Part shown: piece after piece, positions 1 through 64,000 of the stretch | Numbering within the stretch: position 1 is the stretch's first letter | Layout of the letters: each line of letters begins with the position of its first letter | Notes under the pieces: generated by a model | What the model saw: the letters and a program-made list of their open reading frames with translations, nothing else | Database searches by the model: none | What the model was told of the DNA's origin: nothing | Assembly: GCF_016793825.1 (NCBI RefSeq) | Contig: NZ_JAEULM010000051.1 | Span: forward strand, 1 to 64,000 | DNA: 64,000 bases | Direction of reading: 5' to 3' | Source of the DNA: Sphingopyxis sp. | GTDB taxonomy: Bacteria; Pseudomonadota; Alphaproteobacteria; Sphingomonadales; Sphingomonadaceae | Translations under genes and position numbers: made by a program

Positions 1-7
1 CGACGAC

Positions 8-856
8 ATGACCATGCGCCGCTTCTCGAAGGAGACGCAGCGCAACTATCTTCGCGATGTCGGACGGTTCGCGACCTGGCTCGGACGCTCGCCCCACACC
101 GCGAGCGCCGAGGATGTCCGGCAGTTCCAGATCGAGCAGCAACAGGCGGGCGTCCCCGCACCAACGATGAACAGCATCGTTGGCGCGCTGAGGTTCTTCT
201 TCACGCACACGCTCGACCGCCCCGATCTCGCGCGCAAGCTCGTCCGCACGAGGCAGGTTCGCAAGATCCCGGTCGTGCTGACCATGGCCGAGGTGAAGCG
301 GCTGCTCGATGCGACCCGTTCCCTCAAGCATCAGGCGGCGCTGTCGGTCGCCTATGGCGCCGGGCTGCGCGTCGCCGAGGTATCGGCGCTCAAGGTCACC
401 GATATCGACAGCAAGCGCATGTTGCTGCGGATCGAGCGCGGCAAAGGCGGTCGCTACCGCAACGCCATGCTGCCCGAAGGCCTGCTCCTGCTGCTGCGCG
501 ACTGGTGGCGCGCGGGGCGGCAGCAGGGCATCCTCGTTCCCGACGGCTGGCTCTTTCCCGGACAGAGCGCCGCGGCGCCGATCAGCACCCGCCAGCTCTA
601 TCGTGTCGTCGTCGAAGCCGCGGAGGCCGCCGATATCGACAAGCGCGTCGGACCGCACACCTTGCGCCACAGCTTCGCCACCCACCTGCTCGAGGATGGC
701 GTCGACATCCGCGTCATCCAGGCGCTGCTCGGCCACGCCAAGCTAAACACCACCGCCTTCTATACGCAGGTTGCCACCAAGACCGTCCGCTCGATCGTCA
801 GCCCGCTCGACAGGCTCGCGCTCGCATCGCAGAGCGAGGAGGCCCCTGACGGCTGA
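8..856 (+). CDS. Tyrosine recombinase accompanying an IS91-type transposase
   Basis: A 282-residue integrase of the phage/XerC-D type. The N-terminal part (about 1-90) is a SAM-like core-binding domain; the C-terminal catalytic domain shows the Arg in YGAGLRVAEV, the HTLRHSFATH block (His-x-x-Arg), LLGHAKLNTT and the nucleophile Tyr in AFYTQVATK. All catalytic positions appear present. It ends 3 bp before the IS91 transposase, so the two are probably co-transcribed and co-mobile. In this subgroup of IS91-like elements such a recombinase is a common passenger; its role in transposition is not established. The upstream promoter lies outside the window. Confidence 0.88.
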   Translation: MTMRRFSKETQRNYLRDVGRFATWLGRSPHTASAEDVRQFQIEQQQAGVPAPTMNSIVGALRFFFTHTLDRPDLARKLVRTRQVRKIPVVLTMAEVKRLLDATRSLKHQAALSVAYGAGLRVAEVSALKVTDIDSKRMLLRIERGKGGRYRNAMLPEGLLLLLRDWWRAGRQQGILVPDGWLFPGQSAAAPISTRQLYRVVVEAAEAADIDKRVGPHTLRHSFATHLLEDGVDIRVIQALLGHAKLNTTAFYTQVATKTVRSIVSPLDRLALASQSEEAPDG

Positions 857-859
857 GCG

Positions 860-2050
860 GTGCGCGCCTCACTCGAGGTTGCCGACATCTTCCGCGATGC
901 TGGACCTGCCTATCGCGCCGCCCACGCCGGGCACATCAGCCTGCATCAGCTCAAGATCATGTCGGCGATCGAGCATTGCCGCACCGCCGCTCTCGGCGGT
1001 CATGTCGAGGCCTGCACCGACTGCGGGCATTGGCGGATCGCATACAACAGCTGCCGCAACCGGCACTGCCCGCGGTGCCAGGGCGCCGCCGCGCGCAGCT
1101 GGCTCGAAGCGCGCGAGGCCGACCTGCTCCCGGTGGGCTATTTCCATGTCGTGTTCACCCTGCCTGCCGAGGTCGCCGCGATCGCCTTCCACAACAAGGC
1201 GCTCGTCTATGACCTGCTGTTCAAGGCCGCGGCCGACACGATGCTGACCATCGCCGCCGACCCCAGGCACCTCGGCGCCCGGATCGGCATCACCGCCGTC
1301 CTCCATACCTGGGGCTCAGCGCTCACCCATCATCCCCACATCCACATGATCGTGCCGGGCGGCGGCATCTCGCGCGATGGGACACGCTGGATATCAGCAC
1401 GCCCGGCCTTCCTGCTGCCGGTCCGCGTGCTCGGCGCCCTGTTCCGCCGGCTGTTCCTGACCCGCCTTCGCGCGCTGTACGATGCCGGCAAGCTCGCCTT
1501 CTTTGGCAGCATTACGCATCTCGCCGAGCGGCGCGCATTCCTGCGGCACCTGTCACCGGTCCGCAAGAAGCGCTGGGTGGTCTATGCCAAGCCGCCGTTC
1601 GCGGGGCCCGAGGCGGTGCTCGCCTATCTGTCCCGCTACACCCATCGCGTCGCCATATCGAACAGCCGGCTCCTCCGGTTCGACGAGGCCGGGGTCACAT
1701 TCCGCTACAAGGATTACCGCAAGGCCGGTGACGGACGGCAGCAGGTCATGACCCTCGACGCCGACGAGTTCATCCGCCGCTTTCTTCTCCACGCTCTGCC
1801 GCGCGGGTTCCACCGCATCCGCCACTATGGCCTCCTCGCCAGCGCACGCCGCAAGGATCATCTCGAACGCGCCCGCCGCCTGCTCGATGTCGCATCTCCA
1901 CCCATCGATGAGCCCGCCGACGATGCCGAACCACGGCCAACCTGTCCGTGCTGCGGCGGTACGATGATCATCATCGAGGTCTTCGAGCGCCGCTATCAGC
2001 CTCGCGCGCCGCCACCGTCCGTACTCTCATCCGGGGCACCTGCGCCGTGA
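860..2050 (+). CDS. IS91 family transposase (HUH rolling-circle type)
   Basis: A 396-residue transposase starting with GTG. Near the N-terminus (about 50-75) is a zinc-binding cluster with EACTDCGHW and CRNRHCPRCQ. The HUH metal-binding motif is HHPHIHMIVPGGG (about 155-167), and a candidate catalytic tyrosine lies in YLSRYTHRVAIS. A second cysteine pair, CPCCGG, sits near the C-terminus. These are the marks of the Y1/Y2 single-strand nucleases that carry out IS91 rolling-circle transposition. Length fits the family and the frame is intact, so the element may be active. It is directly preceded by a tyrosine recombinase gene. Confidence 0.92.
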   Translation: MRASLEVADIFRDAGPAYRAAHAGHISLHQLKIMSAIEHCRTAALGGHVEACTDCGHWRIAYNSCRNRHCPRCQGAAARSWLEAREADLLPVGYFHVVFTLPAEVAAIAFHNKALVYDLLFKAAADTMLTIAADPRHLGARIGITAVLHTWGSALTHHPHIHMIVPGGGISRDGTRWISARPAFLLPVRVLGALFRRLFLTRLRALYDAGKLAFFGSITHLAERRAFLRHLSPVRKKRWVVYAKPPFAGPEAVLAYLSRYTHRVAISNSRLLRFDEAGVTFRYKDYRKAGDGRQQVMTLDADEFIRRFLLHALPRGFHRIRHYGLLASARRKDHLERARRLLDVASPPIDEPADDAEPRPTCPCCGGTMIIIEVFERRYQPRAPPPSVLSSGAPAP

Positions 2051-2120
2051 CCCGGCACGGCCCATCGCCTTCCTCCTCCAGGGCACACCCGCGCCTGGAA
2101 GCGGACCCGCTCACCCCGGC

Positions 2121-2234
2121 GCTGCCCAAAAGCAGACGTCGCCTCACCAAAATCGGCCCGTCTGCTTTTGCACGTCCGCTATTACGACCCATATCCAGAC
2201 GGTCCGATATCGCGCACGTCTGCTTTTGGGCAGC
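2121..2234. repeat. 19-bp inverted repeat plus a third partial copy, probable IS91 end
   Basis: GCTGCCCAAAAGCAGACGT at 2121-2139 is the exact reverse complement of 2216-2234. The inner core CGTCTGCTTTTG occurs a third time at 2159-2170, in the orientation of the right arm. The intervening sequence is non-coding. This is a strong candidate for the ori/ter hairpin region of the IS91-type element. The rest of the gap (2235-2439) holds no convincing gene. Confidence 0.6.
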
Positions 2235-2439
2235 ACCTGGCTTCCCCACCATCAGCGCAAAACCGCTTTCCCCATAGCTCAGCCCATGACCCCCGCGGTT
2301 CGGGCATCGAAGACTTTCCGACGCCTGGCGGCGTCCGAAACTCTCAACGTTAGCGGTCAGGCAGCTTTCGGCCAACGAGACAACAATGCAGACTTTTCGA
2401 CGCGGGTCGTGCCTTGGCATGAATGACTTAATCGTCAGG

Positions 2440-5280
2440 TCAGCCCGAAAACAGCTCAAATGGGGCCCATAGCCCCGGATTGTCGACTTTCGCTTCACCG
2501 TCATTTCCCTTGCGAACCGTCAATATGGCGGCGCGCAGGGCCTCGGCGGGCGTTTCGCCGGCACGCATCCCGCCGACCATGCCGACCGAGAGTCGCCGCG
2601 CGATATCGTCGCGGACGGGCCAGTGACTCGCCATCACCTCGTCGGCTCCGGCAAGGAAAAACCCCTGAACGAGCCCCGAGAGCTGGGGCCGGTCGGCACC
2701 GGCCGCGCCTGCGCTGTTGCAGGCTGAAAGGATGACCAGCCGCGCCGGCAGGCTCAGCGACCCAATTTCGCTCGGCTTGAGGAGACCGTCATCCTCTCCC
2801 GCCGGGTTGAGCAGCAGCGCCGGCTCGTCCAATCCGTCGAAATCGCCGGGCAACAGGCCATGCGTGGCGAAAGCGAGCACCGATCCCGGCGGCACCGCGG
2901 CCGCGCGCAGGCCCGCCTCGGTCGCGTGATCGCCGATCAACAGATGGTTGCTGCCGGTCCCCAGCGCCTCAGCCAGCGCCCCCAATTCACGTTGGGCATC
3001 GGGCAGATCGGGCAATTCGGCGATTTCGTGCGCCGCGCCGCCCGATCGCATCGCCATCCGTTCGCCCGTCCGGCGCCCCTCCACGCCGCCGAGCGCCACC
3101 AGCGTGTCGATCGCGCCGGCTCCCGTTTCCGCACGCGCGCCTTGCGGAGCCCGGACCAGGCGGCTGATTGCCATGCGGTCGATCAGATAGGGTCCGCGCT
3201 TGCCCCCGGGCATCAACATCCCGAACGGCAGGGCCCCGAGCGATCCATTGGCGATTACCGCCAGCCGCTCCGTGCCCTTCAGCATGGTATCGGCCTCGCC
3301 GGGGAAAAGGCGGGCGTAGAGCATCGTGGCGGCGGCCGGATCGAAATCCGACGCCGCGCCGCCATCGATCGCGGTGCGCAGACGGCCGACGAGGCTCGCC
3401 AGCGCCGCCCCGTCGGGAATCAGATATTGCCGCGTCCCGGCATCGGTCGCCATCGTTGCCAGCCAGGACGGACCGAGATCGGTGAACATGACCGACGCGC
3501 TGCGCGGGGTGACCGGACCGGCAAATTGCGCGAGCGTCGCCGGCGTGAAGGTCAGCCTTGCGCGCTGCGCGGCGGAGAGCGTGGCGTCGAGATCGCCGAT
3601 CGCGCGCCGGTTGTTGTCCAGCTCGCGGGCCAGACCAGCCAGATCGAAAGCCGCATCGGGGCGCATCAGATTGGCGTCGAGCTTCGCCTCCAGCCCCTGC
3701 CGCGCGGCGAGAAGCTGGCGGCGCGTTGCAACCGCCGCGGCAAATTCGGGCTCGACCGTCACGGCGCGTTCGCTTTCGACGATCGCAAGCGCGTCGTCGA
3801 TGCTGCTCCGCGCCGCCCATTGCTGTGCCTCGAACGCATCCTCGACCGCCCCGCGCCGGGCGAACAGTTCGGCAAGCCAGCCATAAGCCGGGCGCTGGCG
3901 CTCCGCCTGCGCCGATCCGCGCGCGAGATTGGCGTTGAGGGTCAGCGCCCGGAACAGCGCGCGCGCCTCCATCAGCAGATCCGCCGGCGGTCGACGGTCG
4001 GCGCGGTCCTGCGCCCGCAGCAGCATGGCACGCGCCAGCAGGAGGTCGGGATGTTCGGGTGGCAGCATCCGGTCGCGCAGCGCGACCGCCTCTGCCGCAG
4101 CCTGCTCCGCCGTCTGCCAAGCGGCATTGACAAAGGCAGCCTTCGCCAAATTCTCGCGCGCGTTGGCGCGATCCCGATGCCCCTCGGGCAAGCGCGCATC
4201 GCGAATGCCGATCAACTCCCGCGCCAGCGGTTCCGCCTCTGCGCCGTGACCGGTGTTGAGCAGCGCGATCAGCCGAGTGTCGCGGGCAACCAGAGCGCGG
4301 TCGCTCTGGGCACCGAGCTGGGCATCGATGATCGGCGTGGCCGCGTCCAGAAAGGCGATCGCGTCGACATCGCGCCCGGCGCGGATCAGCGCCTGTGCGA
4401 ACTGGACTCGCATCGCCGCGCTGTTCTGATTGGGGCCGCCATTCGCCCCCTCGGTCAGTTCATAGGCATGGCGGATCATCGGCATCGCGTCGTGCGGACG
4501 GTTCACGCGCAACAGGATCGCACCGAGATTGGCATAGAGATTGGCCATCATCGGATGGTCAGGGCCGATGGCCGGGCCGACGCGGGCGATGGCGTCCTGC
4601 GCTGTCGCGATCGCCTTCTCGGTGCGACCGGCCGAATAGAGATAGACGACGCGATTGGCGTTCCAGATCGCCACGTCGGGGGGAACCGGATCGAGCGTCA
4701 GCGCGATGTCGATCGCCTGCCGGTTGCGCGCGAGCGCATCGTCGAGCCGCCCATGTTCGAGATAGGATGCAGCGAGATTCGAGAGGGTCGTCGCATAGTC
4801 GCGCTCCTTCCGGCCCTCGGGGATCGCTTCATAATCGGCGATCAAGCGTTCGTTGAGCGCGAGCGCCGCGGCATGTTCGCCCTTGAAATTGAGAATATAG
4901 GCGCGCGCGCCGATCGCATTGCGCCAGTTCCCGCGATAGGCGGGATCCGCCTCCAGGCGCGGGATCGCGCGATCGACAAGGGCGAGCGCGGCGTCCATGT
5001 CGCCCGAAGAGGCCAGCGCCATGGCGACATGCAGTTCGCCCAGCGCGATATCGGGGTGATCGCCGCGATGGAGGCGCTTTGCCTCGGCCAGCGTTTCGTC
5101 GGCCAGCGCGCGGTATCCGGCGGGATCGGCGTCCGCCGTTGCGGCGTCGAACTGTGCGGTCAGAGCTTCCAGCCGGCTGCGATCGATCGCGCCGTCCTGC
5201 GCCCAAGCCGCCGCGTTGCAGGCTAACGCCGCAGCAAAGCACGCGACCCAGACCGTCCGGTCGATTCCCCGCGTGACCAT
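2440..5280 (-). CDS. Exported TPR-CHAT (caspase-like) protein
   Basis: A 946-residue protein beginning with a signal peptide (hydrophobic stretch, cleavage near AAAWAQ|DG). Residues about 35-450 are helical TPR-type repeats (for example YATTLSNLAASYLEHGRLDD). The C-terminal third is a CHAT domain, the caspase/separase-like cysteine peptidase fold: the expected dyad is His807 in FATHGLLPG and Cys854 in VILSACNSAG, both present. The export signal suggests a periplasmic or surface location, unlike cytoplasmic CHAT effectors. It is the last gene of a minus-strand run that encodes a secretion barrel, a giant exported repeat protein and a two-component system, so processing of an exported partner is a reasonable guess but unproven. 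It lies 121 bp downstream of the lipoprotein gene and may have its own promoter. Confidence 0.85.
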   Translation of the reverse strand: MVTRGIDRTVWVACFAAALACNAAAWAQDGAIDRSRLEALTAQFDAATADADPAGYRALADETLAEAKRLHRGDHPDIALGELHVAMALASSGDMDAALALVDRAIPRLEADPAYRGNWRNAIGARAYILNFKGEHAAALALNERLIADYEAIPEGRKERDYATTLSNLAASYLEHGRLDDALARNRQAIDIALTLDPVPPDVAIWNANRVVYLYSAGRTEKAIATAQDAIARVGPAIGPDHPMMANLYANLGAILLRVNRPHDAMPMIRHAYELTEGANGGPNQNSAAMRVQFAQALIRAGRDVDAIAFLDAATPIIDAQLGAQSDRALVARDTRLIALLNTGHGAEAEPLARELIGIRDARLPEGHRDRANARENLAKAAFVNAAWQTAEQAAAEAVALRDRMLPPEHPDLLLARAMLLRAQDRADRRPPADLLMEARALFRALTLNANLARGSAQAERQRPAYGWLAELFARRGAVEDAFEAQQWAARSSIDDALAIVESERAVTVEPEFAAAVATRRQLLAARQGLEAKLDANLMRPDAAFDLAGLARELDNNRRAIGDLDATLSAAQRARLTFTPATLAQFAGPVTPRSASVMFTDLGPSWLATMATDAGTRQYLIPDGAALASLVGRLRTAIDGGAASDFDPAAATMLYARLFPGEADTMLKGTERLAVIANGSLGALPFGMLMPGGKRGPYLIDRMAISRLVRAPQGARAETGAGAIDTLVALGGVEGRRTGERMAMRSGGAAHEIAELPDLPDAQRELGALAEALGTGSNHLLIGDHATEAGLRAAAVPPGSVLAFATHGLLPGDFDGLDEPALLLNPAGEDDGLLKPSEIGSLSLPARLVILSACNSAGAAGADRPQLSGLVQGFFLAGADEVMASHWPVRDDIARRLSVGMVGGMRAGETPAEALRAAILTVRKGNDGEAKVDNPGLWAPFELFSG

Positions 5281-5371
5281 GTCATCTCCCGAAAATAGGG
5301 CTAGAGCCGGTACGATCTTGATGGAGTCAAAATCTGGCCCTAGCTTGTTGTTTTACCGCGATTTATGATTC

Positions 5372-5390
5372 GTGAAATGTTCCATTTCAC
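5372..5390. promoter_or_regulatory. Palindrome upstream of the CHAT gene
   Basis: GTGAAATG-TTC-CATTTCAC is a perfect 8-bp inverted repeat with a 3-bp centre, extended imperfectly by GATT/AATC flanks. It lies about 92 bp before the CHAT start codon and just after the lipoprotein stop. It could be an operator for the CHAT gene or a weak hairpin; no T-run follows it. Confidence 0.35.
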
Positions 5391-5401
5391 TCGAAATCAC
5401 T

Positions 5402-5980
5402 CTAATCGACCACCAGATAATAATGCGCCGTCGCCGCGCCGCCATTGGCGATCTCGATCCGGTAGCGTTGCGTAAAGACGGGCGTGAAGCTGCAGTCGCG
5501 CACATGGGCGGGCGAGCGGTCGCAGACCAGCTTGCCTTCACCGTCAAATATCTTCAGCCGCAAATCCTTTTGCGGTCGCGCGCTGGCGGCCACCGTCGCC
5601 ACCTGCCCCGACAGGAACACCTGGTCCATGCGCCGCGCCCCGCCCGGCGCCAGCGTGCCGCGAACATAACCAGGGCCGAGCGCGCGTCCGCGCACGGGCG
5701 GTATGGCCTCGGGAACGGCTTCGCGCCAGCGGGCGACGGGATCGCCCGCGCTGTCGTCGATCGGATGCGGGTTGCGCCGATCGATGCGCGCCACCGCCGT
5801 GGCAAGTGCGGCCTTGTTTCCGGTTTCAAAGGCCCGTTCGGCATCGATCATGTCGCGGGCCAAACCGCCAGCCAGCGACGCGGGCTCCGCCGGGCTAAGG
5901 CCCGCCGCTCGCGGCGCGGCGCAGGCCGACAGGACCGAGAGGAGGATTGCCGCGCCCGGCCATATCACTCCGCGTATCAT
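5402..5980 (-). CDS. Small lipoprotein of unknown function
   Basis: A 192-residue protein with a lipoprotein signal: hydrophobic N-terminus and lipobox VLSAC (about residues 16-20), so it should be acylated and held at the periplasmic face of a membrane. The C-terminal half (about 115-192) is predicted mostly beta, with GQVATVAASARPQKDLRLKI and a cysteine pair in KLVCDRS and VRDCSFT, resembling a small periplasmic beta-sandwich. Its ATG overlaps the histidine kinase stop by 4 bp, so translation is coupled and the product may act in sensing by that kinase. I do not recognise a named family. Confidence 0.75.
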   Translation of the reverse strand: MIRGVIWPGAAILLSVLSACAAPRAAGLSPAEPASLAGGLARDMIDAERAFETGNKAALATAVARIDRRNPHPIDDSAGDPVARWREAVPEAIPPVRGRALGPGYVRGTLAPGGARRMDQVFLSGQVATVAASARPQKDLRLKIFDGEGKLVCDRSPAHVRDCSFTPVFTQRYRIEIANGGAATAHYYLVVD

Positions 5981-7314
5981 CGCCTTCCCTCCTTCACCAC
6001 AAATCTGGCTCCCCTTTCGGACGGCTCGAGCACGATGGTCAGATCGTGTCGTTCGGCGATCGCCTTTGCCAGCGCCAGACCAAGCCCGCTCCCCGGCGAA
6101 TCGGACGCCTCGTCGCGGCTGCGATAGAAACGCCCGAAAATCCTGTCGCGATCGGCTTCCGCGATTCCGGGGCCGTCATCCTCGACGGTCAAGACCGGTC
6201 CGGCGGCGAGCGAGAGCCGGATCGTGCCGCCCTTCGGAACATATTTTAGCGCATTGTCGAGCAGGTTGGTCACGAGCTGCGTGAGTTGCATTTTCTCTCC
6301 GTCGAACAGGATGCCGGGCGAGATGTCCCAGGCGAATGCATGGCCCGAATCCTCGGCGCTGTCGGCGTATAGCTCGCAGATTCGCGTGACCATTTCGCTG
6401 AGGTTGAACTGCTTGAGGCCGTGGCGATCACCCTGACGCGCCTTGCTCGCCGCGATGTCGAGCAGCGATTCGAGCATTGCAACCAGCCGCTTGATGTCGG
6501 CGCGCCCTTCAAGCAGACGGGCGGCAACGGTCTCGCCGGGGTCGGCAGCGAGCGCCTTGGTCAGCCGCCCGTCGAGATGCATCAACGGCGTCCGGATTTC
6601 GTGCGCGATCTGATCCGACGTGTCGCGGTAGGCCTCCACCAGCCGCTTCTGCCTCGCGAGCGCCGCGGCGCTGTGCCCGGTCAGTTCGTCGATCTCGTCG
6701 GCGCGGCGGCCCGGCGCCATGGCCGTCAGGCGTTCGTCGTCGGATTCGCGAAAGGCATCGTTCAGGCGCTGGATGCGCCAGCGCAGTCGCCCCGCCGCCG
6801 TCCGCCCCCACGCGCCGACCAGCAGCACGAACAGCGCTCCCCCACCCAGGAACACGATGGCGACATGGCGGCGAAGCACGCCATTGTCCGACGTTTCGCG
6901 CGCGACGAGCAATTGCAGGTCCGGCCCCAGCCGGGTCGCGCGCGCATAGGCGCTCGTTCCCTTGCCCACCCGGATCGCGCCGCTTTCGGAAATCGCCGGA
7001 TCGAGCTTCGGCCATTGATGGATATCGCCCGCGATGCGCCGCCCGTCCGCGTCGGCGAGCATGTAATGCGGCGCGCTGCCGTCACGCGGCGTGATCGCCA
7101 GCCGGTCGGCGATCCGGCGCTCGAGCTCTTGCGGACCGCTGGCCGCATGGATGTCGGCAAGACCGGCGAGATCGACGTCGATCGACCGGCGCGCCGATGT
7201 TTCGAGCGTCGAGCGGATCGTCCGATCGGTCAGCGCCCACAGGCCCGACACGAGAGCGACGGACAGGAAAATCGCAACGGCGACGAGGCGCGAAAAGATG
7301 GAACGGCGAGCGAT
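5977..7314 (-). CDS. Two-component sensor histidine kinase
   Basis: Membrane histidine kinase of about 445 residues. A transmembrane helix near the N-terminus (IFSRLVAVAIFLSVALVSG), a periplasmic sensor of about 120 residues, a second helix (HVAIVFLGGGALFVLLVG), HAMP, then HisKA with the phospho-acceptor His in QIAHEIRTPL and HATPase with the N box NLLDNALKYV and G boxes VEDDGPGIAE and GSGLGLALAKA. It pairs with the response regulator directly upstream. The start is a problem: the regulator's stop overlaps this frame, and no ATG, GTG or TTG lies near the clear GGAGG ribosome site at about 7324-7328. The best-placed candidate is ATC at 7314; the next upstream GTG would overlap the regulator by over 130 bp. 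Confidence 0.85.
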   Translation of the reverse strand: MARRSIFSRLVAVAIFLSVALVSGLWALTDRTIRSTLETSARRSIDVDLAGLADIHAASGPQELERRIADRLAITPRDGSAPHYMLADADGRRIAGDIHQWPKLDPAISESGAIRVGKGTSAYARATRLGPDLQLLVARETSDNGVLRRHVAIVFLGGGALFVLLVGAWGRTAAGRLRWRIQRLNDAFRESDDERLTAMAPGRRADEIDELTGHSAAALARQKRLVEAYRDTSDQIAHEIRTPLMHLDGRLTKALAADPGETVAARLLEGRADIKRLVAMLESLLDIAASKARQGDRHGLKQFNLSEMVTRICELYADSAEDSGHAFAWDISPGILFDGEKMQLTQLVTNLLDNALKYVPKGGTIRLSLAAGPVLTVEDDGPGIAEADRDRIFGRFYRSRDEASDSPGSGLGLALAKAIAERHDLTIVLEPSERGARFVVKEGRR

Positions 7315-7319
7315 GCCGA

Positions 7320-8006
7320 CTACCTCCCGTCCAGCAGGCGATAGCCCGAACCCCAGATCGTTTCGAGCGCCGGTGTGGCAAACCCCTCCTCCAGCTTGCG
7401 CCGCATCCGCCCGACATTGACATCGACGACATTGGTCTGCGGGTCGAAGGACATGTTCCACACGTCCTGCAACAGCATTTCGCGCGTCACGACCTCGCCC
7501 GCATTTTCCATGAAATAGCGGAAGAGTTCGAATTCGCGCGGGCTGAGCGCCAGGTGCCGGTTGTCGCGAAAGGCGGTGCGCGCCTTCACATGGCATTCGA
7601 AGGCGCCATAAAGGATTACCGCACTATGTTCGCGGCCGGCGGCGCGCCGGTGCAGCGCGCGAAGGCGCGCCAACAATTCCTCGGCCTCGAAAGGTTTGGC
7701 CAGATAATCGTCGGCGCCGGCATCGAGTCCTTCGGCGCGGTCGGTCGTGCGGCCGAGTGCCGACAGCATCAGGACGGGCGTCCCGACCCCGCTTTCGCGC
7801 AGCCGCTTCAGAATCGTCAAGCCGTCGAGGTCCCCGAGCATCCGGTCGAGGATGATGATATCGAACTTTTCCATGCCCGCGCGCAGCAGCCCCCCCGACC
7901 CGCTGTTTTCCCAGACGACCATATCGCCCCGACGGGCGGCCAGTTCCTGGACCTCGCCTGCGGCGCGTTGATCATCCTCGACATAAAGGATTTTCAGCGT
8001 TTCCAT
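7320..8006 (-). CDS. OmpR/PhoB-family response regulator
   Basis: 228 residues. Receiver domain with acidic pocket YVEDDQ, phospho-acceptor Asp54 in IIILDRMLGD and conserved Lys104 in LAKPFEAEE; C-terminal winged helix (about 135-225) with SPREFELFRYFM and VNVGRMRRKLEEG. It should bind DNA as a phosphorylated dimer. The start METLKIL was chosen because the receiver fold begins there; the frame is open further upstream. It precedes and overlaps the kinase gene and follows the CsgG-like gene by 79 bp. A likely target is the motif shared upstream of the CsgG-like and Slam-like genes. Confidence 0.93.
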   Translation of the reverse strand: METLKILYVEDDQRAAGEVQELAARRGDMVVWENSGSGGLLRAGMEKFDIIILDRMLGDLDGLTILKRLRESGVGTPVLMLSALGRTTDRAEGLDAGADDYLAKPFEAEELLARLRALHRRAAGREHSAVILYGAFECHVKARTAFRDNRHLALSPREFELFRYFMENAGEVVTREMLLQDVWNMSFDPQTNVVDVNVGRMRRKLEEGFATPALETIWGSGYRLLDGR

Positions 8007-8085
8007 GTCGTTGGCGCTGTCATTCCCCCAAGATCGCGACCCCGGCCCTTTTGGCATAGCCTCCGGACCGGGGCAAGACGGGCTC

Positions 8086-8967
8086 TCAGCCAAGGTCTTC
8101 GACCGATACCCATCCCTGGGTGCCGTAACTGTCCTTCACCTCAATGAAGAGACCATCGCGCTTGCCCGTCGGGGTCAGGTCGGTCCCGGCGCGCAAGGCG
8201 CGGACCGAAGCGCCATCGACGGCAGGCGTTGCGCGCATCACCGTGTCGATCGCCACATTGGCTGCGGAGGCAGCAGGCGCAGCGGCGGCGAGCGGTGGGG
8301 CCTTGGGCAGCGAGGCGAGGGTCGCGCCCTGGGCGGACACGGCGTTGAAGGCCTTGACGAAGGCCTCGACAAGCATCTTGCCGTCCTTGCTCGCGCCATA
8401 GCCCGCAGCGTTCGCCCCGGCGGTCCAGGCATTGCCGCCTCCAAAACTGATCGAGGTCTTGCGTACCTCGCCGGTCCCCGTGACGATCGCTTGTCCGGTG
8501 GAGGGACTGAGCAGCTTGATGCCCGCAGCGACGCGCTTTTTCTTGCCGCCAAAACCGCCGAACATGCCGAGCAGGGCACCGCCGACGGGGATCTTTGACA
8601 CCAGGCTGCTTGCCGCGCCGGAACGCACCAGCCCTTCGACCGCCGCCGATTTCGCCATCTCGACCGATTTGTCCACCTCTTCGGAATCGCCCGCAACAAC
8701 GTTCATCAGGAAATCGGCCGGGGCGACCGACGCCGGACTATGCGGCGTGAAGCAACCCGATTCGATCGCCAGCGAAGCGATCAGTTCGCGCGGCGAGCCG
8801 AGACCATAGTTCGACCAGCCCTGCGTATCACCCTCCACCACGGCGATGGTGCCATAGCTTTGCGTGCATTTGTTGAGCGTAACCGCTTCCTGCTCCGCAG
8901 CGTGGGCGGCGGATAACGGGCCCGCGAGCAGCGTGGTCGCGGCGATGACGGCAATCGACTTGTTCAT
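8086..8967 (-). CDS. Exported CsgG-like protein with C-terminal SH3-like domain
   Basis: 293 residues with a cleavable signal peptide (cleavage near SAAHA|AEQ) and a good ribosome site (GGGAGGG) before the ATG. The middle part (about 35-190) has the character of CsgG/HfaB-type proteins: TIAVVEG near the start and AAGIKLLSPSTGQAIVTGTG later, with a glycine-rich loop GGFGGKKKR. The last 55 residues (from TPAVDGASVRALR to GWVSVEDLG) look like a bacterial SH3 domain that could bind cell wall. It sits between the giant exported protein and the response regulator. CsgG proteins form outer-membrane export pores; whether this one does is an inference from weak similarity, and no lipobox is seen. Confidence 0.6.
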   Translation of the reverse strand: MNKSIAVIAATTLLAGPLSAAHAAEQEAVTLNKCTQSYGTIAVVEGDTQGWSNYGLGSPRELIASLAIESGCFTPHSPASVAPADFLMNVVAGDSEEVDKSVEMAKSAAVEGLVRSGAASSLVSKIPVGGALLGMFGGFGGKKKRVAAGIKLLSPSTGQAIVTGTGEVRKTSISFGGGNAWTAGANAAGYGASKDGKMLVEAFVKAFNAVSAQGATLASLPKAPPLAAAAPAASAANVAIDTVMRATPAVDGASVRALRAGTDLTPTGKRDGLFIEVKDSYGTQGWVSVEDLG

Positions 8968-8999
8968 GGAAACCCTCCCTCGTTTGAACAACGGAATAT

Positions 9000-9022
9000 G
9001 GGCCGCGTCATCGACACGGCCC
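9000..9022 (-). terminator. Hairpin after the giant exported protein gene
   Basis: GGGCCGCGTC-ATC-GACACGGCCC forms a 10-bp stem with one mismatch just after the stop of the 2001-residue protein gene (minus strand). No T-run follows, so it may be a partial terminator or an mRNA 3' stabilising structure. Confidence 0.35.
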
Positions 9023-9033
9023 ACACACCAAGG

Positions 9034-9055
9034 CTGTCAGGCAAATGACAATTGC
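9034..9055 (-). promoter_or_regulatory. Shared motif, copy upstream of the CsgG-like gene
   Basis: Top strand reads CTGT-(7 nt)-ATGACAAT-x-GC. The same spaced pattern occurs at 16463-16484 upstream of the Slam-like gene. It ends 67 bp before the start codon. Because an OmpR-type regulator is encoded in the same run, this is a candidate binding site or promoter core. The inner TGTCA and TGACA form an inverted pair in this copy. Confidence 0.4.
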
Positions 9056-9073
9056 CGTTAGGAAGCGTCGATA

Positions 9074-12000
9074 TCAGGGTACGGCAGGCGGCGGAGCCGC
9101 GAATGTCGCAACACCACTGACCGCCAGGCTTCCGTCGTTGATCGAGTAGCCGACCCCGACATGCGATGCTCCCGGCCCGAACAGGGCGCCGCGCACATTG
9201 CTCGAACAACTGGTGGTGCAGCTCGCGGCGGTCGTGCCGCTGATCAGCGCGGCGCCGTCGAACTCGACCTGTCTGCTTCCCAACAGATTGTGGCCGCCGT
9301 TGGCCGGGTTGGCCGCGCCGCCCGCCGTCCGGACTTCCCAGCCATATTGGTCGATGGCGACGGCGAAATCGAAACCGACCTTCTTCGTCGCGAAATCGAT
9401 CGCGAGGTTGCCGGTGAAGGTGCCGGGTTCCAGATTGGCGTCGCGATCGACCGGCCGCGTCTTGCCGATCAACTGATATTCGACTCCGCCGCTGGTCGGC
9501 AACGCCGATGCCTGGGTGCCCGTCACGATCGGATTGCCCGAATTGGGCAGCTTAGGGTCGCTAGTGTTGAAATTATTAGTGTCGAGCCAGCGCGCCCAGC
9601 CGATCACCCCGTTGACGCTGCCGCTTTCCTCGGCGGGTCCGCGATGCTGCGGCAGGACGCCGACCGGCGATCCGTTGCTGCGCGTCCACTGCGTGATCGC
9701 CCCGTTCGCGTCATAAGTGACCTTCGAATTATAATGGGCATCGTTGGTCCGGGCGTAGGTCACGTTGAGCAGATACTGGTTCGTATAGTCGCCGGTCGAG
9801 ACGGTCGGGGCGGGCTGCGCCGCGAAGCCGGCGACACCGATCACCTCATTGGTCGCGCTTCCCAGCTGGACGACATATTCGAGGCCCATTTCCTTGCCCG
9901 AGGGTCCTGCAAGAAAGCCGGTCCAGATCGCCCGGCAACTGGTGGTGCAGGTGCCGCCCGTGCTGGTCACATTGCCGTTCGCGCCGATCGCGTAAAAGGC
10001 GCCGTTTGAGAGCGAAAGCTCGCTCGCCGACAGATCGGCGAGCCCGCCTGCGGTCCGGGCGGTGAAGCGGTCGCTGTTATAGTCGAACACCAGATCGATT
10101 CCGACTTTGGCCTGCGCGCCGAACTGCACCGCCGCGGCGCCGCTGACCAGTGCGCCGGGCGCACCGGCGCCATAGCGCTGCGTCGGACGCGTGCCGCCGA
10201 CGAGCTGATAATCGACGCGGCCCGAAGCCGGCAGGTTGACGGATGGAGTGCCGACGATGAAATGATAGCCCTGGTTATCGGAAAGCGTGACGGGGCTCCG
10301 GCCGCCAGTGCCGGCATTGCGCCCCATATCGAGCGTACCACCCCTCCAGCGCGTCCATTGCAGGACGCCGCTGTCGGTCATTCCGCTGTCGGCGTGCGTC
10401 GCGGTGCCGATCCGGTCGTATCCGCCGAAGCTTCCAATGGTCCGTATGCCGACAATCGCGCCGCTCGCGTCGATTTCATAACCCTGGTTCGCATTGGGGT
10501 TTGCCGTGACCGACAGGTTGATCGGATGGATGGTATTGGCGTCGTATGTCGAACTGAGCCGCGCCTCCGCACTGAGGAGGTTGGCGGTCACGAAGGTCGG
10601 CTCGGGCGCAGGGCCCCCGGAAAGCGTTCCGTTGCCGAACAGCGCGGCGCCGATCAGCGTCTTGGCGTCGCCCAGGTCGTTGCGCGCGGCATAGGTCAGG
10701 CCGAGTTGCTCGCTGTTGCCGGCAAAGGCGCCGTTCGCGTCGAACTGACAATTGGCCGTCTGGCAGTCGGGGCCGGCGACGCCGGGAACGAGGAAGCCGA
10801 AACGGCCGCCGCTGGAGCTGGTGAGGCTGGTCTGGCTCTGCGTCGGGTCCGACATCCCGCCTGCGGTCGCATAGCGGAAGGTCCGGTTGGCTTCGCCGAT
10901 CAGTCCGGGCATGGTGATCGTCGCGTCGAACGCCACCTTGGGCGCGGCGCCCAGCACGATCGCCATATCGCCGTCGAAGCCGCCCGCCGGCAGCGAACCG
11001 TCGATGATCGTCGGCCGCGTCGCGGCCAGCAGGTCATAGCTGATCAGGCCCTGCACCGGCAGCGCGAAGTCCGATGCGACGGGTCGGGTCAGCATGTAAT
11101 GCAGTCCCTGATCGGCGCTGAGTGTAAAGGGATTGGCGCCGGTGTTGACGCCATCGGTCCAGCGGCCGATCAGCATGTCCGCATTGCCCGACGCGTCGGT
11201 GATCGTCGTGCTCCCGTTGGTCCGGGTGACCCCTCCGTGGGTATATTGAACGAGCCCGCCATCACCGGACAGCCCGTAGCTGGTCGCGATCGATCCGCTC
11301 TCGCTTCCCGGGACCGTCTGACCGTTGTTCAGGGTCAGCGTGGTGATGAAGTTGACCACCGGACCCGTCGGACTGAAACCGCCAGCATAGGCGAGCCGGG
11401 GCGGCGGTGCGACGCTGTTATACTGCGGATCGGGGTCCGGATCGACGCCGCCGGTGCCGGCCGAGGCAAAGGCGACTGTGCCCTGAATGCGCTCGGCACT
11501 CTGGAAATTGGGGTTGTCGACCGTCTGATAGGTCATGCCGATCCGGTCCTGCGACCCACCGAAGCCGCCGTAGAAGAGGATCAGGCAATTGCTGCTGTTG
11601 CAGGCGCTGCCGCTGCCGGTCATCTTGCCATTCATGTTGAAGACCGGGTTGATACCGCCGGTATTCACCAAAGCGCCGGTGCTGCGTCCCTCCGACGCGA
11701 AGTCGTAGCGGACGTCGCCGCCATTCTCGGGCATGACGATCGTGCCGTCGAAGCCGTAGCTGAGGTTGGAGGGGCCGAAGCCGATGGTCAGACTGGCGTC
11801 GAAGCTGCCGGGCGCGGCGCGGCCGGAGGCGAATACGGGCTTTGTCGCGGCGAGCACCTCATAGTCGATCGTGCCGGCCGTCGGCAACGGCGCGGCGAGC
11901 GGCGCGGTCACCACCCACGGCACGCCGCCATTGGGGCCGATGTTGACATTGCCGCCGCGAAAGCGCGCGGTGCCGTTGGTATAGCGTCCGACGACCACCG

Positions 12001-15000
12001 ACGCGTCGCCCCCGACATCGGCGACCTGTGCATCGACGTTGGCGAGGTCGCCCGCGTCGGTCAGGGCGCCATTGGCATCGAGTTGGGGCGCTCCCGACGC
12101 GTGTGCGGAGACACCGGCATGGGCGGCATAGGCGCGCGCGCCGGTCACACCGCTCGGGAACCCGCCCGGATAGCCGGGATTGGTGCCAGTGCCGGGCAGT
12201 CCGGCGAACTGGTCGGGATCGGCACCCGTTTCGATATGGGCGAGATAAGCGACCAGGAATTGCAGCGCCGCGCCCGGCAGCCGCTCCTCCAGCACCCCTG
12301 CGCGGTCGAGCGCGGCAAGATAGGTTTCGACCTGTTCCGGCGTCAGCGCCGTATATTCGGACGGCACCCCACCGCCGAGCAGGAAAGCATAATAGGCCTG
12401 CACCGCCTGCAGCCAGTTCGCATAGACCGGCAGCCCGCCATAATCCGCGGCATCGCCGCCACCGGCGAGGAAGGCGTAATAGGCGCCGAAAAAGGCATCG
12501 AGGTCGCCATGCGCCGCAAAGCCGCCCGCCGCATTCAGCGCCGCAAGATAGGCAGCGATCTGCTCCTGCGTCAGCGTCGTATAGCCAGCGGGGAGGCCCC
12601 CGTTCGCCAGATAGGCATAATAAGCGTTCAGCGCCGCGACATAGACGTCATGGACGGGAAGATCCGCATATTGTGCGGGATCGCCGCCGCTCGCCAGATA
12701 GGCGTAGTAAGGGGCGAAAAAGCCATCGAGGTCCGCAAAGGCCGACAAGCCGCCAGCGCCGTTGAGCGCCGCCAGATAGGCGCGGATCTGCGCCGGTGTC
12801 AGCGCGCCATAGCCCGCCGGAAGACCCCCGTTCGCGAGATAGGCGTAATAGGCATTCAGCGCCACGACATAGTTGGCATAAACTGGAAGGCCGCTGAAGC
12901 CGTTCGGGGCACCGCCGCCGGCAAGATGGGCGAAATAGGCATTGAGAAGCGCCGCATTGTTGCCGAGCAGGTCGGCAAGCCGGCCCGAAGCGACGACCGC
13001 GTCGAGATAGGTCTTGAGCGTCGCCAGGCTCTGTGCGTCATAATCCGCCGGCAGGCCGCCACCGGCGAGGAAGGCCGCATAGGCATTCAGCGCCGCCGCG
13101 AAGGCGGGATAGTCGGGCGGCACGGGCAGCCCGGCATATTGATCGGGATTGCCGCCACCCGCGATGAAGGCAAGATAGCCCGCATAGAAATCGGCCCTGT
13201 CGCCGAGGAAAAGCCCGCTGGCCCCCGCCGCGTCGAGCGCGGCGAGATAGGCGCGTATCTGCGCCGGTGTCAGCGCGGTATAGCCCGACGGAATGCCGCC
13301 ATTTTCAAGATAGTCGAAATAGGCCGCCAATGCCTGGGCGTAGCCCGCGAAGATATTGGCGTTCAGGCCAGCGAAGGCGTCGGCCTGTCCGCCGCCCTGC
13401 AGAAAGGCGAGATAGGCGGCAAAGAAATCCGCCCGCTCGCCGAGGAAGCGTTCGAGCGCCCCGGCAGCCTGCAATTGCGCGAGAAACGCCTGTAGCTGCG
13501 CGACGTCCGCACCCTGATAGGCGGACGGGAGCTTGCCTGCCGCGAGCCAGGCGAAATAGGTGTCGAGTTGCCCTGCGTAGCCCGCAAAGACATTGGCGGG
13601 CAGCCCTGCGAAGGCATCGGGCGCGCCGCCGCCGCGCAACCAGTCGAGATAGGCGGAGAAGAAGGCCGCCCGCTCGCCCGCCACCGCGGAGAGCAGACCG
13701 GCGCTCGACAGCGTTTCGAGATAGGTCCGCAGCGTTGCGGCGTCGAGTTCCGCATAACCGCTCGGCAACCGGCCGGCCGCGAGCCAGGCGAAATAGCCGT
13801 CGAGCGCCGCGCGATACTGGCCGGCGAAAGCCAGCCCGCCGTTCGCCAGATAGGCATCGAGCAAGGCCCGATCGCTCGCGCCGAGTTGCTGCGCCAGTCC
13901 GCTGTCGGACAGGAACGCGATGTAGCGGGCGATGGTGTCGGCGCTTGCCTGTGTGAAGTCGTCGGGATTTCCGCCTGCCCGGACGAAAGCGAGATAGGCC
14001 CTGGTCAGATCGACGAAGCGCGCGGTGAACAGGTCGCGATCACCGCCGCCCCGCAGGAAGGCCAGATAGGCCTCCGCCAGCGCGCGATCGCGCGCGCCGA
14101 GCTGGGCCAGTCGGCCGGTCCGGTCGCCATAGGCCAGAAAGGCCTCGATGTTGGCGAGGTCCGCCGCGCCAAAGCTCGACGGCGCCGCGCCCGAACGCAG
14201 CAGATCGAGATAATCGCCGAGGAAGCCCGCATAGGCCGTCAGGAAATCGGCGCGCGAACCGCCTCCCGCCAGCCAGGACAGATAGGCGCGAACAATGTCT
14301 GCCTGCGCCGCCGGGAAGGATTCGCCGCCATAAGCATGGGCAAGGTCGCCGGCCCGGGCGACGAGCAGCGCAAGATCGCCACTCGGGAACGTCTCGATCG
14401 CCGGATTCGCGACCGCCGCATCGATGCGGCGCGCCGCCGCCAATATGTCGCTCGACGCACCCGCCGCCGCCAGCGCATCTCCGAGGGTGACGGGCACGCC
14501 GTTCTGCGCGGCCGCGACGGGCCCGCCGTCCGCCATCGACACCACCGGCGGCGCGTCGGCGCCGGGCGTCGCCTGCGCGCCGTTCGCGACCGTCTGTTCG
14601 GGCCGCCTGCCCGGCGCGAAGGCAAACATCTCGCCCGCCTTGAAGCGCCGCAAGTCGTCGGCGGGGCCAACGCTCACCTGCCCGGACAGGGCATGACCGC
14701 GCCCGGCGCCGTCGGCGGCCACGCTGAAATTGGCCGCCGAACCGCGACCGGCCACCCGCCCTTCGACACCGGCCGGCATCCGGACGACGGTCTCGCCGGC
14801 GCCGCTCGCGACCGTCACGCTTCCCGCATACAGATCGACCGACCCGTCGGCGTTGATCCGATAGTCGGCGGCATCGAGCACCGAAATGGTCGCACCGCCG
14901 TCGAGCCGGATCTGCTTGAGCCCGTCGACCTGGTGCACCCGTTCGCCGACCGACGGCAGGGTATCGCCCTTCGATGAGAAAAGGATGTGCGCGGCCTGGG

Positions 15001-15079
15001 CCGGTATCGCGAGCGACAGACCCGAAACAGTCGCCATCAGCACGGCGCTCAGGCGAATCTTGGGATTGGAAGTCATCAC
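9074..15079 (-). CDS. Giant exported FecR-domain / tandem-repeat / TbpB-like protein
   Basis: 2001 residues. A signal peptide (cleavage near IPAQA|AH, no lipobox) is followed by a FecR-type beta domain (about 40-155), a linker, then a region (about 265-960) with 18 copies of a Y-x-A-[FYW]-L-x-x-G-G-x-P-x-x-[FY] motif. From residue 429 these alternate at about 48 and 30 residues, giving seven units of 76-80 residues. The C-terminal half (about 1000-1996) holds four related beta-rich modules. Each has an LPxxGxxxY / TRP segment, a cysteine pair (1160/1165, 1439/1444, 1711/1715, 1954/1958) and a closing G-x-F-x-G ... G-x-x-x-F segment, like the barrels of TbpB-type Slam substrates. These eight are its only cysteines. 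The gene starts 27 bp after the Slam-like barrel gene, so it is the likely substrate. Surface exposure is inferred. Confidence 0.8.
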   Translation of the reverse strand: MMTSNPKIRLSAVLMATVSGLSLAIPAQAAHILFSSKGDTLPSVGERVHQVDGLKQIRLDGGATISVLDAADYRINADGSVDLYAGSVTVASGAGETVVRMPAGVEGRVAGRGSAANFSVAADGAGRGHALSGQVSVGPADDLRRFKAGEMFAFAPGRRPEQTVANGAQATPGADAPPVVSMADGGPVAAAQNGVPVTLGDALAAAGASSDILAAARRIDAAVANPAIETFPSGDLALLVARAGDLAHAYGGESFPAAQADIVRAYLSWLAGGGSRADFLTAYAGFLGDYLDLLRSGAAPSSFGAADLANIEAFLAYGDRTGRLAQLGARDRALAEAYLAFLRGGGDRDLFTARFVDLTRAYLAFVRAGGNPDDFTQASADTIARYIAFLSDSGLAQQLGASDRALLDAYLANGGLAFAGQYRAALDGYFAWLAAGRLPSGYAELDAATLRTYLETLSSAGLLSAVAGERAAFFSAYLDWLRGGGAPDAFAGLPANVFAGYAGQLDTYFAWLAAGKLPSAYQGADVAQLQAFLAQLQAAGALERFLGERADFFAAYLAFLQGGGQADAFAGLNANIFAGYAQALAAYFDYLENGGIPSGYTALTPAQIRAYLAALDAAGASGLFLGDRADFYAGYLAFIAGGGNPDQYAGLPVPPDYPAFAAALNAYAAFLAGGGLPADYDAQSLATLKTYLDAVVASGRLADLLGNNAALLNAYFAHLAGGGAPNGFSGLPVYANYVVALNAYYAYLANGGLPAGYGALTPAQIRAYLAALNGAGGLSAFADLDGFFAPYYAYLASGGDPAQYADLPVHDVYVAALNAYYAYLANGGLPAGYTTLTQEQIAAYLAALNAAGGFAAHGDLDAFFGAYYAFLAGGGDAADYGGLPVYANWLQAVQAYYAFLLGGGVPSEYTALTPEQVETYLAALDRAGVLEERLPGAALQFLVAYLAHIETGADPDQFAGLPGTGTNPGYPGGFPSGVTGARAYAAHAGVSAHASGAPQLDANGALTDAGDLANVDAQVADVGGDASVVVGRYTNGTARFRGGNVNIGPNGGVPWVVTAPLAAPLPTAGTIDYEVLAATKPVFASGRAAPGSFDASLTIGFGPSNLSYGFDGTIVMPENGGDVRYDFASEGRSTGALVNTGGINPVFNMNGKMTGSGSACNSSNCLILFYGGFGGSQDRIGMTYQTVDNPNFQSAERIQGTVAFASAGTGGVDPDPDPQYNSVAPPPRLAYAGGFSPTGPVVNFITTLTLNNGQTVPGSESGSIATSYGLSGDGGLVQYTHGGVTRTNGSTTITDASGNADMLIGRWTDGVNTGANPFTLSADQGLHYMLTRPVASDFALPVQGLISYDLLAATRPTIIDGSLPAGGFDGDMAIVLGAAPKVAFDATITMPGLIGEANRTFRYATAGGMSDPTQSQTSLTSSSGGRFGFLVPGVAGPDCQTANCQFDANGAFAGNSEQLGLTYAARNDLGDAKTLIGAALFGNGTLSGGPAPEPTFVTANLLSAEARLSSTYDANTIHPINLSVTANPNANQGYEIDASGAIVGIRTIGSFGGYDRIGTATHADSGMTDSGVLQWTRWRGGTLDMGRNAGTGGRSPVTLSDNQGYHFIVGTPSVNLPASGRVDYQLVGGTRPTQRYGAGAPGALVSGAAAVQFGAQAKVGIDLVFDYNSDRFTARTAGGLADLSASELSLSNGAFYAIGANGNVTSTGGTCTTSCRAIWTGFLAGPSGKEMGLEYVVQLGSATNEVIGVAGFAAQPAPTVSTGDYTNQYLLNVTYARTNDAHYNSKVTYDANGAITQWTRSNGSPVGVLPQHRGPAEESGSVNGVIGWARWLDTNNFNTSDPKLPNSGNPIVTGTQASALPTSGGVEYQLIGKTRPVDRDANLEPGTFTGNLAIDFATKKVGFDFAVAIDQYGWEVRTAGGAANPANGGHNLLGSRQVEFDGAALISGTTAASCTTSCSSNVRGALFGPGASHVGVGYSINDGSLAVSGVATFAAPPPAVP
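12200..14287 (-). repeat. Coding repeat array, about 7 units of 76-80 codons
   Basis: In-gene repeats of the 2001-residue protein. Motif copies of the form YYAYLANGG-x-P start at residues 429, 508, 587, 667, 744, 820 and 896, with a second half-motif about 48 residues into each unit (477, 556, 635, 715, 791, 867, 945). Units toward the C-terminal side are the most alike, for example the pair at 744 and 820, which suggests recent duplication there. Confidence 0.8.
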
Positions 15080-15106
15080 ATCATCTCTCCCGGGGAAATC
15101 AGCGGA

Positions 15107-16390
15107 TCAGAATTCGAGGCGAAGGCCGGCCGAGACGGTCCAGCGTTCGTAATCGTAAAGGACGATGTTGCTCCAGTTGCGCGTCCAGGTGGCGCGCGGC
15201 TGGAGGAAGAGCCGGTCGGTCAGCGCGAACTTCACGCCCGCCGTCAGGTCGAGGCGTTCATCCTGGCGCTTCGTCAGGAACAGCACGTCCGGCTGGTCAT
15301 AGCGGCGCAGATCGAACGCCGCGCCGGCGACCAGCGCCAGCCTGGGCGCCACCGGCAGTTCACCACCGATATTCGCGCCCGCGAACCAGTTGGATTCGGC
15401 ATCGCCCGCCCGGCGCCGCACCTCCTCCTTGCCGCCGGTCAGATTGACCGCAACGGCACGGGTGACATAGCCGATGCCCACGGCAAGACGGTCGGCATCG
15501 CGCAGCGGCGCGCCATCATAATCGAACCGGTTCCACTGCGCCGACAGGGTCAGCGCGCGGCCGCGATCGAGCGTCTTGGTATATTGGCCGATGACGCCAT
15601 AGGAGGTGCGATAGCCATTGTGACCGAGCCAGAATCTCTGCACCTGCCCCGACATGGAAACGACATCGCGATTGGCGAAGCTGTGCGCGTAGCCTGCGGT
15701 GCCGGTCAGCGCCGCCTGGTCGAAGACGCGGCTGTCGACATTGTCGCGCCAGTTGCCGAGCACGCTCGCGAACAGCCGATCTTGCCGCCCGATCGCGGTG
15801 ACGCCGGACACGCCGCCCTGGATTTCATAATATTCGTCATCCTGCGCGACCGCCCCCGGGCCGAGCGTGCCGGGGCCCAGAAAGCTGAACAGCGGAATGA
15901 CGATGCTGGTCAGGTCGGTCGCGGCGTTGACGTTGCTGTCGTGCCCGACGCGCGCGTCGAGAAAGCCCGAGACGTCCGACCCGCCCCCGCCGATCTGCTT
16001 GTCGAACTGGCGCACGAAACCGGTGAAGCGCTGCCGCACCGGGTCGGGCAGGCTGGGGTCGTCGACGACCGTCGAGAATTCCTGCCGCGCCGTGTCGATG
16101 TCGCCGGCAAGCGCATAGGCGCGAGCCAGTTCCGCGCGAGCCGGGGCATTGTTGGGCTGCACTGCCAGAACGCGCTGAAGCGCGATCACCGCCTCGCCAT
16201 AATGGCCCGCGTCGAGCGCCGCGATCCCGAGCTGATAGTCGAAATCGGGATCGCCGGCCCGCTGGCCGACCTGTGCGGCCAGCGCGTCATAGCTGGCAGT
16301 TGCCGACGCCTGCTGCGCCGCGGCAGCTTGCAACGGCATCATTGCTCCCAGCGCAAGTACCGTCAGGCTGGTCAATAATCGCGTCGTCAT
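15107..16390 (-). CDS. Slam/DUF560-type outer-membrane barrel with N-terminal TPRs
   Basis: 427 residues. Signal peptide (cleavage near QAAAA|QQ), then TPR helices (about 40-115; GIAALDAGHYGEAVIALQRV and ARAYALAGDIDTARQEF), then a predicted beta-barrel of about 280 residues with alternating amphipathic strands, ending in LRLEF with the C-terminal Phe typical of outer-membrane proteins. This is the architecture of Slam (surface lipoprotein assembly modifier), the core of type XI secretion, which moves TbpB-like proteins to the surface. The next gene encodes a giant protein with TbpB-like modules, which supports a translocator-substrate pair. Start chosen at the ATG before the signal peptide; the frame is open 30 codons further. 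Confidence 0.8.
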   Translation of the reverse strand: MTTRLLTSLTVLALGAMMPLQAAAAQQASATASYDALAAQVGQRAGDPDFDYQLGIAALDAGHYGEAVIALQRVLAVQPNNAPARAELARAYALAGDIDTARQEFSTVVDDPSLPDPVRQRFTGFVRQFDKQIGGGGSDVSGFLDARVGHDSNVNAATDLTSIVIPLFSFLGPGTLGPGAVAQDDEYYEIQGGVSGVTAIGRQDRLFASVLGNWRDNVDSRVFDQAALTGTAGYAHSFANRDVVSMSGQVQRFWLGHNGYRTSYGVIGQYTKTLDRGRALTLSAQWNRFDYDGAPLRDADRLAVGIGYVTRAVAVNLTGGKEEVRRRAGDAESNWFAGANIGGELPVAPRLALVAGAAFDLRRYDQPDVLFLTKRQDERLDLTAGVKFALTDRLFLQPRATWTRNWSNIVLYDYERWTVSAGLRLEF

Positions 16391-16462
16391 GGCCCCATCC
16401 ATCCATCGTTTCGGTGAGGACCGACCTATGGCGACGCCGGCCGCCCTGTCCGCTGACGAAGC

Positions 16463-16484
16463 CTGTAGGAATGATGACAATCGC
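16463..16484 (-). promoter_or_regulatory. Shared motif, copy upstream of the Slam-like gene
   Basis: Top strand CTGT-(7 nt)-ATGACAAT-x-GC, matching 15 of 22 positions of 9034-9055, and ending 73 bp before the start codon. On the coding strand it contributes TTGTCA preceded by CTGTCA, a direct repeat with about 10-bp period like sites of OmpR-family regulators. The rest of the 513-bp gap up to 16903 shows no convincing gene. Confidence 0.4.
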
Positions 16485-16903
16485 TGACAGGTGAGGCGAT
16501 GCCGAGACAGCGGCTACCCGCCGTGCACATCCCGGACGGTTACAACCGGGTCGGAATGGAGCGACAGCGACATGCGCGTGTCCAGGCACCGACGACGAAC
16601 GGCATCATCGCAGCGCCGTTGCTTTGGATTAATCACGACGAACCGAAAAGCATGTGCACGGTCAGATTCGTCCACCGCAAGGAGTTAAATGTCCGCTCTC
16701 AGATTCCCTTGCCCTCATCCGAGCAGCCGGAAGCAGGCGCATAACTGTCACCCCGGCGTGCGCAAACACTACAAAATCGGCAATCGGATGCGGGCCTGGG
16801 AGCGCGCAGCCTCGCAATGTGGTCATCCCCAGTTCTGGGTATGGCAGAGCGCAAACTAAACACCGATGATGTCGGATATTCACTCAGCCGAGAGGAGGAG
16901 CAC

Positions 16904-17155
16904 ATGAGACCGATCTGGATTTTCACCGCGATTGCGACGGCCAGCCTGAGCGCATGCGGGTCGCCCGAGCCGCGAAGCGAGTTGTTTTTTGCCGAGCATC
17001 TTGATGAAGCGAAGCGCGTCGTTGAAGGTTGTCGTGATGGTTCAGTCCGCGGCGAGGAATGCCACAACGCCGAGCGTGCCCTTACGCGAGCCAAGGCCAA
17101 GGAACGCTCGGAGAGGATTTTCGGCGACGGAAAGGCCTATACCCCGATAAAATAG
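16904..17155 (+). CDS. EexN-type entry exclusion lipoprotein
   Basis: 83 residues with a lipoprotein signal (lipobox SLSAC, about residues 14-18) and a strong AGAGGAGGAG ribosome site before the ATG. The mature part has the EexN pattern: FFAEHLDEAKRVVEGCRDGS followed by ECHNAERALTRAKAKE, that is, a repeated Cys pair and a short amphipathic helix. EexN proteins block redundant conjugative transfer into cells already carrying the element, and are normally found among mating-pair genes; here none are nearby, so this looks like an orphan of a larger conjugation region. Confidence 0.72.
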   Translation: MRPIWIFTAIATASLSACGSPEPRSELFFAEHLDEAKRVVEGCRDGSVRGEECHNAERALTRAKAKERSERIFGDGKAYTPIK

Positions 17156-17172
17156 GCGTGGCACCCCGGCAG

Positions 17173-18111
17173 TCAATTCTCGACTGGACGCTCGCCTGCC
17201 AAGGCTTCGAGTTCGGCGATCCGCTCGGAGCAGATCACATGGACGGCGCGCCCCAGATTTTCGACCCGGGCACCGAGCCACCGCAGTTCCTCCGCCGAGA
17301 TGCGGTAATGTTTCGAGTAGCGCGCTTTCACATAAGCTTCCTTGAGCTTCTCGAACCGAGCGCGGTCGCCGCGGGTTTCGCGCGGCCAGGCTTCGACGAG
17401 GCGCATGTCCAACCGCTCCGCTTGCGTGCGGAGAAAGCCAAGATTGTGTACGTGTGGCGTGTAGAAGGTCCGGACTAGGAGCACGCAATGATATAGAAAC
17501 TCTGAGCTTTGATGCAGATCGAAGGCGGCCGGCTTCAAAAACCCCTTCTCCGCCCCCATCTTTGAAAGTTCAAATCGCTGCATCGCGAGCGGAAACCACT
17601 CGTCAAAATATTCTCGCGCCATGTCGAGCGCCTGCTCAGGCGTCTTCGGCTTTGGCGTGTGCAGTTCAACGTCGTCAAATTCGTAGAGCGCAATCCCATC
17701 GCGCGCGACATCCATGAAAAAATATCGCCCGTGCGCGAGCCCGTCATTCACTTCCTGTAGGGTGTGAACGATGAAGTTCACCGGCGTGTGGAGCGTGCGG
17801 TCGATCGCGAGCTCGCGCGTCAGCCGATCATCAAGCTTCGACCAATAATCGACCTTGTCGGTGAGCCGCTTGTCGTTGACGATGATGAGCAGGTCGAAAT
17901 CCGAACGATAGCCTTTCGCGGTGTGGGGTTCGTCGACCCAACCGCCGCGCGCATAGCTGCCATAGAGGATGATCTTGTCGATCCGGCCCTTCTTCTTCCA
18001 GCCTTGGGTCGCGAGAGCCAGCGCATCTTCGAACTCTTCGAAGACGATCTGCTTCACGCGCTCGAGTTCGCGCTGTTTGTTCGCCGGAAGATGATCAAGA
18101 TCGGTTCGCAT
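17173..18111 (-). CDS. Nucleotidyltransferase-HEPN two-domain protein
   Basis: 312 residues. The N-terminal domain is a MNT/KNTase-type nucleotidyltransferase with ILYGSYARGG (about 47-56) and the metal-binding pair in YRSDFDLLIIV. The C-terminal half (about 175-312) is a HEPN-like helical domain with ALDMAREYFDEWFPLAMQRF and EFLYHCVLLVRTFY. As separate proteins MNT and HEPN form type VII toxin-antitoxin pairs in which MNT modifies the HEPN RNase; here both are fused. I see no clear Rx4-6H catalytic HEPN motif. Start at MRTDLDH chosen by domain onset; the frame is open for 72 more codons upstream. It lies just downstream of the relaxase gene and may be a stabilising or defence cargo. Confidence 0.75.
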   Translation of the reverse strand: MRTDLDHLPANKQRELERVKQIVFEEFEDALALATQGWKKKGRIDKIILYGSYARGGWVDEPHTAKGYRSDFDLLIIVNDKRLTDKVDYWSKLDDRLTRELAIDRTLHTPVNFIVHTLQEVNDGLAHGRYFFMDVARDGIALYEFDDVELHTPKPKTPEQALDMAREYFDEWFPLAMQRFELSKMGAEKGFLKPAAFDLHQSSEFLYHCVLLVRTFYTPHVHNLGFLRTQAERLDMRLVEAWPRETRGDRARFEKLKEAYVKARYSKHYRISAEELRWLGARVENLGRAVHVICSERIAELEALAGERPVEN

Positions 18112-18215
18112 TACGTCTTCTACTGTGTCCGCGCATGCCGGCATTGGCAAGGCCGAACCCCTTCCATTCGGGAGGAATCGCAACCGTTCCCGGATGTTAA
18201 CCGCAGCGCGCACGA

Positions 18216-20180
18216 CTAGGAAATCGATGGTCCGCCGCGCTGGCGCCCGAGCGACCAGTCGATGCCGCCGGCACGAAGCGTTCCTGCAATCGTTTTGCCG
18301 ATATGACGATCGAGGACCGGGCGCCATGGCACCAGGGTAAAATCGCGCGAACGTTCGACGAGGACATGGCGCCTGCTTTCCATATTCACGAGACGCGCAA
18401 GCCGGCCCTCGATTCTCTCCCCGATCCCCGCCTCGTGAAAGCGCTTTCCGAGCTCCTCAGAAATCCGGTTTGCCTCACGCAAAAGTTCGCGACGCGCGAG
18501 GAGGTTCAGCGCGTCGCGGCGGATGATGAGCCGGCCCCCGCTTTCATGGGCCAGATTTTCATCAAGAAGCCACTGGCGCCGGATCGCCTGGGCCGCCCTG
18601 ACTTCGCGCCCGAAACCCGCATCGCGCACGGGAGCGGGATGGTCGGATATCATATCGCGATCGAGCCAGGTCGCGCCATCCAGCGTCGCCGTCCGCTCGA
18701 CCGGTTTGAACGACAGCAGCTCGACGCCGACCGGCTGGTCGCGCAGGCGCCCTCGTTCCCAGGCTTCGACCTTCGCCAGATGATCGGGGGTGATCGTCCA
18801 GCTTCCATCGGCTTCGCGCTCGACGCTGCGCATCGCCTTGCGCATCGCCTCCAGCCTGCGGACGTGCGTGCCCGCGAAAGCTTCGCTCGCCCCAGCGTCA
18901 TATTCGAGATGGGCGTCGAGTGAATATCGCCCACCGTTTGCCGCCGCCACTTCGACGATCGTGCGGTCGGCCTGCCGCACGCGTGCATCGCGCTTATCGA
19001 TGCGAATGATAGCGCCTTCGGGTGTCGCCTCTAGGTGACTGCCCAGCCCGACATCGACATAGTGAACACGCCCGTCGACCCCATCGACGATCACAAAATG
19101 TCGGTCGCGAAGTTCGTCTGCGAGCCCGCGCGAGACGACGCGGCCGAGGAGCGGCGCCGTCCCCTGCTCCTCCGGATCGAAAATCACCCGGTCGCTGTGC
19201 AACTGCGCACCGCCGCGCGCCGTGATCTCGCGCTGCATCGTGCGGATGATATCGCCGCGCTCGCCCATCCGGCGCAACGTAGTGGCGAGATCGGACTCGA
19301 GCCGCCAACTTTCGCCGCCCATATACGTCGCGAGACCGAGGCGCGCGAGCTTCTGCAACCGGCCTGTGCGAAGCGCCTGTCGAAACGCGTCGGCAGCCGA
19401 CGCGGATACTATACGATGCTCGTCCATATCGGCGATCAGCTGACGGTCGATCCCGGTAAGCCGCTCGGCCCCCGTCTCGGCGCGCAGTCGCGCCTCGATT
19501 TCGAGTTCTGTGCGGGGCCCGAGATCGAGCGTCGCAATCTCAGCCGCCCGCTCCCGCGCCCCGTGGGAAATATATTCGCGGGCGATGACGAGATCGTCGC
19601 CGCGATCGTTCCTGCCACGAAGGATGATGTGGCTGTGTGGATGGCCGGTGTTGAAATGGTCGACCGCGACCCAGTCGAGGCGGGTTCCCAGATCCTTTTC
19701 CATTTGGTCCATCATGCGGCGGACGAAGGGCTTGAGATCGGTATATTGATCGCCGTCCTCCAGCGACACGATCAGGCGGAATTGATGGCGGTCGCCGCCG
19801 GAGCGTGACAGGAATTCGCGGCCGTCGGCGATGTCCGTCTCGGCGGAATAAAGCTGCCCCGGCGAACCCTCGCGCGTCACCCCGTCGCGCTCGATATATT
19901 TGAGATGTGCCTTTGCGCCGCCGGCACCCCTTCCGCCAAGCGTCGCGAGACGAAATTTGACGACCGCCCGCCGGGACCGAAAAGCGGAATGGCGATCGCG
20001 CGATCGCAACACGCGGGCGACGCCGGCGCCGCGGCCGATACGGCTGCCGTCGAAGCCTCCGCGTCTGGGCGCGCGGCGGCCTGCGACGCGCGCGGCTTTC
20101 ACGACGAGTGCAAGATAGCCTGCTTCCTTGCCCCGGCGGCGCATCCGCCCCAGCCGCGGCGTAAACTCCTCGTCGTCCAT
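18216..20180 (-). CDS. Relaxase/mobilization nuclease (VirD2-like, DUF3363 type)
   Basis: 654 residues. After a basic N-terminus (RLGRMRRRGKE) comes the relaxase core (about 70-240) with HLKYIERDGV and the metal-binding histidine motif HFNTGHPHSHIILRGR. The long C-terminal part matches the DUF3363 style of alphaproteobacterial plasmid relaxases (ITPDHLAKVEAWERGR). It should nick at oriT and pilot the strand into the recipient. A candidate oriT lies 140-220 bp upstream. Start MDDEEF has a GAGGAAGG ribosome site. No coupling protein or T4SS genes are nearby, so transfer would depend on functions elsewhere. Confidence 0.85.
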   Translation of the reverse strand: MDDEEFTPRLGRMRRRGKEAGYLALVVKAARVAGRRAPRRGGFDGSRIGRGAGVARVLRSRDRHSAFRSRRAVVKFRLATLGGRGAGGAKAHLKYIERDGVTREGSPGQLYSAETDIADGREFLSRSGGDRHQFRLIVSLEDGDQYTDLKPFVRRMMDQMEKDLGTRLDWVAVDHFNTGHPHSHIILRGRNDRGDDLVIAREYISHGARERAAEIATLDLGPRTELEIEARLRAETGAERLTGIDRQLIADMDEHRIVSASAADAFRQALRTGRLQKLARLGLATYMGGESWRLESDLATTLRRMGERGDIIRTMQREITARGGAQLHSDRVIFDPEEQGTAPLLGRVVSRGLADELRDRHFVIVDGVDGRVHYVDVGLGSHLEATPEGAIIRIDKRDARVRQADRTIVEVAAANGGRYSLDAHLEYDAGASEAFAGTHVRRLEAMRKAMRSVEREADGSWTITPDHLAKVEAWERGRLRDQPVGVELLSFKPVERTATLDGATWLDRDMISDHPAPVRDAGFGREVRAAQAIRRQWLLDENLAHESGGRLIIRRDALNLLARRELLREANRISEELGKRFHEAGIGERIEGRLARLVNMESRRHVLVERSRDFTLVPWRPVLDRHIGKTIAGTLRAGGIDWSLGRQRGGPSIS

Positions 20181-20323
20181 AGTGCGTCCTTCCTCGCGGA
20201 ATGACGCTCCCCGGAACATAAATGGGACATCAGCGCCGCGCCGCAAGGAGTCTCGCGGTATTCCGCCACAATCAACGCAAATCCGCCGTTGGCGCTTACC
20301 ATATCTCGCCGGCGGGTGACCTG

Positions 20324-20396
20324 TCTCGCGATAGCGACTAAAAAAGGATGTGCAGACAAAGGCTTGCAGTATCGCGAGATATTGCTTCTATCTTGC
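20324..20396. other. Candidate origin of transfer (oriT)
   Basis: A perfect 10-bp inverted repeat, TCTCGCGATA at 20324-20333 and TATCGCGAGA at 20370-20379, is followed 9 bp later by TATCTTGC (20389-20396). RP4/VirD2-type nic sites follow the consensus YATCCTG|Y; this differs at one position (T for C). An inverted repeat next to such a site, at the 5' end of a relaxase gene, is the usual layout. The predicted nick would fall between 20395 and 20396. Confidence 0.5.
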
Positions 20397-20437
20397 CCTC
20401 CGGACTTCTGCTCCCCAAGCGTGCCCCTCAGCCGCTC

Positions 20438-20671
20438 CTACGCCCTCCCCGCCAACAGCTCGCGAACCGCCAGCCCGAGCTCGGTCGGCTCCCACACCAG
20501 CCATTCGTCGCCGCTGTCGCTCTCCCAGATTTCGCCGCAGGTGAAGAGGTCCTCGGGGATCGCTTCGGCCTCTTCGAAACTCGTTGGACCGCAGGCGACA
20601 ATATCGCGCTGGGTATCCGAGAGCGCGTCGGCGATTTCCTGCGGCGTCGGCTCGGTGGCAGTTTTGGTCAT
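20438..20671 (-). CDS. Small acidic hypothetical protein
   Basis: 77 residues, acidic (many Glu/Asp: PTSFEEAEAIPEDLF, IWESDSGDEW), no signal peptide or membrane segment. The ORF has strong GC3 bias and lies upstream of the relaxase gene on the same strand. Small acidic proteins of this kind are common in plasmid backbones; no family is recognised. The oriT candidate lies between it and the relaxase gene. Confidence 0.6.
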   Translation of the reverse strand: MTKTATEPTPQEIADALSDTQRDIVACGPTSFEEAEAIPEDLFTCGEIWESDSGDEWLVWEPTELGLAVRELLAGRA

Positions 20672-20776
20672 GCAAAGAGCATAACGAAACGCATTATGGA
20701 GTGAAGAGCCGCACCGCGCCGGGAATGCGAAAAAGGCGGCACCGAAGCGCCGCCCCTTGGCGGTCTCGTGCGACCG

Positions 20777-21133
20777 TTAATGCATCGATGCAAAGGCGCG
20801 GCCAGCGTCTTTCTCGTTCGCAAAATCGCGGCACCCAAGCATTCCGTGCACCGCAAATCCTGCATCCAAAAGCAGCACCGCAACATAGAAATGGCCGTCG
20901 ATAAAGCCCAGGACCGCGACCCGTTCGAGCGCTATCTCCTCCTGCTCGAGGCTCCAGTAGCAGCCGAGGACGCGCTCGCGGATGCGCGCGTCCCAATGGA
21001 ATTCGGCATCTTCCGCCGCGACGAAAATGCGCGCCAGACCTTCTGCTGCCGCCTCCCCGAATTCGCGTTCGAGCCCCGCGACAAGCGCCGAGAAGCAGCG
21101 GTCCGAGGGCTGAATTTGCGATGTGTAAGCCAT
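20777..21133 (-). CDS. Hypothetical protein of plasmid/ICE type
   Basis: 118 residues, start MAYTSQIQ with a strong AGGAGGATAAC ribosome site. The body is helical and acidic (FSALVAGLEREFGEAAAEGL, FHWDARIRERVLGCYWSLEQ) and ends in a mixed alpha/beta part (VLGFIDGHFYVAVLLLDAGF, LGCRDFANEKDAGRAF). No signal peptide, no recognised motif. Same strand as DUF736 and the relaxase gene. An upstream extension of the frame is possible but lacks a ribosome site. Confidence 0.7.
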   Translation of the reverse strand: MAYTSQIQPSDRCFSALVAGLEREFGEAAAEGLARIFVAAEDAEFHWDARIRERVLGCYWSLEQEEIALERVAVLGFIDGHFYVAVLLLDAGFAVHGMLGCRDFANEKDAGRAFASMH

Positions 21134-21484
21134 GTTATCCTCCTGGATTCGACCGTTCCCGACCTTGGGAACAACCTTCCCGGGACGGGCGGCGGCGCGG
21201 CTGTCAGGGCCGCGCGGAGCGCGCCGCGAAGCGGCGGTGGGGGAACCGATTTTCGCAGAAAATTGGGGGGACCGCCGGCCTTGCACAGCCGCGCCGCCGC
21301 CCGTCATACTCGGCCTTTTCCGAGACGAACCATCCACCCTCTCGAAGCGGCGCGCCCCCTCGGCCTTTAGCAATTGCCAAACAATCTGTGCCGCCACTGA
21401 CGTACGACACGCGCCGTCTTGAGGGAAAAGAGCAGCGCAAAGCCCCCGCAAATATTGGTGCGGGGGCTGCGCGGACCGGCCGGA
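21134..21484. other. Gap without a supported gene
   Basis: About 350 bp between two minus-strand genes. Apart from the hairpin near its right end and GC-rich sequence, I see nothing that supports a gene. Confidence 0.5.
21442..21467 (-). terminator. Hairpin after the DUF736 gene
   Basis: GCCCCCGCA and TGCGGGGGC (9-bp perfect stem, 8-nt loop) lie 18 bp downstream of the DUF736 stop on the minus strand. Only a TTT follows, so termination may be partial. Confidence 0.5.
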
Positions 21485-21808
21485 TCAGTCGTTCGGATTC
21501 CAGATCAGCGCATAGGCGTCGTCATCGTCTTGTCCCGCAGCGCGGCCGAGATTGCAGTAGAGGCGGCGCGGCCCGAACTCGGGGGCGGCGAGGCTCAGCG
21601 AGACATATTCCTTGCCCGAAACCTCGCCGGTGCGGATCCAGCCTGCGCCGATTTCGACGCCGTCGGAATAGACCCGGTAGTCGGGCTGGGTTTCGCCCGC
21701 CTTGCTGCGATTGGTGCGGACCTCGATGCCCGCGCGGATGGTGAGCGTCTTCAGCTGGCCGACAAAACCCTTGTCGATGCTGCCGTTCACAAAGCCGATT
21801 GCTGCCAT
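21485..21808 (-). CDS. DUF736 family protein
   Basis: 107 residues, the usual size for DUF736. Starts MAAIGFVNGS with a GAGGAGAC ribosome site; the family pattern of GFVGQLKTLTIRAGIEV, a central DYRVYSDGVEIGAGW and the closing ALIWNPND is clear. These small proteins are near-universal in proteobacterial conjugative plasmids and ICEs; their molecular role is unknown. About 80-120 bp upstream lies a GC-rich element that recurs upstream of ardC. Confidence 0.9.
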   Translation of the reverse strand: MAAIGFVNGSIDKGFVGQLKTLTIRAGIEVRTNRSKAGETQPDYRVYSDGVEIGAGWIRTGEVSGKEYVSLSLAAPEFGPRRLYCNLGRAAGQDDDDAYALIWNPND

Positions 21809-21888
21809 TTTTCGTCTCCTCAAATCCGCCGCCAGGACCATTCCCGGTGGCATGGGCGGACCAGAGGCCGGCGCCGGAGGCGGGGCGC

Positions 21889-21925
21889 GAACCCGCAGGG
21901 CCGCAGCGTGAGCGGAGGACCCGAG
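21889..21925 (-). repeat. Leader element, copy 1 (upstream of DUF736)
   Basis: Contains GAACCCGCAGGGCCGCAGCG followed by TGAGCGGAGGACCCG. It matches 26162-26198 with a few substitutions and a 1-bp gap, and lies at similar distance before a start codon. Possibly a shared promoter or leader of element backbone genes. Confidence 0.4.
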
Positions 21926-22573
21926 ACGCGCGATTATTTGGGAGCGAAGCGGCCGCGAGGAGCCCGCGCATGCGGGCGGGGAAATAATCGCGCGGCGACG
22001 GTTTCGCGCGCCGCCGCGCCGGACCAGGTCATTTCGCCCGCCGCCGGACATGGCTTTGGAACGCCGGGAGACGAGCGGCACCGGCGCGTAACGTGCTGCA
22101 TCGCGGATTGGCATGCTGGGGACCTTCCCGCGCGCTATCGTGAACCGAACCAGCTTCGGCGATGGCCTCACCCAGTATGATGCGGTCTTCGAACCATGGC
22201 GCGAGGAGGCGTGAACCGACCTCGATGATCGGAGGCAATATGGCTCGACGCGACACCGCCACCGACGTTTTGGCGTTTCGGTGCAATGCAACGAGACGCG
22301 CTGACGGCAGAGGGGCGCCGACGGCATCTTCTGCCGACCGGAGGCTGCAGCGACCCGCAGCCGCCAACAATCTGTAGGGGCGATGATCCCGGTCATGGAT
22401 AGGCGGCGCGCGGAGCAATCCGCGCGCCGCCGCTTTACTTTGGGGCTCGCGCGGGCCGGTGCCGCCCTGCGGCGCGGCCCGCGCGCGCAAAAAACCATCG
22501 CGCCGTCCCGAGCCGCAATGCGGCGAGGGGCGGCGCGATGGCGCACCGGACGGGACCGGAAAGCTTTCCCAAG

Positions 22574-22599
22574 GAGGCGGACACCGGGGTGCCCGCCTC
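22574..22599 (-). terminator. Hairpin after the ParB gene
   Basis: GAGGCGGACACC-GG-GGTGCCCGCCTC forms a 12-bp stem with one G-U-type mismatch, 9-34 bp downstream of the ParB stop on the minus strand. No T-run follows; a Rho-assisted terminator or 3' protective hairpin is likely. Confidence 0.45.
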
Positions 22600-22607
22600 G
22601 CTCAAGG

Positions 22608-24416
22608 TCAGGCCGCGAGCGGCGGCGTCTCGATGTCGCCGTCGCTTGTGCCAGCGTCATCGGGATCGCCCTGTCGGGCTTCGGCGTCGATCATCGCTTC
22701 AAGCTCGGCGCCCCACCTCCGATGCGCGCGAACGCTCCCGACGCCGCCGCGCGAAGTATAGGCCTCGGGCGGGAATGCCATCCACTTCGGCACCCATGGC
22801 GCGATCTGCGCACGCCCGTTGGTGCCGTCCAGATGGTCGGCGATGATCGCTTTCTGCGCCTTCGCCTTTTCCTTCGCATTGGCGTCGGCGACCGCCTCGC
22901 CCGCAACTTCTGCGGTGATCGCGAGCAGCACTTCGCGGTCGCGAAGCTGATCGAAAAAGGCCGCATCGGCGCGCCAGTGGGCGCGCATATCGGTGCCGAG
23001 ATAAAGACCGATCGCCTCGACCGCCTCGCTGCCCGCCTGCAAGGTTTCTCCCATCACGATCGCGACGATTTCGAGCACGACGGGGTCGGGAAGTTCGAGC
23101 AGCCGCGCGAAGACGCCCGCGAAGGTCGGGCGATTATAGCCCGTGCCGGTGACGGTCGGCACCTCGGAATCGAAGCCGAGCACGCCGAGCACCGCGCGGC
23201 GCTGCGTATCGAAAACCGTCTCGGCGGCGCAGGTCTCGACGCTCTCGGCAATATCTTCCTTGGGCCCGCGCTGGCCTTCGACATCGACGCGGTAATGGCC
23301 CGAACCCGCGATGACATGCGCCGCCATCGCGCGCAGCGCCGTCCCACCGTGCCGCGCCAGATCGGCGCGGACGGCGGCATGGCGGTGAAGATCGATATAG
23401 GCGTTCATCGCCGATGTGACCTCGGGCCGCACCGGCTTCGCCGCATCGGACGGCGCCCCGTCCGCGCCGCCGCGCGAGCCGCGCGCGGCTTCCTTCGCCG
23501 TCACGAAACCCTCATGGAAGCTGACCTCGCCGCTGTCGCGAATTTCGACATAAATGCGCCCGCCTTTGCGCTTCGATGCATGGGCATGATCCCATGAACG
23601 GAACCAGTCGCCGCGCGCCATCACGACGACATCGCTCCATCCCGCCTCGATATAGGCCGCCTTCCGCGCCTCGATTTCGGCCATCTGCGCGGTCCAGAAT
23701 GCATCGCCGTCAGCGAAGAAACGGTCTTCGCCGAACAGGTCGGCGACGATGGCGGCGCCGCTCGCATCGACGTCGAACAGCGCATGTTTGACGGCGACGG
23801 CGGTGCCGCCGAACAGCCATGCTTTCAACTGGTGACCGGTCGGGCAATAGGCGTCGGCGTCGTCGCGAAGCGCGAGCCATGCGGTCTGCTGGCTTTTCGA
23901 TGCGAGGGTCAGATGGCGCACCGTCGCGGCGTCGATTTCGCCGCCACGATACAGCGTACGGATGCGCGGCAAGAGCGCGCCGAGGGCGAGAATCCGCTTC
24001 ACCGCCGCCGTCTCGAAACCGAAAATATCGGCGATGTCGTCGATGCCCCGTCCCGCCTTCACGAGCGCGACGAAGGCTTCCCACTGGCTCACCTCGTCGG
24101 GCCGGACGCGCGCGAGATTTTCGAGCATCGATGCTTCGATGGCGGCGGCGTCGTCGGCATCGTCGAGGATCGCGCAGGGAAGCGGACGCGCGGCACCGCC
24201 TTCGCGCACGATGGCGTTCGCAGCCGTGAAGCGGCGGCGGCCCGCGACGATTTCGAAGCGCCCCGCCTCGCAGTTCGGGCGCACGAGCAGCGGCACGAGT
24301 ACGCCGCGCGCGCGGATGCTCGGCAGGATATCGGCGACGTCGGGGTCCTTCCCCTTGCCGCGCATATTGGTCTTCGCAATCGAGAGATTGCCGAGATCGA
24401 CAAAATCGAGTTTCAT
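22608..24416 (-). CDS. ParB/RepB/Spo0J-type protein
   Basis: 602 residues. The N-terminal ParB/Srx domain (about 1-110) shows RARGVLVPLLVRPN, the nucleotide-binding VAGRRRFTAANA and ASMLENLARV; a KorB-like helix-turn-helix segment follows (about 125-190, DEVSQWEAFVALVKAGRGID, FETAAVKRILALGALLPRI). The long C-terminus is specific to the large ParB-like proteins of sphingomonad plasmids and ICEs. No parA gene accompanies it, so it may act in regulation or element maintenance rather than classical partition. The start MKLDFVDLG is the usual onset. The frame is intact and the codon use matches its neighbours. Confidence 0.88.
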   Translation of the reverse strand: MKLDFVDLGNLSIAKTNMRGKGKDPDVADILPSIRARGVLVPLLVRPNCEAGRFEIVAGRRRFTAANAIVREGGAARPLPCAILDDADDAAAIEASMLENLARVRPDEVSQWEAFVALVKAGRGIDDIADIFGFETAAVKRILALGALLPRIRTLYRGGEIDAATVRHLTLASKSQQTAWLALRDDADAYCPTGHQLKAWLFGGTAVAVKHALFDVDASGAAIVADLFGEDRFFADGDAFWTAQMAEIEARKAAYIEAGWSDVVVMARGDWFRSWDHAHASKRKGGRIYVEIRDSGEVSFHEGFVTAKEAARGSRGGADGAPSDAAKPVRPEVTSAMNAYIDLHRHAAVRADLARHGGTALRAMAAHVIAGSGHYRVDVEGQRGPKEDIAESVETCAAETVFDTQRRAVLGVLGFDSEVPTVTGTGYNRPTFAGVFARLLELPDPVVLEIVAIVMGETLQAGSEAVEAIGLYLGTDMRAHWRADAAFFDQLRDREVLLAITAEVAGEAVADANAKEKAKAQKAIIADHLDGTNGRAQIAPWVPKWMAFPPEAYTSRGGVGSVRAHRRWGAELEAMIDAEARQGDPDDAGTSDGDIETPPLAA

Positions 24417-24497
24417 GATGCTGCTCCGTGTGAGCGCCGGTCCGTCGAGTTTCGCGATTGGGCGGACCGGCAATTGACGGCGAAACGCGCCGCCGCG

Positions 24498-24941
24498 TCA
24501 GCTGCCCTCGCCCCCTTCTCCCGCGTCGGGGAGCATTGGAGGGCGGGGCAGAAGCGGGTCGGCCTTGCGGCGCCGGAGCGCGCTTTCGGCGCCAACAATC
24601 GAACCGAGGCGCCGCGCCTCGCGCGTCCAGACCGAGAGGGGCCCGAGCGGATCGAACTGCCGGTCGCGCTCGATGGCGAGCCCGAAGGGCAGCCGCACCG
24701 CGCGGATTTCACCGAGCGAGAAATAGCCGAGTTCGGGGCAGCCGAAGCCGAGGTCGGCGAGCCCGAACAGCGTGTCGCCGTCCTCGCCAAGTTCGGTGGC
24801 GATCCATGTCGCGGCGCCCACGGGGTTGAAAAGCTTGATGACCGGCCACGGGTCGAAAGCTTCGTCGCGCGCGGCGTGGATGCGGCTCGTCACGCCATTC
24901 GCGTTGAGCGCGAAAGCGAGGCTGTGGGGGAGCAAGGTCAT
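24498..24941 (-). CDS. DUF2958 family protein
   Basis: 147 residues. The DUF2958 signature is visible: PVIKLFNPVGAATWIATEL, GLADLGFGCPELGYFSLGEI and RDRQFDPLGPLSVW. The ATG overlaps the stop of the ArdC-like gene (ATGA), so the two are translated together. DUF2958 genes travel with ArdC, ParB and DUF736 in plasmid backbones; their function is unknown. Confidence 0.9.
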   Translation of the reverse strand: MTLLPHSLAFALNANGVTSRIHAARDEAFDPWPVIKLFNPVGAATWIATELGEDGDTLFGLADLGFGCPELGYFSLGEIRAVRLPFGLAIERDRQFDPLGPLSVWTREARRLGSIVGAESALRRRKADPLLPRPPMLPDAGEGGEGS

Positions 24942-26065
24942 GCGCCCGCTCCCGCCGCGTCCACGCCGCGCGCGCCGTCCTCGGCATGGCTTGGCGCGAA
25001 GGCGACCAGATAGTCCGCCGCCTTGCTGGCAAAGCTCGCGGCCTTGAAAATCGCGCGCGTGTCGGCGCGCATGATCGCGAGCCACGCGCCGATATAATCG
25101 GCATGGCGCACGCTCGGCACGATGCCGAGCGACGCGCAAAGAAAGGCGCTCGCGAGTTCGGCGCACAGTTCCTCGCGGCCATAGGCGGCGCTGCCGAACG
25201 CGCCGGTCTGGTCGCGGCCAAGCCGCGAACCATGGCCGGTCCAATGCCCCAGTTCGTGGAGCGCGGTGCGATAATAATCGATCTGCTCGCGGAACGCCTG
25301 TTGCGGCGGGACCGCCACAAAGTCGTGCGAGGGCGAATAATAGGCCTCATTGCCGCCGACGCGGAAGTCGGCGCCGGTCGCCGCGATCAGCGCCTCGGCG
25401 TGGGGGATGGTGTCGCGGGGCGGCAGCGGTTCGGACAGCGCCGTGCAGCGCTCGGGCAAGCCCTCGCACTGGTCGACATTGAAGACGGTGAAGCGCTTGA
25501 GGAACGGGATCGAACGCTCGGCGTCGCCGCCGCCGTCGCCGTTTCCTTCTCCCCTCCCGGCACCTCCACGCCCGCTGCCATCGCCGCTTTCGCCCTTGGG
25601 CGTGAAGCGGGCGGCGTAGAAAATCGTGGTGCCTTTCTCGCCCTTTCGGACATTGCCGCCGACGCCAAGCGTTTGGCGGAAGGTCAGCCAGCGCTGCGAG
25701 CGAAAGCCCCGCGCCGCCGCCTCGCCCCAGAGAATGAGGATGTTAATGCCCGAATAGCCGCGCCCACTGTCCGCGTTGACCGGAAGCCCCGGCGCAAAGC
25801 TTGCCGCATCCCAAGGCTGCACCCACGGTACGCGGCCCGCCTCCAGCTCGGCGACGATCCGCGCGGTCACCTCGTCATAGAGCGACAAGCGGGGCGCCGC
25901 ACCCGCGCGCGCGCCCGCGCCGCCCCGCGCGGGAGCGCGCCGCTTGTCTCCAAAGGCCTGTTTTTCCCGGCACGGCGCAGTCGCAGCAGCGCGGTTATTC
26001 GGACCCGTCGAGCCAGTCGCGGCGCCCTCGCGGCCATCGGCCAAGGCTTCGATTTCATATGACAT
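24938..26065 (-). CDS. ardC: ArdC-family antirestriction protein
   Basis: 375 residues. After a low-complexity start comes the ArdC ssDNA-binding domain (about 60-180: LYDEVTARIVAELEAGRVPW, GINILILWG, WLTFRQTLGVGG), a Gly-rich insertion, then a zincin-like metallopeptidase domain with HELGHWTGH (about 270) and a downstream AYGREELCAELASAFLC carrying the likely third metal ligand. ArdC proteins coat incoming single-stranded DNA and protect it from restriction during conjugation. Start MSYEIEAL has AGGAGG upstream. It is coupled to DUF2958. Confidence 0.9.
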   Translation of the reverse strand: MSYEIEALADGREGAATGSTGPNNRAAATAPCREKQAFGDKRRAPARGGAGARAGAAPRLSLYDEVTARIVAELEAGRVPWVQPWDAASFAPGLPVNADSGRGYSGINILILWGEAAARGFRSQRWLTFRQTLGVGGNVRKGEKGTTIFYAARFTPKGESGDGSGRGGAGRGEGNGDGGGDAERSIPFLKRFTVFNVDQCEGLPERCTALSEPLPPRDTIPHAEALIAATGADFRVGGNEAYYSPSHDFVAVPPQQAFREQIDYYRTALHELGHWTGHGSRLGRDQTGAFGSAAYGREELCAELASAFLCASLGIVPSVRHADYIGAWLAIMRADTRAIFKAASFASKAADYLVAFAPSHAEDGARGVDAAGAGA

Positions 26066-26421
26066 CGGTGCGGTTCCTCCTGACCAAAATCCGCCGCGGC
26101 TCGCCCCGGACGGCGGGGCGGGCGGCAGATCAGGACAAGGGGACCGCCTCCCGAGGCGGGTTCGCACCCGAAGGGCCGTAGCGAAGCGAAGGAGCCGGCT
26201 TGCCGGCTTGCGAACGCGCCGGGCGGGCCCATGGCCCTGCGCCGCCCGGCACGCCGACCCGGTGCGCCGCCACCGAAACGCCGCCGCGCGCGTCCAGCGC
26301 GGGGCGCCATCTTCGGGAGGCTATGCCGGTGCGATCAACATCCCGTCGCCCCAAGCCCCCTCGACAAATGAGAACATTAAGTGAACAATGCTGATATCGA
26401 ATGTGAGTCGGAGTGAAAAAG
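26066..26421. other. Divergent intergenic region
   Basis: About 350 bp between the ArdC gene (minus) and a plus-strand operon. It contains the second copy of the repeated leader element; promoters for both directions are expected here but no clear -35/-10 pair stands out. Confidence 0.45.
26162..26198 (-). repeat. Leader element, copy 2 (upstream of ardC)
   Basis: Contains CGCACCCGAAGGGCCGTAGC followed by GAAGCGAAGGAGCCG, related to 21889-21925. It lies about 97-133 bp before the ArdC start codon. Confidence 0.4.
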
Positions 26422-26754
26422 ATGGAGCTGACGCCCGAGCAGGTCGACGCTTATGTGAACGAGGCGACCCCGCAGCTTTTAAAGGCGTTGATGCCTGAAA
26501 ATGTGATGATCGACGGCAAGCCTGCGACATTTTTTGCCATCGAGGGCGCGCTGGCGGCGCTCGCCAGGACTGCCGCGATGGTGGTCGCGATGAGCGGCCA
26601 TTATCGATCCCCCCGCGACCGCCGGTTTGTGCTCGAACAGATGACGAAGCAGGCGGTGAAGGAGGCGAACGCGATTTCGGAGAGCGGCGAGCTCGCGGGC
26701 CGCAATTTTGCGAAGATGTGGCCCGCTGGGCTCGTGCGCGGAGCGAACGACTGA
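26422..26754 (+). CDS. Hypothetical protein, first gene of a small operon
   Basis: 110 residues (113 if the in-frame GTG at 26413 is used). ATG 26422 was preferred because GGAG lies 8 bp before it. Sequence is helical: ELTPEQVDAYVNEATPQLLK, FAIEGALAALARTAAMVVAM, FVLEQMTKQAVKEANAI. No signal peptide. Its stop overlaps the next start (TGATG), so it heads a plus-strand set of four small genes. No family recognised; it reads like a plasmid accessory protein. Confidence 0.65.
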   Translation: MELTPEQVDAYVNEATPQLLKALMPENVMIDGKPATFFAIEGALAALARTAAMVVAMSGHYRSPRDRRFVLEQMTKQAVKEANAISESGELAGRNFAKMWPAGLVRGAND

Positions 26755-27122
26755 TGTTTCTGGTGCGCTCCATCACGCCGCGCGAACTCGATGCCGCCGA
26801 AAATCTGCTCGCCGCTGCTGTGGCGGAGGGGCGCGAACGGGTCCCGTCGCTCGCGGTTTATACCGATGGCCTCTACCATAATCCTGAGATGGCGCTGCTC
26901 ATCCGCGAGGACGGGCGCGAGTTGATCGAAGCGGTCCTGCCGGGGGGCTGGGGGCCGTGCACCGACGCGGAAGATTATGACTGGTTCCTGTGGGCGGGCA
27001 GTCCCTTCGCCGATATGCACCGGGGCCTGAGGCTCGCAAGTCTTGGCGGTGGCTATAAGGCCTATTCGACGCGCCCGCGGAATGACTATTCGACCCCGCT
27101 GCCCTTGTTCGCCGACGCATGA
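26754..27122 (+). CDS. Hypothetical protein
   Basis: 122 residues, translationally coupled to the preceding gene. Mixed alpha/beta: MFLVRSITPRELDAAENLLA, then LAVYTDGLYHNPEMALLIRE and a C-terminal part rich in Gly, Trp and Tyr (GGWGPCTDAEDYDWFLWAG). No known motif. It overlaps the next gene by 4 bp (ATGA). Position in a tight operon and clear codon bias support it as real. Confidence 0.65.
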   Translation: MFLVRSITPRELDAAENLLAAAVAEGRERVPSLAVYTDGLYHNPEMALLIREDGRELIEAVLPGGWGPCTDAEDYDWFLWAGSPFADMHRGLRLASLGGGYKAYSTRPRNDYSTPLPLFADA

Positions 27123-27301
27123 CCAGCGGCGCACATTCTTCCCAGCGCCGCGACGCAGACCGGATCGCCGCCTATCTCGAAACCAAGGCGGAGCGGTTCA
27201 GCCGGCGCGCCGATCGGACGGGCGACGACGAGCTTCGCGGACGGGCGACGACGCTCAACGCTGCCGCTTCGGATATTCGCGCGCGTCTTTTCGAAGATTG
27301 A
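27119..27301 (+). CDS. Small basic hypothetical protein
   Basis: 60 residues, starting within the stop of the preceding gene (ATGA) and ending 1 bp before the next. Predicted helical and charged (DADRIAAYLETKAERFSRRA). No recognised domain; it may be a DNA-associated or assembly protein. Support is mainly from the tight coupling. Confidence 0.5.
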   Translation: MTSGAHSSQRRDADRIAAYLETKAERFSRRADRTGDDELRGRATTLNAAASDIRARLFED

Positions 27302-27302
27302 G

Positions 27303-27599
27303 ATGGTCTATCGCAAAGGCGAGCGCCCGGTCCCGAAAGTCGTTCGCGCCTACAATGAAGCGCATCCGGTCGCCAAGTGCATCGCAGACGGCGACCTTTG
27401 GCTGCGCGCCTGGATGGTCCAGATGTGCACGCCCTGGCCGTCGATCGCCCGGAAAACGGGGCTGTCGATCGAGCGCATCGCTGAACTCGACAAGGGCGCC
27501 GAGCCTACGCAAAGCGAGGTCGCGAAGCTCGCCGCGCTGTGGTGGGTGACCCCCGAGGATCTGAGCCTCTCGATCGCGCAGGCGGCGGGTAAACGATAA
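27303..27599 (+). CDS. Small protein with helix-turn-helix-like segment
   Basis: 98 residues. WPSIARKTGLSIERIAELDK (about 50-70) resembles the turn and recognition helix of a Cro/C1-like HTH, followed by SEVAKLAALWWVTPEDLSLS, which fits the fourth and fifth helices. It may regulate the small operon it terminates. The family is not recognised beyond this. Confidence 0.6.
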   Translation: MVYRKGERPVPKVVRAYNEAHPVAKCIADGDLWLRAWMVQMCTPWPSIARKTGLSIERIAELDKGAEPTQSEVAKLAALWWVTPEDLSLSIAQAAGKR

Positions 27600-28012
27600 T
27601 CCGCCGCTACCGCCCTTTGCCGCTTTCCCGCACCGTCGTTCCAATGAGCTTGCCCGCAGTGATATTGGAGCGCCCCAGAATTCGGGATCGACGCCAAGTC
27701 CGGCGCCGCGCGCCGGGACCTGAAGGAAACCGCGCCCTTGGCGAGCCGCAGACGGGGCGGCGTGGGCGCAGCCGCGGCGGGTCGGTCCTGGCAAAGCCAT
27801 GACCGGGACAGCGGCGAAGCGCTGTCTACCCGATGCGGAAGCGACCCGCCGCGCCGGCAAGACAGCGAGACCAAGAGCGCGCGCGCGCCAGCAAGAACGG
27901 AACGCGGCCTCTGGCGGCGGCTTCCGCCGCCAGTGCACGCTCCTTCGAGACGCGCTCACTGTTACCGCGACCAGCGGGCAGCCACCGAAAACCTAACAGC
28001 GCTGGCGTCGCG
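27600..28012. other. Convergent gap without a supported gene
   Basis: About 410 bp between a plus-strand operon and the minus-strand transglycosylase gene. Open frames are present but lack ribosome sites and look like compositional shadows. I see no clear terminator. Confidence 0.45.
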
Positions 28013-28705
28013 TCAGCGCCGGATGAAGAAAATCTCGCTTTTCCGAGCAGCCTCTTCGGGTCGAGGTAGCCCGCCGCTCCGAACTCCAATATCATCGGCG
28101 CGCGGCGCGGCCGACACCGATCGGCGCAGCTTGGCTGCCGGGACGATTGATGGGTTCGCCCCGCTGTCCGTTACTTTCATCATATAAGCACGCGTCTCGG
28201 CAGGCAGCTGCTGGCGGCCGCCAAGATAGGCGGCATAACGGGCGGGCCCCGCATTATAGGCACCGAACAGGCCGGGATATCCGAAGCGGTCGTGCATCAG
28301 GCGCAGATAAAGCGTCCCCGCCATGATGTTGTCGCGTGGATCGTGCGGATCGGAACCCAGTCCCAGCCGTCGCCGCATGTCGGCCCAGGTCCCCGGCATG
28401 AGCTGCATGAGCCCCATTGCGCCCGCGCTGCTCGTGGTTGGTCTTCCGCGGAACATGGTACGCCCGCCGCTTTCGGCCATCATCACGCGCTTGATCCAGC
28501 GAGCGGGAACGCCGAATCGGCGCGATGCTTCCTCGACGAAGGGACCCCAGGCGACCGGCGATGCCGCCGGTCCAAGTCCGATGTCGACAGGCTGGGCCCC
28601 CGCCCCGATTGGCATCGCCGCCGCCGGGGCCGCAAATGCCGCCAGCGCTGCTGCAAAGAGGCACGGAAGCATCGGGCGACGGCCCGGAAATGTCAGCGCG
28701 TCCAT
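28013..28705 (-). CDS. Lytic transglycosylase (VirB1/TrbN-like)
   Basis: 230 residues. Signal peptide (LPCLFAAALAAFAAPAAAMP), then an SLT domain (about 65-185) with catalytic Glu in VMMAESGGR, the GAMGLMQLMPGTW block, DPRDNIMAGTLYLRLM and AYNAGPARY. It cleaves peptidoglycan to open a path for a secretion or conjugation apparatus. Its start overlaps the S26 peptidase gene by 13 bp, so they are coupled. The C-terminal 45 residues are variable. It belongs to a four-gene overlapping minus-strand unit. Confidence 0.88.
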   Translation of the reverse strand: MDALTFPGRRPMLPCLFAAALAAFAAPAAAMPIGAGAQPVDIGLGPAASPVAWGPFVEEASRRFGVPARWIKRVMMAESGGRTMFRGRPTTSSAGAMGLMQLMPGTWADMRRRLGLGSDPHDPRDNIMAGTLYLRLMHDRFGYPGLFGAYNAGPARYAAYLGGRQQLPAETRAYMMKVTDSGANPSIVPAAKLRRSVSAAPRADDIGVRSGGLPRPEEAARKSEIFFIRR

Positions 28706-29259
28706 AGCTGCCGAACCTCGCCGATGAGGTCGGCCTGCGACGTCGGACCGAAATAGCGGCCATCGAAAGATGCCGCGTCGTCCGTGAGGAGCAGATATTG
28801 ATCCCGTCCCAGCGTCCGGCAACCCTCCCAAGCCGGCAGCCGTCGGCCTTGACCATCCTGCTCGCGGCGGATCGCGGCGACGCGGCCGTTGATCGCGAGG
28901 CTGCGGCCGAGTGAACATATGCGGTCGCCGCCCGCCGCAGCGACGCGCTTGATCAGCGGCACATTGGCCGGAATATAATGGCGGCCACTCGCGATGCCCC
29001 GCCATGGAAGCGGCACCCGCGCCGCGACCATATCCCCTCGTACGATGCCCTGTTTCGACTCCAGCAGATAAGCCCCGATGGGCGCGCTCGGCGACATGTT
29101 CCAGATGATAATGGGGTGCGGCGTCCAAACGAGCGTCGCGACATTGGCTTCAATAACGAGGGTAACGACCATGATCCAGCGCGTCAGCCGGCGCTCGGAT
29201 TCTGGGGGGTGAAAAAGTCGCCAAAGGATAACCAACAGCGGACAGCGATCAATTTCCAT
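28693..29259 (-). CDS. traF: S26 signal peptidase (TraF-like)
   Basis: 188 residues. One transmembrane helix (RWIMVVTLVIEANVATLVW) is followed by the S26 box with catalytic Ser in NMSPSAPIGAYLL and Lys in PLIKRVAAAGGDRI, and a C-terminal SFDGRYFGP segment. Plasmid-type TraF peptidases mature conjugative pilin, in RP4 by cyclising TrbC. No TrbC-like gene is present here. It overlaps the HTH gene upstream (11 bp) and the transglycosylase downstream. Confidence 0.88.
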   Translation of the reverse strand: MEIDRCPLLVILWRLFHPPESERRLTRWIMVVTLVIEANVATLVWTPHPIIIWNMSPSAPIGAYLLESKQGIVRGDMVAARVPLPWRGIASGRHYIPANVPLIKRVAAAGGDRICSLGRSLAINGRVAAIRREQDGQGRRLPAWEGCRTLGRDQYLLLTDDAASFDGRYFGPTSQADLIGEVRQLWTR

Positions 29260-29470
29260 GCGATTTCTCTCGCGAAGTCGCACGCGACCACATCTCAAGA
29301 TCGTCGCGATGATAAAGGATGAGGCGGCCATGCCGCCGGAAGTCGGGACCTTCCCCGGCGACCCGGAGCCGCATCAGCTTGCGCCAGCCGATACCGAGAT
29401 AATGAGCCGCCTGCGCGGTATTGAGGAAGGGTCGGTCCGCCCGCTCGATTCCGGTACCGGCGTCACCCAT
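29249..29470 (-). CDS. Helix-turn-helix (MerR/excisionase-like) protein
   Basis: 73 residues. FLNTAQAAHYLGIGWRKLMR and the wing FRRHGRLILYHRDDLEMW match the HTH_17/AlpA-type winged helix used by excisionases and plasmid regulators. It overlaps the TraF-like gene and is the usual small DNA-binding protein preceding traF in these backbones. It may control the operon or act as a recombination directionality factor. Confidence 0.85.
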   Translation of the reverse strand: MGDAGTGIERADRPFLNTAQAAHYLGIGWRKLMRLRVAGEGPDFRRHGRLILYHRDDLEMWSRATSREKSHGN

Positions 29471-29597
29471 GGCGAACGACCTTGTCTGCTGGTCGGCACC
29501 GCGCCGTCTCGCAGCCGGCCTGGGCGGACGCGCTCCCGACTGCTCCGCGCGGCTTGCCCGCCGTCGTATCGCCGTCTCTTTCCAATCGTGTCTGCAT
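29463..29597 (-). CDS. Possible 44-residue leader protein of the traF operon
   Basis: A short frame starting MQTRLERDGD with a GGGAG ribosome site 7 bp upstream; it ends by overlapping the HTH gene by 8 bp. Composition is ordinary and no domain is seen. The overlap and ribosome site argue for translation, but it is short enough to be chance. Confidence 0.35.
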   Translation of the reverse strand: MQTRLERDGDTTAGKPRGAVGSASAQAGCETARCRPADKVVRHG

Positions 29598-29659
29598 GAT
29601 CTGCTCCCGTTTGTTCGACGGGGAAGGGGAGCACCGATCCGGAAGCGCGGGGATCATCA

Positions 29660-30406
29660 TTACTGTGTAAAAATGTCGTCGATGCCGAGCAGCCCGAGCC
29701 GGTGCGCAAGCCGAGCGAGCTGGGTGCGGCTCCGGACCCCGTAGACGCGGCGCAGATACGCCATATGCGTTCGCACCGTGGCGAGCGCGATGCCCATCGA
29801 CGCCGCGATATCCGCGTCGCTCATGCCCATGGCCGCAAGACGAAGACATTCATGCCGCCGATGGCTCAGCGGCGGGGCCACGTCGTCGCGCGGCACTGGC
29901 AGTCCATGCAGCCGTCTCGCCTCCGCGAAAGCCTCGTCGATGATCCACGCGGCCGCGCGGCAGTGCTCGCGCGGCGGAAGCTCGCTGGCACCGGTTCCGA
30001 TCGATCCGCATCCCGCTGGCTCGCCGGGTACGCCGACCGGGACCGTCATCCCGCAGCTGAGGCCATGCCGCGCCGCTTCGCGGAGGATCGGCTGATGCAC
30101 ATGTCCGGCACCGAGGATCGCCGATAGCTCGCTCCAGGCAAAGCAGCGGTTCGTCCGCAGCGAAGCGAGATGCGCGGGATCGCGCCGGTAATAACCTCGC
30201 GCAAGGAAGACGTCCCGCCACTCGCCATAATTGTCGAGACAGAAATGCTGCGGTCCCCGCTGCTGAAACCATATCATCTGGACGAGCGCGACGCGCTCGA
30301 ACCCGAGTTCGCCTACCGCGCCGACGGTATGGCCGAGGAGCTCGCCGCCGCTTCGGGCGGCGCGCGCGGCGCGCCTATGCTGATCGATCAATCGGTCGAT
30401 CATCAC
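29660..30406 (-). CDS. LuxR-type autoinducer-responsive regulator (solo)
   Basis: 248 residues. N-terminal autoinducer-binding domain (about 20-165) with Tyr/Asp-Pro/Trp positions in YGEWRDVF, YYRRDPAHLAS and FAWSEL; C-terminal GerE HTH (about 180-245) with HRRHECLRLAAMGMSDADIA and ATVRTHMAYLRRVYGV. No synthase gene adjoins it, so it is a LuxR solo, possibly responding to the AHL made by the luxI gene 6 kb away or to foreign signals. Divergent from the membrane HTH gene at 30719. Confidence 0.88.
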   Translation of the reverse strand: MMIDRLIDQHRRAARAARSGGELLGHTVGAVGELGFERVALVQMIWFQQRGPQHFCLDNYGEWRDVFLARGYYRRDPAHLASLRTNRCFAWSELSAILGAGHVHQPILREAARHGLSCGMTVPVGVPGEPAGCGSIGTGASELPPREHCRAAAWIIDEAFAEARRLHGLPVPRDDVAPPLSHRRHECLRLAAMGMSDADIAASMGIALATVRTHMAYLRRVYGVRSRTQLARLAHRLGLLGIDDIFTQ

Positions 30407-30699
30407 ATACGCCTCGAGGTGCGGTGCCGCAGCGGGTCCATGTCGAAGCCTCCCCGTGGAACCGGCCGCCTGCTATCGCGCTCGCGGCAACGGCGCCCGG
30501 CTGTCCTAGATGCTCGTCCGAATGCCACCGGCCAATTCGCTCCTTGAACGACACGGTCTCGGTTTCTCATTGATCGACACGACGCGCGCTATACCCAGAA
30601 GCGGTTCCCCAGCGGAGGGAAGGGTCACCGTCCCCCACATCACCATATCACTGGCCCGCGATTCCGCTTCGGAGAGGTAAGTGCTTGCGCAACCGCGCT
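30407..30699. other. Divergent promoter region between two LuxR-type genes
   Basis: About 290 bp with no supported gene. It should hold promoters for the minus-strand luxR solo and the plus-strand membrane HTH gene. Confidence 0.45.
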
Positions 30700-30719
30700 T
30701 TTTGACAAGAGTGTCAAAA
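30700..30719. promoter_or_regulatory. 20-bp perfect palindrome overlapping a start codon
   Basis: TTTTGACA-AGAG-TGTCAAAA has 8-bp perfect arms; its last A is the first base of the ATG of the membrane HTH gene. Twenty base pairs is the usual length of lux-box operators. In RNA it would form a hairpin covering the start codon. Either reading implies repression of the gene it overlaps. Confidence 0.5.
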
Positions 30720-31237
30720 TGCTCGATTCGGGGTCGCCATCACCGGAAGACGAAGCCTGCTGGGCGCGCCTCACGCCCAAGCAGCGCGCCTGCCTCGATC
30801 TGCTTCTCGAGCGGAAGACATCGAAACAGATTGCGCGCATCCTCGGAATTGCGAAACCGACCGTCGACCAGCGGATCGCGACGGCGCGCGCGGTCCTCGG
30901 CGCCGAGGACCGCGATGAGGCCGCACTTCGATATGCCGCGCTCAAGACAATGTATGACCGGATCATACATGATCCGGTGGGTATTCCGGCTCAGCCGACG
31001 TTCGTGCCATCCCATTTTCAGGACGGAGACCCCGCCATGCTGACGTCGCTCAAGGATGACGCGTCGGACATTCAAGGGTCGTCGGGGTCGCATCCGCCGT
31101 TCGGGGATATTTGGAGACCCGACCATTCTCCCAAGACGCGAGTGATGCTGATCGCCGCCATGCTCGTCATCGCGGTCATCCTCATTCTCGCCGGCCTCGC
31201 CATCGGCAACGCTTTGACGGAGCTGATCGCGGGCTGA
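30719..31237 (+). CDS. LuxR-type HTH protein with C-terminal membrane anchor
   Basis: 172 residues. The N-terminal segment (about 14-70) is a GerE/sigma-4-like HTH: RLTPKQRACLDLLLERKTSK and KPTVDQRIATARAVLG. A linker follows, then a single transmembrane helix near the C-terminus (VMLIAAMLVIAVILILAGLA). The order HTH then membrane helix implies a tethered transcription factor with the DNA-binding part in the cytoplasm. There is no sensor domain. Ends 63 bp before the next gene on the same strand. Confidence 0.75.
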   Translation: MLDSGSPSPEDEACWARLTPKQRACLDLLLERKTSKQIARILGIAKPTVDQRIATARAVLGAEDRDEAALRYAALKTMYDRIIHDPVGIPAQPTFVPSHFQDGDPAMLTSLKDDASDIQGSSGSHPPFGDIWRPDHSPKTRVMLIAAMLVIAVILILAGLAIGNALTELIAG

Positions 31238-31300
31238 CCCCTTTCCGCAGCCAAGAAGATGCCCGGCGCGAACATATCGCGTTCCGGGAAAGGAGAGACT

Positions 31301-31639
31301 ATGCCTGACATGATCGCCGCCACCACCGCCCGCCTCCAGCGCGAAGTTCCCGCAGCCGAGCATCGCATCGACGATGCGATCGTCGCCATGTCGTCCCTCA
31401 TGGGAACCATCGCGGCGGCGCGCCGCGATATCGCCGGGCTCCCGCCGCGCGAGGGCCAGGCAACGATTCGCCGCCTCGCGGCGGCACAGCTCGCTCTCGT
31501 CGACGTCGGCGGCGACGTGCTCCGGGTTCATGGCGCGCTCGCCCGGATGGGCCGCGAAAAAGCCGGGTACGATCTTCATGAGTGCCCCGAGTTCTCCGCG
31601 CCCAGCGGACGACATCTTCATGCCGTGCCAGCCGCTTGA
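31301..31639 (+). CDS. Hypothetical protein downstream of the membrane HTH gene
   Basis: 112 residues, start MPDMIAATTARL with an AGGAGAG ribosome site. Helical (LQREVPAAEHRIDDAIVAMS, GTIAAARRDIAGLPPREGQA, LAAAQLALVDVGGDVLRVHG), soluble, no signal peptide. Likely co-transcribed with the membrane-anchored HTH gene, which recurs beside proteins of this type in sphingomonads as far as I recall. Function unknown. Confidence 0.65.
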   Translation: MPDMIAATTARLQREVPAAEHRIDDAIVAMSSLMGTIAAARRDIAGLPPREGQATIRRLAAAQLALVDVGGDVLRVHGALARMGREKAGYDLHECPEFSAPSGRHLHAVPAA

Positions 31640-31674
31640 TTGACCGGGGGCAACCGGCATGAAACTATCGGAAC

Positions 31675-32148
31675 ATGCGAATAATCCTGTTCCTCGCGAT
31701 CCTGCTGGTTGCCCTTGGCTACGCCGCTTGGCGCGGCGGGGCGCCCGAGCGAGCGATGGTGGCAATTGCGCTCGCCATGGTTGGCGGGGACGCGCTACTT
31801 CACTATTTCTTACCGGCGAACTTCATCTCGCTCGACTTTGGACATCTTGCCATCGATCTGTTCGGAGCATCGTCCACCGTGCTTCTCGCGATATTCGCCT
31901 ACCGCTTCTGGCCGCTCTGCGCCGCGGCGCTTCATATCCTGCCGTTGCTGGCGCACACGAGCCGGGGCCTGGAGGTGTCGCTCCATCCGGCAGCCTATCT
32001 CACGATGCAGGTGGCGGCCTCCTGGCTGGTGCCCCCGCTCCTGATTTTCGCAACCTGGCGTCATCGGGTGCGGCTCAGCCGAACCGGCAGCGATCGGCCC
32101 TGGCTCGGCTCATTGCGCTCGTCGACCCCGCCGATGCGGATGCGGTAG
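31675..32148 (+). CDS. Small integral membrane protein
   Basis: 157 residues, with four predicted transmembrane helices: IILFLAILLVALGYAAW, AMVAIALAMVGGDALLHYFL, TVLLAIFAYRFWPLCAAALH and AAYLTMQVAASWLVPPLLIF, then a short basic cytoplasmic tail. Family not recognised. Its 3' end overlaps the reading frame of the RadC-like gene. The hydrophobic periodicity makes this frame, rather than the long overlapping one, the coding frame here. Confidence 0.65.
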   Translation: MRIILFLAILLVALGYAAWRGGAPERAMVAIALAMVGGDALLHYFLPANFISLDFGHLAIDLFGASSTVLLAIFAYRFWPLCAAALHILPLLAHTSRGLEVSLHPAAYLTMQVAASWLVPPLLIFATWRHRVRLSRTGSDRPWLGSLRSSTPPMRMR

Positions 32149-33101
32149 CGTCGAGGCTTCTGGGGGAATTCCAGAGTCTTGCCCGCATTCTCGCGCAGAA
32201 TCCTGGATCCACGGCACGCATCGTGGGCAACGCGAGCCCGATCCCCGCCCTGCTTCGCGCGGCAGGCGCTGCGGCGACGGAAGCGGCGCGCGCGAAGATC
32301 GAGGGGATGCGGTTATCCCCGCGGTCGCCTAACCTCGCCGAGTATCTGAAATGTTCGATGGGCGGGCTCCCAATCGAGACATTTCGCGTGCTCTTCCTCG
32401 ACCCGATGCACCGCCTCATAGCCGACGAGCAGATGCAGGCCGGAACGGTCGACCGCCTGGCGCTTTTTCCGCGCACACTCTTTCAACGCGCAATGGAGCT
32501 GCAAACTGCAGCGCTGATCCTTGTCCACAATCACCCGAGCGGGTGCGCTGACCCCAGCAAGTCCGATATTGCCGTCACAAATCAGCTGATGGCTATAGCC
32601 CGCACGCTAGATATCGACATTCTCGGTCATGTCATCGTGACGGCCTCATCACACCAAATTCTGCTGCCCGACTTGAAGACCGCAAGGGGTTCTGCCGGGA
32701 CGTTCGACCTGCGAAGCGACGGCGGGCAAGCAAGGACGGGGGACTTTGGATCAGCCGACGAGCGCCTGTCGCTGGCATTGGTCAATGCGCGCAGAGCGAT
32801 ACGTCGGCGCATCTTGCGCGATCAACTGCTCGATGCCCCCGGCCTCTTCGGCGAGCCCGCATGGGATATGCTGCTCGAAGTCTTCGTCCATCAGGCCGAA
32901 GGAAGACCGATCTCGACGAGCTCACTGTGCATCGCATCGGGGTTGTCTATGACGGCAGCGCTGCGGGTCCTTCCAAGGATGGAGGAGGCAGGGCTTGTGC
33001 AGCGCGAGCCCGACCCGGCTGACGGTCGAAGGAATTTTATATTGCTTGCCCCGGCGATCCTGCAGCGTCTCGTCGCCTTCTTCGAAGAATATGACGTTTA
33101 A
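32100..33101 (+). CDS. RadC-like JAB-domain protein fused to a MarR-type winged helix
   Basis: About 333 residues. A helix-hairpin-helix-like start (LARLIALVDPADADAVASRL) leads into the RadC JAB/MPN domain with the JAMM metal motif HNHPSGCADPSKSD. The last 110 residues form a second domain, MLLEVFVHQAEGRPISTSSL and RVLPRMEEAGLVQREPDPAD, typical of a MarR-like winged helix. RadC proteins are frequent on mobile elements; their enzymatic role is unclear. The start is uncertain: no ATG/GTG/TTG lies where the homology begins. CTG at 32100 is used here; ATG 32307 would cut the N-terminal part, and ATG 31659 would overlap the whole membrane-protein gene. Confidence 0.7.
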   Translation: MARLIALVDPADADAVASRLLGEFQSLARILAQNPGSTARIVGNASPIPALLRAAGAAATEAARAKIEGMRLSPRSPNLAEYLKCSMGGLPIETFRVLFLDPMHRLIADEQMQAGTVDRLALFPRTLFQRAMELQTAALILVHNHPSGCADPSKSDIAVTNQLMAIARTLDIDILGHVIVTASSHQILLPDLKTARGSAGTFDLRSDGGQARTGDFGSADERLSLALVNARRAIRRRILRDQLLDAPGLFGEPAWDMLLEVFVHQAEGRPISTSSLCIASGLSMTAALRVLPRMEEAGLVQREPDPADGRRNFILLAPAILQRLVAFFEEYDV

Positions 33102-33189
33102 AACGTGGAAGTCGGCGTCGTGCGGACGCTGAAGGCGCCGCACAACGACGCATGGCGATTTATTTAGATGTTCATGGCACTTTGCAGCC

Positions 33190-33543
33190 ATGGGAAAGCG
33201 GGGAAACAGCAATGTCGGAGCGATCGCGATCGTCGCGTTGATCGCCTTCGCTGCCGGGAAAATGTCCGGCGACGATGGTGGTCCGGACGGCGGGACAGGT
33301 CCGCAGGCCCTTGTCACGCCCGTCGCCGACGGCTCGCCTGCGGCATGGTCCTACGCGGAGACAGATGCGCCGGACCCGGCGCCCGATCAATTTGTCTCTA
33401 CCGAGCGTCAAAGCGCGTTCGGCAGCGCGCCGTTCCGAAACTGCTCGCACGCCCGCGCAGCTGGCGCGGCTCCGGTCCATGCCGGAGATGCGGGCTACGG
33501 GCCGCATCTCGATCGCGACAGTGATGGCGTCGGTTGTGAATGA
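33190..33543 (+). CDS. Excalibur calcium-binding domain protein
   Basis: 117 residues. Short hydrophobic N-terminus (VGAIAIVALIAFAAGKMSG) serving as signal anchor, an acidic Gly/Pro linker, and a C-terminal Excalibur domain (about 82-117): FRNCSHARAAGAAPVHAGDA then HLDRDSDGVGCE with the calcium-loop DxDxDG and two cysteines. Such proteins act in the periplasm or at the surface, often beside nuclease-like proteins. Here it stands alone, downstream of the RadC-like gene. Confidence 0.85.
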   Translation: MGKRGNSNVGAIAIVALIAFAAGKMSGDDGGPDGGTGPQALVTPVADGSPAAWSYAETDAPDPAPDQFVSTERQSAFGSAPFRNCSHARAAGAAPVHAGDAGYGPHLDRDSDGVGCE

Positions 33544-33696
33544 CGAAAGCAAAGTGCTTTCACTGAATCTTCAGCCATGCATGGCGCCATCGTCCGATGC
33601 AAGCGGCACCTCGACACGAAGCACGGCAATCCTGGCGATGCTGGCGGTAATTGGCAGCCTGCCGACCTACGCTCGAGAAACTGCGAGATGACGACC

Positions 33697-33894
33697 CTAG
33701 ACCCGGTCCACCTCAACGATATGGTCCCAACCCTTGCCGTCCCAAAAGGCGACGTGTGTGGCACCGGCCCGGTTTGCCTCCGACAGCATCAGCGTTCGGC
33801 GGTTCTCCGGGATCGTCACGGGCCTCCATTTTTCGCCTATGCGGATGAGCCCGTACCAGCCGTTTAGCAAAGTGCTGGGCTTCTCCCGCATCAA
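33697..33894 (-). CDS. Small hypothetical protein
   Basis: 65 residues: YGLIRIGEKWRPVTIPENRR, LSEANRAGATHVAFWDGKGW, DHIVEVDRV. The pattern of two beta hairpins around a helix and the clean codon bias suggest a real gene. It follows the next minus-strand gene by 36 bp. Function unknown. Confidence 0.55.
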   Translation of the reverse strand: MMREKPSTLLNGWYGLIRIGEKWRPVTIPENRRTLMLSEANRAGATHVAFWDGKGWDHIVEVDRV

Positions 33895-33930
33895 TGCGGC
33901 ATGCCGCGGTTGGATAGCGGCCTTCGATCA

Positions 33931-34269
33931 CTAACGCTCATCGCTCGGCTCCGACATTCGATGTCCGAAATTCTCCGGCGTCATCGGCTGGATGCGACCA
34001 AAGTCGATGCCGCGGATTAGATATTCTGTGCGCGGAGGAGAAATGTAGTGGATGATCGAAAGTTCCGGAGACTGGAACTCTGGGAGGTCGACGATCTCGA
34101 GCCAGCCGTGGTCGATGCCGCAACCGCAGCGGGCTTGGAGGTGCTCGATAATGCTGGCGTGTCGCCATTGGAGGCCCGCATGGCGCAATTCAACCTTGAG
34201 GGCGCGGATGACCGAGGCGTTCTCGACAACGCCGACGACCTCGAGAGCGTTGGTGTCAGCAAGTCTCAT
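33931..34269 (-). CDS. Hypothetical protein
   Basis: 112 residues, start MRLADTNALEVVG chosen at the onset of good codon bias; the frame is open to 34464. Mixed alpha/beta: VIRALKVELRHAGLQWRHAS, CGCGIDHGWLEIVDLPEF, EYLIRGIDFGRIQPMTPEN. A competing plus-strand frame (34048-34419) covers the same DNA but has poorer third-position GC. It is co-directional with the small gene downstream. No family recognised. Confidence 0.5.
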   Translation of the reverse strand: MRLADTNALEVVGVVENASVIRALKVELRHAGLQWRHASIIEHLQARCGCGIDHGWLEIVDLPEFQSPELSIIHYISPPRTEYLIRGIDFGRIQPMTPENFGHRMSEPSDER

Positions 34270-34497
34270 CTCGCCGCAGGGCAGCTTGCGTCGCGTGAGG
34301 CGATGCGGGTGATCGAGCGGCTGGCACCGGGCCGCGCCGAGCCTTATCTCACGCTCGGGATAGCGGCGTGGGTCATTGAGGACTGGGACGCGAGCGGCGC
34401 TGATCCAACGAAGGTCTAAGTTCCGACATCGGCGGTCGAAGTTGAAAAGACGCCGAGGCGCCACCCATCCACGGGGCCATCCCTTTACCCGTATTTA

Positions 34498-34519
34498 GAA
34501 CCGGAACCGGTTCCAGTTC
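34498..34519. promoter_or_regulatory. 22-bp near-perfect palindrome upstream of luxR
   Basis: GAACCGGAACC and GGTTCCAGTTC, 11-bp arms with one mismatch, centred on GGAACCGGTTCC. Size and symmetry fit a lux-box type operator. It lies about 200 bp before the LuxR start, in otherwise non-coding DNA (34420-34713). Confidence 0.5.
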
Positions 34520-34713
34520 CTTCCTCCGAGGACTTTTCCCGGCGATCTCCAATTGTTACACTTATGTTGCCGGTTGTCATCGAGCATGGGGTAGCGGCCA
34601 AAGCCGGCCCTTCGGTGACAGGACCAATCGCGCATCCTGTTATGGCGCCGGACCGGGAGAGGAACCCGCGATGGAGCGAAGCGGAGCGGTCGACGGGCAG
34701 GCAGGTTGGGACT

Positions 34714-35484
34714 GTGTCCGCCGCCGACATACTCATGATGCAATATCATTTGACGGAAGACCTAGCGCTCTCGGTCGCAAGCGCCGCGACCGAGGAGCAA
34801 CTCAGAAACGAGCTCGCCAAGGCGTCGGCACGGCTCGGGTTCGAGCATTTTGCCCTCGCATACGACCGCCGCGGCCGCGCCGCGACTTCGCTGCTGGTGC
34901 ACGACTACCCTCAGGAATGGGCCGATGTGTATGTGAGCTTCGATCTCGGCGGGGCCGACCCCGTCCGGCGCGCCGGCGAACATTCCATGGTAGGCTTCGA
35001 ATGGCGACATCTAGCCGAGCTCATCCCCCTCACCCGCGCCGATCGGCAGATGCTCGATATCGGCCGCGACAACGGGATCGTCGACGGCTTCACCGTGCCC
35101 CGGCATTTGCCCGGCGAAGCAAGCGGCGCCTGTTCTTTCGCCGTCGGCCCTAAAGGCCGGCTCCGCGGCGAAAGTCTCCTTACCGCCGAGATCGTGGGAG
35201 CTGTCGCGCTGACCACGGCGCGCCGTATCGTCGGCGCGATGCCGCCAAAGGGGCGACCGCGGCTCAGCGAAAGACAGCGCGAATGCGTGCTGTGGACCGC
35301 GCGCGGCAAGACCGCCGCCGAGGTGGGCGCGATTCTCGGGATCAGCGAAGAGACCGTGATCCAGCATCTGAAGACCGCGCGCGACCGTTACGACGTCCAT
35401 TCGCGGCAGATGCTGATCCTCTGCGCCCTTTTCGACGGACTCATTGGATTTGCGGACATCTACGACTGGTGGCGCATCCGCTAG
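34714..35484 (+). CDS. luxR: LuxR-type quorum-sensing regulator
   Basis: About 256 residues. Autoinducer-binding domain (about 10-165) with DYPQEWADVYVSF, GGADPVRRAG and VGFEWRHLAEL carrying the usual Trp, Tyr, Asp-Pro and Trp ligand-pocket positions; C-terminal GerE HTH with LSERQRECVLWTARGKTAAE and EETVIQHLKTARDRYDV. It lies 114 bp upstream of luxI on the same strand, the standard receptor-synthase pairing. The start is uncertain: GTG 34714 is used; ATG 34735 and ATG 34564 are alternatives. Confidence 0.9.
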   Translation: MSAADILMMQYHLTEDLALSVASAATEEQLRNELAKASARLGFEHFALAYDRRGRAATSLLVHDYPQEWADVYVSFDLGGADPVRRAGEHSMVGFEWRHLAELIPLTRADRQMLDIGRDNGIVDGFTVPRHLPGEASGACSFAVGPKGRLRGESLLTAEIVGAVALTTARRIVGAMPPKGRPRLSERQRECVLWTARGKTAAEVGAILGISEETVIQHLKTARDRYDVHSRQMLILCALFDGLIGFADIYDWWRIR

Positions 35485-35520
35485 GCTGCGACGGCGAGGG
35501 AACAAGAATACGCCAAACCC

Positions 35521-35536
35521 TCCCCAGAAATGGGGA
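35521..35536 (+). terminator. Short hairpin between luxR and luxI
   Basis: TCCCCA-GAAA-TGGGGA, a 6-bp stem with a GAAA tetraloop, 37 bp after the luxR stop. No T-run follows; it may only weaken read-through into luxI. Confidence 0.3.
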
Positions 35537-35558
35537 TACCGGGTAGTTGAAGAACATG

Positions 35559-35598
35559 GTTTGATCCTCGGCACAGCCAACAGAACCGAGGATCAAAC
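35559..35598 (+). promoter_or_regulatory. 13-bp stem hairpin covering the luxI ribosome site
   Basis: GTTTGATCCTCGG (35559-35571) is the exact reverse complement of CCGAGGATCAAAC (35586-35598), with a 14-nt loop. The right arm contains the GAGG ribosome site and ends at the base before the luxI ATG. In mRNA the stem would hide the ribosome site; in DNA it is a large operator-like dyad. Confidence 0.6.
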
Positions 35599-36222
35599 AT
35601 GACCGACATGACCGTGCGGGCGCGCCAAGCGCCCGGCGACGATGCGCTGCGTGCAATGTTCGCCGCCCGGAAACGGGTATTTATCGATCTCTTGAAATGG
35701 GACCTGCCGGTCCTTGCCGGCGAATATGAACTCGATCATTTCGACAATCCGGCAGCCCATTATCTCATTCTTATGGGTCCCGACGGGGAGCACCGCGCCT
35801 CGGCCCGCATTCTGCCGACGACAGGATCGCATCTGCTCGGCGATCTCTTTTCCGAGCTTTGCGAAGGCGAGGTGCCTCGCGGAGAGAGCGTGCGCGAGAT
35901 CAGCCGCTTCTGCATCGAGCCTTCGCTGGACGCCGGCGCGCGCCGCGACGCACGCAACCAGCTCGTCACGGCGCTCGCCGAACATGCCGTTCAAGAAGGT
36001 ATCACCGATTATACCGCGATCGCAGACATCTGCTGGTTCGGGAAGATCCGTGCCTTCGGCTGGAAGTGCGAGGCGCTCGGCCCCGTCGCGGACGACGGCG
36101 AAAACAAGTTGACCGCGCTCCGGATCACCATCGACGACAGGACGATCGAAGGGCTGAAGGCGAACGGCACATATGCGCCGCTCTCGCTGCGGCTCGCCGA
36201 GACCGGGGAGTTCGTCCGGTGA
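35599..36222 (+). CDS. luxI: Acyl-homoserine-lactone synthase
   Basis: 207 residues, standard LuxI length. Conserved positions are present: RKRVFIDLLKWDLPV, the E-x-D-x-FD in YELDHFDN, HRASARILPTT (the arginine of the active core) and VREISRFCIEPS (the E-x-S-R-F block). It makes an AHL from S-adenosylmethionine and an acyl donor; the chain length cannot be read from sequence. Its stop overlaps the next gene (GTGA). The ribosome site is buried in a hairpin. Confidence 0.94.
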   Translation: MTDMTVRARQAPGDDALRAMFAARKRVFIDLLKWDLPVLAGEYELDHFDNPAAHYLILMGPDGEHRASARILPTTGSHLLGDLFSELCEGEVPRGESVREISRFCIEPSLDAGARRDARNQLVTALAEHAVQEGITDYTAIADICWFGKIRAFGWKCEALGPVADDGENKLTALRITIDDRTIEGLKANGTYAPLSLRLAETGEFVR

Positions 36223-37085
36223 CCGCGCTCTCGGCAACCCATATCGCAAGCGAGATGCGCGAGACCGGCTATTGCATCGTCCCGGACCTCGTTCCTCGGG
36301 CGACCATAGAAGCCTTCACCGCCGACCTTGACCCCGTATTCGAGGCCACACCCTTCGGCGAAGGCGACTTCTACGGATATCGCACCAAGCGCTTCGGTTC
36401 ACTGCTCAAGCGATCGCTCCACGCCGAAGCGCTCGTCCTCGATCCGGTCATTCTCGCCGCCGCGGAGGAATTATTGCGCGAAGGCTGCGACCGCATTCAG
36501 CTGAACGTCGCGCAAGCACTCGAAATCCATCCCGGCGAAGTGCGGCAGTTCCCGCACCGCGACGAGGATATGTGGGCCGGCGCCAAAAGCGATCAGGAAT
36601 ATCTCGTCAATGTGATCTGGCCGCTCGATCCCTTCACCGAGGCGAATGGCGCGACGCACCTCTATCCTCACAGCCATGGCGGAGCGGGCCGGCCCGAGGC
36701 GCCGCCGGCTACCCCCGTGATCGCCGAATGCGCGCCCGGCTCCGCAATCTGCTTCCTCGGTTCGACGCTCCACGGTGCCGGAGCCAACCGGTCCGCCGCG
36801 CCGCGCCGCGCTGTGATCTTCGGATACAGTCTCGGCTGGCTCAAGCCTTATGAGAATCTCTGGCTCGCCTACCCGCCCGCGGTCGCGCGCGGCTTTTCGC
36901 CCGAGCTTGCCGCGCTCGCCGGCTATGCGCAGCACCGCCCCAACCTCGGAAATTATGAGGGCCAATGCCCCTCGGTACTTCTTGGCGAAACGACGCCCAC
37001 GCACCTCGGCGCGATCGACGCGCTCCGCCCCGACCAGCAAAGCGCGCTCGCCGACTTTGCGCAAATCGAGCGAGGTGGAGCATGA
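36219..37085 (+). CDS. Phytanoyl-CoA dioxygenase (PhyH) family protein
   Basis: 288 residues, GTG start overlapping the luxI stop. A non-haem Fe(II)/2-oxoglutarate oxygenase fold: metal ligands His-x-Asp in QFPHRDEDMW and the distal His in STLHGAGANRS, with an arginine a few residues on for 2-oxoglutarate. A phyH gene directly after luxI is a recurring arrangement in sphingomonads. The substrate is unknown; oxidation of the AHL or a related fatty-acyl compound has been suggested by position only. Confidence 0.9.
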   Translation: MTALSATHIASEMRETGYCIVPDLVPRATIEAFTADLDPVFEATPFGEGDFYGYRTKRFGSLLKRSLHAEALVLDPVILAAAEELLREGCDRIQLNVAQALEIHPGEVRQFPHRDEDMWAGAKSDQEYLVNVIWPLDPFTEANGATHLYPHSHGGAGRPEAPPATPVIAECAPGSAICFLGSTLHGAGANRSAAPRRAVIFGYSLGWLKPYENLWLAYPPAVARGFSPELAALAGYAQHRPNLGNYEGQCPSVLLGETTPTHLGAIDALRPDQQSALADFAQIERGGA

Positions 37086-37693
37086 GCCCGTCGCATGTCG
37101 TCGAACCGACCTACCAGGCGATCAAGCGCCGGCTGATGGCGGGAGACTGGCCGATGGGCATGCGCATCGAGGCCGCGAGGCTCGCCGACGAGCTTGGCGT
37201 CAGTATGACGCCCGTCCGCGACAGCCTCTTCCGACTCGTCGGCGAACGCATGGTCGACTTCTCGCATGGCGAAGGCTTTCGGGTTCACCGCCTCACCGAG
37301 ATCGAGCTGCGCGACATGCTCGAACTCCATCTCATCCTTGCGCTCGCGGCGCTGGCGACCTCGGTCGGCGCGCGGCAGGAACAGCCAGGAGAACCGTTGC
37401 AACTTGCGGACGATGCCGACCGCGCCGCGCGGCTGTTCGGATCGCTGGCACGGCGTTCGGGCAACAGCGAGATCGCGCTCGCGATCGCCTCGCTGGGCGA
37501 CCGGCTTCATCTGGCGCGCGCGAGCGAAGCGTCGGTCATAGGAGAGACGGGGACCGAGATGGATGCGCTGGAAGATGCAACGCGCGGTGCGCACATAATG
37601 CCAACCATCCGCGACCTGATGCTGCGCTACCATGAACGAAGGGCCCGCGAAGCCGCCGCCATCGTACGGCTCCTCGCCGGGGAGGCGAGCTGA
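37082..37693 (+). CDS. GntR-type transcriptional regulator
   Basis: 203 residues, ATGA overlap with phyH. N-terminal GntR winged helix (about 5-70): YQAIKRRLMAGDWPMGMRIE, LADELGVSMTPVRDSLFRLV and GFRVHRLT. The C-terminal part (about 75-200) is helical like a short FCD ligand domain but lacks a clear metal-binding set of histidines. It may regulate the luxI-phyH unit or the sigma factor genes that follow. Confidence 0.88.
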   Translation: MSPSHVVEPTYQAIKRRLMAGDWPMGMRIEAARLADELGVSMTPVRDSLFRLVGERMVDFSHGEGFRVHRLTEIELRDMLELHLILALAALATSVGARQEQPGEPLQLADDADRAARLFGSLARRSGNSEIALAIASLGDRLHLARASEASVIGETGTEMDALEDATRGAHIMPTIRDLMLRYHERRAREAAAIVRLLAGEAS

Positions 37694-37914
37694 GAGGTCG
37701 CATGCCAAACCGTCCGCACTCTTGTCTTTCTGCGGCCACTTTGTCATGATTCTCCAGCGCGGCCCACGGATGGCATCCGCCGCGCATCGGTGCCGCGCAT
37801 CAAATACGCCCGTCCCCGCTGGACCGGCCGCAGCCTTGGGACGAGGATTTATCCGGAGCCCGAAGGCAGCAAAGCGCTGGACGACGAGCCGCCGGCTTCG
37901 ACCGGCGTTTCGCC

Positions 37915-38535
37915 GTGCCTCTGGATTGCAGCGTGCCCTTCCCTCCCTGCGACGCCGCCCTGGCCGACCGCCGGCCTTGCCTGTCGGCAGCATGCCCGCT
38001 TCCACCGGACGATCGGCGCAGCTGTCCCCACGATGGCGACGGTGAAGCCGCGCTCGAGCAGGCGTTTCGGGTCCATGGCGGCGCGCTGCTTCGCTATCTG
38101 CGCCGCAAGACCGGCGCGGATGAGGCGGGCGATCTGGTGCAGGAGGTCTTCGCGCGCGCGGCGGGGAGCCCGCAGCGCAGCCGCCTTACCAATCCCGGCG
38201 GATTCCTGCGGCGCATTGCCCAGAACCTCCTTATCGACCGGGCACGCAAGCAGCGCTCGCACTCCGTGGTGCTGTTCCCGCTGCTCGACGACCGGGACGC
38301 CTTCAGCCCGCCAGAGCAGGAATGGAACCTCGTCGCCGGCGACCTTATCCGGCAATATGAAACCGCGGTCGAGGGCATGCCGCCCAAAACAAGGCGCGTC
38401 TTTCTGATGCACCGCGTCGACGAGATGAGCTATCGCGAGATCCACCAGAGGCTAGGCATCAGCATCGCGACAGTGGAATATCATATGATCAAAGCCTTGG
38501 GACACATAGCAAAGGTGGTCGACGCCGGACGATGA
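37915..38535 (+). CDS. fecI: ECF sigma factor, FecI type
   Basis: About 206 residues from a GTG start; the conserved part begins near residue 45. Region 2 (LRYLRRKTGADEAGDLVQEV) and region 4 (PPKTRRVFLMHRVDEMSYRE, ISIATVEYHMIKAL) are clear. It is coupled to the FecR gene by an ATGA overlap and directs RNA polymerase to genes of the adjacent TonB receptor system when released. The 220-bp gap before it probably carries its promoter. The N-terminal 40 residues are Pro/Cys-rich and may not be translated. Confidence 0.9.
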   Translation: MPLDCSVPFPPCDAALADRRPCLSAACPLPPDDRRSCPHDGDGEAALEQAFRVHGGALLRYLRRKTGADEAGDLVQEVFARAAGSPQRSRLTNPGGFLRRIAQNLLIDRARKQRSHSVVLFPLLDDRDAFSPPEQEWNLVAGDLIRQYETAVEGMPPKTRRVFLMHRVDEMSYREIHQRLGISIATVEYHMIKALGHIAKVVDAGR

Positions 38536-39530
38536 CTGATGATCGCGAGGGCTATTCTCCGGACGAGATTGCCCGGGCCTGGCTCGTGAAACTGCACGGC
38601 GAGGATGCGGCGGCGCTGCGTCCCGAGTTCGAGGCATGGCGCGATGCGGCCCCGGAAAACAGGCAGGCGTGGGAACAGGCGCACGGTCAGTGGCAGAGTG
38701 CAGCCGCTCTCAAACAATCGGCGCGTTTCGGAACCGGCCATACGGTGACCCGCCGGAAAATGTCGTGGAGCATGACGAAGTGGCCCGGCGCTATCACCAC
38801 AGCCATCATTCTCGCCGCCGGCACAGGCGCACTCGTGACGACGATGCCAAATGCGAGCGTATCGAGCGCGCGCGCGGCGGAACGGTTCGCCACGGCGCGA
38901 GGGGAAATCAAGACATTCGAGATCGCCGACGGTGCGGCGGCGACTCTCGACACAGCGAGCCGCCTCGACGTGCTGGCCGGCGGGGGCGAGCAACATATCC
39001 GCGTGGTGAGCGGCCGGGCGCGGATCCGGTCCTTCGGCAACGGCCTTCCGATACGCATCGAGGCCGGCGGCGCGACGATCGTCGCGACGAACGCCGAAGT
39101 CGACATCAGCATCGGACCAGCTGGCAAGCTTCAGATCTTGCTGCTCCGCGGTTTGGCGCGTTTCGAAGGAAACTGGGCGAGACGCGTTCCCGCCGAAATT
39201 CCGGTCGGCAAACCCCTGCACTTTTCGGTCCGCGGTGAGTTGCAGCGCGGCACGCGACCGGACGCGAGTCTCGCGACCGACTGGCCCGCCGGCTGGGCCG
39301 AATATGACAGCGTCAGCCTCGGCACGCTTGTCGGCGAAGCCAATCGTTATACGGCGCGGCCGATCAGGATCGACGATCCGGCGATCGCAAGGCTAGAGCT
39401 GTCGGGCCGGTTTCAGGTCAGCGAAACACCCCGCTTCGCGCGGCGCATCGCAGAACTTTTCGACCTCGAGCTCCAGCAACGCTCGGATGGCATCCACCTG
39501 TCACGCAAAAAAATCTCGGCTGGCGGCTAA
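38532..39530 (+). CDS. fecR: FecR-type anti-sigma factor
   Basis: 332 residues. N-terminal DUF4880-like segment (SPDEIARAWLVKLHGEDAAA, FEAWRDAAPENRQAWEQA) binds the sigma factor; a transmembrane helix (AITTAIILAAGTGALVTTM) is followed by the periplasmic FecR domain (about 115-215) and a C-terminal STN-like tail (LGTLVGEANRYTARPIRIDD) that would contact the receptor's signalling domain. It completes the FecI-FecR-receptor relay with the genes on either side. Confidence 0.92.
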   Translation: MTDDREGYSPDEIARAWLVKLHGEDAAALRPEFEAWRDAAPENRQAWEQAHGQWQSAAALKQSARFGTGHTVTRRKMSWSMTKWPGAITTAIILAAGTGALVTTMPNASVSSARAAERFATARGEIKTFEIADGAAATLDTASRLDVLAGGGEQHIRVVSGRARIRSFGNGLPIRIEAGGATIVATNAEVDISIGPAGKLQILLLRGLARFEGNWARRVPAEIPVGKPLHFSVRGELQRGTRPDASLATDWPAGWAEYDSVSLGTLVGEANRYTARPIRIDDPAIARLELSGRFQVSETPRFARRIAELFDLELQQRSDGIHLSRKKISAGG

Positions 39531-39608
39531 GGTCGTCCCCCTCACTACGTCAACGCAGTCCCGCAAGCCGCCTGAACCAATCGGGGCGGCCACAGGCGGG
39601 GAGTTGAT

Positions 39609-42143
39609 ATGCCGAAAAAGTCCATTTTGTTCGCGGCCTTGCTGCTTGGCAGCGCCACCATTTGCGCCCCTGCCATGGCGCAGGCATCGCAGGAGCAACG
39701 TCACCGGTTTGATCTTCAACCCCAAGACCTCGACACGGCCTTGCGACAGGTCGCAAGGGTGGCCGGTGTCGAACTTTATGCTCCGTCCGCCGACCTCGCC
39801 GGAAAGCGCTCACCGTCACTTCGCGGCGATTACAGTCTTCGCCAGGCGGTGGAGCAATTACTCAGCGGCAGCGGCCTGACCGCGAGGTTTGCGTCGGGGT
39901 CGATCATCGTCACCCGGACGAGCGACACGTCCGCCATCGAAGCGATGCCTGAAGAAGCGATCATCGTGACGGGATCGCGGATTGCCGGGGCGCCGCCCAC
40001 GACACCTGTCACAACCATCTCGTCCGACGAGATCCGTCGGAGCGCCCAGAATGATCTTGGCGAGGTGGCGCGAAGCCTTCCGCAGAATTTCGGCGGGGGG
40101 CAAAATCCCGGCATTGGTAATGGTCAAGGCGCAGGAAACGACAATGCCAATGTCAACGGCGCCTCAACCTTCAACCTCCGCGGCATCGGCCCCAACGCCA
40201 CGCTGACGCTGCTCAACGGCAATCGATTTGCCTACACCGGGGCATCGTCGGTGCTCGACATCAGCGCCATTCCCGTGTCCGCCGTCGACCGGGTCGAGAT
40301 CGTCGCCGATGGCGCTTCGGCGATATATGGAGCCGACGCCGTCGCGGGTGTGGTTAACATCATTCTCAAGCGCGACTATGAGGGCCTTGCAGCAATGGGA
40401 CGGCTCGGTGCGTCCACCGACGGCGGCAATTTCCAGCAACAATATGGACTGCTCGGGGGCACACGCTGGAGGTCCGGCGGGATTATGGCCGCCTATGATT
40501 TCAGCCGCTCGACCGCAATCGAGGCAGGCGACCGCAGTTACACGCGCGCAGCAAACCCTGAAACAACGCTTTTCCCGTCGCAGCGCCGGCATTCTGTCAT
40601 TCTGAGCGGTCATCAAGAACTCGGCGCGGGCGTCACGTTTTCCGCCGATGCGCTCTACAAACGAAGCCGCAATCATGCGGCGACCGGATTCACACCGACC
40701 GGCGACCTGCGCACTTCGGGCTTCGACGCCGTCACGCACTCGGAGGTTTTCGGCATCGCCCCGACGATCGAGATCGACATGGGCGGCGACTGGACATTCA
40801 AGGCGAACGGGTTCTTCGGCACCGATCGCACGGCGGGCACCACCGCATTGTTTGCGGGCGGCACCGGGATTGCGAGCTTCGATCGGTCATTTTTCAACCG
40901 CAACCTCGCTATCGAAGGCGGATTTCAGGGATCGCTCCTCGCGCTCCCCGCCGGCGATGTCAGGCTCGCGATCGGAGCGGGTGCACGGCGCAACCGGTTT
41001 CGAACTGGCGGCTCCGTCGGCGATCTCTCGAAGCGGCGCGATGCGATCTTTGCCTATGGTGAAATCCACGTTCCGCTAGCGGCGCCCGCACAGGATATCG
41101 CCGGTCTGCACCGGCTTTCGCTGTCCGGTGCAATTCGCTTTGAAGATTATTCGGATTCCGAAGGCATCTTCACCCCGAAGCTCGGGCTGGACTGGGAGCC
41201 GGTAGCAATGCTGCGGCTCGGGGTATCGTGGGGCCGCTCGTTCAAGATGCCGACGCTCAATCAACAGTATAGCGGCTATTCGGCGGTCCTCGCGCCTGCC
41301 GCGGCGTTCGGCGCCGGTTTGCCGGCGAATGCAACGGTCCTCTACGCCGGAGGGGCCGACAGCCGGATCGGCCCGGAGCGCTCGGAGAACTGGACGCTAA
41401 GCGCGCAGCTTACGCCCGTCGACGGCCTCGAACTCACCGCCGCCTGGTTCGACATCGACTATCGCGACCGTGTTGCGACCCCCTTTGTCTCTTCCCTTGG
41501 GGCACTGGACAACCCGATCTTCGCCGATTCCATCACGCGAACACCGAGTGCTGACTTCCTGTCGGAAATCATCGCGAACGCCCTGCCGCCGCTCCAGAAC
41601 GCGACAGGTGGGCCCTACAACCCGGCGAATGTGGTTGCCTTCATCGACCTGCGCGATCGCAATATCGCCCGGCAGCGCTATCGCGGCGCCGACCTGTCAC
41701 TGCGCTACCGCTTTGCAGCGACGGGCGGTGAGGTCGCCATCACGGGCGCAGGTACGCTCCTGCGCAGCCGCCAGCAGCTCCGTCCCGATGCAGCGATTAC
41801 GCCCCTCGCTGGTACCCTATTCTACCCCGCGCGGTTTCGGGCACGGGCGGGGGCGAGCTGGTCGACCGATCGCCTGTCGATCGCCGCCTTCGTCAATCAC
41901 TCCGGCGCCCTCACCGACGCGCGGCGAACACAATCGGTCCGGGTGCGAGGCATCACGACGGTCGATCTGACGGGCGAACTGCTTATCGGAAAGGGTACCC
42001 GAATCTCGCTCGCGGCCCTCAACCTGTTCAATGCCAAGCCGCCGCCGATCGTAACGAGCTCGATCGCCGAGACACCTTATGACACGACGAACTACTCGCC
42101 CGCCGGACGTTTTGTCGGGGTCACCCTGCGGCAGGAGTGGTGA
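39609..42143 (+). CDS. TonB-dependent receptor with STN signalling domain
   Basis: 844 residues. Signal peptide (FAALLLGSATICAPAMAQA), STN domain (about 30-105: FDLQPQDLDTALRQVARVAG), plug domain (about 115-245: IIVTGSRIAGAPPTTPVTTI, VDRVEIVADGASAIYGADAV), then a 22-strand barrel ending in the terminal aromatic TLRQEW. The STN domain ties ligand binding to FecR. Lying between fecR and a lasso isopeptidase, it is the likely importer of the lasso peptide made from the genes at 46-47 kb. Confidence 0.93.
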   Translation: MPKKSILFAALLLGSATICAPAMAQASQEQRHRFDLQPQDLDTALRQVARVAGVELYAPSADLAGKRSPSLRGDYSLRQAVEQLLSGSGLTARFASGSIIVTRTSDTSAIEAMPEEAIIVTGSRIAGAPPTTPVTTISSDEIRRSAQNDLGEVARSLPQNFGGGQNPGIGNGQGAGNDNANVNGASTFNLRGIGPNATLTLLNGNRFAYTGASSVLDISAIPVSAVDRVEIVADGASAIYGADAVAGVVNIILKRDYEGLAAMGRLGASTDGGNFQQQYGLLGGTRWRSGGIMAAYDFSRSTAIEAGDRSYTRAANPETTLFPSQRRHSVILSGHQELGAGVTFSADALYKRSRNHAATGFTPTGDLRTSGFDAVTHSEVFGIAPTIEIDMGGDWTFKANGFFGTDRTAGTTALFAGGTGIASFDRSFFNRNLAIEGGFQGSLLALPAGDVRLAIGAGARRNRFRTGGSVGDLSKRRDAIFAYGEIHVPLAAPAQDIAGLHRLSLSGAIRFEDYSDSEGIFTPKLGLDWEPVAMLRLGVSWGRSFKMPTLNQQYSGYSAVLAPAAAFGAGLPANATVLYAGGADSRIGPERSENWTLSAQLTPVDGLELTAAWFDIDYRDRVATPFVSSLGALDNPIFADSITRTPSADFLSEIIANALPPLQNATGGPYNPANVVAFIDLRDRNIARQRYRGADLSLRYRFAATGGEVAITGAGTLLRSRQQLRPDAAITPLAGTLFYPARFRARAGASWSTDRLSIAAFVNHSGALTDARRTQSVRVRGITTVDLTGELLIGKGTRISLAALNLFNAKPPPIVTSSIAETPYDTTNYSPAGRFVGVTLRQEW

Positions 42144-44356
42144 GCATGAGGAAAATCCTTGTGCTCGCCCGAGCCTCAGCGCTTTCGGCCGCCCTTTGCG
42201 CTATTCCGTGCTATGCCTCCGGCGACACGGAACGGGGCGCGCCGAAAACCACGGAGTCGAGCAGCGGCGCGAACGGCCGATATTGGACGCTCGCTGACCA
42301 GCTAATTGTACCTCGGCTGTGGTCAGTCACAGTTGCCGCTGACGGAAAGAGTGCGGCCTATGTTACCCGTGTGGCGGATGCAGCCAGCAACAAGACGGAC
42401 GCGCGGCTCATCCTTGCCGATCTCGAAAGCGGCGAGAGTCGCGAAGTCTTGCGCTCGCCGTGGATCGATCAGGTGCGGCGCATCCCCGGCAGCAGCGCGT
42501 GGAGCGCGCTCGTCGATCGCGGCCAAGGAGTGCAACTTTACCGCATCGAGGCCGACGGCCGCGTCGATCCGATCGTAGTTCACCCGGCGACCGCGAAGTT
42601 TGGCGACATCGACGGGCGGCTTTTCCCCGGCGTCGCGCATGCTCCGATTACGGTTGGGGTGCGTGCATACAGTTGGTCTCCCGACGGGCGTCGGCTCTTC
42701 CACATCACGCTCGATTCCGTCAGCGATCAGGGCAAAATCCTGCTCGATGAGAAGGTGAGCGAGCAACGGGGATTGCGACGTCTGACGGGCCAAGCGACGG
42801 CATCTCTCCATCTCCGCGCGGCGAATGGGCAAGTGACATTGATCGCGCGCCGTCCGCGTACCGACCTGCTGTCGACCATGTCCAAGGGAGATGTCGTATG
42901 GAACAAGGACGGCTTTCAATTTCCCGTCATGGACACTGACAATAGCGGCGGTCAGCGCCGTGTTACGATGGCTTGGTCCTTCTCAGACAAACGCGCACGC
43001 GAAATCGCATCGACCCGCGACTATGTCTACTGGCAGATGGTCGGGCCGCGCGGCGGTCAGCTTTCGACCGAAGGGTTTGGCGACCAGCGCGAGATCGTCG
43101 AGGTAGGCGAAGACGGAAAGCGCCACAGTTACGGCAAACATCCCTTCTCGATCGGCCATGGCGCCACTTTTGGCGGCGCCCGATCACCGGACGCGCAAAC
43201 GACGGCCGTCAGTATAAGGGCGCTGGACGATCCGCGCTTCGGGATCGGTGTCGTCACGCGAGACGGCGTGCGGCCGATCTGGAGCGACGGGAGCCTGACC
43301 AAGTGCGACTTCACCCCGACGCTTGCCATTGCGGCATGCCTCGCGGAGAGCCAGACACAACCACCCACGCTCGTCACCGTCGACGTCAGATCTGGGCGAA
43401 CAATGCGCGTTGCGTCGGTATCGCCCGAGCACGAGAAGATAACGCCCCTGCAGGTGACACCGCGCGCTTGGACCAATCGCTATGGGCACAAGGTCAGCGG
43501 CTATATCGTATGGCCGCGCGGTTACCAGAAGGGACAACGCTATCCGGCAATTGTCGTCACCCATGGCAATGATGCCGACCAGCGCTTTGCACTGCAGGAT
43601 AACCAGTGGGAGTACCCGGTCCAGACCTTTGCCGAGCGCGGCTATGTGATATTGCTCATCAACGAGGCGAGCTCGCGCCTCAACCCCGAAATCCGCGCCG
43701 CGGATCAGGCTTGGGGGCTGCAGGGCAAGGCGCTTCCACCCGAGAAGATGCGCGAGTTGCTCTGGCTCACTGCCGCGGCAAGTTTCGAAGACGCGGTGAC
43801 TGAACTGGCGCGCGAAGGCATCGTCGATCCGCAGCGCGTCGGCATCGCAGGATATAGTCGCGGCTCGCAGCTCGTAAATGTGGCGATGACCCAGTCGAAC
43901 TTCTTCCGTGCGGCTTCCAGCGGTGACGGAGGCTACCTCGAGCCGGTAGCGGCAGCCGATATGCCCGAAAGTTACATCGCGGTCTTCGGAGGACTGCCGT
44001 ACGATCCCCAGGCGCTCCCCAATTATCTCGCGCTTTCGCCGTCGCTGCGCGCGGGCGAAGCCTGCGGCGCCATCCTCCAGCAAGTCGCGGCGCCGCACGC
44101 CGCATCAATCGATTTTTACCGCGCGCTACGCAAAGCCGCCGTCCCGACCCAGATCAGCCTGTTCCCGGGTGAAAGCGCGGCATCTGACGAAACCCATGTT
44201 TTTCACATCCCTTCCAACCGCATGGCGGCGATGCAGGAGAATATTGCGTGGTTCGATTATTGGCTGCTCGACAAACGCGATCCTGAATCCCCGTTTGCCG
44301 ACCGTTATGCCGGGTGGGACGCGATGAAGGGGGCATTGCCGGCTCGCTGCCGCTAG
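42137..44356 (+). CDS. Lasso peptide isopeptidase (Atxe2 family, S9-like)
   Basis: 739 residues. Signal peptide, a beta-propeller N-terminal domain (about 50-440), then the alpha/beta-hydrolase domain of prolyl oligopeptidases with Ser574 in IAGYSRGSQ and His687 in SDETHVFHIPS. In astexin-type clusters this enzyme cuts the ring isopeptide bond and linearises the imported lasso peptide. It overlaps the receptor gene by 7 bp, and its last 4 bp overlap the oppositely oriented cyclase gene. Confidence 0.9.
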   Translation: MVSMRKILVLARASALSAALCAIPCYASGDTERGAPKTTESSSGANGRYWTLADQLIVPRLWSVTVAADGKSAAYVTRVADAASNKTDARLILADLESGESREVLRSPWIDQVRRIPGSSAWSALVDRGQGVQLYRIEADGRVDPIVVHPATAKFGDIDGRLFPGVAHAPITVGVRAYSWSPDGRRLFHITLDSVSDQGKILLDEKVSEQRGLRRLTGQATASLHLRAANGQVTLIARRPRTDLLSTMSKGDVVWNKDGFQFPVMDTDNSGGQRRVTMAWSFSDKRAREIASTRDYVYWQMVGPRGGQLSTEGFGDQREIVEVGEDGKRHSYGKHPFSIGHGATFGGARSPDAQTTAVSIRALDDPRFGIGVVTRDGVRPIWSDGSLTKCDFTPTLAIAACLAESQTQPPTLVTVDVRSGRTMRVASVSPEHEKITPLQVTPRAWTNRYGHKVSGYIVWPRGYQKGQRYPAIVVTHGNDADQRFALQDNQWEYPVQTFAERGYVILLINEASSRLNPEIRAADQAWGLQGKALPPEKMRELLWLTAAASFEDAVTELAREGIVDPQRVGIAGYSRGSQLVNVAMTQSNFFRAASSGDGGYLEPVAAADMPESYIAVFGGLPYDPQALPNYLALSPSLRAGEACGAILQQVAAPHAASIDFYRALRKAAVPTQISLFPGESAASDETHVFHIPSNRMAAMQENIAWFDYWLLDKRDPESPFADRYAGWDAMKGALPARCR

Positions 44357-46122
44357 ATTGGCGCTGAAGTCCCAGGTTCCGCGACGTCACTTCGCGCGCC
44401 GCTCTCCCACCACCGCACCCAAGTCTCGGCGGCCGCAAAGGCAAGGATGCGATGGTCGCGCCCGTCGCTGCGCCAAGCTTCTGCGGCGGTGCGGCCTATA
44501 AAGGCAGGGTCGACGACGCCGGCCTCGACAAGGCGGCCCCCGGCGAGCAGTTCCAATGCCGCCGGCAGCTGCGCCTCGAATATCCGACGCAGAAAACCTT
44601 GCGGGCTCCCCTTGGTTCTTCGATCAACGATCAGGGGCGGAAGATCCGCGGCGAAGGCGGCGCGCGCGACCGCGCGGTCGCGACCGCCATGCACAGCGTG
44701 CCAAGTTGGAATCCCGAGGCAAAGTTCGAGTATCGGCTGTGACATCAGTGGCGCAATCTGCGGAGCGTTCGTTCGACGGGGATAAAGTTCGACGCTTTTT
44801 TGTCCGCGCGCCTGCATCGCGACATAGGCTTTCTGACCGGGTAGCGCGCTGGGCGGTGCGTCGAGCCAAGGGTGACGATCGCCTTCTTCGATCGCGGCAG
44901 CGGCAGCACGCGGGGTGAGTCCCGTGAGATCGAAGCGGATCCGGTGCGGAGCATGTCGATTGCGAAACCGGTGCCAGCCGTGACGAACAACTTCGGCAAA
45001 TGACGAACCGGTGAGATCAGCGAGGTCGCGGGCGGTACGCCATGCGCCCGCTCTCGCACCATGGGTGAGCAGCCGGTCGATGAGCGGAGCGGCACTATGA
45101 ATGTTGCAGAAGATATTGTCGCCACCATTCCCCGTGAAGTAGGCGTCGACAGGCTTGCTCCGATCCTCCGCGCGGTGAATATTACTGACGGCTTGGAAGA
45201 TCGGCAGTGCGAGTGGCACGGGAAAGTGCGGCAACGTGGGTCTCGTTACATCGACTGTGCCAAGATCAAAGCATGGTGCCGAGAGCGTGGGGCCGAGCGT
45301 GGCAGCAAGTGCCTCGGCATAGCGCCGCTCGTCACCTTCGGTGCCGGGTTCAACCAGCGTCAGAAGGCGAAGTCCGGGCGTTCGCGGTATCGCCGCAGCG
45401 GCAACGATGCTGCTGTCCACACCGCCCGACACGCCAAGCAGGATGGAATCGAAACATGTCGTCCACGCGCCGACCGATTGTTTGACCGCCCCGCGGAGCG
45501 CGCCGGCATGCTCGGCAAAGCTCGCGCGACACCGGCGCTGCATGTAGTTCCAAGGCGACCAAGCCACGGTCACGCTTGAGCCCGAGGCCGCGACGTTGAG
45601 ACGTTCTCCGGGCAGCAACTCCTCGACACCCGCGATCGCAGTCCTGCGGCCGAGCGCGTCTATGCTCGCGAACATTCTCGCGATGGTGTCGAAATCTAGC
45701 TTGGCTGCGCCGGGGGGTACCAGTTCCGTCATGTCACTCGCAACGCGGGTCGAGTTTTCGCCGTGCCGGACGTAGCAAGGCAGCATCCCGGACGGATCCC
45801 GGATGACATCAATGCTGCCGTCGCCACATTCGATGATCGCGACATATCCGCCCCAATAATCGGCGAGGAGCGACGCCCCGCGCGTGCGTACCGCAGCGTC
45901 GATGGCGTCGGCGTCGAATTCGAAAACTCGCCCGCATGGAGCCTCGCGTCGAAAAAGATAGCCGGCCAAGCAGCCACGCTGTCCGAGGGGAAGCAGCGGC
46001 AGCCCACTTCCAACGCGCGCGAAGCGGTTCGAATATTCAAATTGTTCAACCGAGCCTATTGGGTTTTTCGAACGCGGACTTTCGCCTGCGGGAGAAATCT
46101 CGGCGTGAAACCAGTAGCTCAT
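44353..46122 (-). CDS. Lasso peptide cyclase (asparagine synthetase homologue, protein C)
   Basis: 589 residues. The N-terminal part resembles the glutamine amidotransferase-like half of AsnB but begins MSYWFH without the catalytic Cys2, as in lasso cyclases. The C-terminal half has the ATP pyrophosphatase loop LGVSGGVDSSIVAA and FTGNGGDNIFC. It activates the ring Asp side chain with ATP and joins it to the core N-terminal amine. Coupled to the B gene (ATGA). Confidence 0.93.
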   Translation of the reverse strand: MSYWFHAEISPAGESPRSKNPIGSVEQFEYSNRFARVGSGLPLLPLGQRGCLAGYLFRREAPCGRVFEFDADAIDAAVRTRGASLLADYWGGYVAIIECGDGSIDVIRDPSGMLPCYVRHGENSTRVASDMTELVPPGAAKLDFDTIARMFASIDALGRRTAIAGVEELLPGERLNVAASGSSVTVAWSPWNYMQRRCRASFAEHAGALRGAVKQSVGAWTTCFDSILLGVSGGVDSSIVAAAAIPRTPGLRLLTLVEPGTEGDERRYAEALAATLGPTLSAPCFDLGTVDVTRPTLPHFPVPLALPIFQAVSNIHRAEDRSKPVDAYFTGNGGDNIFCNIHSAAPLIDRLLTHGARAGAWRTARDLADLTGSSFAEVVRHGWHRFRNRHAPHRIRFDLTGLTPRAAAAAIEEGDRHPWLDAPPSALPGQKAYVAMQARGQKSVELYPRRTNAPQIAPLMSQPILELCLGIPTWHAVHGGRDRAVARAAFAADLPPLIVDRRTKGSPQGFLRRIFEAQLPAALELLAGGRLVEAGVVDPAFIGRTAAEAWRSDGRDHRILAFAAAETWVRWWESGARSDVAEPGTSAPI

Positions 46123-46802
46123 GCTGCAGCCAGCGGATGAAAGTTTTGAATGCGGCCGAACGTATCGCTCAGCACAACTTCGCCAGACTGCAGCCAGCAA
46201 TGCGCCGCGAACGGCAGCATGACTCCAATTACCAGCTCCGAGGCAATGCCTCTTCTGGCAAGCATTTTGCGCATCGCGACCGCGTTTGGCAGACACCGAT
46301 CTGTCGCCGACCGGTAACGCGCGGCGATATGGCAAGCCGCGACGACCGGGCCGCAAGTTTTCGCATCTTTCCTACCGGGGACGGGACGAAGGATATCCAT
46401 GAGCGAGGCGCGGAGGACCTGGCGGCGAGCGACAAGCTGCACGGCAAGCGCTTCCGCCACCATCCATGGAGCCGGGCGATCCAAAGGCTCGTCGATCAGA
46501 CTGCGCGCTGCGGCGATCGGCAGTTCGGCGGACATAGCCGGCACGCCCGGCTCGATAATGCCGTGACCGCAAAGCCAGTCGAGCTCGCGAAAATCGGAGG
46601 AGCCTTCCCGAAAAGCCGCAAACCGCGCGGCAGCTTCGCTTTCGAGGAGAAAGTAGCGGCTGGCGGCGAGATCAAGAAAGATGAAGCGCTGACCGATTTT
46701 GCACACACGGAGATGTACGCGGAGGCGATAATGGGGATGGATTGCGGTCCCGCGTGCCAGTGACGCATCTGGCTTGGCGACAGCGGTCTGTAAGTCGGTC
46801 AC
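46119..46802 (-). CDS. Lasso peptide leader peptidase with RRE (protein B)
   Basis: 227 residues from GTG 46802 (TTG 46829 is an alternative; a GGGGG ribosome site favours the GTG). The N-terminal part (about 20-85) fits the PqqD-like RRE that binds the leader; the C-terminal part is the transglutaminase-like B2 peptidase with the catalytic Cys in DRCLPNAVAMRKML, His in FAAHCWLQSG and Asp in VVLSDTFGRI. Proteobacterial clusters often fuse both on one chain. It cuts the leader off the precursor. Confidence 0.9.
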   Translation of the reverse strand: MTDLQTAVAKPDASLARGTAIHPHYRLRVHLRVCKIGQRFIFLDLAASRYFLLESEAAARFAAFREGSSDFRELDWLCGHGIIEPGVPAMSAELPIAAARSLIDEPLDRPAPWMVAEALAVQLVARRQVLRASLMDILRPVPGRKDAKTCGPVVAACHIAARYRSATDRCLPNAVAMRKMLARRGIASELVIGVMLPFAAHCWLQSGEVVLSDTFGRIQNFHPLAAA

Positions 46803-46839
46803 AAGATCACCCCCGCTTCGCGGCAGCAAATCAGCGAGT

Positions 46840-46869
46840 GGCGTGCGGCCCGGATTCGAACCGCACGCC
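46840..46869 (-). terminator. Hairpin between lasso genes A and B
   Basis: GGCGTGCGG and CCGCACGCC form a perfect 9-bp stem with a 12-nt loop, 8 bp after the precursor stop and before the B start. Such an A-B hairpin is usual in proteobacterial lasso clusters and lets the precursor be made in excess over the enzymes. No T-run follows, so attenuation rather than full termination is expected. Confidence 0.65.
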
Positions 46870-46877
46870 GGGCCCGC

Positions 46878-47018
46878 TCAGTCGTCGGCCTGGATGCCGC
46901 CGTCGATCTTGCGCAGTCCCGTCTGGAGATCGACAGGACCGACCGGGTCGATGCCCTTGGTTTCGACACGGACATCGCCCAGATCGACGACGCCGGTGTC
47001 GTTTTCGAGCTTTTTCAT
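46878..47018 (-). CDS. Lasso peptide precursor (protein A)
   Basis: 46 residues, with AGGAAG before the ATG. Leader of 21 residues ending VRVETK, with Thr at the penultimate position required by the B peptidase. The core (residues 22-46, 25 residues) begins G-I-D-P-V-G-P-V-D, so Gly1 can close onto Asp9 for a nine-residue ring; the tail contains one Arg-Lys pair and a C-terminal Asp-Asp. The ring closely resembles that of sphingopyxin I as I recall it, while the tail differs. No other precursor frame was seen nearby. Confidence 0.88.
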   Translation of the reverse strand: MKKLENDTGVVDLGDVRVETKGIDPVGPVDLQTGLRKIDGGIQADD

Positions 47019-47711
47019 GGCACTTCCTTTCCACAAATTGCGACCGAAATGAGTCGCAGTCCCAAAATATGGAGGCCGGAAAGTGCAATCCATTTTATAA
47101 TCGGATTATAATCGTCGGAGCCCGCTAGCTAAAAAGGTGACCGAGTAGAGGAAACACGCGTTTGGGAATGCGCATCGACACCTTTAGCGTATCGCCTGGA
47201 CATACGTGTCGAATCCCGGTCACGCGCCTTTACAGATAAAGGTGCAATTCAACTCTGCTGGAGATTGGATGTTGTGCAACCTCAACTGCATCCGACACCG
47301 GATGTTGTTTGGGGATCGGCGTCGCTCGTCTGGCGCGCCGTAGCGAAAGCTGGAACAAAAAAGGCGGCCCCGAGAGGCCGCCAAGATTGTGAATGAAGGG
47401 AGCCCTCCATTCGGGTCGCGTCGGTGCGCTAATACCAAGCAGGATAACATGCCAGCGGATTTACCATTCCGTAGCGGAAACTTCGTGTGTGATGCCTACA
47501 TGCAACATATAGCCATGCCGAATGGCACGCCCGCCACACACTCGCAGCTCTTCGATCGGTCGCAAAAACATGTGCGCGCCGAGCGAGGCTTAAGCGCCGA
47601 GGAGCCCGCAATCGCACCGCAAACGGGTTTTTTTGGTGCTTGCTATGTGATTGCTAGAAATTCTAAGCCACGAACAACGGAAAGATAAAGGTTAGAAAAT
47701 GGCGGAAAACG
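47019..47711. other. Intergenic region between the lasso precursor and tRNA-Arg
   Basis: About 690 bp with low coding signal. It should hold the lasso promoter (a TATAAT-like stretch on the minus strand lies near 47094-47110, within GATTATAATC repeats), a small 6-bp hairpin at 47039-47058 in the leader, and an orphan terminator near 47370. No supported gene. Confidence 0.45.
47357..47382 (-). terminator. Rho-independent terminator (minus strand)
   Basis: GGCGGCC-TCTCGG-GGCCGCC on the minus strand is followed directly by TTTTTT (47362-47357). A typical strong terminator, but there is no recognised gene just upstream: the nearest minus-strand transcript is tRNA-Arg, 330 bp away. Confidence 0.75.
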
Positions 47712-47788
47712 TGGTGCACCCGGCGGGATTCGAACCCACGGCCCCCAGATTAGGAATCTGATGCTCTATCCTGCTGAGCTACGGGTGC
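47712..47788 (-). tRNA. tRNA-Arg (anticodon CCT)
   Basis: 77 nt on the minus strand including an encoded CCA. Acceptor stem GCACCCG pairs with CGGGTGC; the D arm contains AGCTCAGCAGGATAGAGC; the anticodon loop reads TTCCTAA, so the anticodon is CCT (Arg, codon AGG); the T arm has GGGTTCGAATCCC. It marks the border between the accessory region to the left and conserved chromosomal genes to the right, and tRNA 3' ends are common integration sites. Confidence 0.95.
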
Positions 47789-47838
47789 GCCGGCGGACCG
47801 TGTAGCGGCGGGGAGCGGCGCAGGTCAATCGGCGCGGT

Positions 47839-48312
47839 TCAGTTCAGGGTGTCGGGCGGCGCGATCGGTACCAGCAGCGGCATGGCGGCGATCCCGTCGT
47901 CATGCAGCGCCTGTGCTTCGTCGGGGGAGGCCTGGCCGTGAATCAGATCCTCTGTCGCCCGCCCTTCGTGCATCGCCCGCGCGGCATCGGCGAAGTCGCG
48001 CCCGACCCAGCGCGAGCGGGGCAGCATCTCTGCTTGCTTCGCCGCGATTTCAGCAAGCACCTTGCGGACGAGTTCGGGTGTGGGCTCGGCAGCGGCCGGC
48101 GCCGACGGCATCGCTGGCGCCGCTTCGACCGGAAGCTGGTTCGACTTGGCGCCGACGCGGGGCGCCATCACCGCCTTGTTCACATCGACGTCGCCGCAGA
48201 CCGGGCAGGCGATCAAGCCGCGCGCCTGCTGGTCGCTGAAGCTCTGACTGCTCGCGAACCATGCTTCGAAGCGGTGGTCGCCGGCGACACAGCAGAGGTC
48301 GAATACGATCAA
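47839..48312 (-). CDS. DUF1178 family protein
   Basis: 157 residues from a TTG start placed 2 bp after the glutaredoxin stop. The family start (IVFDLCCVAGDHRFEAWF) and the CPVCGD zinc-type pair are clear, as is the C-terminal VGRDFADAARAMHEG. Conserved in Alphaproteobacteria next to glutaredoxin and ComF genes; function unknown. Confidence 0.88.
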   Translation of the reverse strand: MIVFDLCCVAGDHRFEAWFASSQSFSDQQARGLIACPVCGDVDVNKAVMAPRVGAKSNQLPVEAAPAMPSAPAAAEPTPELVRKVLAEIAAKQAEMLPRSRWVGRDFADAARAMHEGRATEDLIHGQASPDEAQALHDDGIAAMPLLVPIAPPDTLN

Positions 48313-48314
48313 GA

Positions 48315-48575
48315 TCAGGCCGCGCGAAGCATGGCGTCGAGGTCGCCCTTCGCATCCAGCGCCGCGAGATCGTCGCTGCCGCCGACATGCGTGCCGTGTA
48401 TAAAGACTTGCGGCACGGTTCGGCGGCCGCCCGACCGCGCGACCATCGCGTCGAAACCGGCGCGATCCATCGTCACGTCGATTTCCTGAAAATCGGCACC
48501 CTTGCCGTCCAACAGCGCCTTCGCGCGCGTGCAATAGGGGCAGAACGCCTTCGTATAGATTTCGATCTTGGCCAT
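48315..48575 (-). CDS. grxC: Glutaredoxin 3
   Basis: 86 residues with the dithiol active site CPYC (residues 12-15), the cis-proline in RRTVPQVFI and GSDDLAAL for glutathione binding. A cytoplasmic GSH-dependent disulfide reductase. Lies between the DUF1178 and ComF genes with almost no spacing, so they form one unit. Confidence 0.95.
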   Translation of the reverse strand: MAKIEIYTKAFCPYCTRAKALLDGKGADFQEIDVTMDRAGFDAMVARSGGRRTVPQVFIHGTHVGGSDDLAALDAKGDLDAMLRAA

Positions 48576-48579
48576 GCGG

Positions 48580-49380
48580 CTACATCATCCTTTCGCCCTG
48601 CATATCGGAATCAACGTCGGCAAAGTCAAATATGTCGCCCGCCCCACCCGTCAGCGCCGCGTCGGGAACCACTCTCGCCCAGGTCAAGGCCGAAACGCGC
48701 GCGGCACCGCATCTCCGGAGCGTCCTTGCCGCCGCGCGCAGCGTCGCGCCGCTGGCGTGAACGTCATCAATCAGCACGAGATGCCGGCCCGCCGCGCGGT
48801 GCCGCGCATCGGGGACGAGCGCGAACACGCCGGCGACGATCCGCTCCCGCTCGCGGCGGCCCTTGCCGCGCAGCGCCGCCGTCGCCTTCCGGCGGACAAG
48901 AAGATGGGAGTCGTGCGGCGTGCCCGTGATCCGCGTCAAACCGGCAGCGACAAGCGCGGCCTGGTTGAAACTACGCGACCACAGCCGCCAGCGATGCAGC
49001 GGCACCGGAACAAGCAGCATCTCCTCATCCCCGCGCAGCGCCGCAAGCGGGCGCGCCATCAGCTGCGCCATCAATCGCGCATGCCCTGTCCGCCGACCAT
49101 ATTTGAGCCGCAAGGCGACAGTCCGCGCGACGGGGCCATAAGCGACGGCCGACGGCGCCCCGCGAAAGGGCGGCGGGTCGGCCATACAGGCGCCACAAGT
49201 CGCTTCGCCGCCCGCGGGCGCCATCGGCAATGGCAACGAGCAGTGCGCACAGGCGGGGCCGTCCAGGAAATGCAGTGACGTCCAGCAGGCCAGGCAGAAT
49301 TGCCGGTCCTTGCCGACGACGACTCCGCAGCCCGGACAGCGCGGCGGCAGCGCGTAATCGATGATCGCGCGCGCGGCCTG
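48580..49380 (-). CDS. comF: ComF family protein (start unresolved)
   Basis: The C-terminal part is a phosphoribosyltransferase fold with LVPVPLHRWRLWSRSFNQA and LVLIDDVHASGATL. Upstream in frame is the usual zinc ribbon (PPRCPGCGVVV, FCLACW, CAHC), so the protein should begin near 49360-49380. The frame is closed by TGA at 49381-49383 and has no ATG, GTG or TTG before the zinc ribbon; ATG 49236 would remove it. A non-standard start, a frameshift near the 5' end or a truncated active form are possible. Confidence 0.8.
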   Translation of the reverse strand, partial: QAARAIIDYALPPRCPGCGVVVGKDRQFCLACWTSLHFLDGPACAHCSLPLPMAPAGGEATCGACMADPPPFRGAPSAVAYGPVARTVALRLKYGRRTGHARLMAQLMARPLAALRGDEEMLLVPVPLHRWRLWSRSFNQAALVAAGLTRITGTPHDSHLLVRRKATAALRGKGRRERERIVAGVFALVPDARHRAAGRHLVLIDDVHASGATLRAAARTLRRCGAARVSALTWARVVPDAALTGGAGDIFDFADVDSDMQGERMM

Positions 49381-49498
49381 TCACGCCACGCCAAACAGGG
49401 CGCGATCCGCGCCGCGCGGCGTTTCGATTTCAGCGTCCCCGGTTGCCACGCTCATGTCGCACTTGTGAAGCATGGAACCCCGAGGCACAAGCGCCCCC

Positions 49499-50347
49499 AT
49501 GTCGCCGTCGCCCTCACTCTTTTCCTCCGCCCGTCATGCCGCACAGCGGGACCGGATGGCGCGGCTGCCCGCGGAGGCCAATTTCCTCGCGCCGATCATC
49601 GCCGAGACCTTGCTCGACCGGCTGTCGATGGTGACACGAACGTTTCGGCGCACACTGCTGATCGGAGCGCACGACCACACCCTGATCGCACATCTGCGCG
49701 CGAGCGGAACCGAATTGACGCTGTTCGAAGCCGGAGCCCGCGTTGCGGCTTCGACCGGTGCCCTCGTCGGCGAGGCCGATACGATCGACCTGCCACTCGG
49801 CACGTTCGACCTGATCCTGTGGCCGGGCGGACTTGATGCGGTCAACGACGTTCCCGGAGCGCTGGTGCGGATGCGAGCTCTGCTGGCACCCGACGGGCTG
49901 CTACTCGGCGCCTTCGTCGGCGACGGCAGCCTGCCGACCCAACGCCGTGCCGTAACGAGCGACGGCGTGCGGCCGATCGCGCGGCTGCATCCCCAGATCG
50001 ACCTGTCGGCGACCGGCAACCTGCTCCAGCGCACGGGCTTTGCGCTTCCCGTCGTCGACGTCGACGCGCTCACCGTACGCTATCGCGATTGGTTCGCTCT
50101 GGTACGCGATCTGCGCGCGTGCGGATTATCGTCACGACTTGCGCCCGCACCGCCATCGCTGACCCGCGAGGAGGCGGCGCGAATCGCAGCGGCATTCGCG
50201 GCGCAAGCCGATCCCGACGGACGAATCGCGGAAATTTTTCGTGTCATTCATTTCAGCGGGTGGGCGCCGCACCCCGACCAGCCACAACCCGCCCGCCGCG
50301 GCAGCGCCACGACATCGCTCATCAATGCGTTGAAACCGAAAGCCTAG
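49499..50347 (+). CDS. SAM-dependent methyltransferase-like protein
   Basis: 282 residues. The Rossmann-type methyltransferase core is degenerate but visible: RRTLLIGAHDHTLIAHLRAS (motif I position), ELTLFEAGARVA, FDLILWPGGLDAVNDVPGAL and LRMRALLAPDGLLLGAFVGD-like strand. It resembles the NDUFAF5/BioC-type methyltransferases commonly found beside comF and grxC in sphingomonads. Divergent from comF. The glycine-rich SAM loop is weaker than in active enzymes. Confidence 0.75.
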   Translation: MSPSPSLFSSARHAAQRDRMARLPAEANFLAPIIAETLLDRLSMVTRTFRRTLLIGAHDHTLIAHLRASGTELTLFEAGARVAASTGALVGEADTIDLPLGTFDLILWPGGLDAVNDVPGALVRMRALLAPDGLLLGAFVGDGSLPTQRRAVTSDGVRPIARLHPQIDLSATGNLLQRTGFALPVVDVDALTVRYRDWFALVRDLRACGLSSRLAPAPPSLTREEAARIAAAFAAQADPDGRIAEIFRVIHFSGWAPHPDQPQPARRGSATTSLINALKPKA

Positions 50348-50357
50348 GGTCAGGACC

Positions 50358-50768
50358 CTAGATCAGCGCTTCGAGGAGGCCGATCAGGGGTTTGTCGGCG
50401 GGCGGCATGTCGAGCCCGTGCAATTCCACCGGCCGCACCCAGCGAAGCGCGCTGGCATGACGGGCGATGGGGGTTCCGCCCCATTTGCGGCAGACAAAAA
50501 GCAACAACAGCAGGTGCTTGTCGTCCAGCCTGTCGCTCGCGAAGCAAGCGGGGGCAAGGCAGGCATGATCGACATCGATCGCCAGTTCTTCGGCCAGTTC
50601 GCGGATCAGCGCCTGCTCGGGCGTTTCGCCGGGTTCGATCTTGCCGCCCGGGAACTCCCACAATCCGGCCATCGGCTTGCCTTCCGGACGCTGCTGAACC
50701 AGCAACCGGCCGTCGCGATCGACAAGCGCTGCCGCTACGACAATGAGTGTTTTTCTTGCGGCAGTCAC
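50358..50768 (-). CDS. mutT: Nudix hydrolase, MutT type
   Basis: 136 residues from GTG 50768 (TTG 50786 is an alternative). The Nudix box is complete: GGKIEPGETPEQALIRELAEEL, given here as G-x5-E-x7-R-E-x-x-E-E. MutT removes oxidised dGTP; the fold and context fit. It is convergent with the methyltransferase gene, with a 10-bp gap. Confidence 0.88.
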   Translation of the reverse strand: MTAARKTLIVVAAALVDRDGRLLVQQRPEGKPMAGLWEFPGGKIEPGETPEQALIRELAEELAIDVDHACLAPACFASDRLDDKHLLLLLFVCRKWGGTPIARHASALRWVRPVELHGLDMPPADKPLIGLLEALI

Positions 50769-50852
50769 GCCCCCGAACCCGGACAAATTGTTAACCTTCC
50801 TGTGCGACCCTCGGAAGCCTCGGGAACTATAACTTCAATTAGGGGCGGAACA

Positions 50853-51032
50853 ATGAACAAGTTTCATGGGCTGCTGCGGTCGACCAGGGCCGCCACAGCC
50901 GTCGAATACGGGCTAATCCTGGCCCTGATTTTTGTCGCCGCAATGTTGGCCATTACCGCCGTCGGCACCTCCACCAACAAGATGTGGACCAAGGTGTCGG
51001 ATACGTCGGTCAATGCGATGGGCGGGGGTTGA
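50853..51032 (+). CDS. Flp/Fap pilin component
   Basis: 59 residues. A short basic leader, the Flp processing region (RSTRAATAVEYGLILALIFV) with the conserved G/A-T-A-x-E-Y segment, and one hydrophobic helix. A type IVb pilin subunit cleaved by a CpaA-type peptidase. The secretion genes are not in this window. Confidence 0.9.
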   Translation: MNKFHGLLRSTRAATAVEYGLILALIFVAAMLAITAVGTSTNKMWTKVSDTSVNAMGGG

Positions 51033-51169
51033 GCGTCCTAAATCGGGACTTGAAAAAGCCGAAAACGTCGGGCGAGGCATTAAGATTTTCAAAACCAATT
51101 CGCCCTAATCTGCAGTTGTTGACCACGACCAGACCGTCAACAGGGTAAGTGATTGTCAGGAGACCAGAC

Positions 51170-51337
51170 ATGAAGTTCATCAAAAAGTTCGTTCGCGATA
51201 CCAAGGCTGCGACCGCCATCGAATACGGCCTGATCGCCGCTCTCATCGCCGTTGCCGGCATTTCGGCCATGACGGCCGTCGGCAAGAGCGTCAGCACGAC
51301 GTTCTCGAAGGTCGATACCGGCCTGAAGACGACCTAA
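51170..51337 (+). CDS. Flp/Fap pilin component (second copy)
   Basis: 55 residues, AGGAG ribosome site. TKAATAIEYGLIAALIAVAG is the classic Flp processing/helix segment. Related to the preceding pilin gene but with a different C-terminus; a tandem duplication that diverged. Followed by two hairpins, the second a strong terminator. Confidence 0.93.
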   Translation: MKFIKKFVRDTKAATAIEYGLIAALIAVAGISAMTAVGKSVSTTFSKVDTGLKTT

Positions 51338-51355
51338 TCTGGCGAATAGCCAGCT

Positions 51356-51377
51356 CCGGTTCGGTTCGCCGAACCGG
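51356..51377 (+). repeat. Perfect 9-bp hairpin with TTCG loop after the pilin gene
   Basis: CCGGTTCGG-TTCG-CCGAACCGG. It precedes the terminator by 13 bp and may stabilise the 3' end of an abundant pilin mRNA. Confidence 0.55.
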
Positions 51378-51390
51378 CGTAGGAAAAAAG

Positions 51391-51426
51391 AAAGGGCGGT
51401 GGATCACTCCACCGCCCTTTTTCTTT
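51391..51426. terminator. Bidirectional Rho-independent terminator
   Basis: AAAGGGCGGTGGA and TCCACCGCCCTTT, 13-bp stem with a 4-nt loop, followed on the plus strand by TTCTTT; the minus strand has AAAGAA... mirrored as a T-rich run (CTTTTTTCC). Serves both the pilin genes and the convergent M48 gene. Confidence 0.9.
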
Positions 51427-51437
51427 AGTCTGCGCGC

Positions 51438-52934
51438 TTAGCGGCTGGCGTAGACCACGATCTTGACCTTCTGCCCCGGCGTCAGCCGGCTCGAGGCGGT
51501 CAGCCGGTTCAGTACCTGAAACCGCTCGGTCTGATAGGTGCTGTAGGCCATGCGGCGCGATAGCGTCGCGACCGTATCGCCGCGACCGACCGTGACGACA
51601 TCGACACGCCGCGGTTTGATCGCGGCGGCCTCGGCCGCGCTCAGCCGCCGTACACTCTTGAACATCGAATCGAACACGCCCGCACCGCCGGCCTGGGTCA
51701 GCGTGACAAAGTGAAACGCGCTGCTTGTCGAAAATTCATAGGCGAAGACGGTGACATCGACCTGCCCCGACTGGGTGTTCGCGCGAGCGACCGAATAATA
51801 GGCCGGGATCCCGTTTACCGTCGTTCGCTGGATGTTGCCCGGACTGAGCGACGCCTTGCCCGCCACTTCCTTGAACGCCGCCGAAATATAGGCGTTCATG
51901 TCACCATTATAGGCCGCGGTCGTGAACTGGGCCTGCCCGCCATTGCCGCTGACCAGCACCGCCGTCGCCCCGTTCTGCATGCCATAGCCGCTCGGCACGG
52001 CGAACTTCAGGCGAAGGTCGGGATGCAGAAACTCCTGCCCTTCGACGACGCCCTGCGCCGGATCGTCGCCATAAAGGACGCCATCGACCGAAGCGAGAAA
52101 GGCGTCGGCGTTGCGCACGCCGCCGCCACCGACCCTGGCGGCCAGCGTTTGCGCATTCTTCACGCGCGACGCGGGATCGGGGTGGGTACTGGCCCATTCG
52201 GGGATCGCGCGCGCATCGCCGCCCGAGACCCGGGCTTCGAGCGCCGTCTGGTTCGCCAGGCTCGCCAACATCGTGGACAACGCCACCGGGTCATAGCCCG
52301 CCTTCTTCAGATACTGGACACCAAGTTGATCGGCCTCCAGCTCCTGGCTGCGCGAGAACCCTAGGGTCGCGAGCTGCGCCGCCCGCATCGCGTTATTCTG
52401 AAGCAGGCCGCCGAGCCCTCCCAGCAGTCCACCATTGTCCCCGATCGCGCCGCCGATCACCGCCCCAAGCACGCCAAGGATCGTATTGCGCGTCGCCGCC
52501 GACTGGCGCTTCTTGCTGTGCTGCGCCGCGACATGACCGACCTCGTGCCCCAGCACACCGGCCAGTTCGGCCTCATCGTTCATCAGCGCCATCAACTGGC
52601 GCGTGACATAGACATAGCCTCCGGGGATCGCGAACGCATTGTTGACCGGCGAATTCAGCAGCGTGACGGTAAAATCGCTCGGCGAACGCGACAGCCCCGA
52701 CTGCACGGCAATATTTTGTCCGATGCGATTCACATAGGCGGCTTGCGGGCCGGCGTACGCCCCGCCGAATTCCTGCAGCAACTGCGGATGCGCTTCATCG
52801 CCTTGCTTGCGCTCGGCGGGCGTGATGTTGGTCTGGGTCCGGATCGCCTTCAGCTGCGCATCCGCCGCGCCCGTAAAGGCGACACCGCCCAACACCAACA
52901 GGGCCGCCAGCCTCTTTCCATAAGTCCGGGTCAT
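51438..52934 (-). CDS. M48 family metalloprotease with LysM domain
   Basis: 498 residues. Signal peptide (cleavage near GAADA|QL), M48 peptidase domain (about 40-250) with HEVGH as zinc site and the third ligand in RSQELEADQLG, then a C-terminal region ending in a LysM domain (VTVGRGDTVATLSRRMAYST, RLTPGQKVKIVVYA). A periplasmic protease related to BepA/YfgC that acts in outer-membrane protein quality control. Good GGGAGG ribosome site. Confidence 0.9.
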   Translation of the reverse strand: MTRTYGKRLAALLVLGGVAFTGAADAQLKAIRTQTNITPAERKQGDEAHPQLLQEFGGAYAGPQAAYVNRIGQNIAVQSGLSRSPSDFTVTLLNSPVNNAFAIPGGYVYVTRQLMALMNDEAELAGVLGHEVGHVAAQHSKKRQSAATRNTILGVLGAVIGGAIGDNGGLLGGLGGLLQNNAMRAAQLATLGFSRSQELEADQLGVQYLKKAGYDPVALSTMLASLANQTALEARVSGGDARAIPEWASTHPDPASRVKNAQTLAARVGGGGVRNADAFLASVDGVLYGDDPAQGVVEGQEFLHPDLRLKFAVPSGYGMQNGATAVLVSGNGGQAQFTTAAYNGDMNAYISAAFKEVAGKASLSPGNIQRTTVNGIPAYYSVARANTQSGQVDVTVFAYEFSTSSAFHFVTLTQAGGAGVFDSMFKSVRRLSAAEAAAIKPRRVDVVTVGRGDTVATLSRRMAYSTYQTERFQVLNRLTASSRLTPGQKVKIVVYASR

Positions 52935-53060
52935 CGAAGTGCCTCCCACTCAGCGCGTCCGTTCAGAGATATCCTCGAAACGCCACAAGGCAAGCCGTCT
53001 GAACGAGGCGTCGCCTGAATCGAATCCTGAACGCGGCAGGCGCGGATCGGGTTCCGGAAT

Positions 53061-54008
53061 TCAACCCCGGCCCATGGCGAGAAACTTTTCCTCGCGCACA
53101 GTCAGCAACGTCTCGCGGGGCAGCCCGGCCAGCGAATCGAGCTCCTGCGCAATCGCATCGCCGAGCGATCGGATCGCCACTTCGGGAGCGCGATGCGCGC
53201 CGCCCACTGGCTCGGGGACGATATGATCGATCACCTTGAGACCGAGCAGATCCTGCGCGGACATCTTCATCGCCGTCGCGGCGTCGGCGGCCTTGTCCGA
53301 CGTACGCCACAGGATCGAGGCACAGCCCTCGGGCGAGATCACCGAATAGACGGCGTGTTCGAACATCAGCACGCGGTTCGCTGCGGCCAGCGCGATCGCA
53401 CCGCCCGATCCGCCCTCGCCCACGATCGCCGCGACCATCGGCACGCCAAGCCCGAGGCACTGCTCGGTCGATCGCGCGATCGCCTCGGCCTGGCCACGCT
53501 CTTCGGCCTGGATGCCGGGGAAGGCACCGGAGGTGTCGACAAGCGTCACCACGGGAAGGCCGAAGCGGTCGGCAAGCTGCATCAGGCGGATCGCCTTGCG
53601 ATAGCCCTCGGGCTTGGCCATCCCAAAATTATGCTTCATGCGCGAGGGGATATCGTCGCCTTTTTCGTGGCCGATCACCATCACGCGGCGGCCTCGGAAC
53701 CGCGCAAGCCCACCAAGGATCGCCTGATCGTCGCCGAAATTGCGGTCGCCGGCCAGCGGCATCCAATCGTCGAACAAACCCGCGACATAATGTTTGAAAT
53801 GCGGGCGATCGGGGTGCCGCGCGACCTGCGTCTTCTGCCAGGGCGTCAGCTTGGAATAGATTTCACGCAGCAATTTCGAGGACTTGTCCTCCAGTCGTGC
53901 GATGTCATTGTCGATGTTGAGCGAGGGGTCGTCCCCCATCTCCCGCAGCTCGGCAATCTGCCGGTCGAGGGCCGCGACCTGTTTCTCGAAATCCAGAAAG
54001 GCTGTCAT
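53061..54008 (-). CDS. accA: Acetyl-CoA carboxylase carboxyltransferase subunit alpha
   Basis: 315 residues, standard length. The crotonase-like carboxyltransferase fold shows the family signatures DFEKQVAALDRQIAEL, TLVDTSGAFPGIQAEERGQA and GEGGSGGAIALAAANRVLM. With AccD it transfers the carboxyl group from biotin to acetyl-CoA in fatty acid synthesis. 9 bp downstream of xerD on the same strand. Confidence 0.97.
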   Translation of the reverse strand: MTAFLDFEKQVAALDRQIAELREMGDDPSLNIDNDIARLEDKSSKLLREIYSKLTPWQKTQVARHPDRPHFKHYVAGLFDDWMPLAGDRNFGDDQAILGGLARFRGRRVMVIGHEKGDDIPSRMKHNFGMAKPEGYRKAIRLMQLADRFGLPVVTLVDTSGAFPGIQAEERGQAEAIARSTEQCLGLGVPMVAAIVGEGGSGGAIALAAANRVLMFEHAVYSVISPEGCASILWRTSDKAADAATAMKMSAQDLLGLKVIDHIVPEPVGGAHRAPEVAIRSLGDAIAQELDSLAGLPRETLLTVREEKFLAMGRG

Positions 54009-54017
54009 GCGCAGTCG

Positions 54018-54950
54018 CTAGGACGAAGGGCCATCGAGGTCAACGCCTGCCGGGCGCGAATCGCCCGCGCCCATACGCGCCAACGGATGCCGCCGGTTGA
54101 CCAGTTCGACCAGCCTGCGACTGTCGACATGGGTGTAGATTTCGGTCGTCGCGATATCGGCATGGCCCAGCATCAGTTGCAGCGCGCGCAAATCCGCTCC
54201 GCCTTCGAGCAGGTGGGTCGCAAAGGCATGGCGCAGGACGTGGGGACTGATCGCCGCCGGGTCGATGCCAGAGCGCGCAGCCAGCTCGCGCAGCATCTGA
54301 AACAGCCGGACCCTTGAAAGATGCGATCTGCCCGACGGAAACAGCCAGGGCGATCCCTCGGCAAGCAACGGGAGCCAGCGCTCGATGGCATCGCGCGCAC
54401 GCTCGGACAGCGGCACCAGCCGTTCCTTGTCGCCCTTGCCGCGGATGATCAGGAATTCGCGCCCGCCCGCGATCGCCCGGCGCGGCAGCGACACCAGCTC
54501 GCTGGCACGCAGCCCCGAACCATAAAGCAGTTCGAGCAAGAGCAGCATCCGCACGGCCTGGCCCGGCGCAGCCTCTCCGCCGGCCTCCTCCCCCGCCTGC
54601 GCAAACAGCCGCTCGACGTCTTCGTGCGTCAGCAGGCGCGGCAACGGCCGCTGGGTCGCAGGGCGGGCGATGTCGAGCGCGGGATTATCGGTCCGATCGC
54701 CCTCGTCGAGGAGAAAAGCGAAGAATTGGCGCAACGCCGACAATTTGCGCGCTGCGCTGCTTGCCGCCAACGATCGATAGCCAACCATCAACTGGCGCAA
54801 ATCACTGGCATCGGCATCGCCAAGCGCGCCCCGGACGAGTTCGGCCGCTTGCTCCAGGTCGCGGCGATAGGCCGCCAGCGTATTGCGCGCGGCACCGCGC
54901 TCGGCGGCCATCATCTCGAGGAAGCGGTCGATCAGTACCGCGTCAGACAC
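54018..54950 (-). CDS. xerD: Site-specific tyrosine recombinase XerD
   Basis: 310 residues, GTG start. N-terminal SAM-like domain (FLEMMAAERGAARNTLAAYR) and catalytic domain with Arg in GSGLRASELVSL, HVLRHAFATHLLEGGADLRA, MLGHADIATT and the nucleophile Tyr in EIYTHVD. Acts with XerC at dif to resolve chromosome dimers. Its start overlaps the upstream gene's stop by 8 bp. Confidence 0.94.
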   Translation of the reverse strand: MSDAVLIDRFLEMMAAERGAARNTLAAYRRDLEQAAELVRGALGDADASDLRQLMVGYRSLAASSAARKLSALRQFFAFLLDEGDRTDNPALDIARPATQRPLPRLLTHEDVERLFAQAGEEAGGEAAPGQAVRMLLLLELLYGSGLRASELVSLPRRAIAGGREFLIIRGKGDKERLVPLSERARDAIERWLPLLAEGSPWLFPSGRSHLSRVRLFQMLRELAARSGIDPAAISPHVLRHAFATHLLEGGADLRALQLMLGHADIATTEIYTHVDSRRLVELVNRRHPLARMGAGDSRPAGVDLDGPSS

Positions 54951-56757
54951 GCACCAGCGCTTCGGCGGCGATCATCCGCGCTTCGGAATCCAGACCCACG
55001 TCGCGCAGCGCGCGAACGATATGATAAAGATGATAGGGCGGAAGCTTCGACCAGTCGCCCTGCATCCCCGCGGCCGCCAGCAAGGCGACCATCCCGGGTT
55101 CGCGCCGCTCGGCCGCGGTCCGGATGGCGCGCGTCCAGCGCGTCTGCTTACCAAGATCGAGGTCGAGTTCGCTCGCCGCCGACGCCGCCTGCCCGTCGTC
55201 CAGCCGGCCGAGCCCCGCCAGACCCGCGACAAGGAATTTCGAACGCAGCGAGGCATCGCTGTCATCGCTGCCCGAAAAGCTGTTGATATTGCTCGCACTC
55301 ATGCCGTTAAGCGGGCGCGGAGAACCCACCGCGAGGACGCCCCACGCGCGGCTGCCGACGTTGATCTTCGACGCCCAGTCCATCGCCCTGATGTCATAGC
55401 CGCCCGCAAGCATCGAACCCAGAAGCTGCCAGGGATCCGTCCCGACATCGGTGTTCGCCGGCAGGCCCGCCGCGGCCCGCGCCGTCGCCACCATCGCGGC
55501 ATACTGATGCACCGGGTCCGAACCTGCCGCCCACAGCGTCTGCATGGCCGCATAGCGATCGCCGCCATTGGCCGCGCCGAAGGCGTTGCGAAGCTGGTCG
55601 ATCTGCCCTGCGATCGCCTCGGGCGGCTCCTCTTCGCTCGATGCGGCACTCAGCAGCGAGACATAGGCTTCGCTCGACAGCACGCCGCGCGCCGCCGCAT
55701 CCGGCGCGGCCGCGATCCGGTCGGGCATGTCGGTCATCGGCGCCAATACCGTCCAGCCGCGCATATAGGCCGGTTCGGTCTTGCGCAGCTCGTCCGGGAT
55801 GCCGATCCCTGTCGCGGTCGCCATCCCAAAGCGCCAACTCGTCAGCCGGTCGACCTTGGTCCATTCGATGGTCGTCGAGCGACGGCCGGCGCCAGTCGCG
55901 CCCAGCACCCGTTCGGCCAGCAGGATGTCGAAATTGCTGATCCGGCCGCTCGATCGCACCCGCGCGATCGCCCAGCCCGCCGGCCCCGCTTCGCCCGACA
56001 GACCGGCACAAATCCCCGCCGCCAGCCGCCAGGACTGTTCTTCGCCATGGGCCAGCCCGGCGCCGACATAGGGGCAAAGACCGGCCGGGTCGGCGTTCGC
56101 CAGAAAGGTCTGCTGCGCCACCTGCACCAGCCGCGGACTCGCGCGGTCATAGTCGACCGACTGGACGATCCAGCGCGCCGCAGTCGATTCGCCCATCCGA
56201 AGCAGCAGCCCCGCCCGGTCGGCGGCAAGGTCCGCCCCGTTGATCGTGTCGGGCGTATCGATCGCCGACGACAACGCGCGGCGGACCAGAATCTGGCCCC
56301 AGCGCGAGGCGAGCGTGCCATTCGTCCGCCGCATGATCGCAGCGGCATATTGGCCCCGGACGCCAAATGCATCGGGCGCAAGTCCTCCGCTTTCGGGGGT
56401 CAGCGGGCCGATGCGCGTCAACAGCCGGCGCGCGCCGGGCGGCAGATCATATTTGAGGCCGCCCGAACCTTCCACATCCTCCTCGGTCGCCTCCTCGCCG
56501 TCCTCGCTTGCGACATCGCTTGTCGTCGCGACGACCGCCGGCGGCGTGACCCCCGAAGGCGATCCAGACGACGATGGCGTCGGCGTCGGCGACGCGGTCG
56601 GCGAAGGGGTCGGAGATGATTTGGGGGCGGGCGTTTCGGACGGGTTGCCGAAACCTTCCGGAAGCAGCGATTCCTGTGCCAGCGCAGGCAGGACGAGCGC
56701 GGCGGCCATGGCGGTGCCCGACAGGCCCAGCGTCAGCGTCAACAATTTCTTCGTCAT
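54943..56757 (-). CDS. Conserved secreted protein of unknown function
   Basis: 604 residues. Signal peptide (LTLGLSGTAMAAALVLPALA), then a Pro/Ser/Thr-rich linker (about 45-75) and a long alpha-helical domain (about 100-604) of repeated short helices, reminiscent of a TPR-like solenoid but without the TPR consensus. It sits between xerD and the divergent aroK gene, an arrangement I recall in other sphingomonads. No catalytic motif seen. Confidence 0.75.
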   Translation of the reverse strand: MTKKLLTLTLGLSGTAMAAALVLPALAQESLLPEGFGNPSETPAPKSSPTPSPTASPTPTPSSSGSPSGVTPPAVVATTSDVASEDGEEATEEDVEGSGGLKYDLPPGARRLLTRIGPLTPESGGLAPDAFGVRGQYAAAIMRRTNGTLASRWGQILVRRALSSAIDTPDTINGADLAADRAGLLLRMGESTAARWIVQSVDYDRASPRLVQVAQQTFLANADPAGLCPYVGAGLAHGEEQSWRLAAGICAGLSGEAGPAGWAIARVRSSGRISNFDILLAERVLGATGAGRRSTTIEWTKVDRLTSWRFGMATATGIGIPDELRKTEPAYMRGWTVLAPMTDMPDRIAAAPDAAARGVLSSEAYVSLLSAASSEEEPPEAIAGQIDQLRNAFGAANGGDRYAAMQTLWAAGSDPVHQYAAMVATARAAAGLPANTDVGTDPWQLLGSMLAGGYDIRAMDWASKINVGSRAWGVLAVGSPRPLNGMSASNINSFSGSDDSDASLRSKFLVAGLAGLGRLDDGQAASAASELDLDLGKQTRWTRAIRTAAERREPGMVALLAAAGMQGDWSKLPPYHLYHIVRALRDVGLDSEARMIAAEALVRV

Positions 56758-56863
56758 CGCGCGCCGCTTTCGATGATCTTGTCGCTCACGTCCACCCATA
56801 TCCTCTGTGCATCGCAGCAAAATGATTGTTCCGCGCGCTTCGGTCGGTATAGCCGCGCGCAGC

Positions 56864-57439
56864 ATGTCACGAAACCCGAAAAGCCCGGCTTCGGCCGCCC
56901 CGGGACCGATCCCCGCCGCGATCCGCGAGCGGTCGATCGTGCTCGTCGGTCTGATGGGGTCGGGCAAGTCGACGATCGGTCGGCGGCTGGCGATGCGGCT
57001 GGGCATGGCCTTTGCCGATGCCGACGACGAAATCGAACGCGCCGCGAGCATGACGATTTCCGATATTTTCGCGAAGTTCGGCGAAGCCCATTTCCGCGAT
57101 GGCGAACGGCGCGTGATTGCGCGGATGCTGGCGGGAAGGCCACATGTGCTGGCGACGGGAGGCGGCGCGTTCATCAACGACGAGACGCGCGCGCTGATCC
57201 TGCGCGACAGCCTGTGCATCTGGCTCGACGCCGACATCCCGACGCTCGTCGAACGAACCGCGCGGCGCAGCCATCGCCCCCTGCTGAAGGACCGCGACGC
57301 GGGCGAGGTGCTGCGCGAACTCGCAGCGGTGCGAAATCCCATCTATGCCGAGGCGCATATCCGCGTCAGTTCGGCATCGAGCCCGCACGAATATACGGTG
57401 CGCGCGATCTTGCAGGAGCTGTCGCAATGGAAAGCCTGA
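56864..57439 (+). CDS. aroK: Shikimate kinase
   Basis: 191 residues. Walker [16 protein letters not shown], the DxD-type shikimate site in [28 protein letters not shown] and the adenine loop HRPLLKDRD. It phosphorylates shikimate in the aromatic amino acid pathway. The start at 56864 has no clear ribosome site; the frame is open to 56807 with another ATG. It overlaps aroB by 13 bp. Confidence 0.95.
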
Positions 57440-58536
57440 CCGTCGATCTTGGGGCCCGCAGCTACCCGATCCTGATCGGCGACGGCCTGCTTCGCGATAT
57501 CGGGCGTCATGTCGCGCCGCTGCTCAAACGTCCGCGCGCGATGATCGTCACCGATACGAACGTCGCGCCGCATTATCTGGTCGCGCTCGGCGCCTCGCTC
57601 GGCGCGGAAAATATCTCCTTCTCCTCGCTCGTCCTGTCTGCCGGCGAAAGCACCAAGAGCTGGGCGGGGCTCGCGCGGCTGACCGAGTGGCTGATCGGCG
57701 AAGGGGTCGAACGCAGCGACCACGTCATCGCACTCGGCGGCGGCGTCATCGGCGACCTCGTCGGCTTCGCGTGCAGCATCGTCAAGCGCGGCTGCCATTT
57801 CATCCAGGTTCCCACGACCCTGCTCGCGCAGGTGGACAGCAGCGTCGGCGGCAAGACCGCGATCAATGTCGAGGCCGGCAAGAATCTGATCGGCGCCTTC
57901 CATCAGCCGGCGCTGGTGGTCATCGACCCGACGACGCTGACCACCCTTCCCCGCCGCGAACTGGGTGCGGGCTATGCCGAGGTCGTCAAATACGGGCTGA
58001 TCGACGACGCGGATTTCTTCGCCTGGTGCGAAGCGAACGGGGCCGCCCTGCTCGCCGGCGACAGCGATGCGAGGCACCGCGCCATCGCACACAGCGTCGC
58101 CGCAAAGGCGCGCATCGTCGCCGCTGACGAGCGCGAGACGCAGGATATCCGTGCCCTCCTCAATCTGGGGCACAGTTTCGGGCACGCGCTCGAGGCGGAA
58201 ACCGGCTATTCGGATCGGCTGCTCCATGGCGAAGCGGTCGCGGCGGGCATGGTTCTTGCGCATCAATTCTCGGCCGCGAACGGGCTTTGCCCTGCCGCCG
58301 ACGCCGACCGCGTCCGCGACCATCTGGCCAGCGTCGACCTGCCGCACAGCCTCGCGAGCGCAGGAGTCAACATCGGCGGTGCAGCACTCGCGGCTCATAT
58401 GGCGCACGACAAGAAAGTACGCGGCGGCAAACTGCCGCTGATCCTGACGCGCGGCATCGGACGGAGCTTCGTCACCGAAGACTATGGCCTCGACGCGGTC
58501 GCGGCATTTCTCGACGGCTCACCCATCCGTAGTTGA
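57427..58536 (+). CDS. aroB: 3-dehydroquinate synthase
   Basis: 369 residues, full length. NAD-binding and metal sites visible in [43 protein letters not shown] and the second histidine in [11 protein letters not shown]. Converts DAHP to 3-dehydroquinate. Translationally coupled to aroK as in many proteobacteria. Confidence 0.97.
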
Positions 58537-58617
58537 AAATAGACGCTTTCCCTTGCGCCCGCAGCACGCTAGCCAGTTGCAAATGACTCGCAATATGTGC
58601 AGCACGGGGGTCGAGAT

Positions 58618-59898
58618 TTGGGTGCACTTGCCGATACGGCCGGACCGAACGCCAGCGACAGGCTGACCACGCCTGCGGGTTTCTGGACCGTCGCCTTCCT
58701 CGGGGTCACCGCCGGCGTCCAGATGAGCGATCGCGGGCTGCAATCGATCCTCTCGCCCGCGATCCAGCGAAGTTTCGACGTCGGCGATGCCGTCATCGGC
58801 GCGCTCCACGGGATCGCCGGCATTTTGGTGGCCAGCGCGCTGGCCGTGCCTCTCGCGCGCCTTGCCGACAGATATTCGCGCAAGACGATCCTGCTCGGGT
58901 TGATCCTGCTTTGGGGTCTGCTCACCGCGCTTGCCGGCTTCGCTCCCAATTTCCCGCTCTTCTTCATCGGACGCGCCGCGTCGGGGATCACCGAATTCGC
59001 GATGATCCCGATCGTCTATTCGCTCATCCCCGATCTGGTCAGCGACCGGCACCGCGTGCCGTCGAACCTCGCGTTCGCCGCGCTGATGGCAACGGGCGCA
59101 AGCGCCGGCTTCTATTTCGGCGGCAACCTCCTCGAATTCGCCGGGACGATCGCGCCGGCGGGGTTCGACCCGTGGCGCACGGCGCTATTGTGCCTCAGCC
59201 TGCTCGCGCTGCCGCTGCTCGCCGCCGGACTGCTGCTGCCCGATCCGCCGCGTACCGCCATCGCGACCGCCCGCGACGACGGATCGGGTGCGCTCGCATC
59301 CTTCCTTTCGGAGAACCGGCGCCGGATTCTGCTCTTCCTTGGCGCGGCAGGGGGTCTTGCCGTCGCGGTACAGGCCGTCGCGCCGCTCGCCGCGCTGGCG
59401 CTCGTCCGCCGCTATGATGCCGATCTCATCCCCACCGGCCACGCGCTGGGGCTGACCACGCTGGTGACCAGTCTCGGCAGTCTGGTCGTCGCCGGAACGG
59501 TCGACCGGCTGTTGCAGGCGCGGTTCGGCGAAGCCGCGCGCCCCACGGTCATGGCGGCCGGGGCGCTGTTGGCCATCCCCTGTCTGGTCTGGCTCGCGGC
59601 GGCGTCCAGCGAGGCGCAGGCGCTGGCCGCCATCGCGCTGTTCCTCGCGCTGACCAGTACCGCCAACGCGCTGATCCCGACGATCCTGCAGGACATTCTG
59701 CCAGCCGATCTGCGCGCACGCTGCTTCGCGATCTACAGCTTCGTCATCGCCGCCTTTTGCGCGGTCGGGCCGCTGGTCACAGGGGCATTGTCGGACCGGA
59801 TGGTCGGCGGCGACCTGTTGCTGGCGATGACGATCGCGGGGGTGCCGACGTTGCTTCTGGCAACCTGGTCGGCCGGGCGAATGGCGCGCGGGCGTTAG
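58618..59898 (+). CDS. Major facilitator superfamily transporter
   Basis: About 426 residues from TTG 58618, chosen for its GGGGG ribosome site (GTG 58597 is an alternative). Twelve predicted helices; the loop 2-3 motif LADRYSRKTILLGLILLW is the MFS motif A. The spinster-like layout (PAGFWTVAFLGVTAGVQMSD) suggests an organic anion or lipid-like substrate, which cannot be specified. Confidence 0.9.
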   Translation: MGALADTAGPNASDRLTTPAGFWTVAFLGVTAGVQMSDRGLQSILSPAIQRSFDVGDAVIGALHGIAGILVASALAVPLARLADRYSRKTILLGLILLWGLLTALAGFAPNFPLFFIGRAASGITEFAMIPIVYSLIPDLVSDRHRVPSNLAFAALMATGASAGFYFGGNLLEFAGTIAPAGFDPWRTALLCLSLLALPLLAAGLLLPDPPRTAIATARDDGSGALASFLSENRRRILLFLGAAGGLAVAVQAVAPLAALALVRRYDADLIPTGHALGLTTLVTSLGSLVVAGTVDRLLQARFGEAARPTVMAAGALLAIPCLVWLAAASSEAQALAAIALFLALTSTANALIPTILQDILPADLRARCFAIYSFVIAAFCAVGPLVTGALSDRMVGGDLLLAMTIAGVPTLLLATWSAGRMARGR

Positions 59899-59908
59899 GG
59901 ACAGGACC

Positions 59909-61774
59909 CTAAGCCGCCGCTTCGCCCTCGGCGTCGTCGCGCGCCTTTTTCGCCGCCTGCCGTCGCTCGCGCAGCGCCTCCAGAACGCTCGACGCCTGTC
60001 GCCCACCGCCCGCGACAAAACGATGGTCGCGCCCCGCAGAAAGGTCGCCTTCGCTGATCTGCATGTCGAGCCGCTCGGCGTCGAGCTGCCGCAGCGCGCT
60101 TTCGACATCCTCGATCTCGCGCGGCTCGATCTCGAGCTGGCGGAGCGCCATCAGGCCGAGCGCGATCGAGCTTTCGAACACTTCGCGCACCGCGCCCACC
60201 GCTCCGGCACCATCGATCGCGAGCAACTGGCGCCGGTCAAAGACGCGCGCCAGCACGCGCGCATTGGGAAAGGCATCGACGATCGGGGCAAGCGCCGCCG
60301 CATCGATGCTGCGATCGTCCGTACAAAAGATGATCAGCGTGGCGTCTTCGGCGCCCGCGCGGCGCAGCACGTCGATCCGCAAACCGTCGCCGAAATAGAC
60401 CTTGGTATCGAAACGCCCCGACAGCTCGATCTGGCTCGGCTTCCTGTCGATCAGCGTGACCGAACAATCGACCGCGTGGAGCATCTGGGCCACGATCTGT
60501 CCGAAGCGGCCATAGCCGATCACGATCGAGGATCCCCGGGGCGCATTCTCGGGGTCATCGAGGTCGGTGTCGGTGGCGGGCGCGAATTCAAGATTGCGCG
60601 CGAACAGCATCAGGAACGGTGTCGTCACCATCGACAATGTCACCACCGCGCTGAACAGGCTGGCCGCCGACGGCAGGATCAACTGCGCGTCGGCTGCCTG
60701 GGTGAACAGCAGAAAACCGAATTCGCCGCCCTGGCTCAGCAACAGCCCGAGGCCAAGCGCCATGTTCCAGGGTTTGCCGGACAGCCGGACCAGAACGGTG
60801 AGGACGGCGACTTTCACCGCAACCAGCCCGGCGGCCAGCGACACGACAAGCAGCGGCCTCTCGGCAACGACACCGACGTCGAGCACCATGCCGACCGCGA
60901 GGAAAAACAGCCCGAGCAGCACGAGGCGGAAGGGTTCGACATCGGCCTCGATCTCGTGCCGATAGGGCGAGTCCGCGAGCATCATCCCGGCAACGAACGC
61001 ACCCAGCGCGGTCGACAGGTGCAGGCTGTGCATGAACGCCGCGCTCGCCAGGACCGCCAGCAGCCCGACGACGACGAACAGCTCACGCTCACCATAGCGG
61101 CCGACGAGCCGCAGCAGGGGATTGACGACGAAGCGGCCCGCCAGCACCAGCACCACGATCGCGCCGACCGTATACAGCGCCATCTGCCACCCGGGCGGCG
61201 CGGACGGGTTGGCGGGCGCACGCGACAGCGCAGCGATGATCGTGATCATCGGGACGATCGCGAGATCCTGGAACAGCAGGACCGAAAAAGCCTTCTCGCC
61301 AAAGGGCGAATTGATGCGCCCCGAGCTCTTGAGGCTGGGCAAGACCTGCGCGGTCGATGACAGCGCGAGCGGCAGGCCGAGCGCCAGCGCCGCCTGCCAG
61401 CTAAAGCCCAGCGTCGCGAAGATCAGCACCGCGAGGATCAGCCCCGACACGACCACTTGCGCCAGACCGAGGCCGAAGATCGCGCGCCGGAGATCCCAGA
61501 GCCGCCGGGGATGCAGTTCTAGGCCGACGAGAAAGAGCAGGAACGCGATACCGATTTCGGCAAATGCGAGTTTGGATTCGCCGCCACCGACCAGACCCAG
61601 TCCGTGCGGACCGACCAGCGCGCCCGCGATCAGGTACCCCAGCACCGCACCCAGACCGAGCCGGCGAAAGATCAGGACGAACAGCGTGGCGACCCCGAGC
61701 AGGATCGCCCCTTCAAGAAGCGCCGCGTCGGTGGCCGTCTCGGCGACGACGTCGGTCGCCGCCGCGGTCAGCAT
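59909..61774 (-). CDS. Monovalent cation:proton antiporter-2 (KefB-like)
   Basis: 621 residues. Na+/H+ exchanger membrane domain (about 20-400) with FLLFLVGLELHPRRLWDLRR, SSTAQVLPSLK, LFQDLAIVPMI and LLSQGGEFGFLLF; then a TrkA-N Rossmann domain with VIGYGRFGQIVAQML and a C-terminal extension. Members exchange K+ or Na+ for H+ and are often gated by glutathione adducts. Convergent with the MFS gene (10-bp gap). Confidence 0.93.
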   Translation of the reverse strand: MLTAAATDVVAETATDAALLEGAILLGVATLFVLIFRRLGLGAVLGYLIAGALVGPHGLGLVGGGESKLAFAEIGIAFLLFLVGLELHPRRLWDLRRAIFGLGLAQVVVSGLILAVLIFATLGFSWQAALALGLPLALSSTAQVLPSLKSSGRINSPFGEKAFSVLLFQDLAIVPMITIIAALSRAPANPSAPPGWQMALYTVGAIVVLVLAGRFVVNPLLRLVGRYGERELFVVVGLLAVLASAAFMHSLHLSTALGAFVAGMMLADSPYRHEIEADVEPFRLVLLGLFFLAVGMVLDVGVVAERPLLVVSLAAGLVAVKVAVLTVLVRLSGKPWNMALGLGLLLSQGGEFGFLLFTQAADAQLILPSAASLFSAVVTLSMVTTPFLMLFARNLEFAPATDTDLDDPENAPRGSSIVIGYGRFGQIVAQMLHAVDCSVTLIDRKPSQIELSGRFDTKVYFGDGLRIDVLRRAGAEDATLIIFCTDDRSIDAAALAPIVDAFPNARVLARVFDRRQLLAIDGAGAVGAVREVFESSIALGLMALRQLEIEPREIEDVESALRQLDAERLDMQISEGDLSAGRDHRFVAGGGRQASSVLEALRERRQAAKKARDDAEGEAAA

Positions 61775-61782
61775 GGCAAGGA

Positions 61783-62211
61783 TCACGCGGCGGTAGCCGG
61801 TTCTTCGAGCGCTGCGATCGCGGCGTCGAAGGGCAGGAGGATCGCGCCGTGTCGTGCCGGATAGTCGCGAGCAGGCACCAGCAGGGCAAAGCCGGGCCAG
61901 CGCGGCTCGTCGCCTTCCCCCTTGAACCAGGCGGCCATCGCATCGCGGGTGGCGCGGATCTCGGCCAGCCCCTGCCCGGCCGCGTGGCGCGCAAGCAGCG
62001 CGGCCGAGGCCTGCCCGAGGGCGCACGCCTCGACATGCAGGCCGACGCCGGCAATCCGCCCCGCCTCGTCGGTGTCGAGATCGAGGATGATCGCGCTGCC
62101 GCAAAGCGGCGCCCGCGCCGAGACGCGGTGCCGCGGCGCATCGAGCGGCGGGAAATCGGCAGTCGCGACCGCGAGCGCCAATATGTCGCGGTTATAAAGC
62201 GCGGCGCTCAT
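61783..62211 (-). CDS. IscU/NifU-like iron-sulfur scaffold protein
   Basis: 142 residues. Two of the IscU cysteine motifs are present (ARAPLCGSAIILDL and VEACALGQASAALL); the third, normally near the C-terminus, is replaced by HGAILLPF. This reduced form is common in Alphaproteobacteria. It overlaps the CvpA gene stop by 4 bp. Confidence 0.85.
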   Translation of the reverse strand: MSAALYNRDILALAVATADFPPLDAPRHRVSARAPLCGSAIILDLDTDEAGRIAGVGLHVEACALGQASAALLARHAAGQGLAEIRATRDAMAAWFKGEGDEPRWPGFALLVPARDYPARHGAILLPFDAAIAALEEPATAA

Positions 62212-62756
62212 TGCGATGGCGCCGCCGACGCGCTGCCCTTTTCGGCCGCACGCGCCTCGGCACGCCGATCGGCGATCACCTTGCTCAGCGCCGAACTCGT
62301 CGCGTTGAGCGCGGGATAGGTCCGGCTGTCGATGATCCACGCCGGGCGCTGCGCATTGCCATAGCCAATGTCATAGAGAAGGGTAACGGCCATAAAGCCG
62401 ATCGTCGCGATCATCAGCCCCTTCACGGCCCCGAAACCGGCGCCCAGGCCGCGATCGAAGCCGCCGACAAGCGACGCGCGGCTGCGCTGACCCATCGCGC
62501 GCGAGCCCCATTTCGTAATGGCGAAGACCCCGCCGAACAGGACGACGAAAGCCAGCGCGGCGGCACCGCCCGCTGTCCCAACCCAGCCGGCCATCAGGTC
62601 GGTGGCCGCGCCGTGAAAAAAGCGCACCGCGACGATCGCGAGGATCCAGGCGAGGAGGCTCGTCACCTCCTGCACCAGGCCCCGCATGAAGCCGAGCACG
62701 GCGCTGCCGCCGACCAATGTCAGCACAAGAATATCGAGGGCGGTCAGATTTGCCAT
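62208..62756 (-). CDS. cvpA: CvpA family membrane protein
   Basis: 182 residues. Four predicted helices: ALDILVLTLVGGSAVLGFMR, VTSLLAWILAIVAVRFF, AAALAFVVLFGGVFAI and GLMIATIGFMAVTLLY. The N-terminal segment after the first helix (GLVQEVTSLLAWI) is the family signature. Roles in envelope stress and toxin export are known for the family. Located directly downstream of radA. Confidence 0.93.
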   Translation of the reverse strand: MANLTALDILVLTLVGGSAVLGFMRGLVQEVTSLLAWILAIVAVRFFHGAATDLMAGWVGTAGGAAALAFVVLFGGVFAITKWGSRAMGQRSRASLVGGFDRGLGAGFGAVKGLMIATIGFMAVTLLYDIGYGNAQRPAWIIDSRTYPALNATSSALSKVIADRRAEARAAEKGSASAAPSQ

Positions 62757-62766
62757 GTGCCGGTCG

Positions 62767-64000
62767 CTAATCGCGACCGAGCATGAGGTCAACGAGTTCG
62801 CCGAGCCGCGCAAAGCCAGTGACGCCGATTCCGTTCACAGCCTTCATGCCCTTTGGCCCCCACCCGCTTGAAAAGCCCAGTTTTGCGGCTTCGCGAAGGC
62901 GCAGAGAGTCATGGGCAACGGGACGGATTTCGCCCGACAGCGACAATTCGCCAAAGACGATCGCGTCGGCCGGCACCGGCCGCTCGCTGAACGCCGAAAT
63001 CAGCGCCGCCGCAACCGCCAGATCGGCGGCGGGATCGGTCAGGCGATAACCGCCCGCAATGTTCAGATAGACTTCGGCCCCGCCCATCTGGAGCCCGCAG
63101 CGCGCCTCCAGGACCGCAAGCACCATCGCGAGGCGACCACTGTCCCAGCCGACCACGGCGCGACGCGGCGTCGCGCCGCTCGCCAGCCGCACGGTCAGCG
63201 CCTGTACTTCGACCAGCACGGGGCGCGTGCCCTCCAGCGCCGGGAAGACGACCGAACCCGGCACGTCACGGCTGCGGTCGGTCAGGAACAAACTCGACGG
63301 GTTTGAAACTTCGCCCAGCCCCTCTTCGCCCATCGCAAAGACACCGATCTCGTCGGTGCCGCCAAAGCGGTTCTTGACCGCGCGGAGGATGCGATACTGG
63401 TGGCTGCGTTCGCCTTCGAACGCCAGCACGGTATCGACCATATGCTCCAGCACGCGCGGTCCCGCGATCGTGCCGTCCTTGGTCACATGGCCGACCAGGA
63501 CGATCGCCGCACCGCTGTCCTTGGCATAACGGATCAGTTCCTGCGCGCTGGCTCGCACCTGACTGACCGTACCCGGCGCACTTTCGATCAGGTCGCTGTG
63601 CATCGTCTGGATCGAATCGATCACGACGAAATCGGCGGTCTGCCGGTCGAGCGTCGCCAGAATGTCGCGCACCGAGGTCGCGCTGGCGAGCGCGACCGGC
63701 GCGTCACCAAGCCCCAGCCGCTGCGCGCGCAGCCGCACCTGCGCGGCCGCTTCCTCGCCGCTGATATAGACGACCGACCGGCCAGCCTTCGCGAGCCGCC
63801 CCGCCGCCTGCAACAGCAGCGTCGATTTGCCGATCCCCGGATCGCCCCCGATCAGCGTCGCCGACCCCGCGACGAATCCGCCGCCCAGCGCGCGGTCGAA
63901 TTCGGCAATGCCGCACAGCATCCGCTCGGGCAGGATGCTGTGCGCATCGAGGGTCTCGAGTGCGAGCGTTCGCCCGCCCTTGCTGAGATCGTGCTTGGCC
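62767..64000 (-). CDS. radA: DNA repair protein RadA (5' end outside window)
   Basis: At least 411 residues; the frame is open to the right edge, and the N-terminal zinc finger lies beyond it. Walker A in GGDPGIGKSTLLLQ, Walker B in DFVVIDSIQTM, the RadA motif KNRFGGTDEIGVF and a C-terminal Lon-like domain (LSGEIRPVAHDSLRLREAAK). A branch-migration ATPase in recombination. Followed by cvpA. Confidence 0.95.
   Translation of the reverse strand, partial: AKHDLSKGGRTLALETLDAHSILPERMLCGIAEFDRALGGGFVAGSATLIGGDPGIGKSTLLLQAAGRLAKAGRSVVYISGEEAAAQVRLRAQRLGLGDAPVALASATSVRDILATLDRQTADFVVIDSIQTMHSDLIESAPGTVSQVRASAQELIRYAKDSGAAIVLVGHVTKDGTIAGPRVLEHMVDTVLAFEGERSHQYRILRAVKNRFGGTDEIGVFAMGEEGLGEVSNPSSLFLTDRSRDVPGSVVFPALEGTRPVLVEVQALTVRLASGATPRRAVVGWDSGRLAMVLAVLEARCGLQMGGAEVYLNIAGGYRLTDPAADLAVAAALISAFSERPVPADAIVFGELSLSGEIRPVAHDSLRLREAAKLGFSSGWGPKGMKAVNGIGVTGFARLGELVDLMLGRD

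Follow-up and report, generated by a model that had tools for sequence, protein, structure and literature searches.

Two adjacent genes on the same strand of the window (by which we mean the whole 64,000-nucleotide stretch of DNA that was analysed) encode an outer-membrane protein of the Slam/DUF560 type and a very large exported protein, its putative cargo (Table 1). The Slam-type protein carries a signal peptide, recognised by eye, and N-terminal TPRs ahead of a barrel whose terminal Phe is encoded at 15107. The ATG at 16390 is the most likely start of its gene and gives 427 aa, the 457-aa ORF being a longer frame. The cargo ORF starts 27 bp downstream, and its signal peptide ends in AQA without a lipobox (by eye). 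The protein contains exactly eight cysteines (1160/1165, 1439/1444, 1711/1715 and 1954/1958), one pair per C-terminal module and none elsewhere. In these respects the earlier note, made from the letters of the sequence, was right: it had described a TPR and terminal-Phe barrel gene, a 2001-residue exported ORF 27 bp away and lacking a lipobox, a long helical repeat region, and four modules each with one cysteine pair and no other cysteine in the protein. Both ORFs lie where it had placed them, an HMM finds the four modules, and the helices and repeat spacings appear in the predicted structure and the repeat analysis.

Table 1. Features of the exporter-cargo locus and of the neighbouring gene block in the window.
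Feature	Position	Strand	Basis
Outer-membrane protein of the Slam/DUF560 type (427 aa): signal peptide, TPRs and C-terminal barrel with terminal Phe	15107..16390	-	ORF and Pfam
TPR region of Slam-type protein	16064..16237	-	TPR_16, residues 82-139 of 457-aa ORF
SlipAM-matching barrel part of Slam-type protein	15140..15730	-	residues 251-447 of 457-aa ORF, E 8e-4
Cargo protein, 2001 aa, GTG start	9074..15079	-	ORF call
Beta domain at the N-terminus (residues 30-166), resembling FecR in predicted fold	14582..14992	-	structure model and PDB fold match, without Pfam match
Helical repeat rod, residues about 182-950	12230..14536	-	repeat analysis and structure model
Recent tandem copy of 228-bp (76-aa) rod unit	12447..12937	-	repeat analysis
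TbpB-like module 1, Cys 1160/1165	11459..12208	-	iterated HMM and structure model
TbpB-like module 2, Cys 1439/1444	10628..11374	-	iterated HMM
TbpB-like module 3, Cys 1711/1715	9815..10576	-	iterated HMM
TbpB-like module 4, Cys 1954/1958	9092..9811	-	iterated HMM, structure model and Foldseek
Exported SH3-domain protein, a frequent but not obligatory neighbour of the pair	8086..8967	-	Pfam and locus comparison
Response regulator	7320..8006	-	Pfam and locus comparison
Histidine kinase ORF, with its real start probably near 7320	5977..7596	-	Pfam and locus comparison
Small protein with lipobox-like signal peptide (by eye)	5402..5980	-	locus comparison
TPR-CHAT protease-like protein with signal peptide (by eye)	2440..5280	-	Pfam and locus comparison

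The window's Slam-type protein is matched by the Pfam model TPR_19 (E 1.3e-8) and by the Slam barrel model SlipAM at 19.4 bits (E 8e-4), under the Pfam cut-off of 22. Among 20 aligned orthologues, SlipAM matches 14 at E <= 1 (best 5.3e-11) and TPR_Slam matches all 20 (best 5.6e-6). Generic barrel models also match them: OMP_b-brl in 17, DUF2860 in 19 and BBP2_2 in 9 of the 20. Despite these generic matches, we take the protein to be a divergent Slam/DUF560 member, on the strength of the TPR models and SlipAM in the window copy and of SlipAM and TPR_Slam in its orthologues. An unrelated porin family, which the earlier note had kept in mind, was not borne out by these searches, though the generic models do match too. 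A search of 72,556 plasmid records with the Slam protein gave zero matches, and scans for consensus promoters and terminators at the locus gave results at chance level.

In the cargo, neither FecR nor TbpB is found by Pfam over the full-length protein (2001 aa, E <= 1), so that predicted structures and relatives are the basis of both assignments. A model of residues 30-1206 (pLDDT 78.6, pTM 0.33) shows a beta domain, a helical stretch (about residues 182-950) and, after it, module 1. The best PDB matches to this model are the putative anti-sigma factors 4m0n (top, E 6.3e-4) and 4m0h, at E 6.3e-4 to 1.9e-3 over about 128 columns; chains of fHbp and TbpB follow further down the same list at E > 0.01. 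We infer that the anti-sigma match, which is listed without an aligned range, falls on the beta domain, and that the two entries are FecR-type. The Pfam FecR model (PF04773) does not match the domain even at E <= 5, and an hhalign comparison with the FecR domain of a distant relative (L115) is weak, with a probability of 14.5%. The N-terminal domain thus looks FecR-like in its predicted fold only: the FecR domain claimed in the earlier note stands by the fold match to 4m0n and by Pfam in two of three distant relatives, and falls by Pfam in the window protein itself.

The helical repeats that follow span about 770 residues, with spacings of 24, 55, 76 and 79 residues; parts of the first 70 residues of this rod are modelled at pLDDT < 50. 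The 228-bp unit is present in 1.9 tandem copies with 79% matches, and the rod of the window cargo (790 residues) is longer by 76 than that of its relative L051 (714). The repeats also match the Pfam models ANAPC2 (E 1e-4, slightly above its cut-off) and DPC2, presumably a reflection of their composition.

An iterated HMM finds the four modules with E values of 1.3e-59 to 1.1e-66, figures that are partly circular since the HMM was trained on the same modules; their pairwise identity is 26-35%. Structure prediction, which could have shown no barrel, instead gave a handle-barrel for module 4 (AlphaFold with 46 module sequences, mean pLDDT 82.6, pTM 0.83). The best 50 of its 61 Foldseek matches in the PDB (E <= 0.001) are all chains of TbpB, LbpB, hemophilin/HphA, fHbp or NHBA, one of them (3hoe) titled merely Surface Lipoprotein; within these 50 the best E is 2.7e-6, the query TM is 0.36-0.51 and the rmsd is often > 8. 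The models cover modules 4 and 1; for modules 2 and 3, the TbpB-like assignment follows from their homology to those two. On this basis the cargo modules would have a TbpB-type handle-barrel fold, as the earlier note had proposed.

Sequence profiles say much less about this fold. Pfam TbpB_B_D gives weak matches in 2 of 46 modules (E 0.12-0.26, under cut-off), and the module profile run against PDB sequences found no relative, only an unrelated chain at E 1.9. Of the two HMM matches that the earlier note had looked forward to, the one to the Slam barrel was seen, below its cut-off, whereas that to a TbpB-like barrel domain was absent from the Pfam search of the whole protein. The cysteines add a further trait: of 52 modules, 48 have two, four have none and not one has a single cysteine. 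Because cysteines are present or lost as pairs, each module is probably closed by one disulfide. Chance similarity as an explanation of the modules was rejected on the HMM matches, on the Foldseek matches to cargo folds and on co-occurrence with Slam.

To follow the pair beyond the window, we used the Slam protein alone as query against the species genome collection and obtained 20 loci, under the titles Sphingopyxis, Hephaestia, Novosphingobium, Erythrobacter, Altererythrobacter and Parasphingorhabdus, or unclassified Sphingomonadales, Sphingomonadaceae or Alphaproteobacteria. In 15 of them a complete long cargo ORF lies directly after Slam, and all 15 carry modules, so the pairing is not due to chance. 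The gap between the two genes is 17-35 bp with chosen starts and -37 to 31 with longest-ORF starts. As for the other five loci, two leave the contig inside the cargo (L058, L064), one is broken by a run of N (L070), one has a truncated Slam match (L067), and in one (L068) a cargo-like signal peptide can be read for about 40 residues, after which the sequence diverges, with some 250 bases of contig left. A set of 396 Sphingomonadales genomes, that of the window among them, contains 17 with a strong match to Slam (E < 1e-70, against 1.5e-16 for the next best), and module matches at E <= 1e-10 occur in 15, every one within these 17. The two without modules hold a Slam fragment (L114 in G280) and a locus that stops at the contig end (L100 in G283). 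The cargo was found in 3 of 35 other genomes of the genus, and is thus patchy even within Sphingopyxis. Across Sphingomonadales the exporter-cargo pair is conserved, with a patchy distribution.

This distribution bears on whether the outer-membrane protein is simply a TPR-barrel of a generic kind, without a special tie to the cargo, with the large protein acting in the periplasm. Generic barrel models do match it, and FecR domains are classically periplasmic. However, the strict co-occurrence and adjacency with the cargo, and cargo folds that match those of Slam cargo, make this very improbable.

The number of modules varies from cargo to cargo. Among 18 cargoes (the 15 loci, the window and two more, L043 in G019 and L044 in G009), five have two modules, ten have three and three have four; among 31 distinct cargoes (these 18 and 13 more), one has a single module, nine have two, 16 have three and five have four. 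These counts exclude loci without a complete cargo (L058, L064, L067, L068, L070, L100, L114), and same-contig duplicates are counted once (L100 = L068, L102 = L060, L042 = L053). In L104, three HMM matches are counted as two modules, two of them being neighbouring pieces of one. L044 is a draft contig of 5.6 kb, and its Slam is split across two contigs.

In 327 genomes drawn from the class, module matches appeared in two besides the window's (L138, L139). Together with L115, these are distant alphaproteobacterial relatives with one module each, in a cargo directly after a TPR-barrel gene. Pfam FecR is found in the cargoes of L115 (1.5e-9) and L139 (3.2e-10) and not in L138; SlipAM is found in the partners of L115 (1.7e-11) and L138 (2.4e-9) and not in that of L139. 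One module in each, and FecR in two of the three, suggest without proof that the long cargo grew from an ancestor made of FecR, a linker and one module. We also considered horizontal transfer of the pair, given a Slam protein 87-89% identical between Sphingopyxis and Hephaestia loci and a cargo in merely 3 of 35 same-genus genomes.

How do modules come and go? The sequences show that exporter and rod persist among close relatives, whereas individual modules are acquired, dropped or substituted. L051 and L052 share 92% identity in their rods and 91% in their first modules, and 28% in their third modules. L053 lacks module 1 and keeps counterparts of the window's modules 2, 3 and 4 (75, 88 and 86% identity), and the G019 cargo has counterparts of modules 1 and 4 only (77 and 69%). 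Synonymous divergence between the window and L053 is 0.48 for Slam, 0.70 for the rod and 0.61, 0.40 and 0.30 for modules 2, 3 and 4; between L051 and L052 it is 0.18 for Slam, 0.30 for the rod, 0.30 for module 1 and 0.56 for module 2. Between the window and G019, module 4 and rod are both at 0.79, so that some pairs are without contrast. These are simple pairwise estimates over about 205-221 codons per module, without confidence intervals. Similar rods bearing gained, lost or replaced modules, along with the differing synonymous divergence, point to module turnover by cassette exchange.

On a tree of 52 modules, labels for first, middle and last position require 14 changes, against 24.9 in shuffles, a value reached in 0 of 200; the labels are clustered, not clean, on a tree built by a quick method with 12 of 49 branches unsupported and three long rows. 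The C-terminus is also variable: 11 of the 18 cargoes have 61-133 residues beyond the last module, a departure from the usual barrel-at-the-end layout. A W-x-R-W motif lies within the last 100 residues in eight of the 18, and seven end in (L/M)GG(L/M)(I/V)(S/T)F; both are absent from the window cargo.

Downstream of the pair in the window lies a block of five further genes (Table 1). Its CHAT protein retains the stretches ATHG and LSACNSA, which we take to be the catalytic His and Cys. Of 21 distinct loci, several of which end too early to be judged, 16 have regulator and kinase, and 14 have these two together with the SH3 protein; the small protein is present in 15 and CHAT in seven; in L054 and L058 the block lies upstream of Slam. 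Regulator and kinase recur in 10 of 13 further cargo loci. When 16 loci were chosen by the SH3 protein in genomes without a Slam match, nine had SH3, regulator, kinase and small protein, and six of those nine also had CHAT. Conversely, the Slam-cargo pairs of L106, L111 and L115 are without the block. The whole cluster as an obligatory unit was therefore rejected: the block is frequent beside the pair, and so linked to it, yet is independent of it. A suspicion by eye that the SH3 protein is CsgG-like proved unsupported, as Pfam gives SH3_3 only, below cut-off; its profile against PDB sequences brought only an unrelated match at E 0.15.

Could the modules capture metal or haem for iron scavenging, in the manner of TbpB, LbpB or hemophilin? 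The top fold matches are indeed TbpB and hemophilin chains. However, fHbp and NHBA share the TbpB-type fold but bind other things, and no TonB receptor was found among the neighbour genes traced across relatives, for which the window's own neighbours were the only probes. We consider iron scavenging decidedly unlikely. More generally, no conserved neighbour hinting at a ligand was found among the loci compared.

To explain these results we propose that the locus encodes a type XI (Slam/DUF560) exporter with a dedicated cargo that displays exchangeable modules at the cell surface, a reading to which we give a probability of about 0.7. The Sec pathway would take the cargo to the periplasm. By analogy with known Slam proteins, the barrel would then recognise one or more TbpB-type modules and move at least the C-terminal part of the cargo to the surface; we infer that this export depends on Slam. 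The helical region is predicted to form a long spacer rod. The FecR-like domain would sit in the place that a lipid anchor takes in other cargo, and may keep the N-terminus either periplasmic or surface-bound. The modules would be shown in tandem, each probably with one disulfide. Their most likely use would be adhesion or ligand capture, and exchange would alter what is bound. Our confidence is high that the pair is an exporter plus cargo, and low for any particular function. On the side of the pair we also count the three distant one-module cargoes, which adjoin a TPR-barrel gene as well. Against it count the window Slam, which is under the SlipAM cut-off, and the L139 partner without SlipAM, as well as the marginal TbpB_B_D matches, the lack of a PDB relative by sequence, the long tails and the lack of a ligand-pointing neighbour.

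Alternatively, the cargo may be released as a soluble, unanchored extracellular protein in which the FecR-like domain is a mere passenger. It has no lipobox, and soluble type XI cargo is common in a published survey (PMC12282271). We find release fairly unlikely, though, as a long rod with tandem heads would fit tethered display better and FecR-like domains recur in distant relatives. Display at the surface can also be taken further, to a platform on which Slam would present a constant, FecR-tethered rod, and strain-swapped TbpB-fold heads would change adhesion, ligand or phage-receptor specificity. With its FecR end in the periplasm the protein would cross the outer membrane and might signal to the adjacent two-component system. 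This extended form is speculative and, as a whole, unlikely.

What would surface display by this pair mean? It would add to type XI cargo a class in which a FecR-like domain and helical rod take the place of the lipid anchor and carry one to four TbpB-type heads. With it, two questions can be put to experiment: which of several modules is read by Slam, and by what means a lipid-free cargo remains at the surface or departs from it. The swapping of heads among close species offers a natural experiment in cargo recognition and in how the surfaces of free-living bacteria vary.

Our literature search found no paper naming both DUF560 and FecR; an Acinetobacter genome paper (PMC12300311) reportedly contains the terms FecR domain and transferrin-binding protein-like. 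FecR is likewise absent from the text of PMC12282271 and from the available passages of PMC8406197, in which subcluster 1C is largely made up of environmental Sphingomonadaceae.

Several known families share part of this build. FecR-domain proteins (PF04773) resemble the window cargo in the fold of its N-terminal domain, and clear Pfam matches exist in L115 and L139; the window domain differs in lacking a Pfam match and in being fused to type XI cargo. TbpB, LbpB, hemophilin, fHbp and NHBA share the predicted fold of module 4, but they have one or two barrels and their sequence similarity to the modules is undetected or marginal. Pls-like cargo, for one member of which Slam-dependent secretion has been demonstrated, also has helical repeats ahead of the barrel; as described in the available passages of PMC12282271, it differs in its EEARKA-type helix and in being mostly lipoproteins, and a FecR-like domain is unmentioned there. 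Similar in setting are the Sphingomonas surface proteins, the cluster 1 cargo of the same source: these have sphingomonad hosts, a Slam partner and two to three handle-barrel pairs. Two to three barrels are reported there for surface proteins of Sphingomonas and Psychrobacter, which goes beyond the one or two that the earlier note gave as usual for known substrates. According to the same passages (PMC12282271), the Sphingomonas proteins begin with N-terminal Pro-Thr repeats and are often lipoproteins, whereas cargo of the window type has a FecR-like domain, a helical rod and up to four modules, and no lipobox.

The block of linked genes for an SH3 protein, a response regulator, a histidine kinase, a small protein with a lipobox-like signal peptide and a TPR-CHAT protein also occurs on its own: among 16 loci picked by the SH3 protein in genomes without a Slam match, nine carry it without Slam or cargo, and six of these nine include the CHAT gene. 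In the window, an integrase and a transposase lie immediately past the CHAT gene, and the genes upstream of Slam resemble a mobile element. Elsewhere, a receptor gene set is reminiscent of a lasso-peptide cluster. Part of the cargo family bears such endings on C-terminal tails past the last TbpB-like module, as listed below.

Coordinates of accompanying features
Feature	Location	Strand
Tyrosine integrase, IS91-type transposase	window 8-2050	+
Nucleotidyltransferase-HEPN, DUF3363 relaxase-like and ParB-domain proteins	window 17173-24473	-
STN-domain TonB-dependent receptor, prolyl-oligopeptidase-type and asparagine-synthase-type proteins	window 39609-46356	
Tails with W-x-R-W and LGG-type endings	L051 12.3-13.2 kb; also L043, L052, L055, L069, others	

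In same-genus genomes (loci L047, L048, L050), Pro-Thr-rich proteins with lipobox-like signal peptides adjoin distant Slam-type genes. These neighbours are like the published Sphingomonas surface proteins, type XI cargo with Pro-Thr repeats (PMC12282271).
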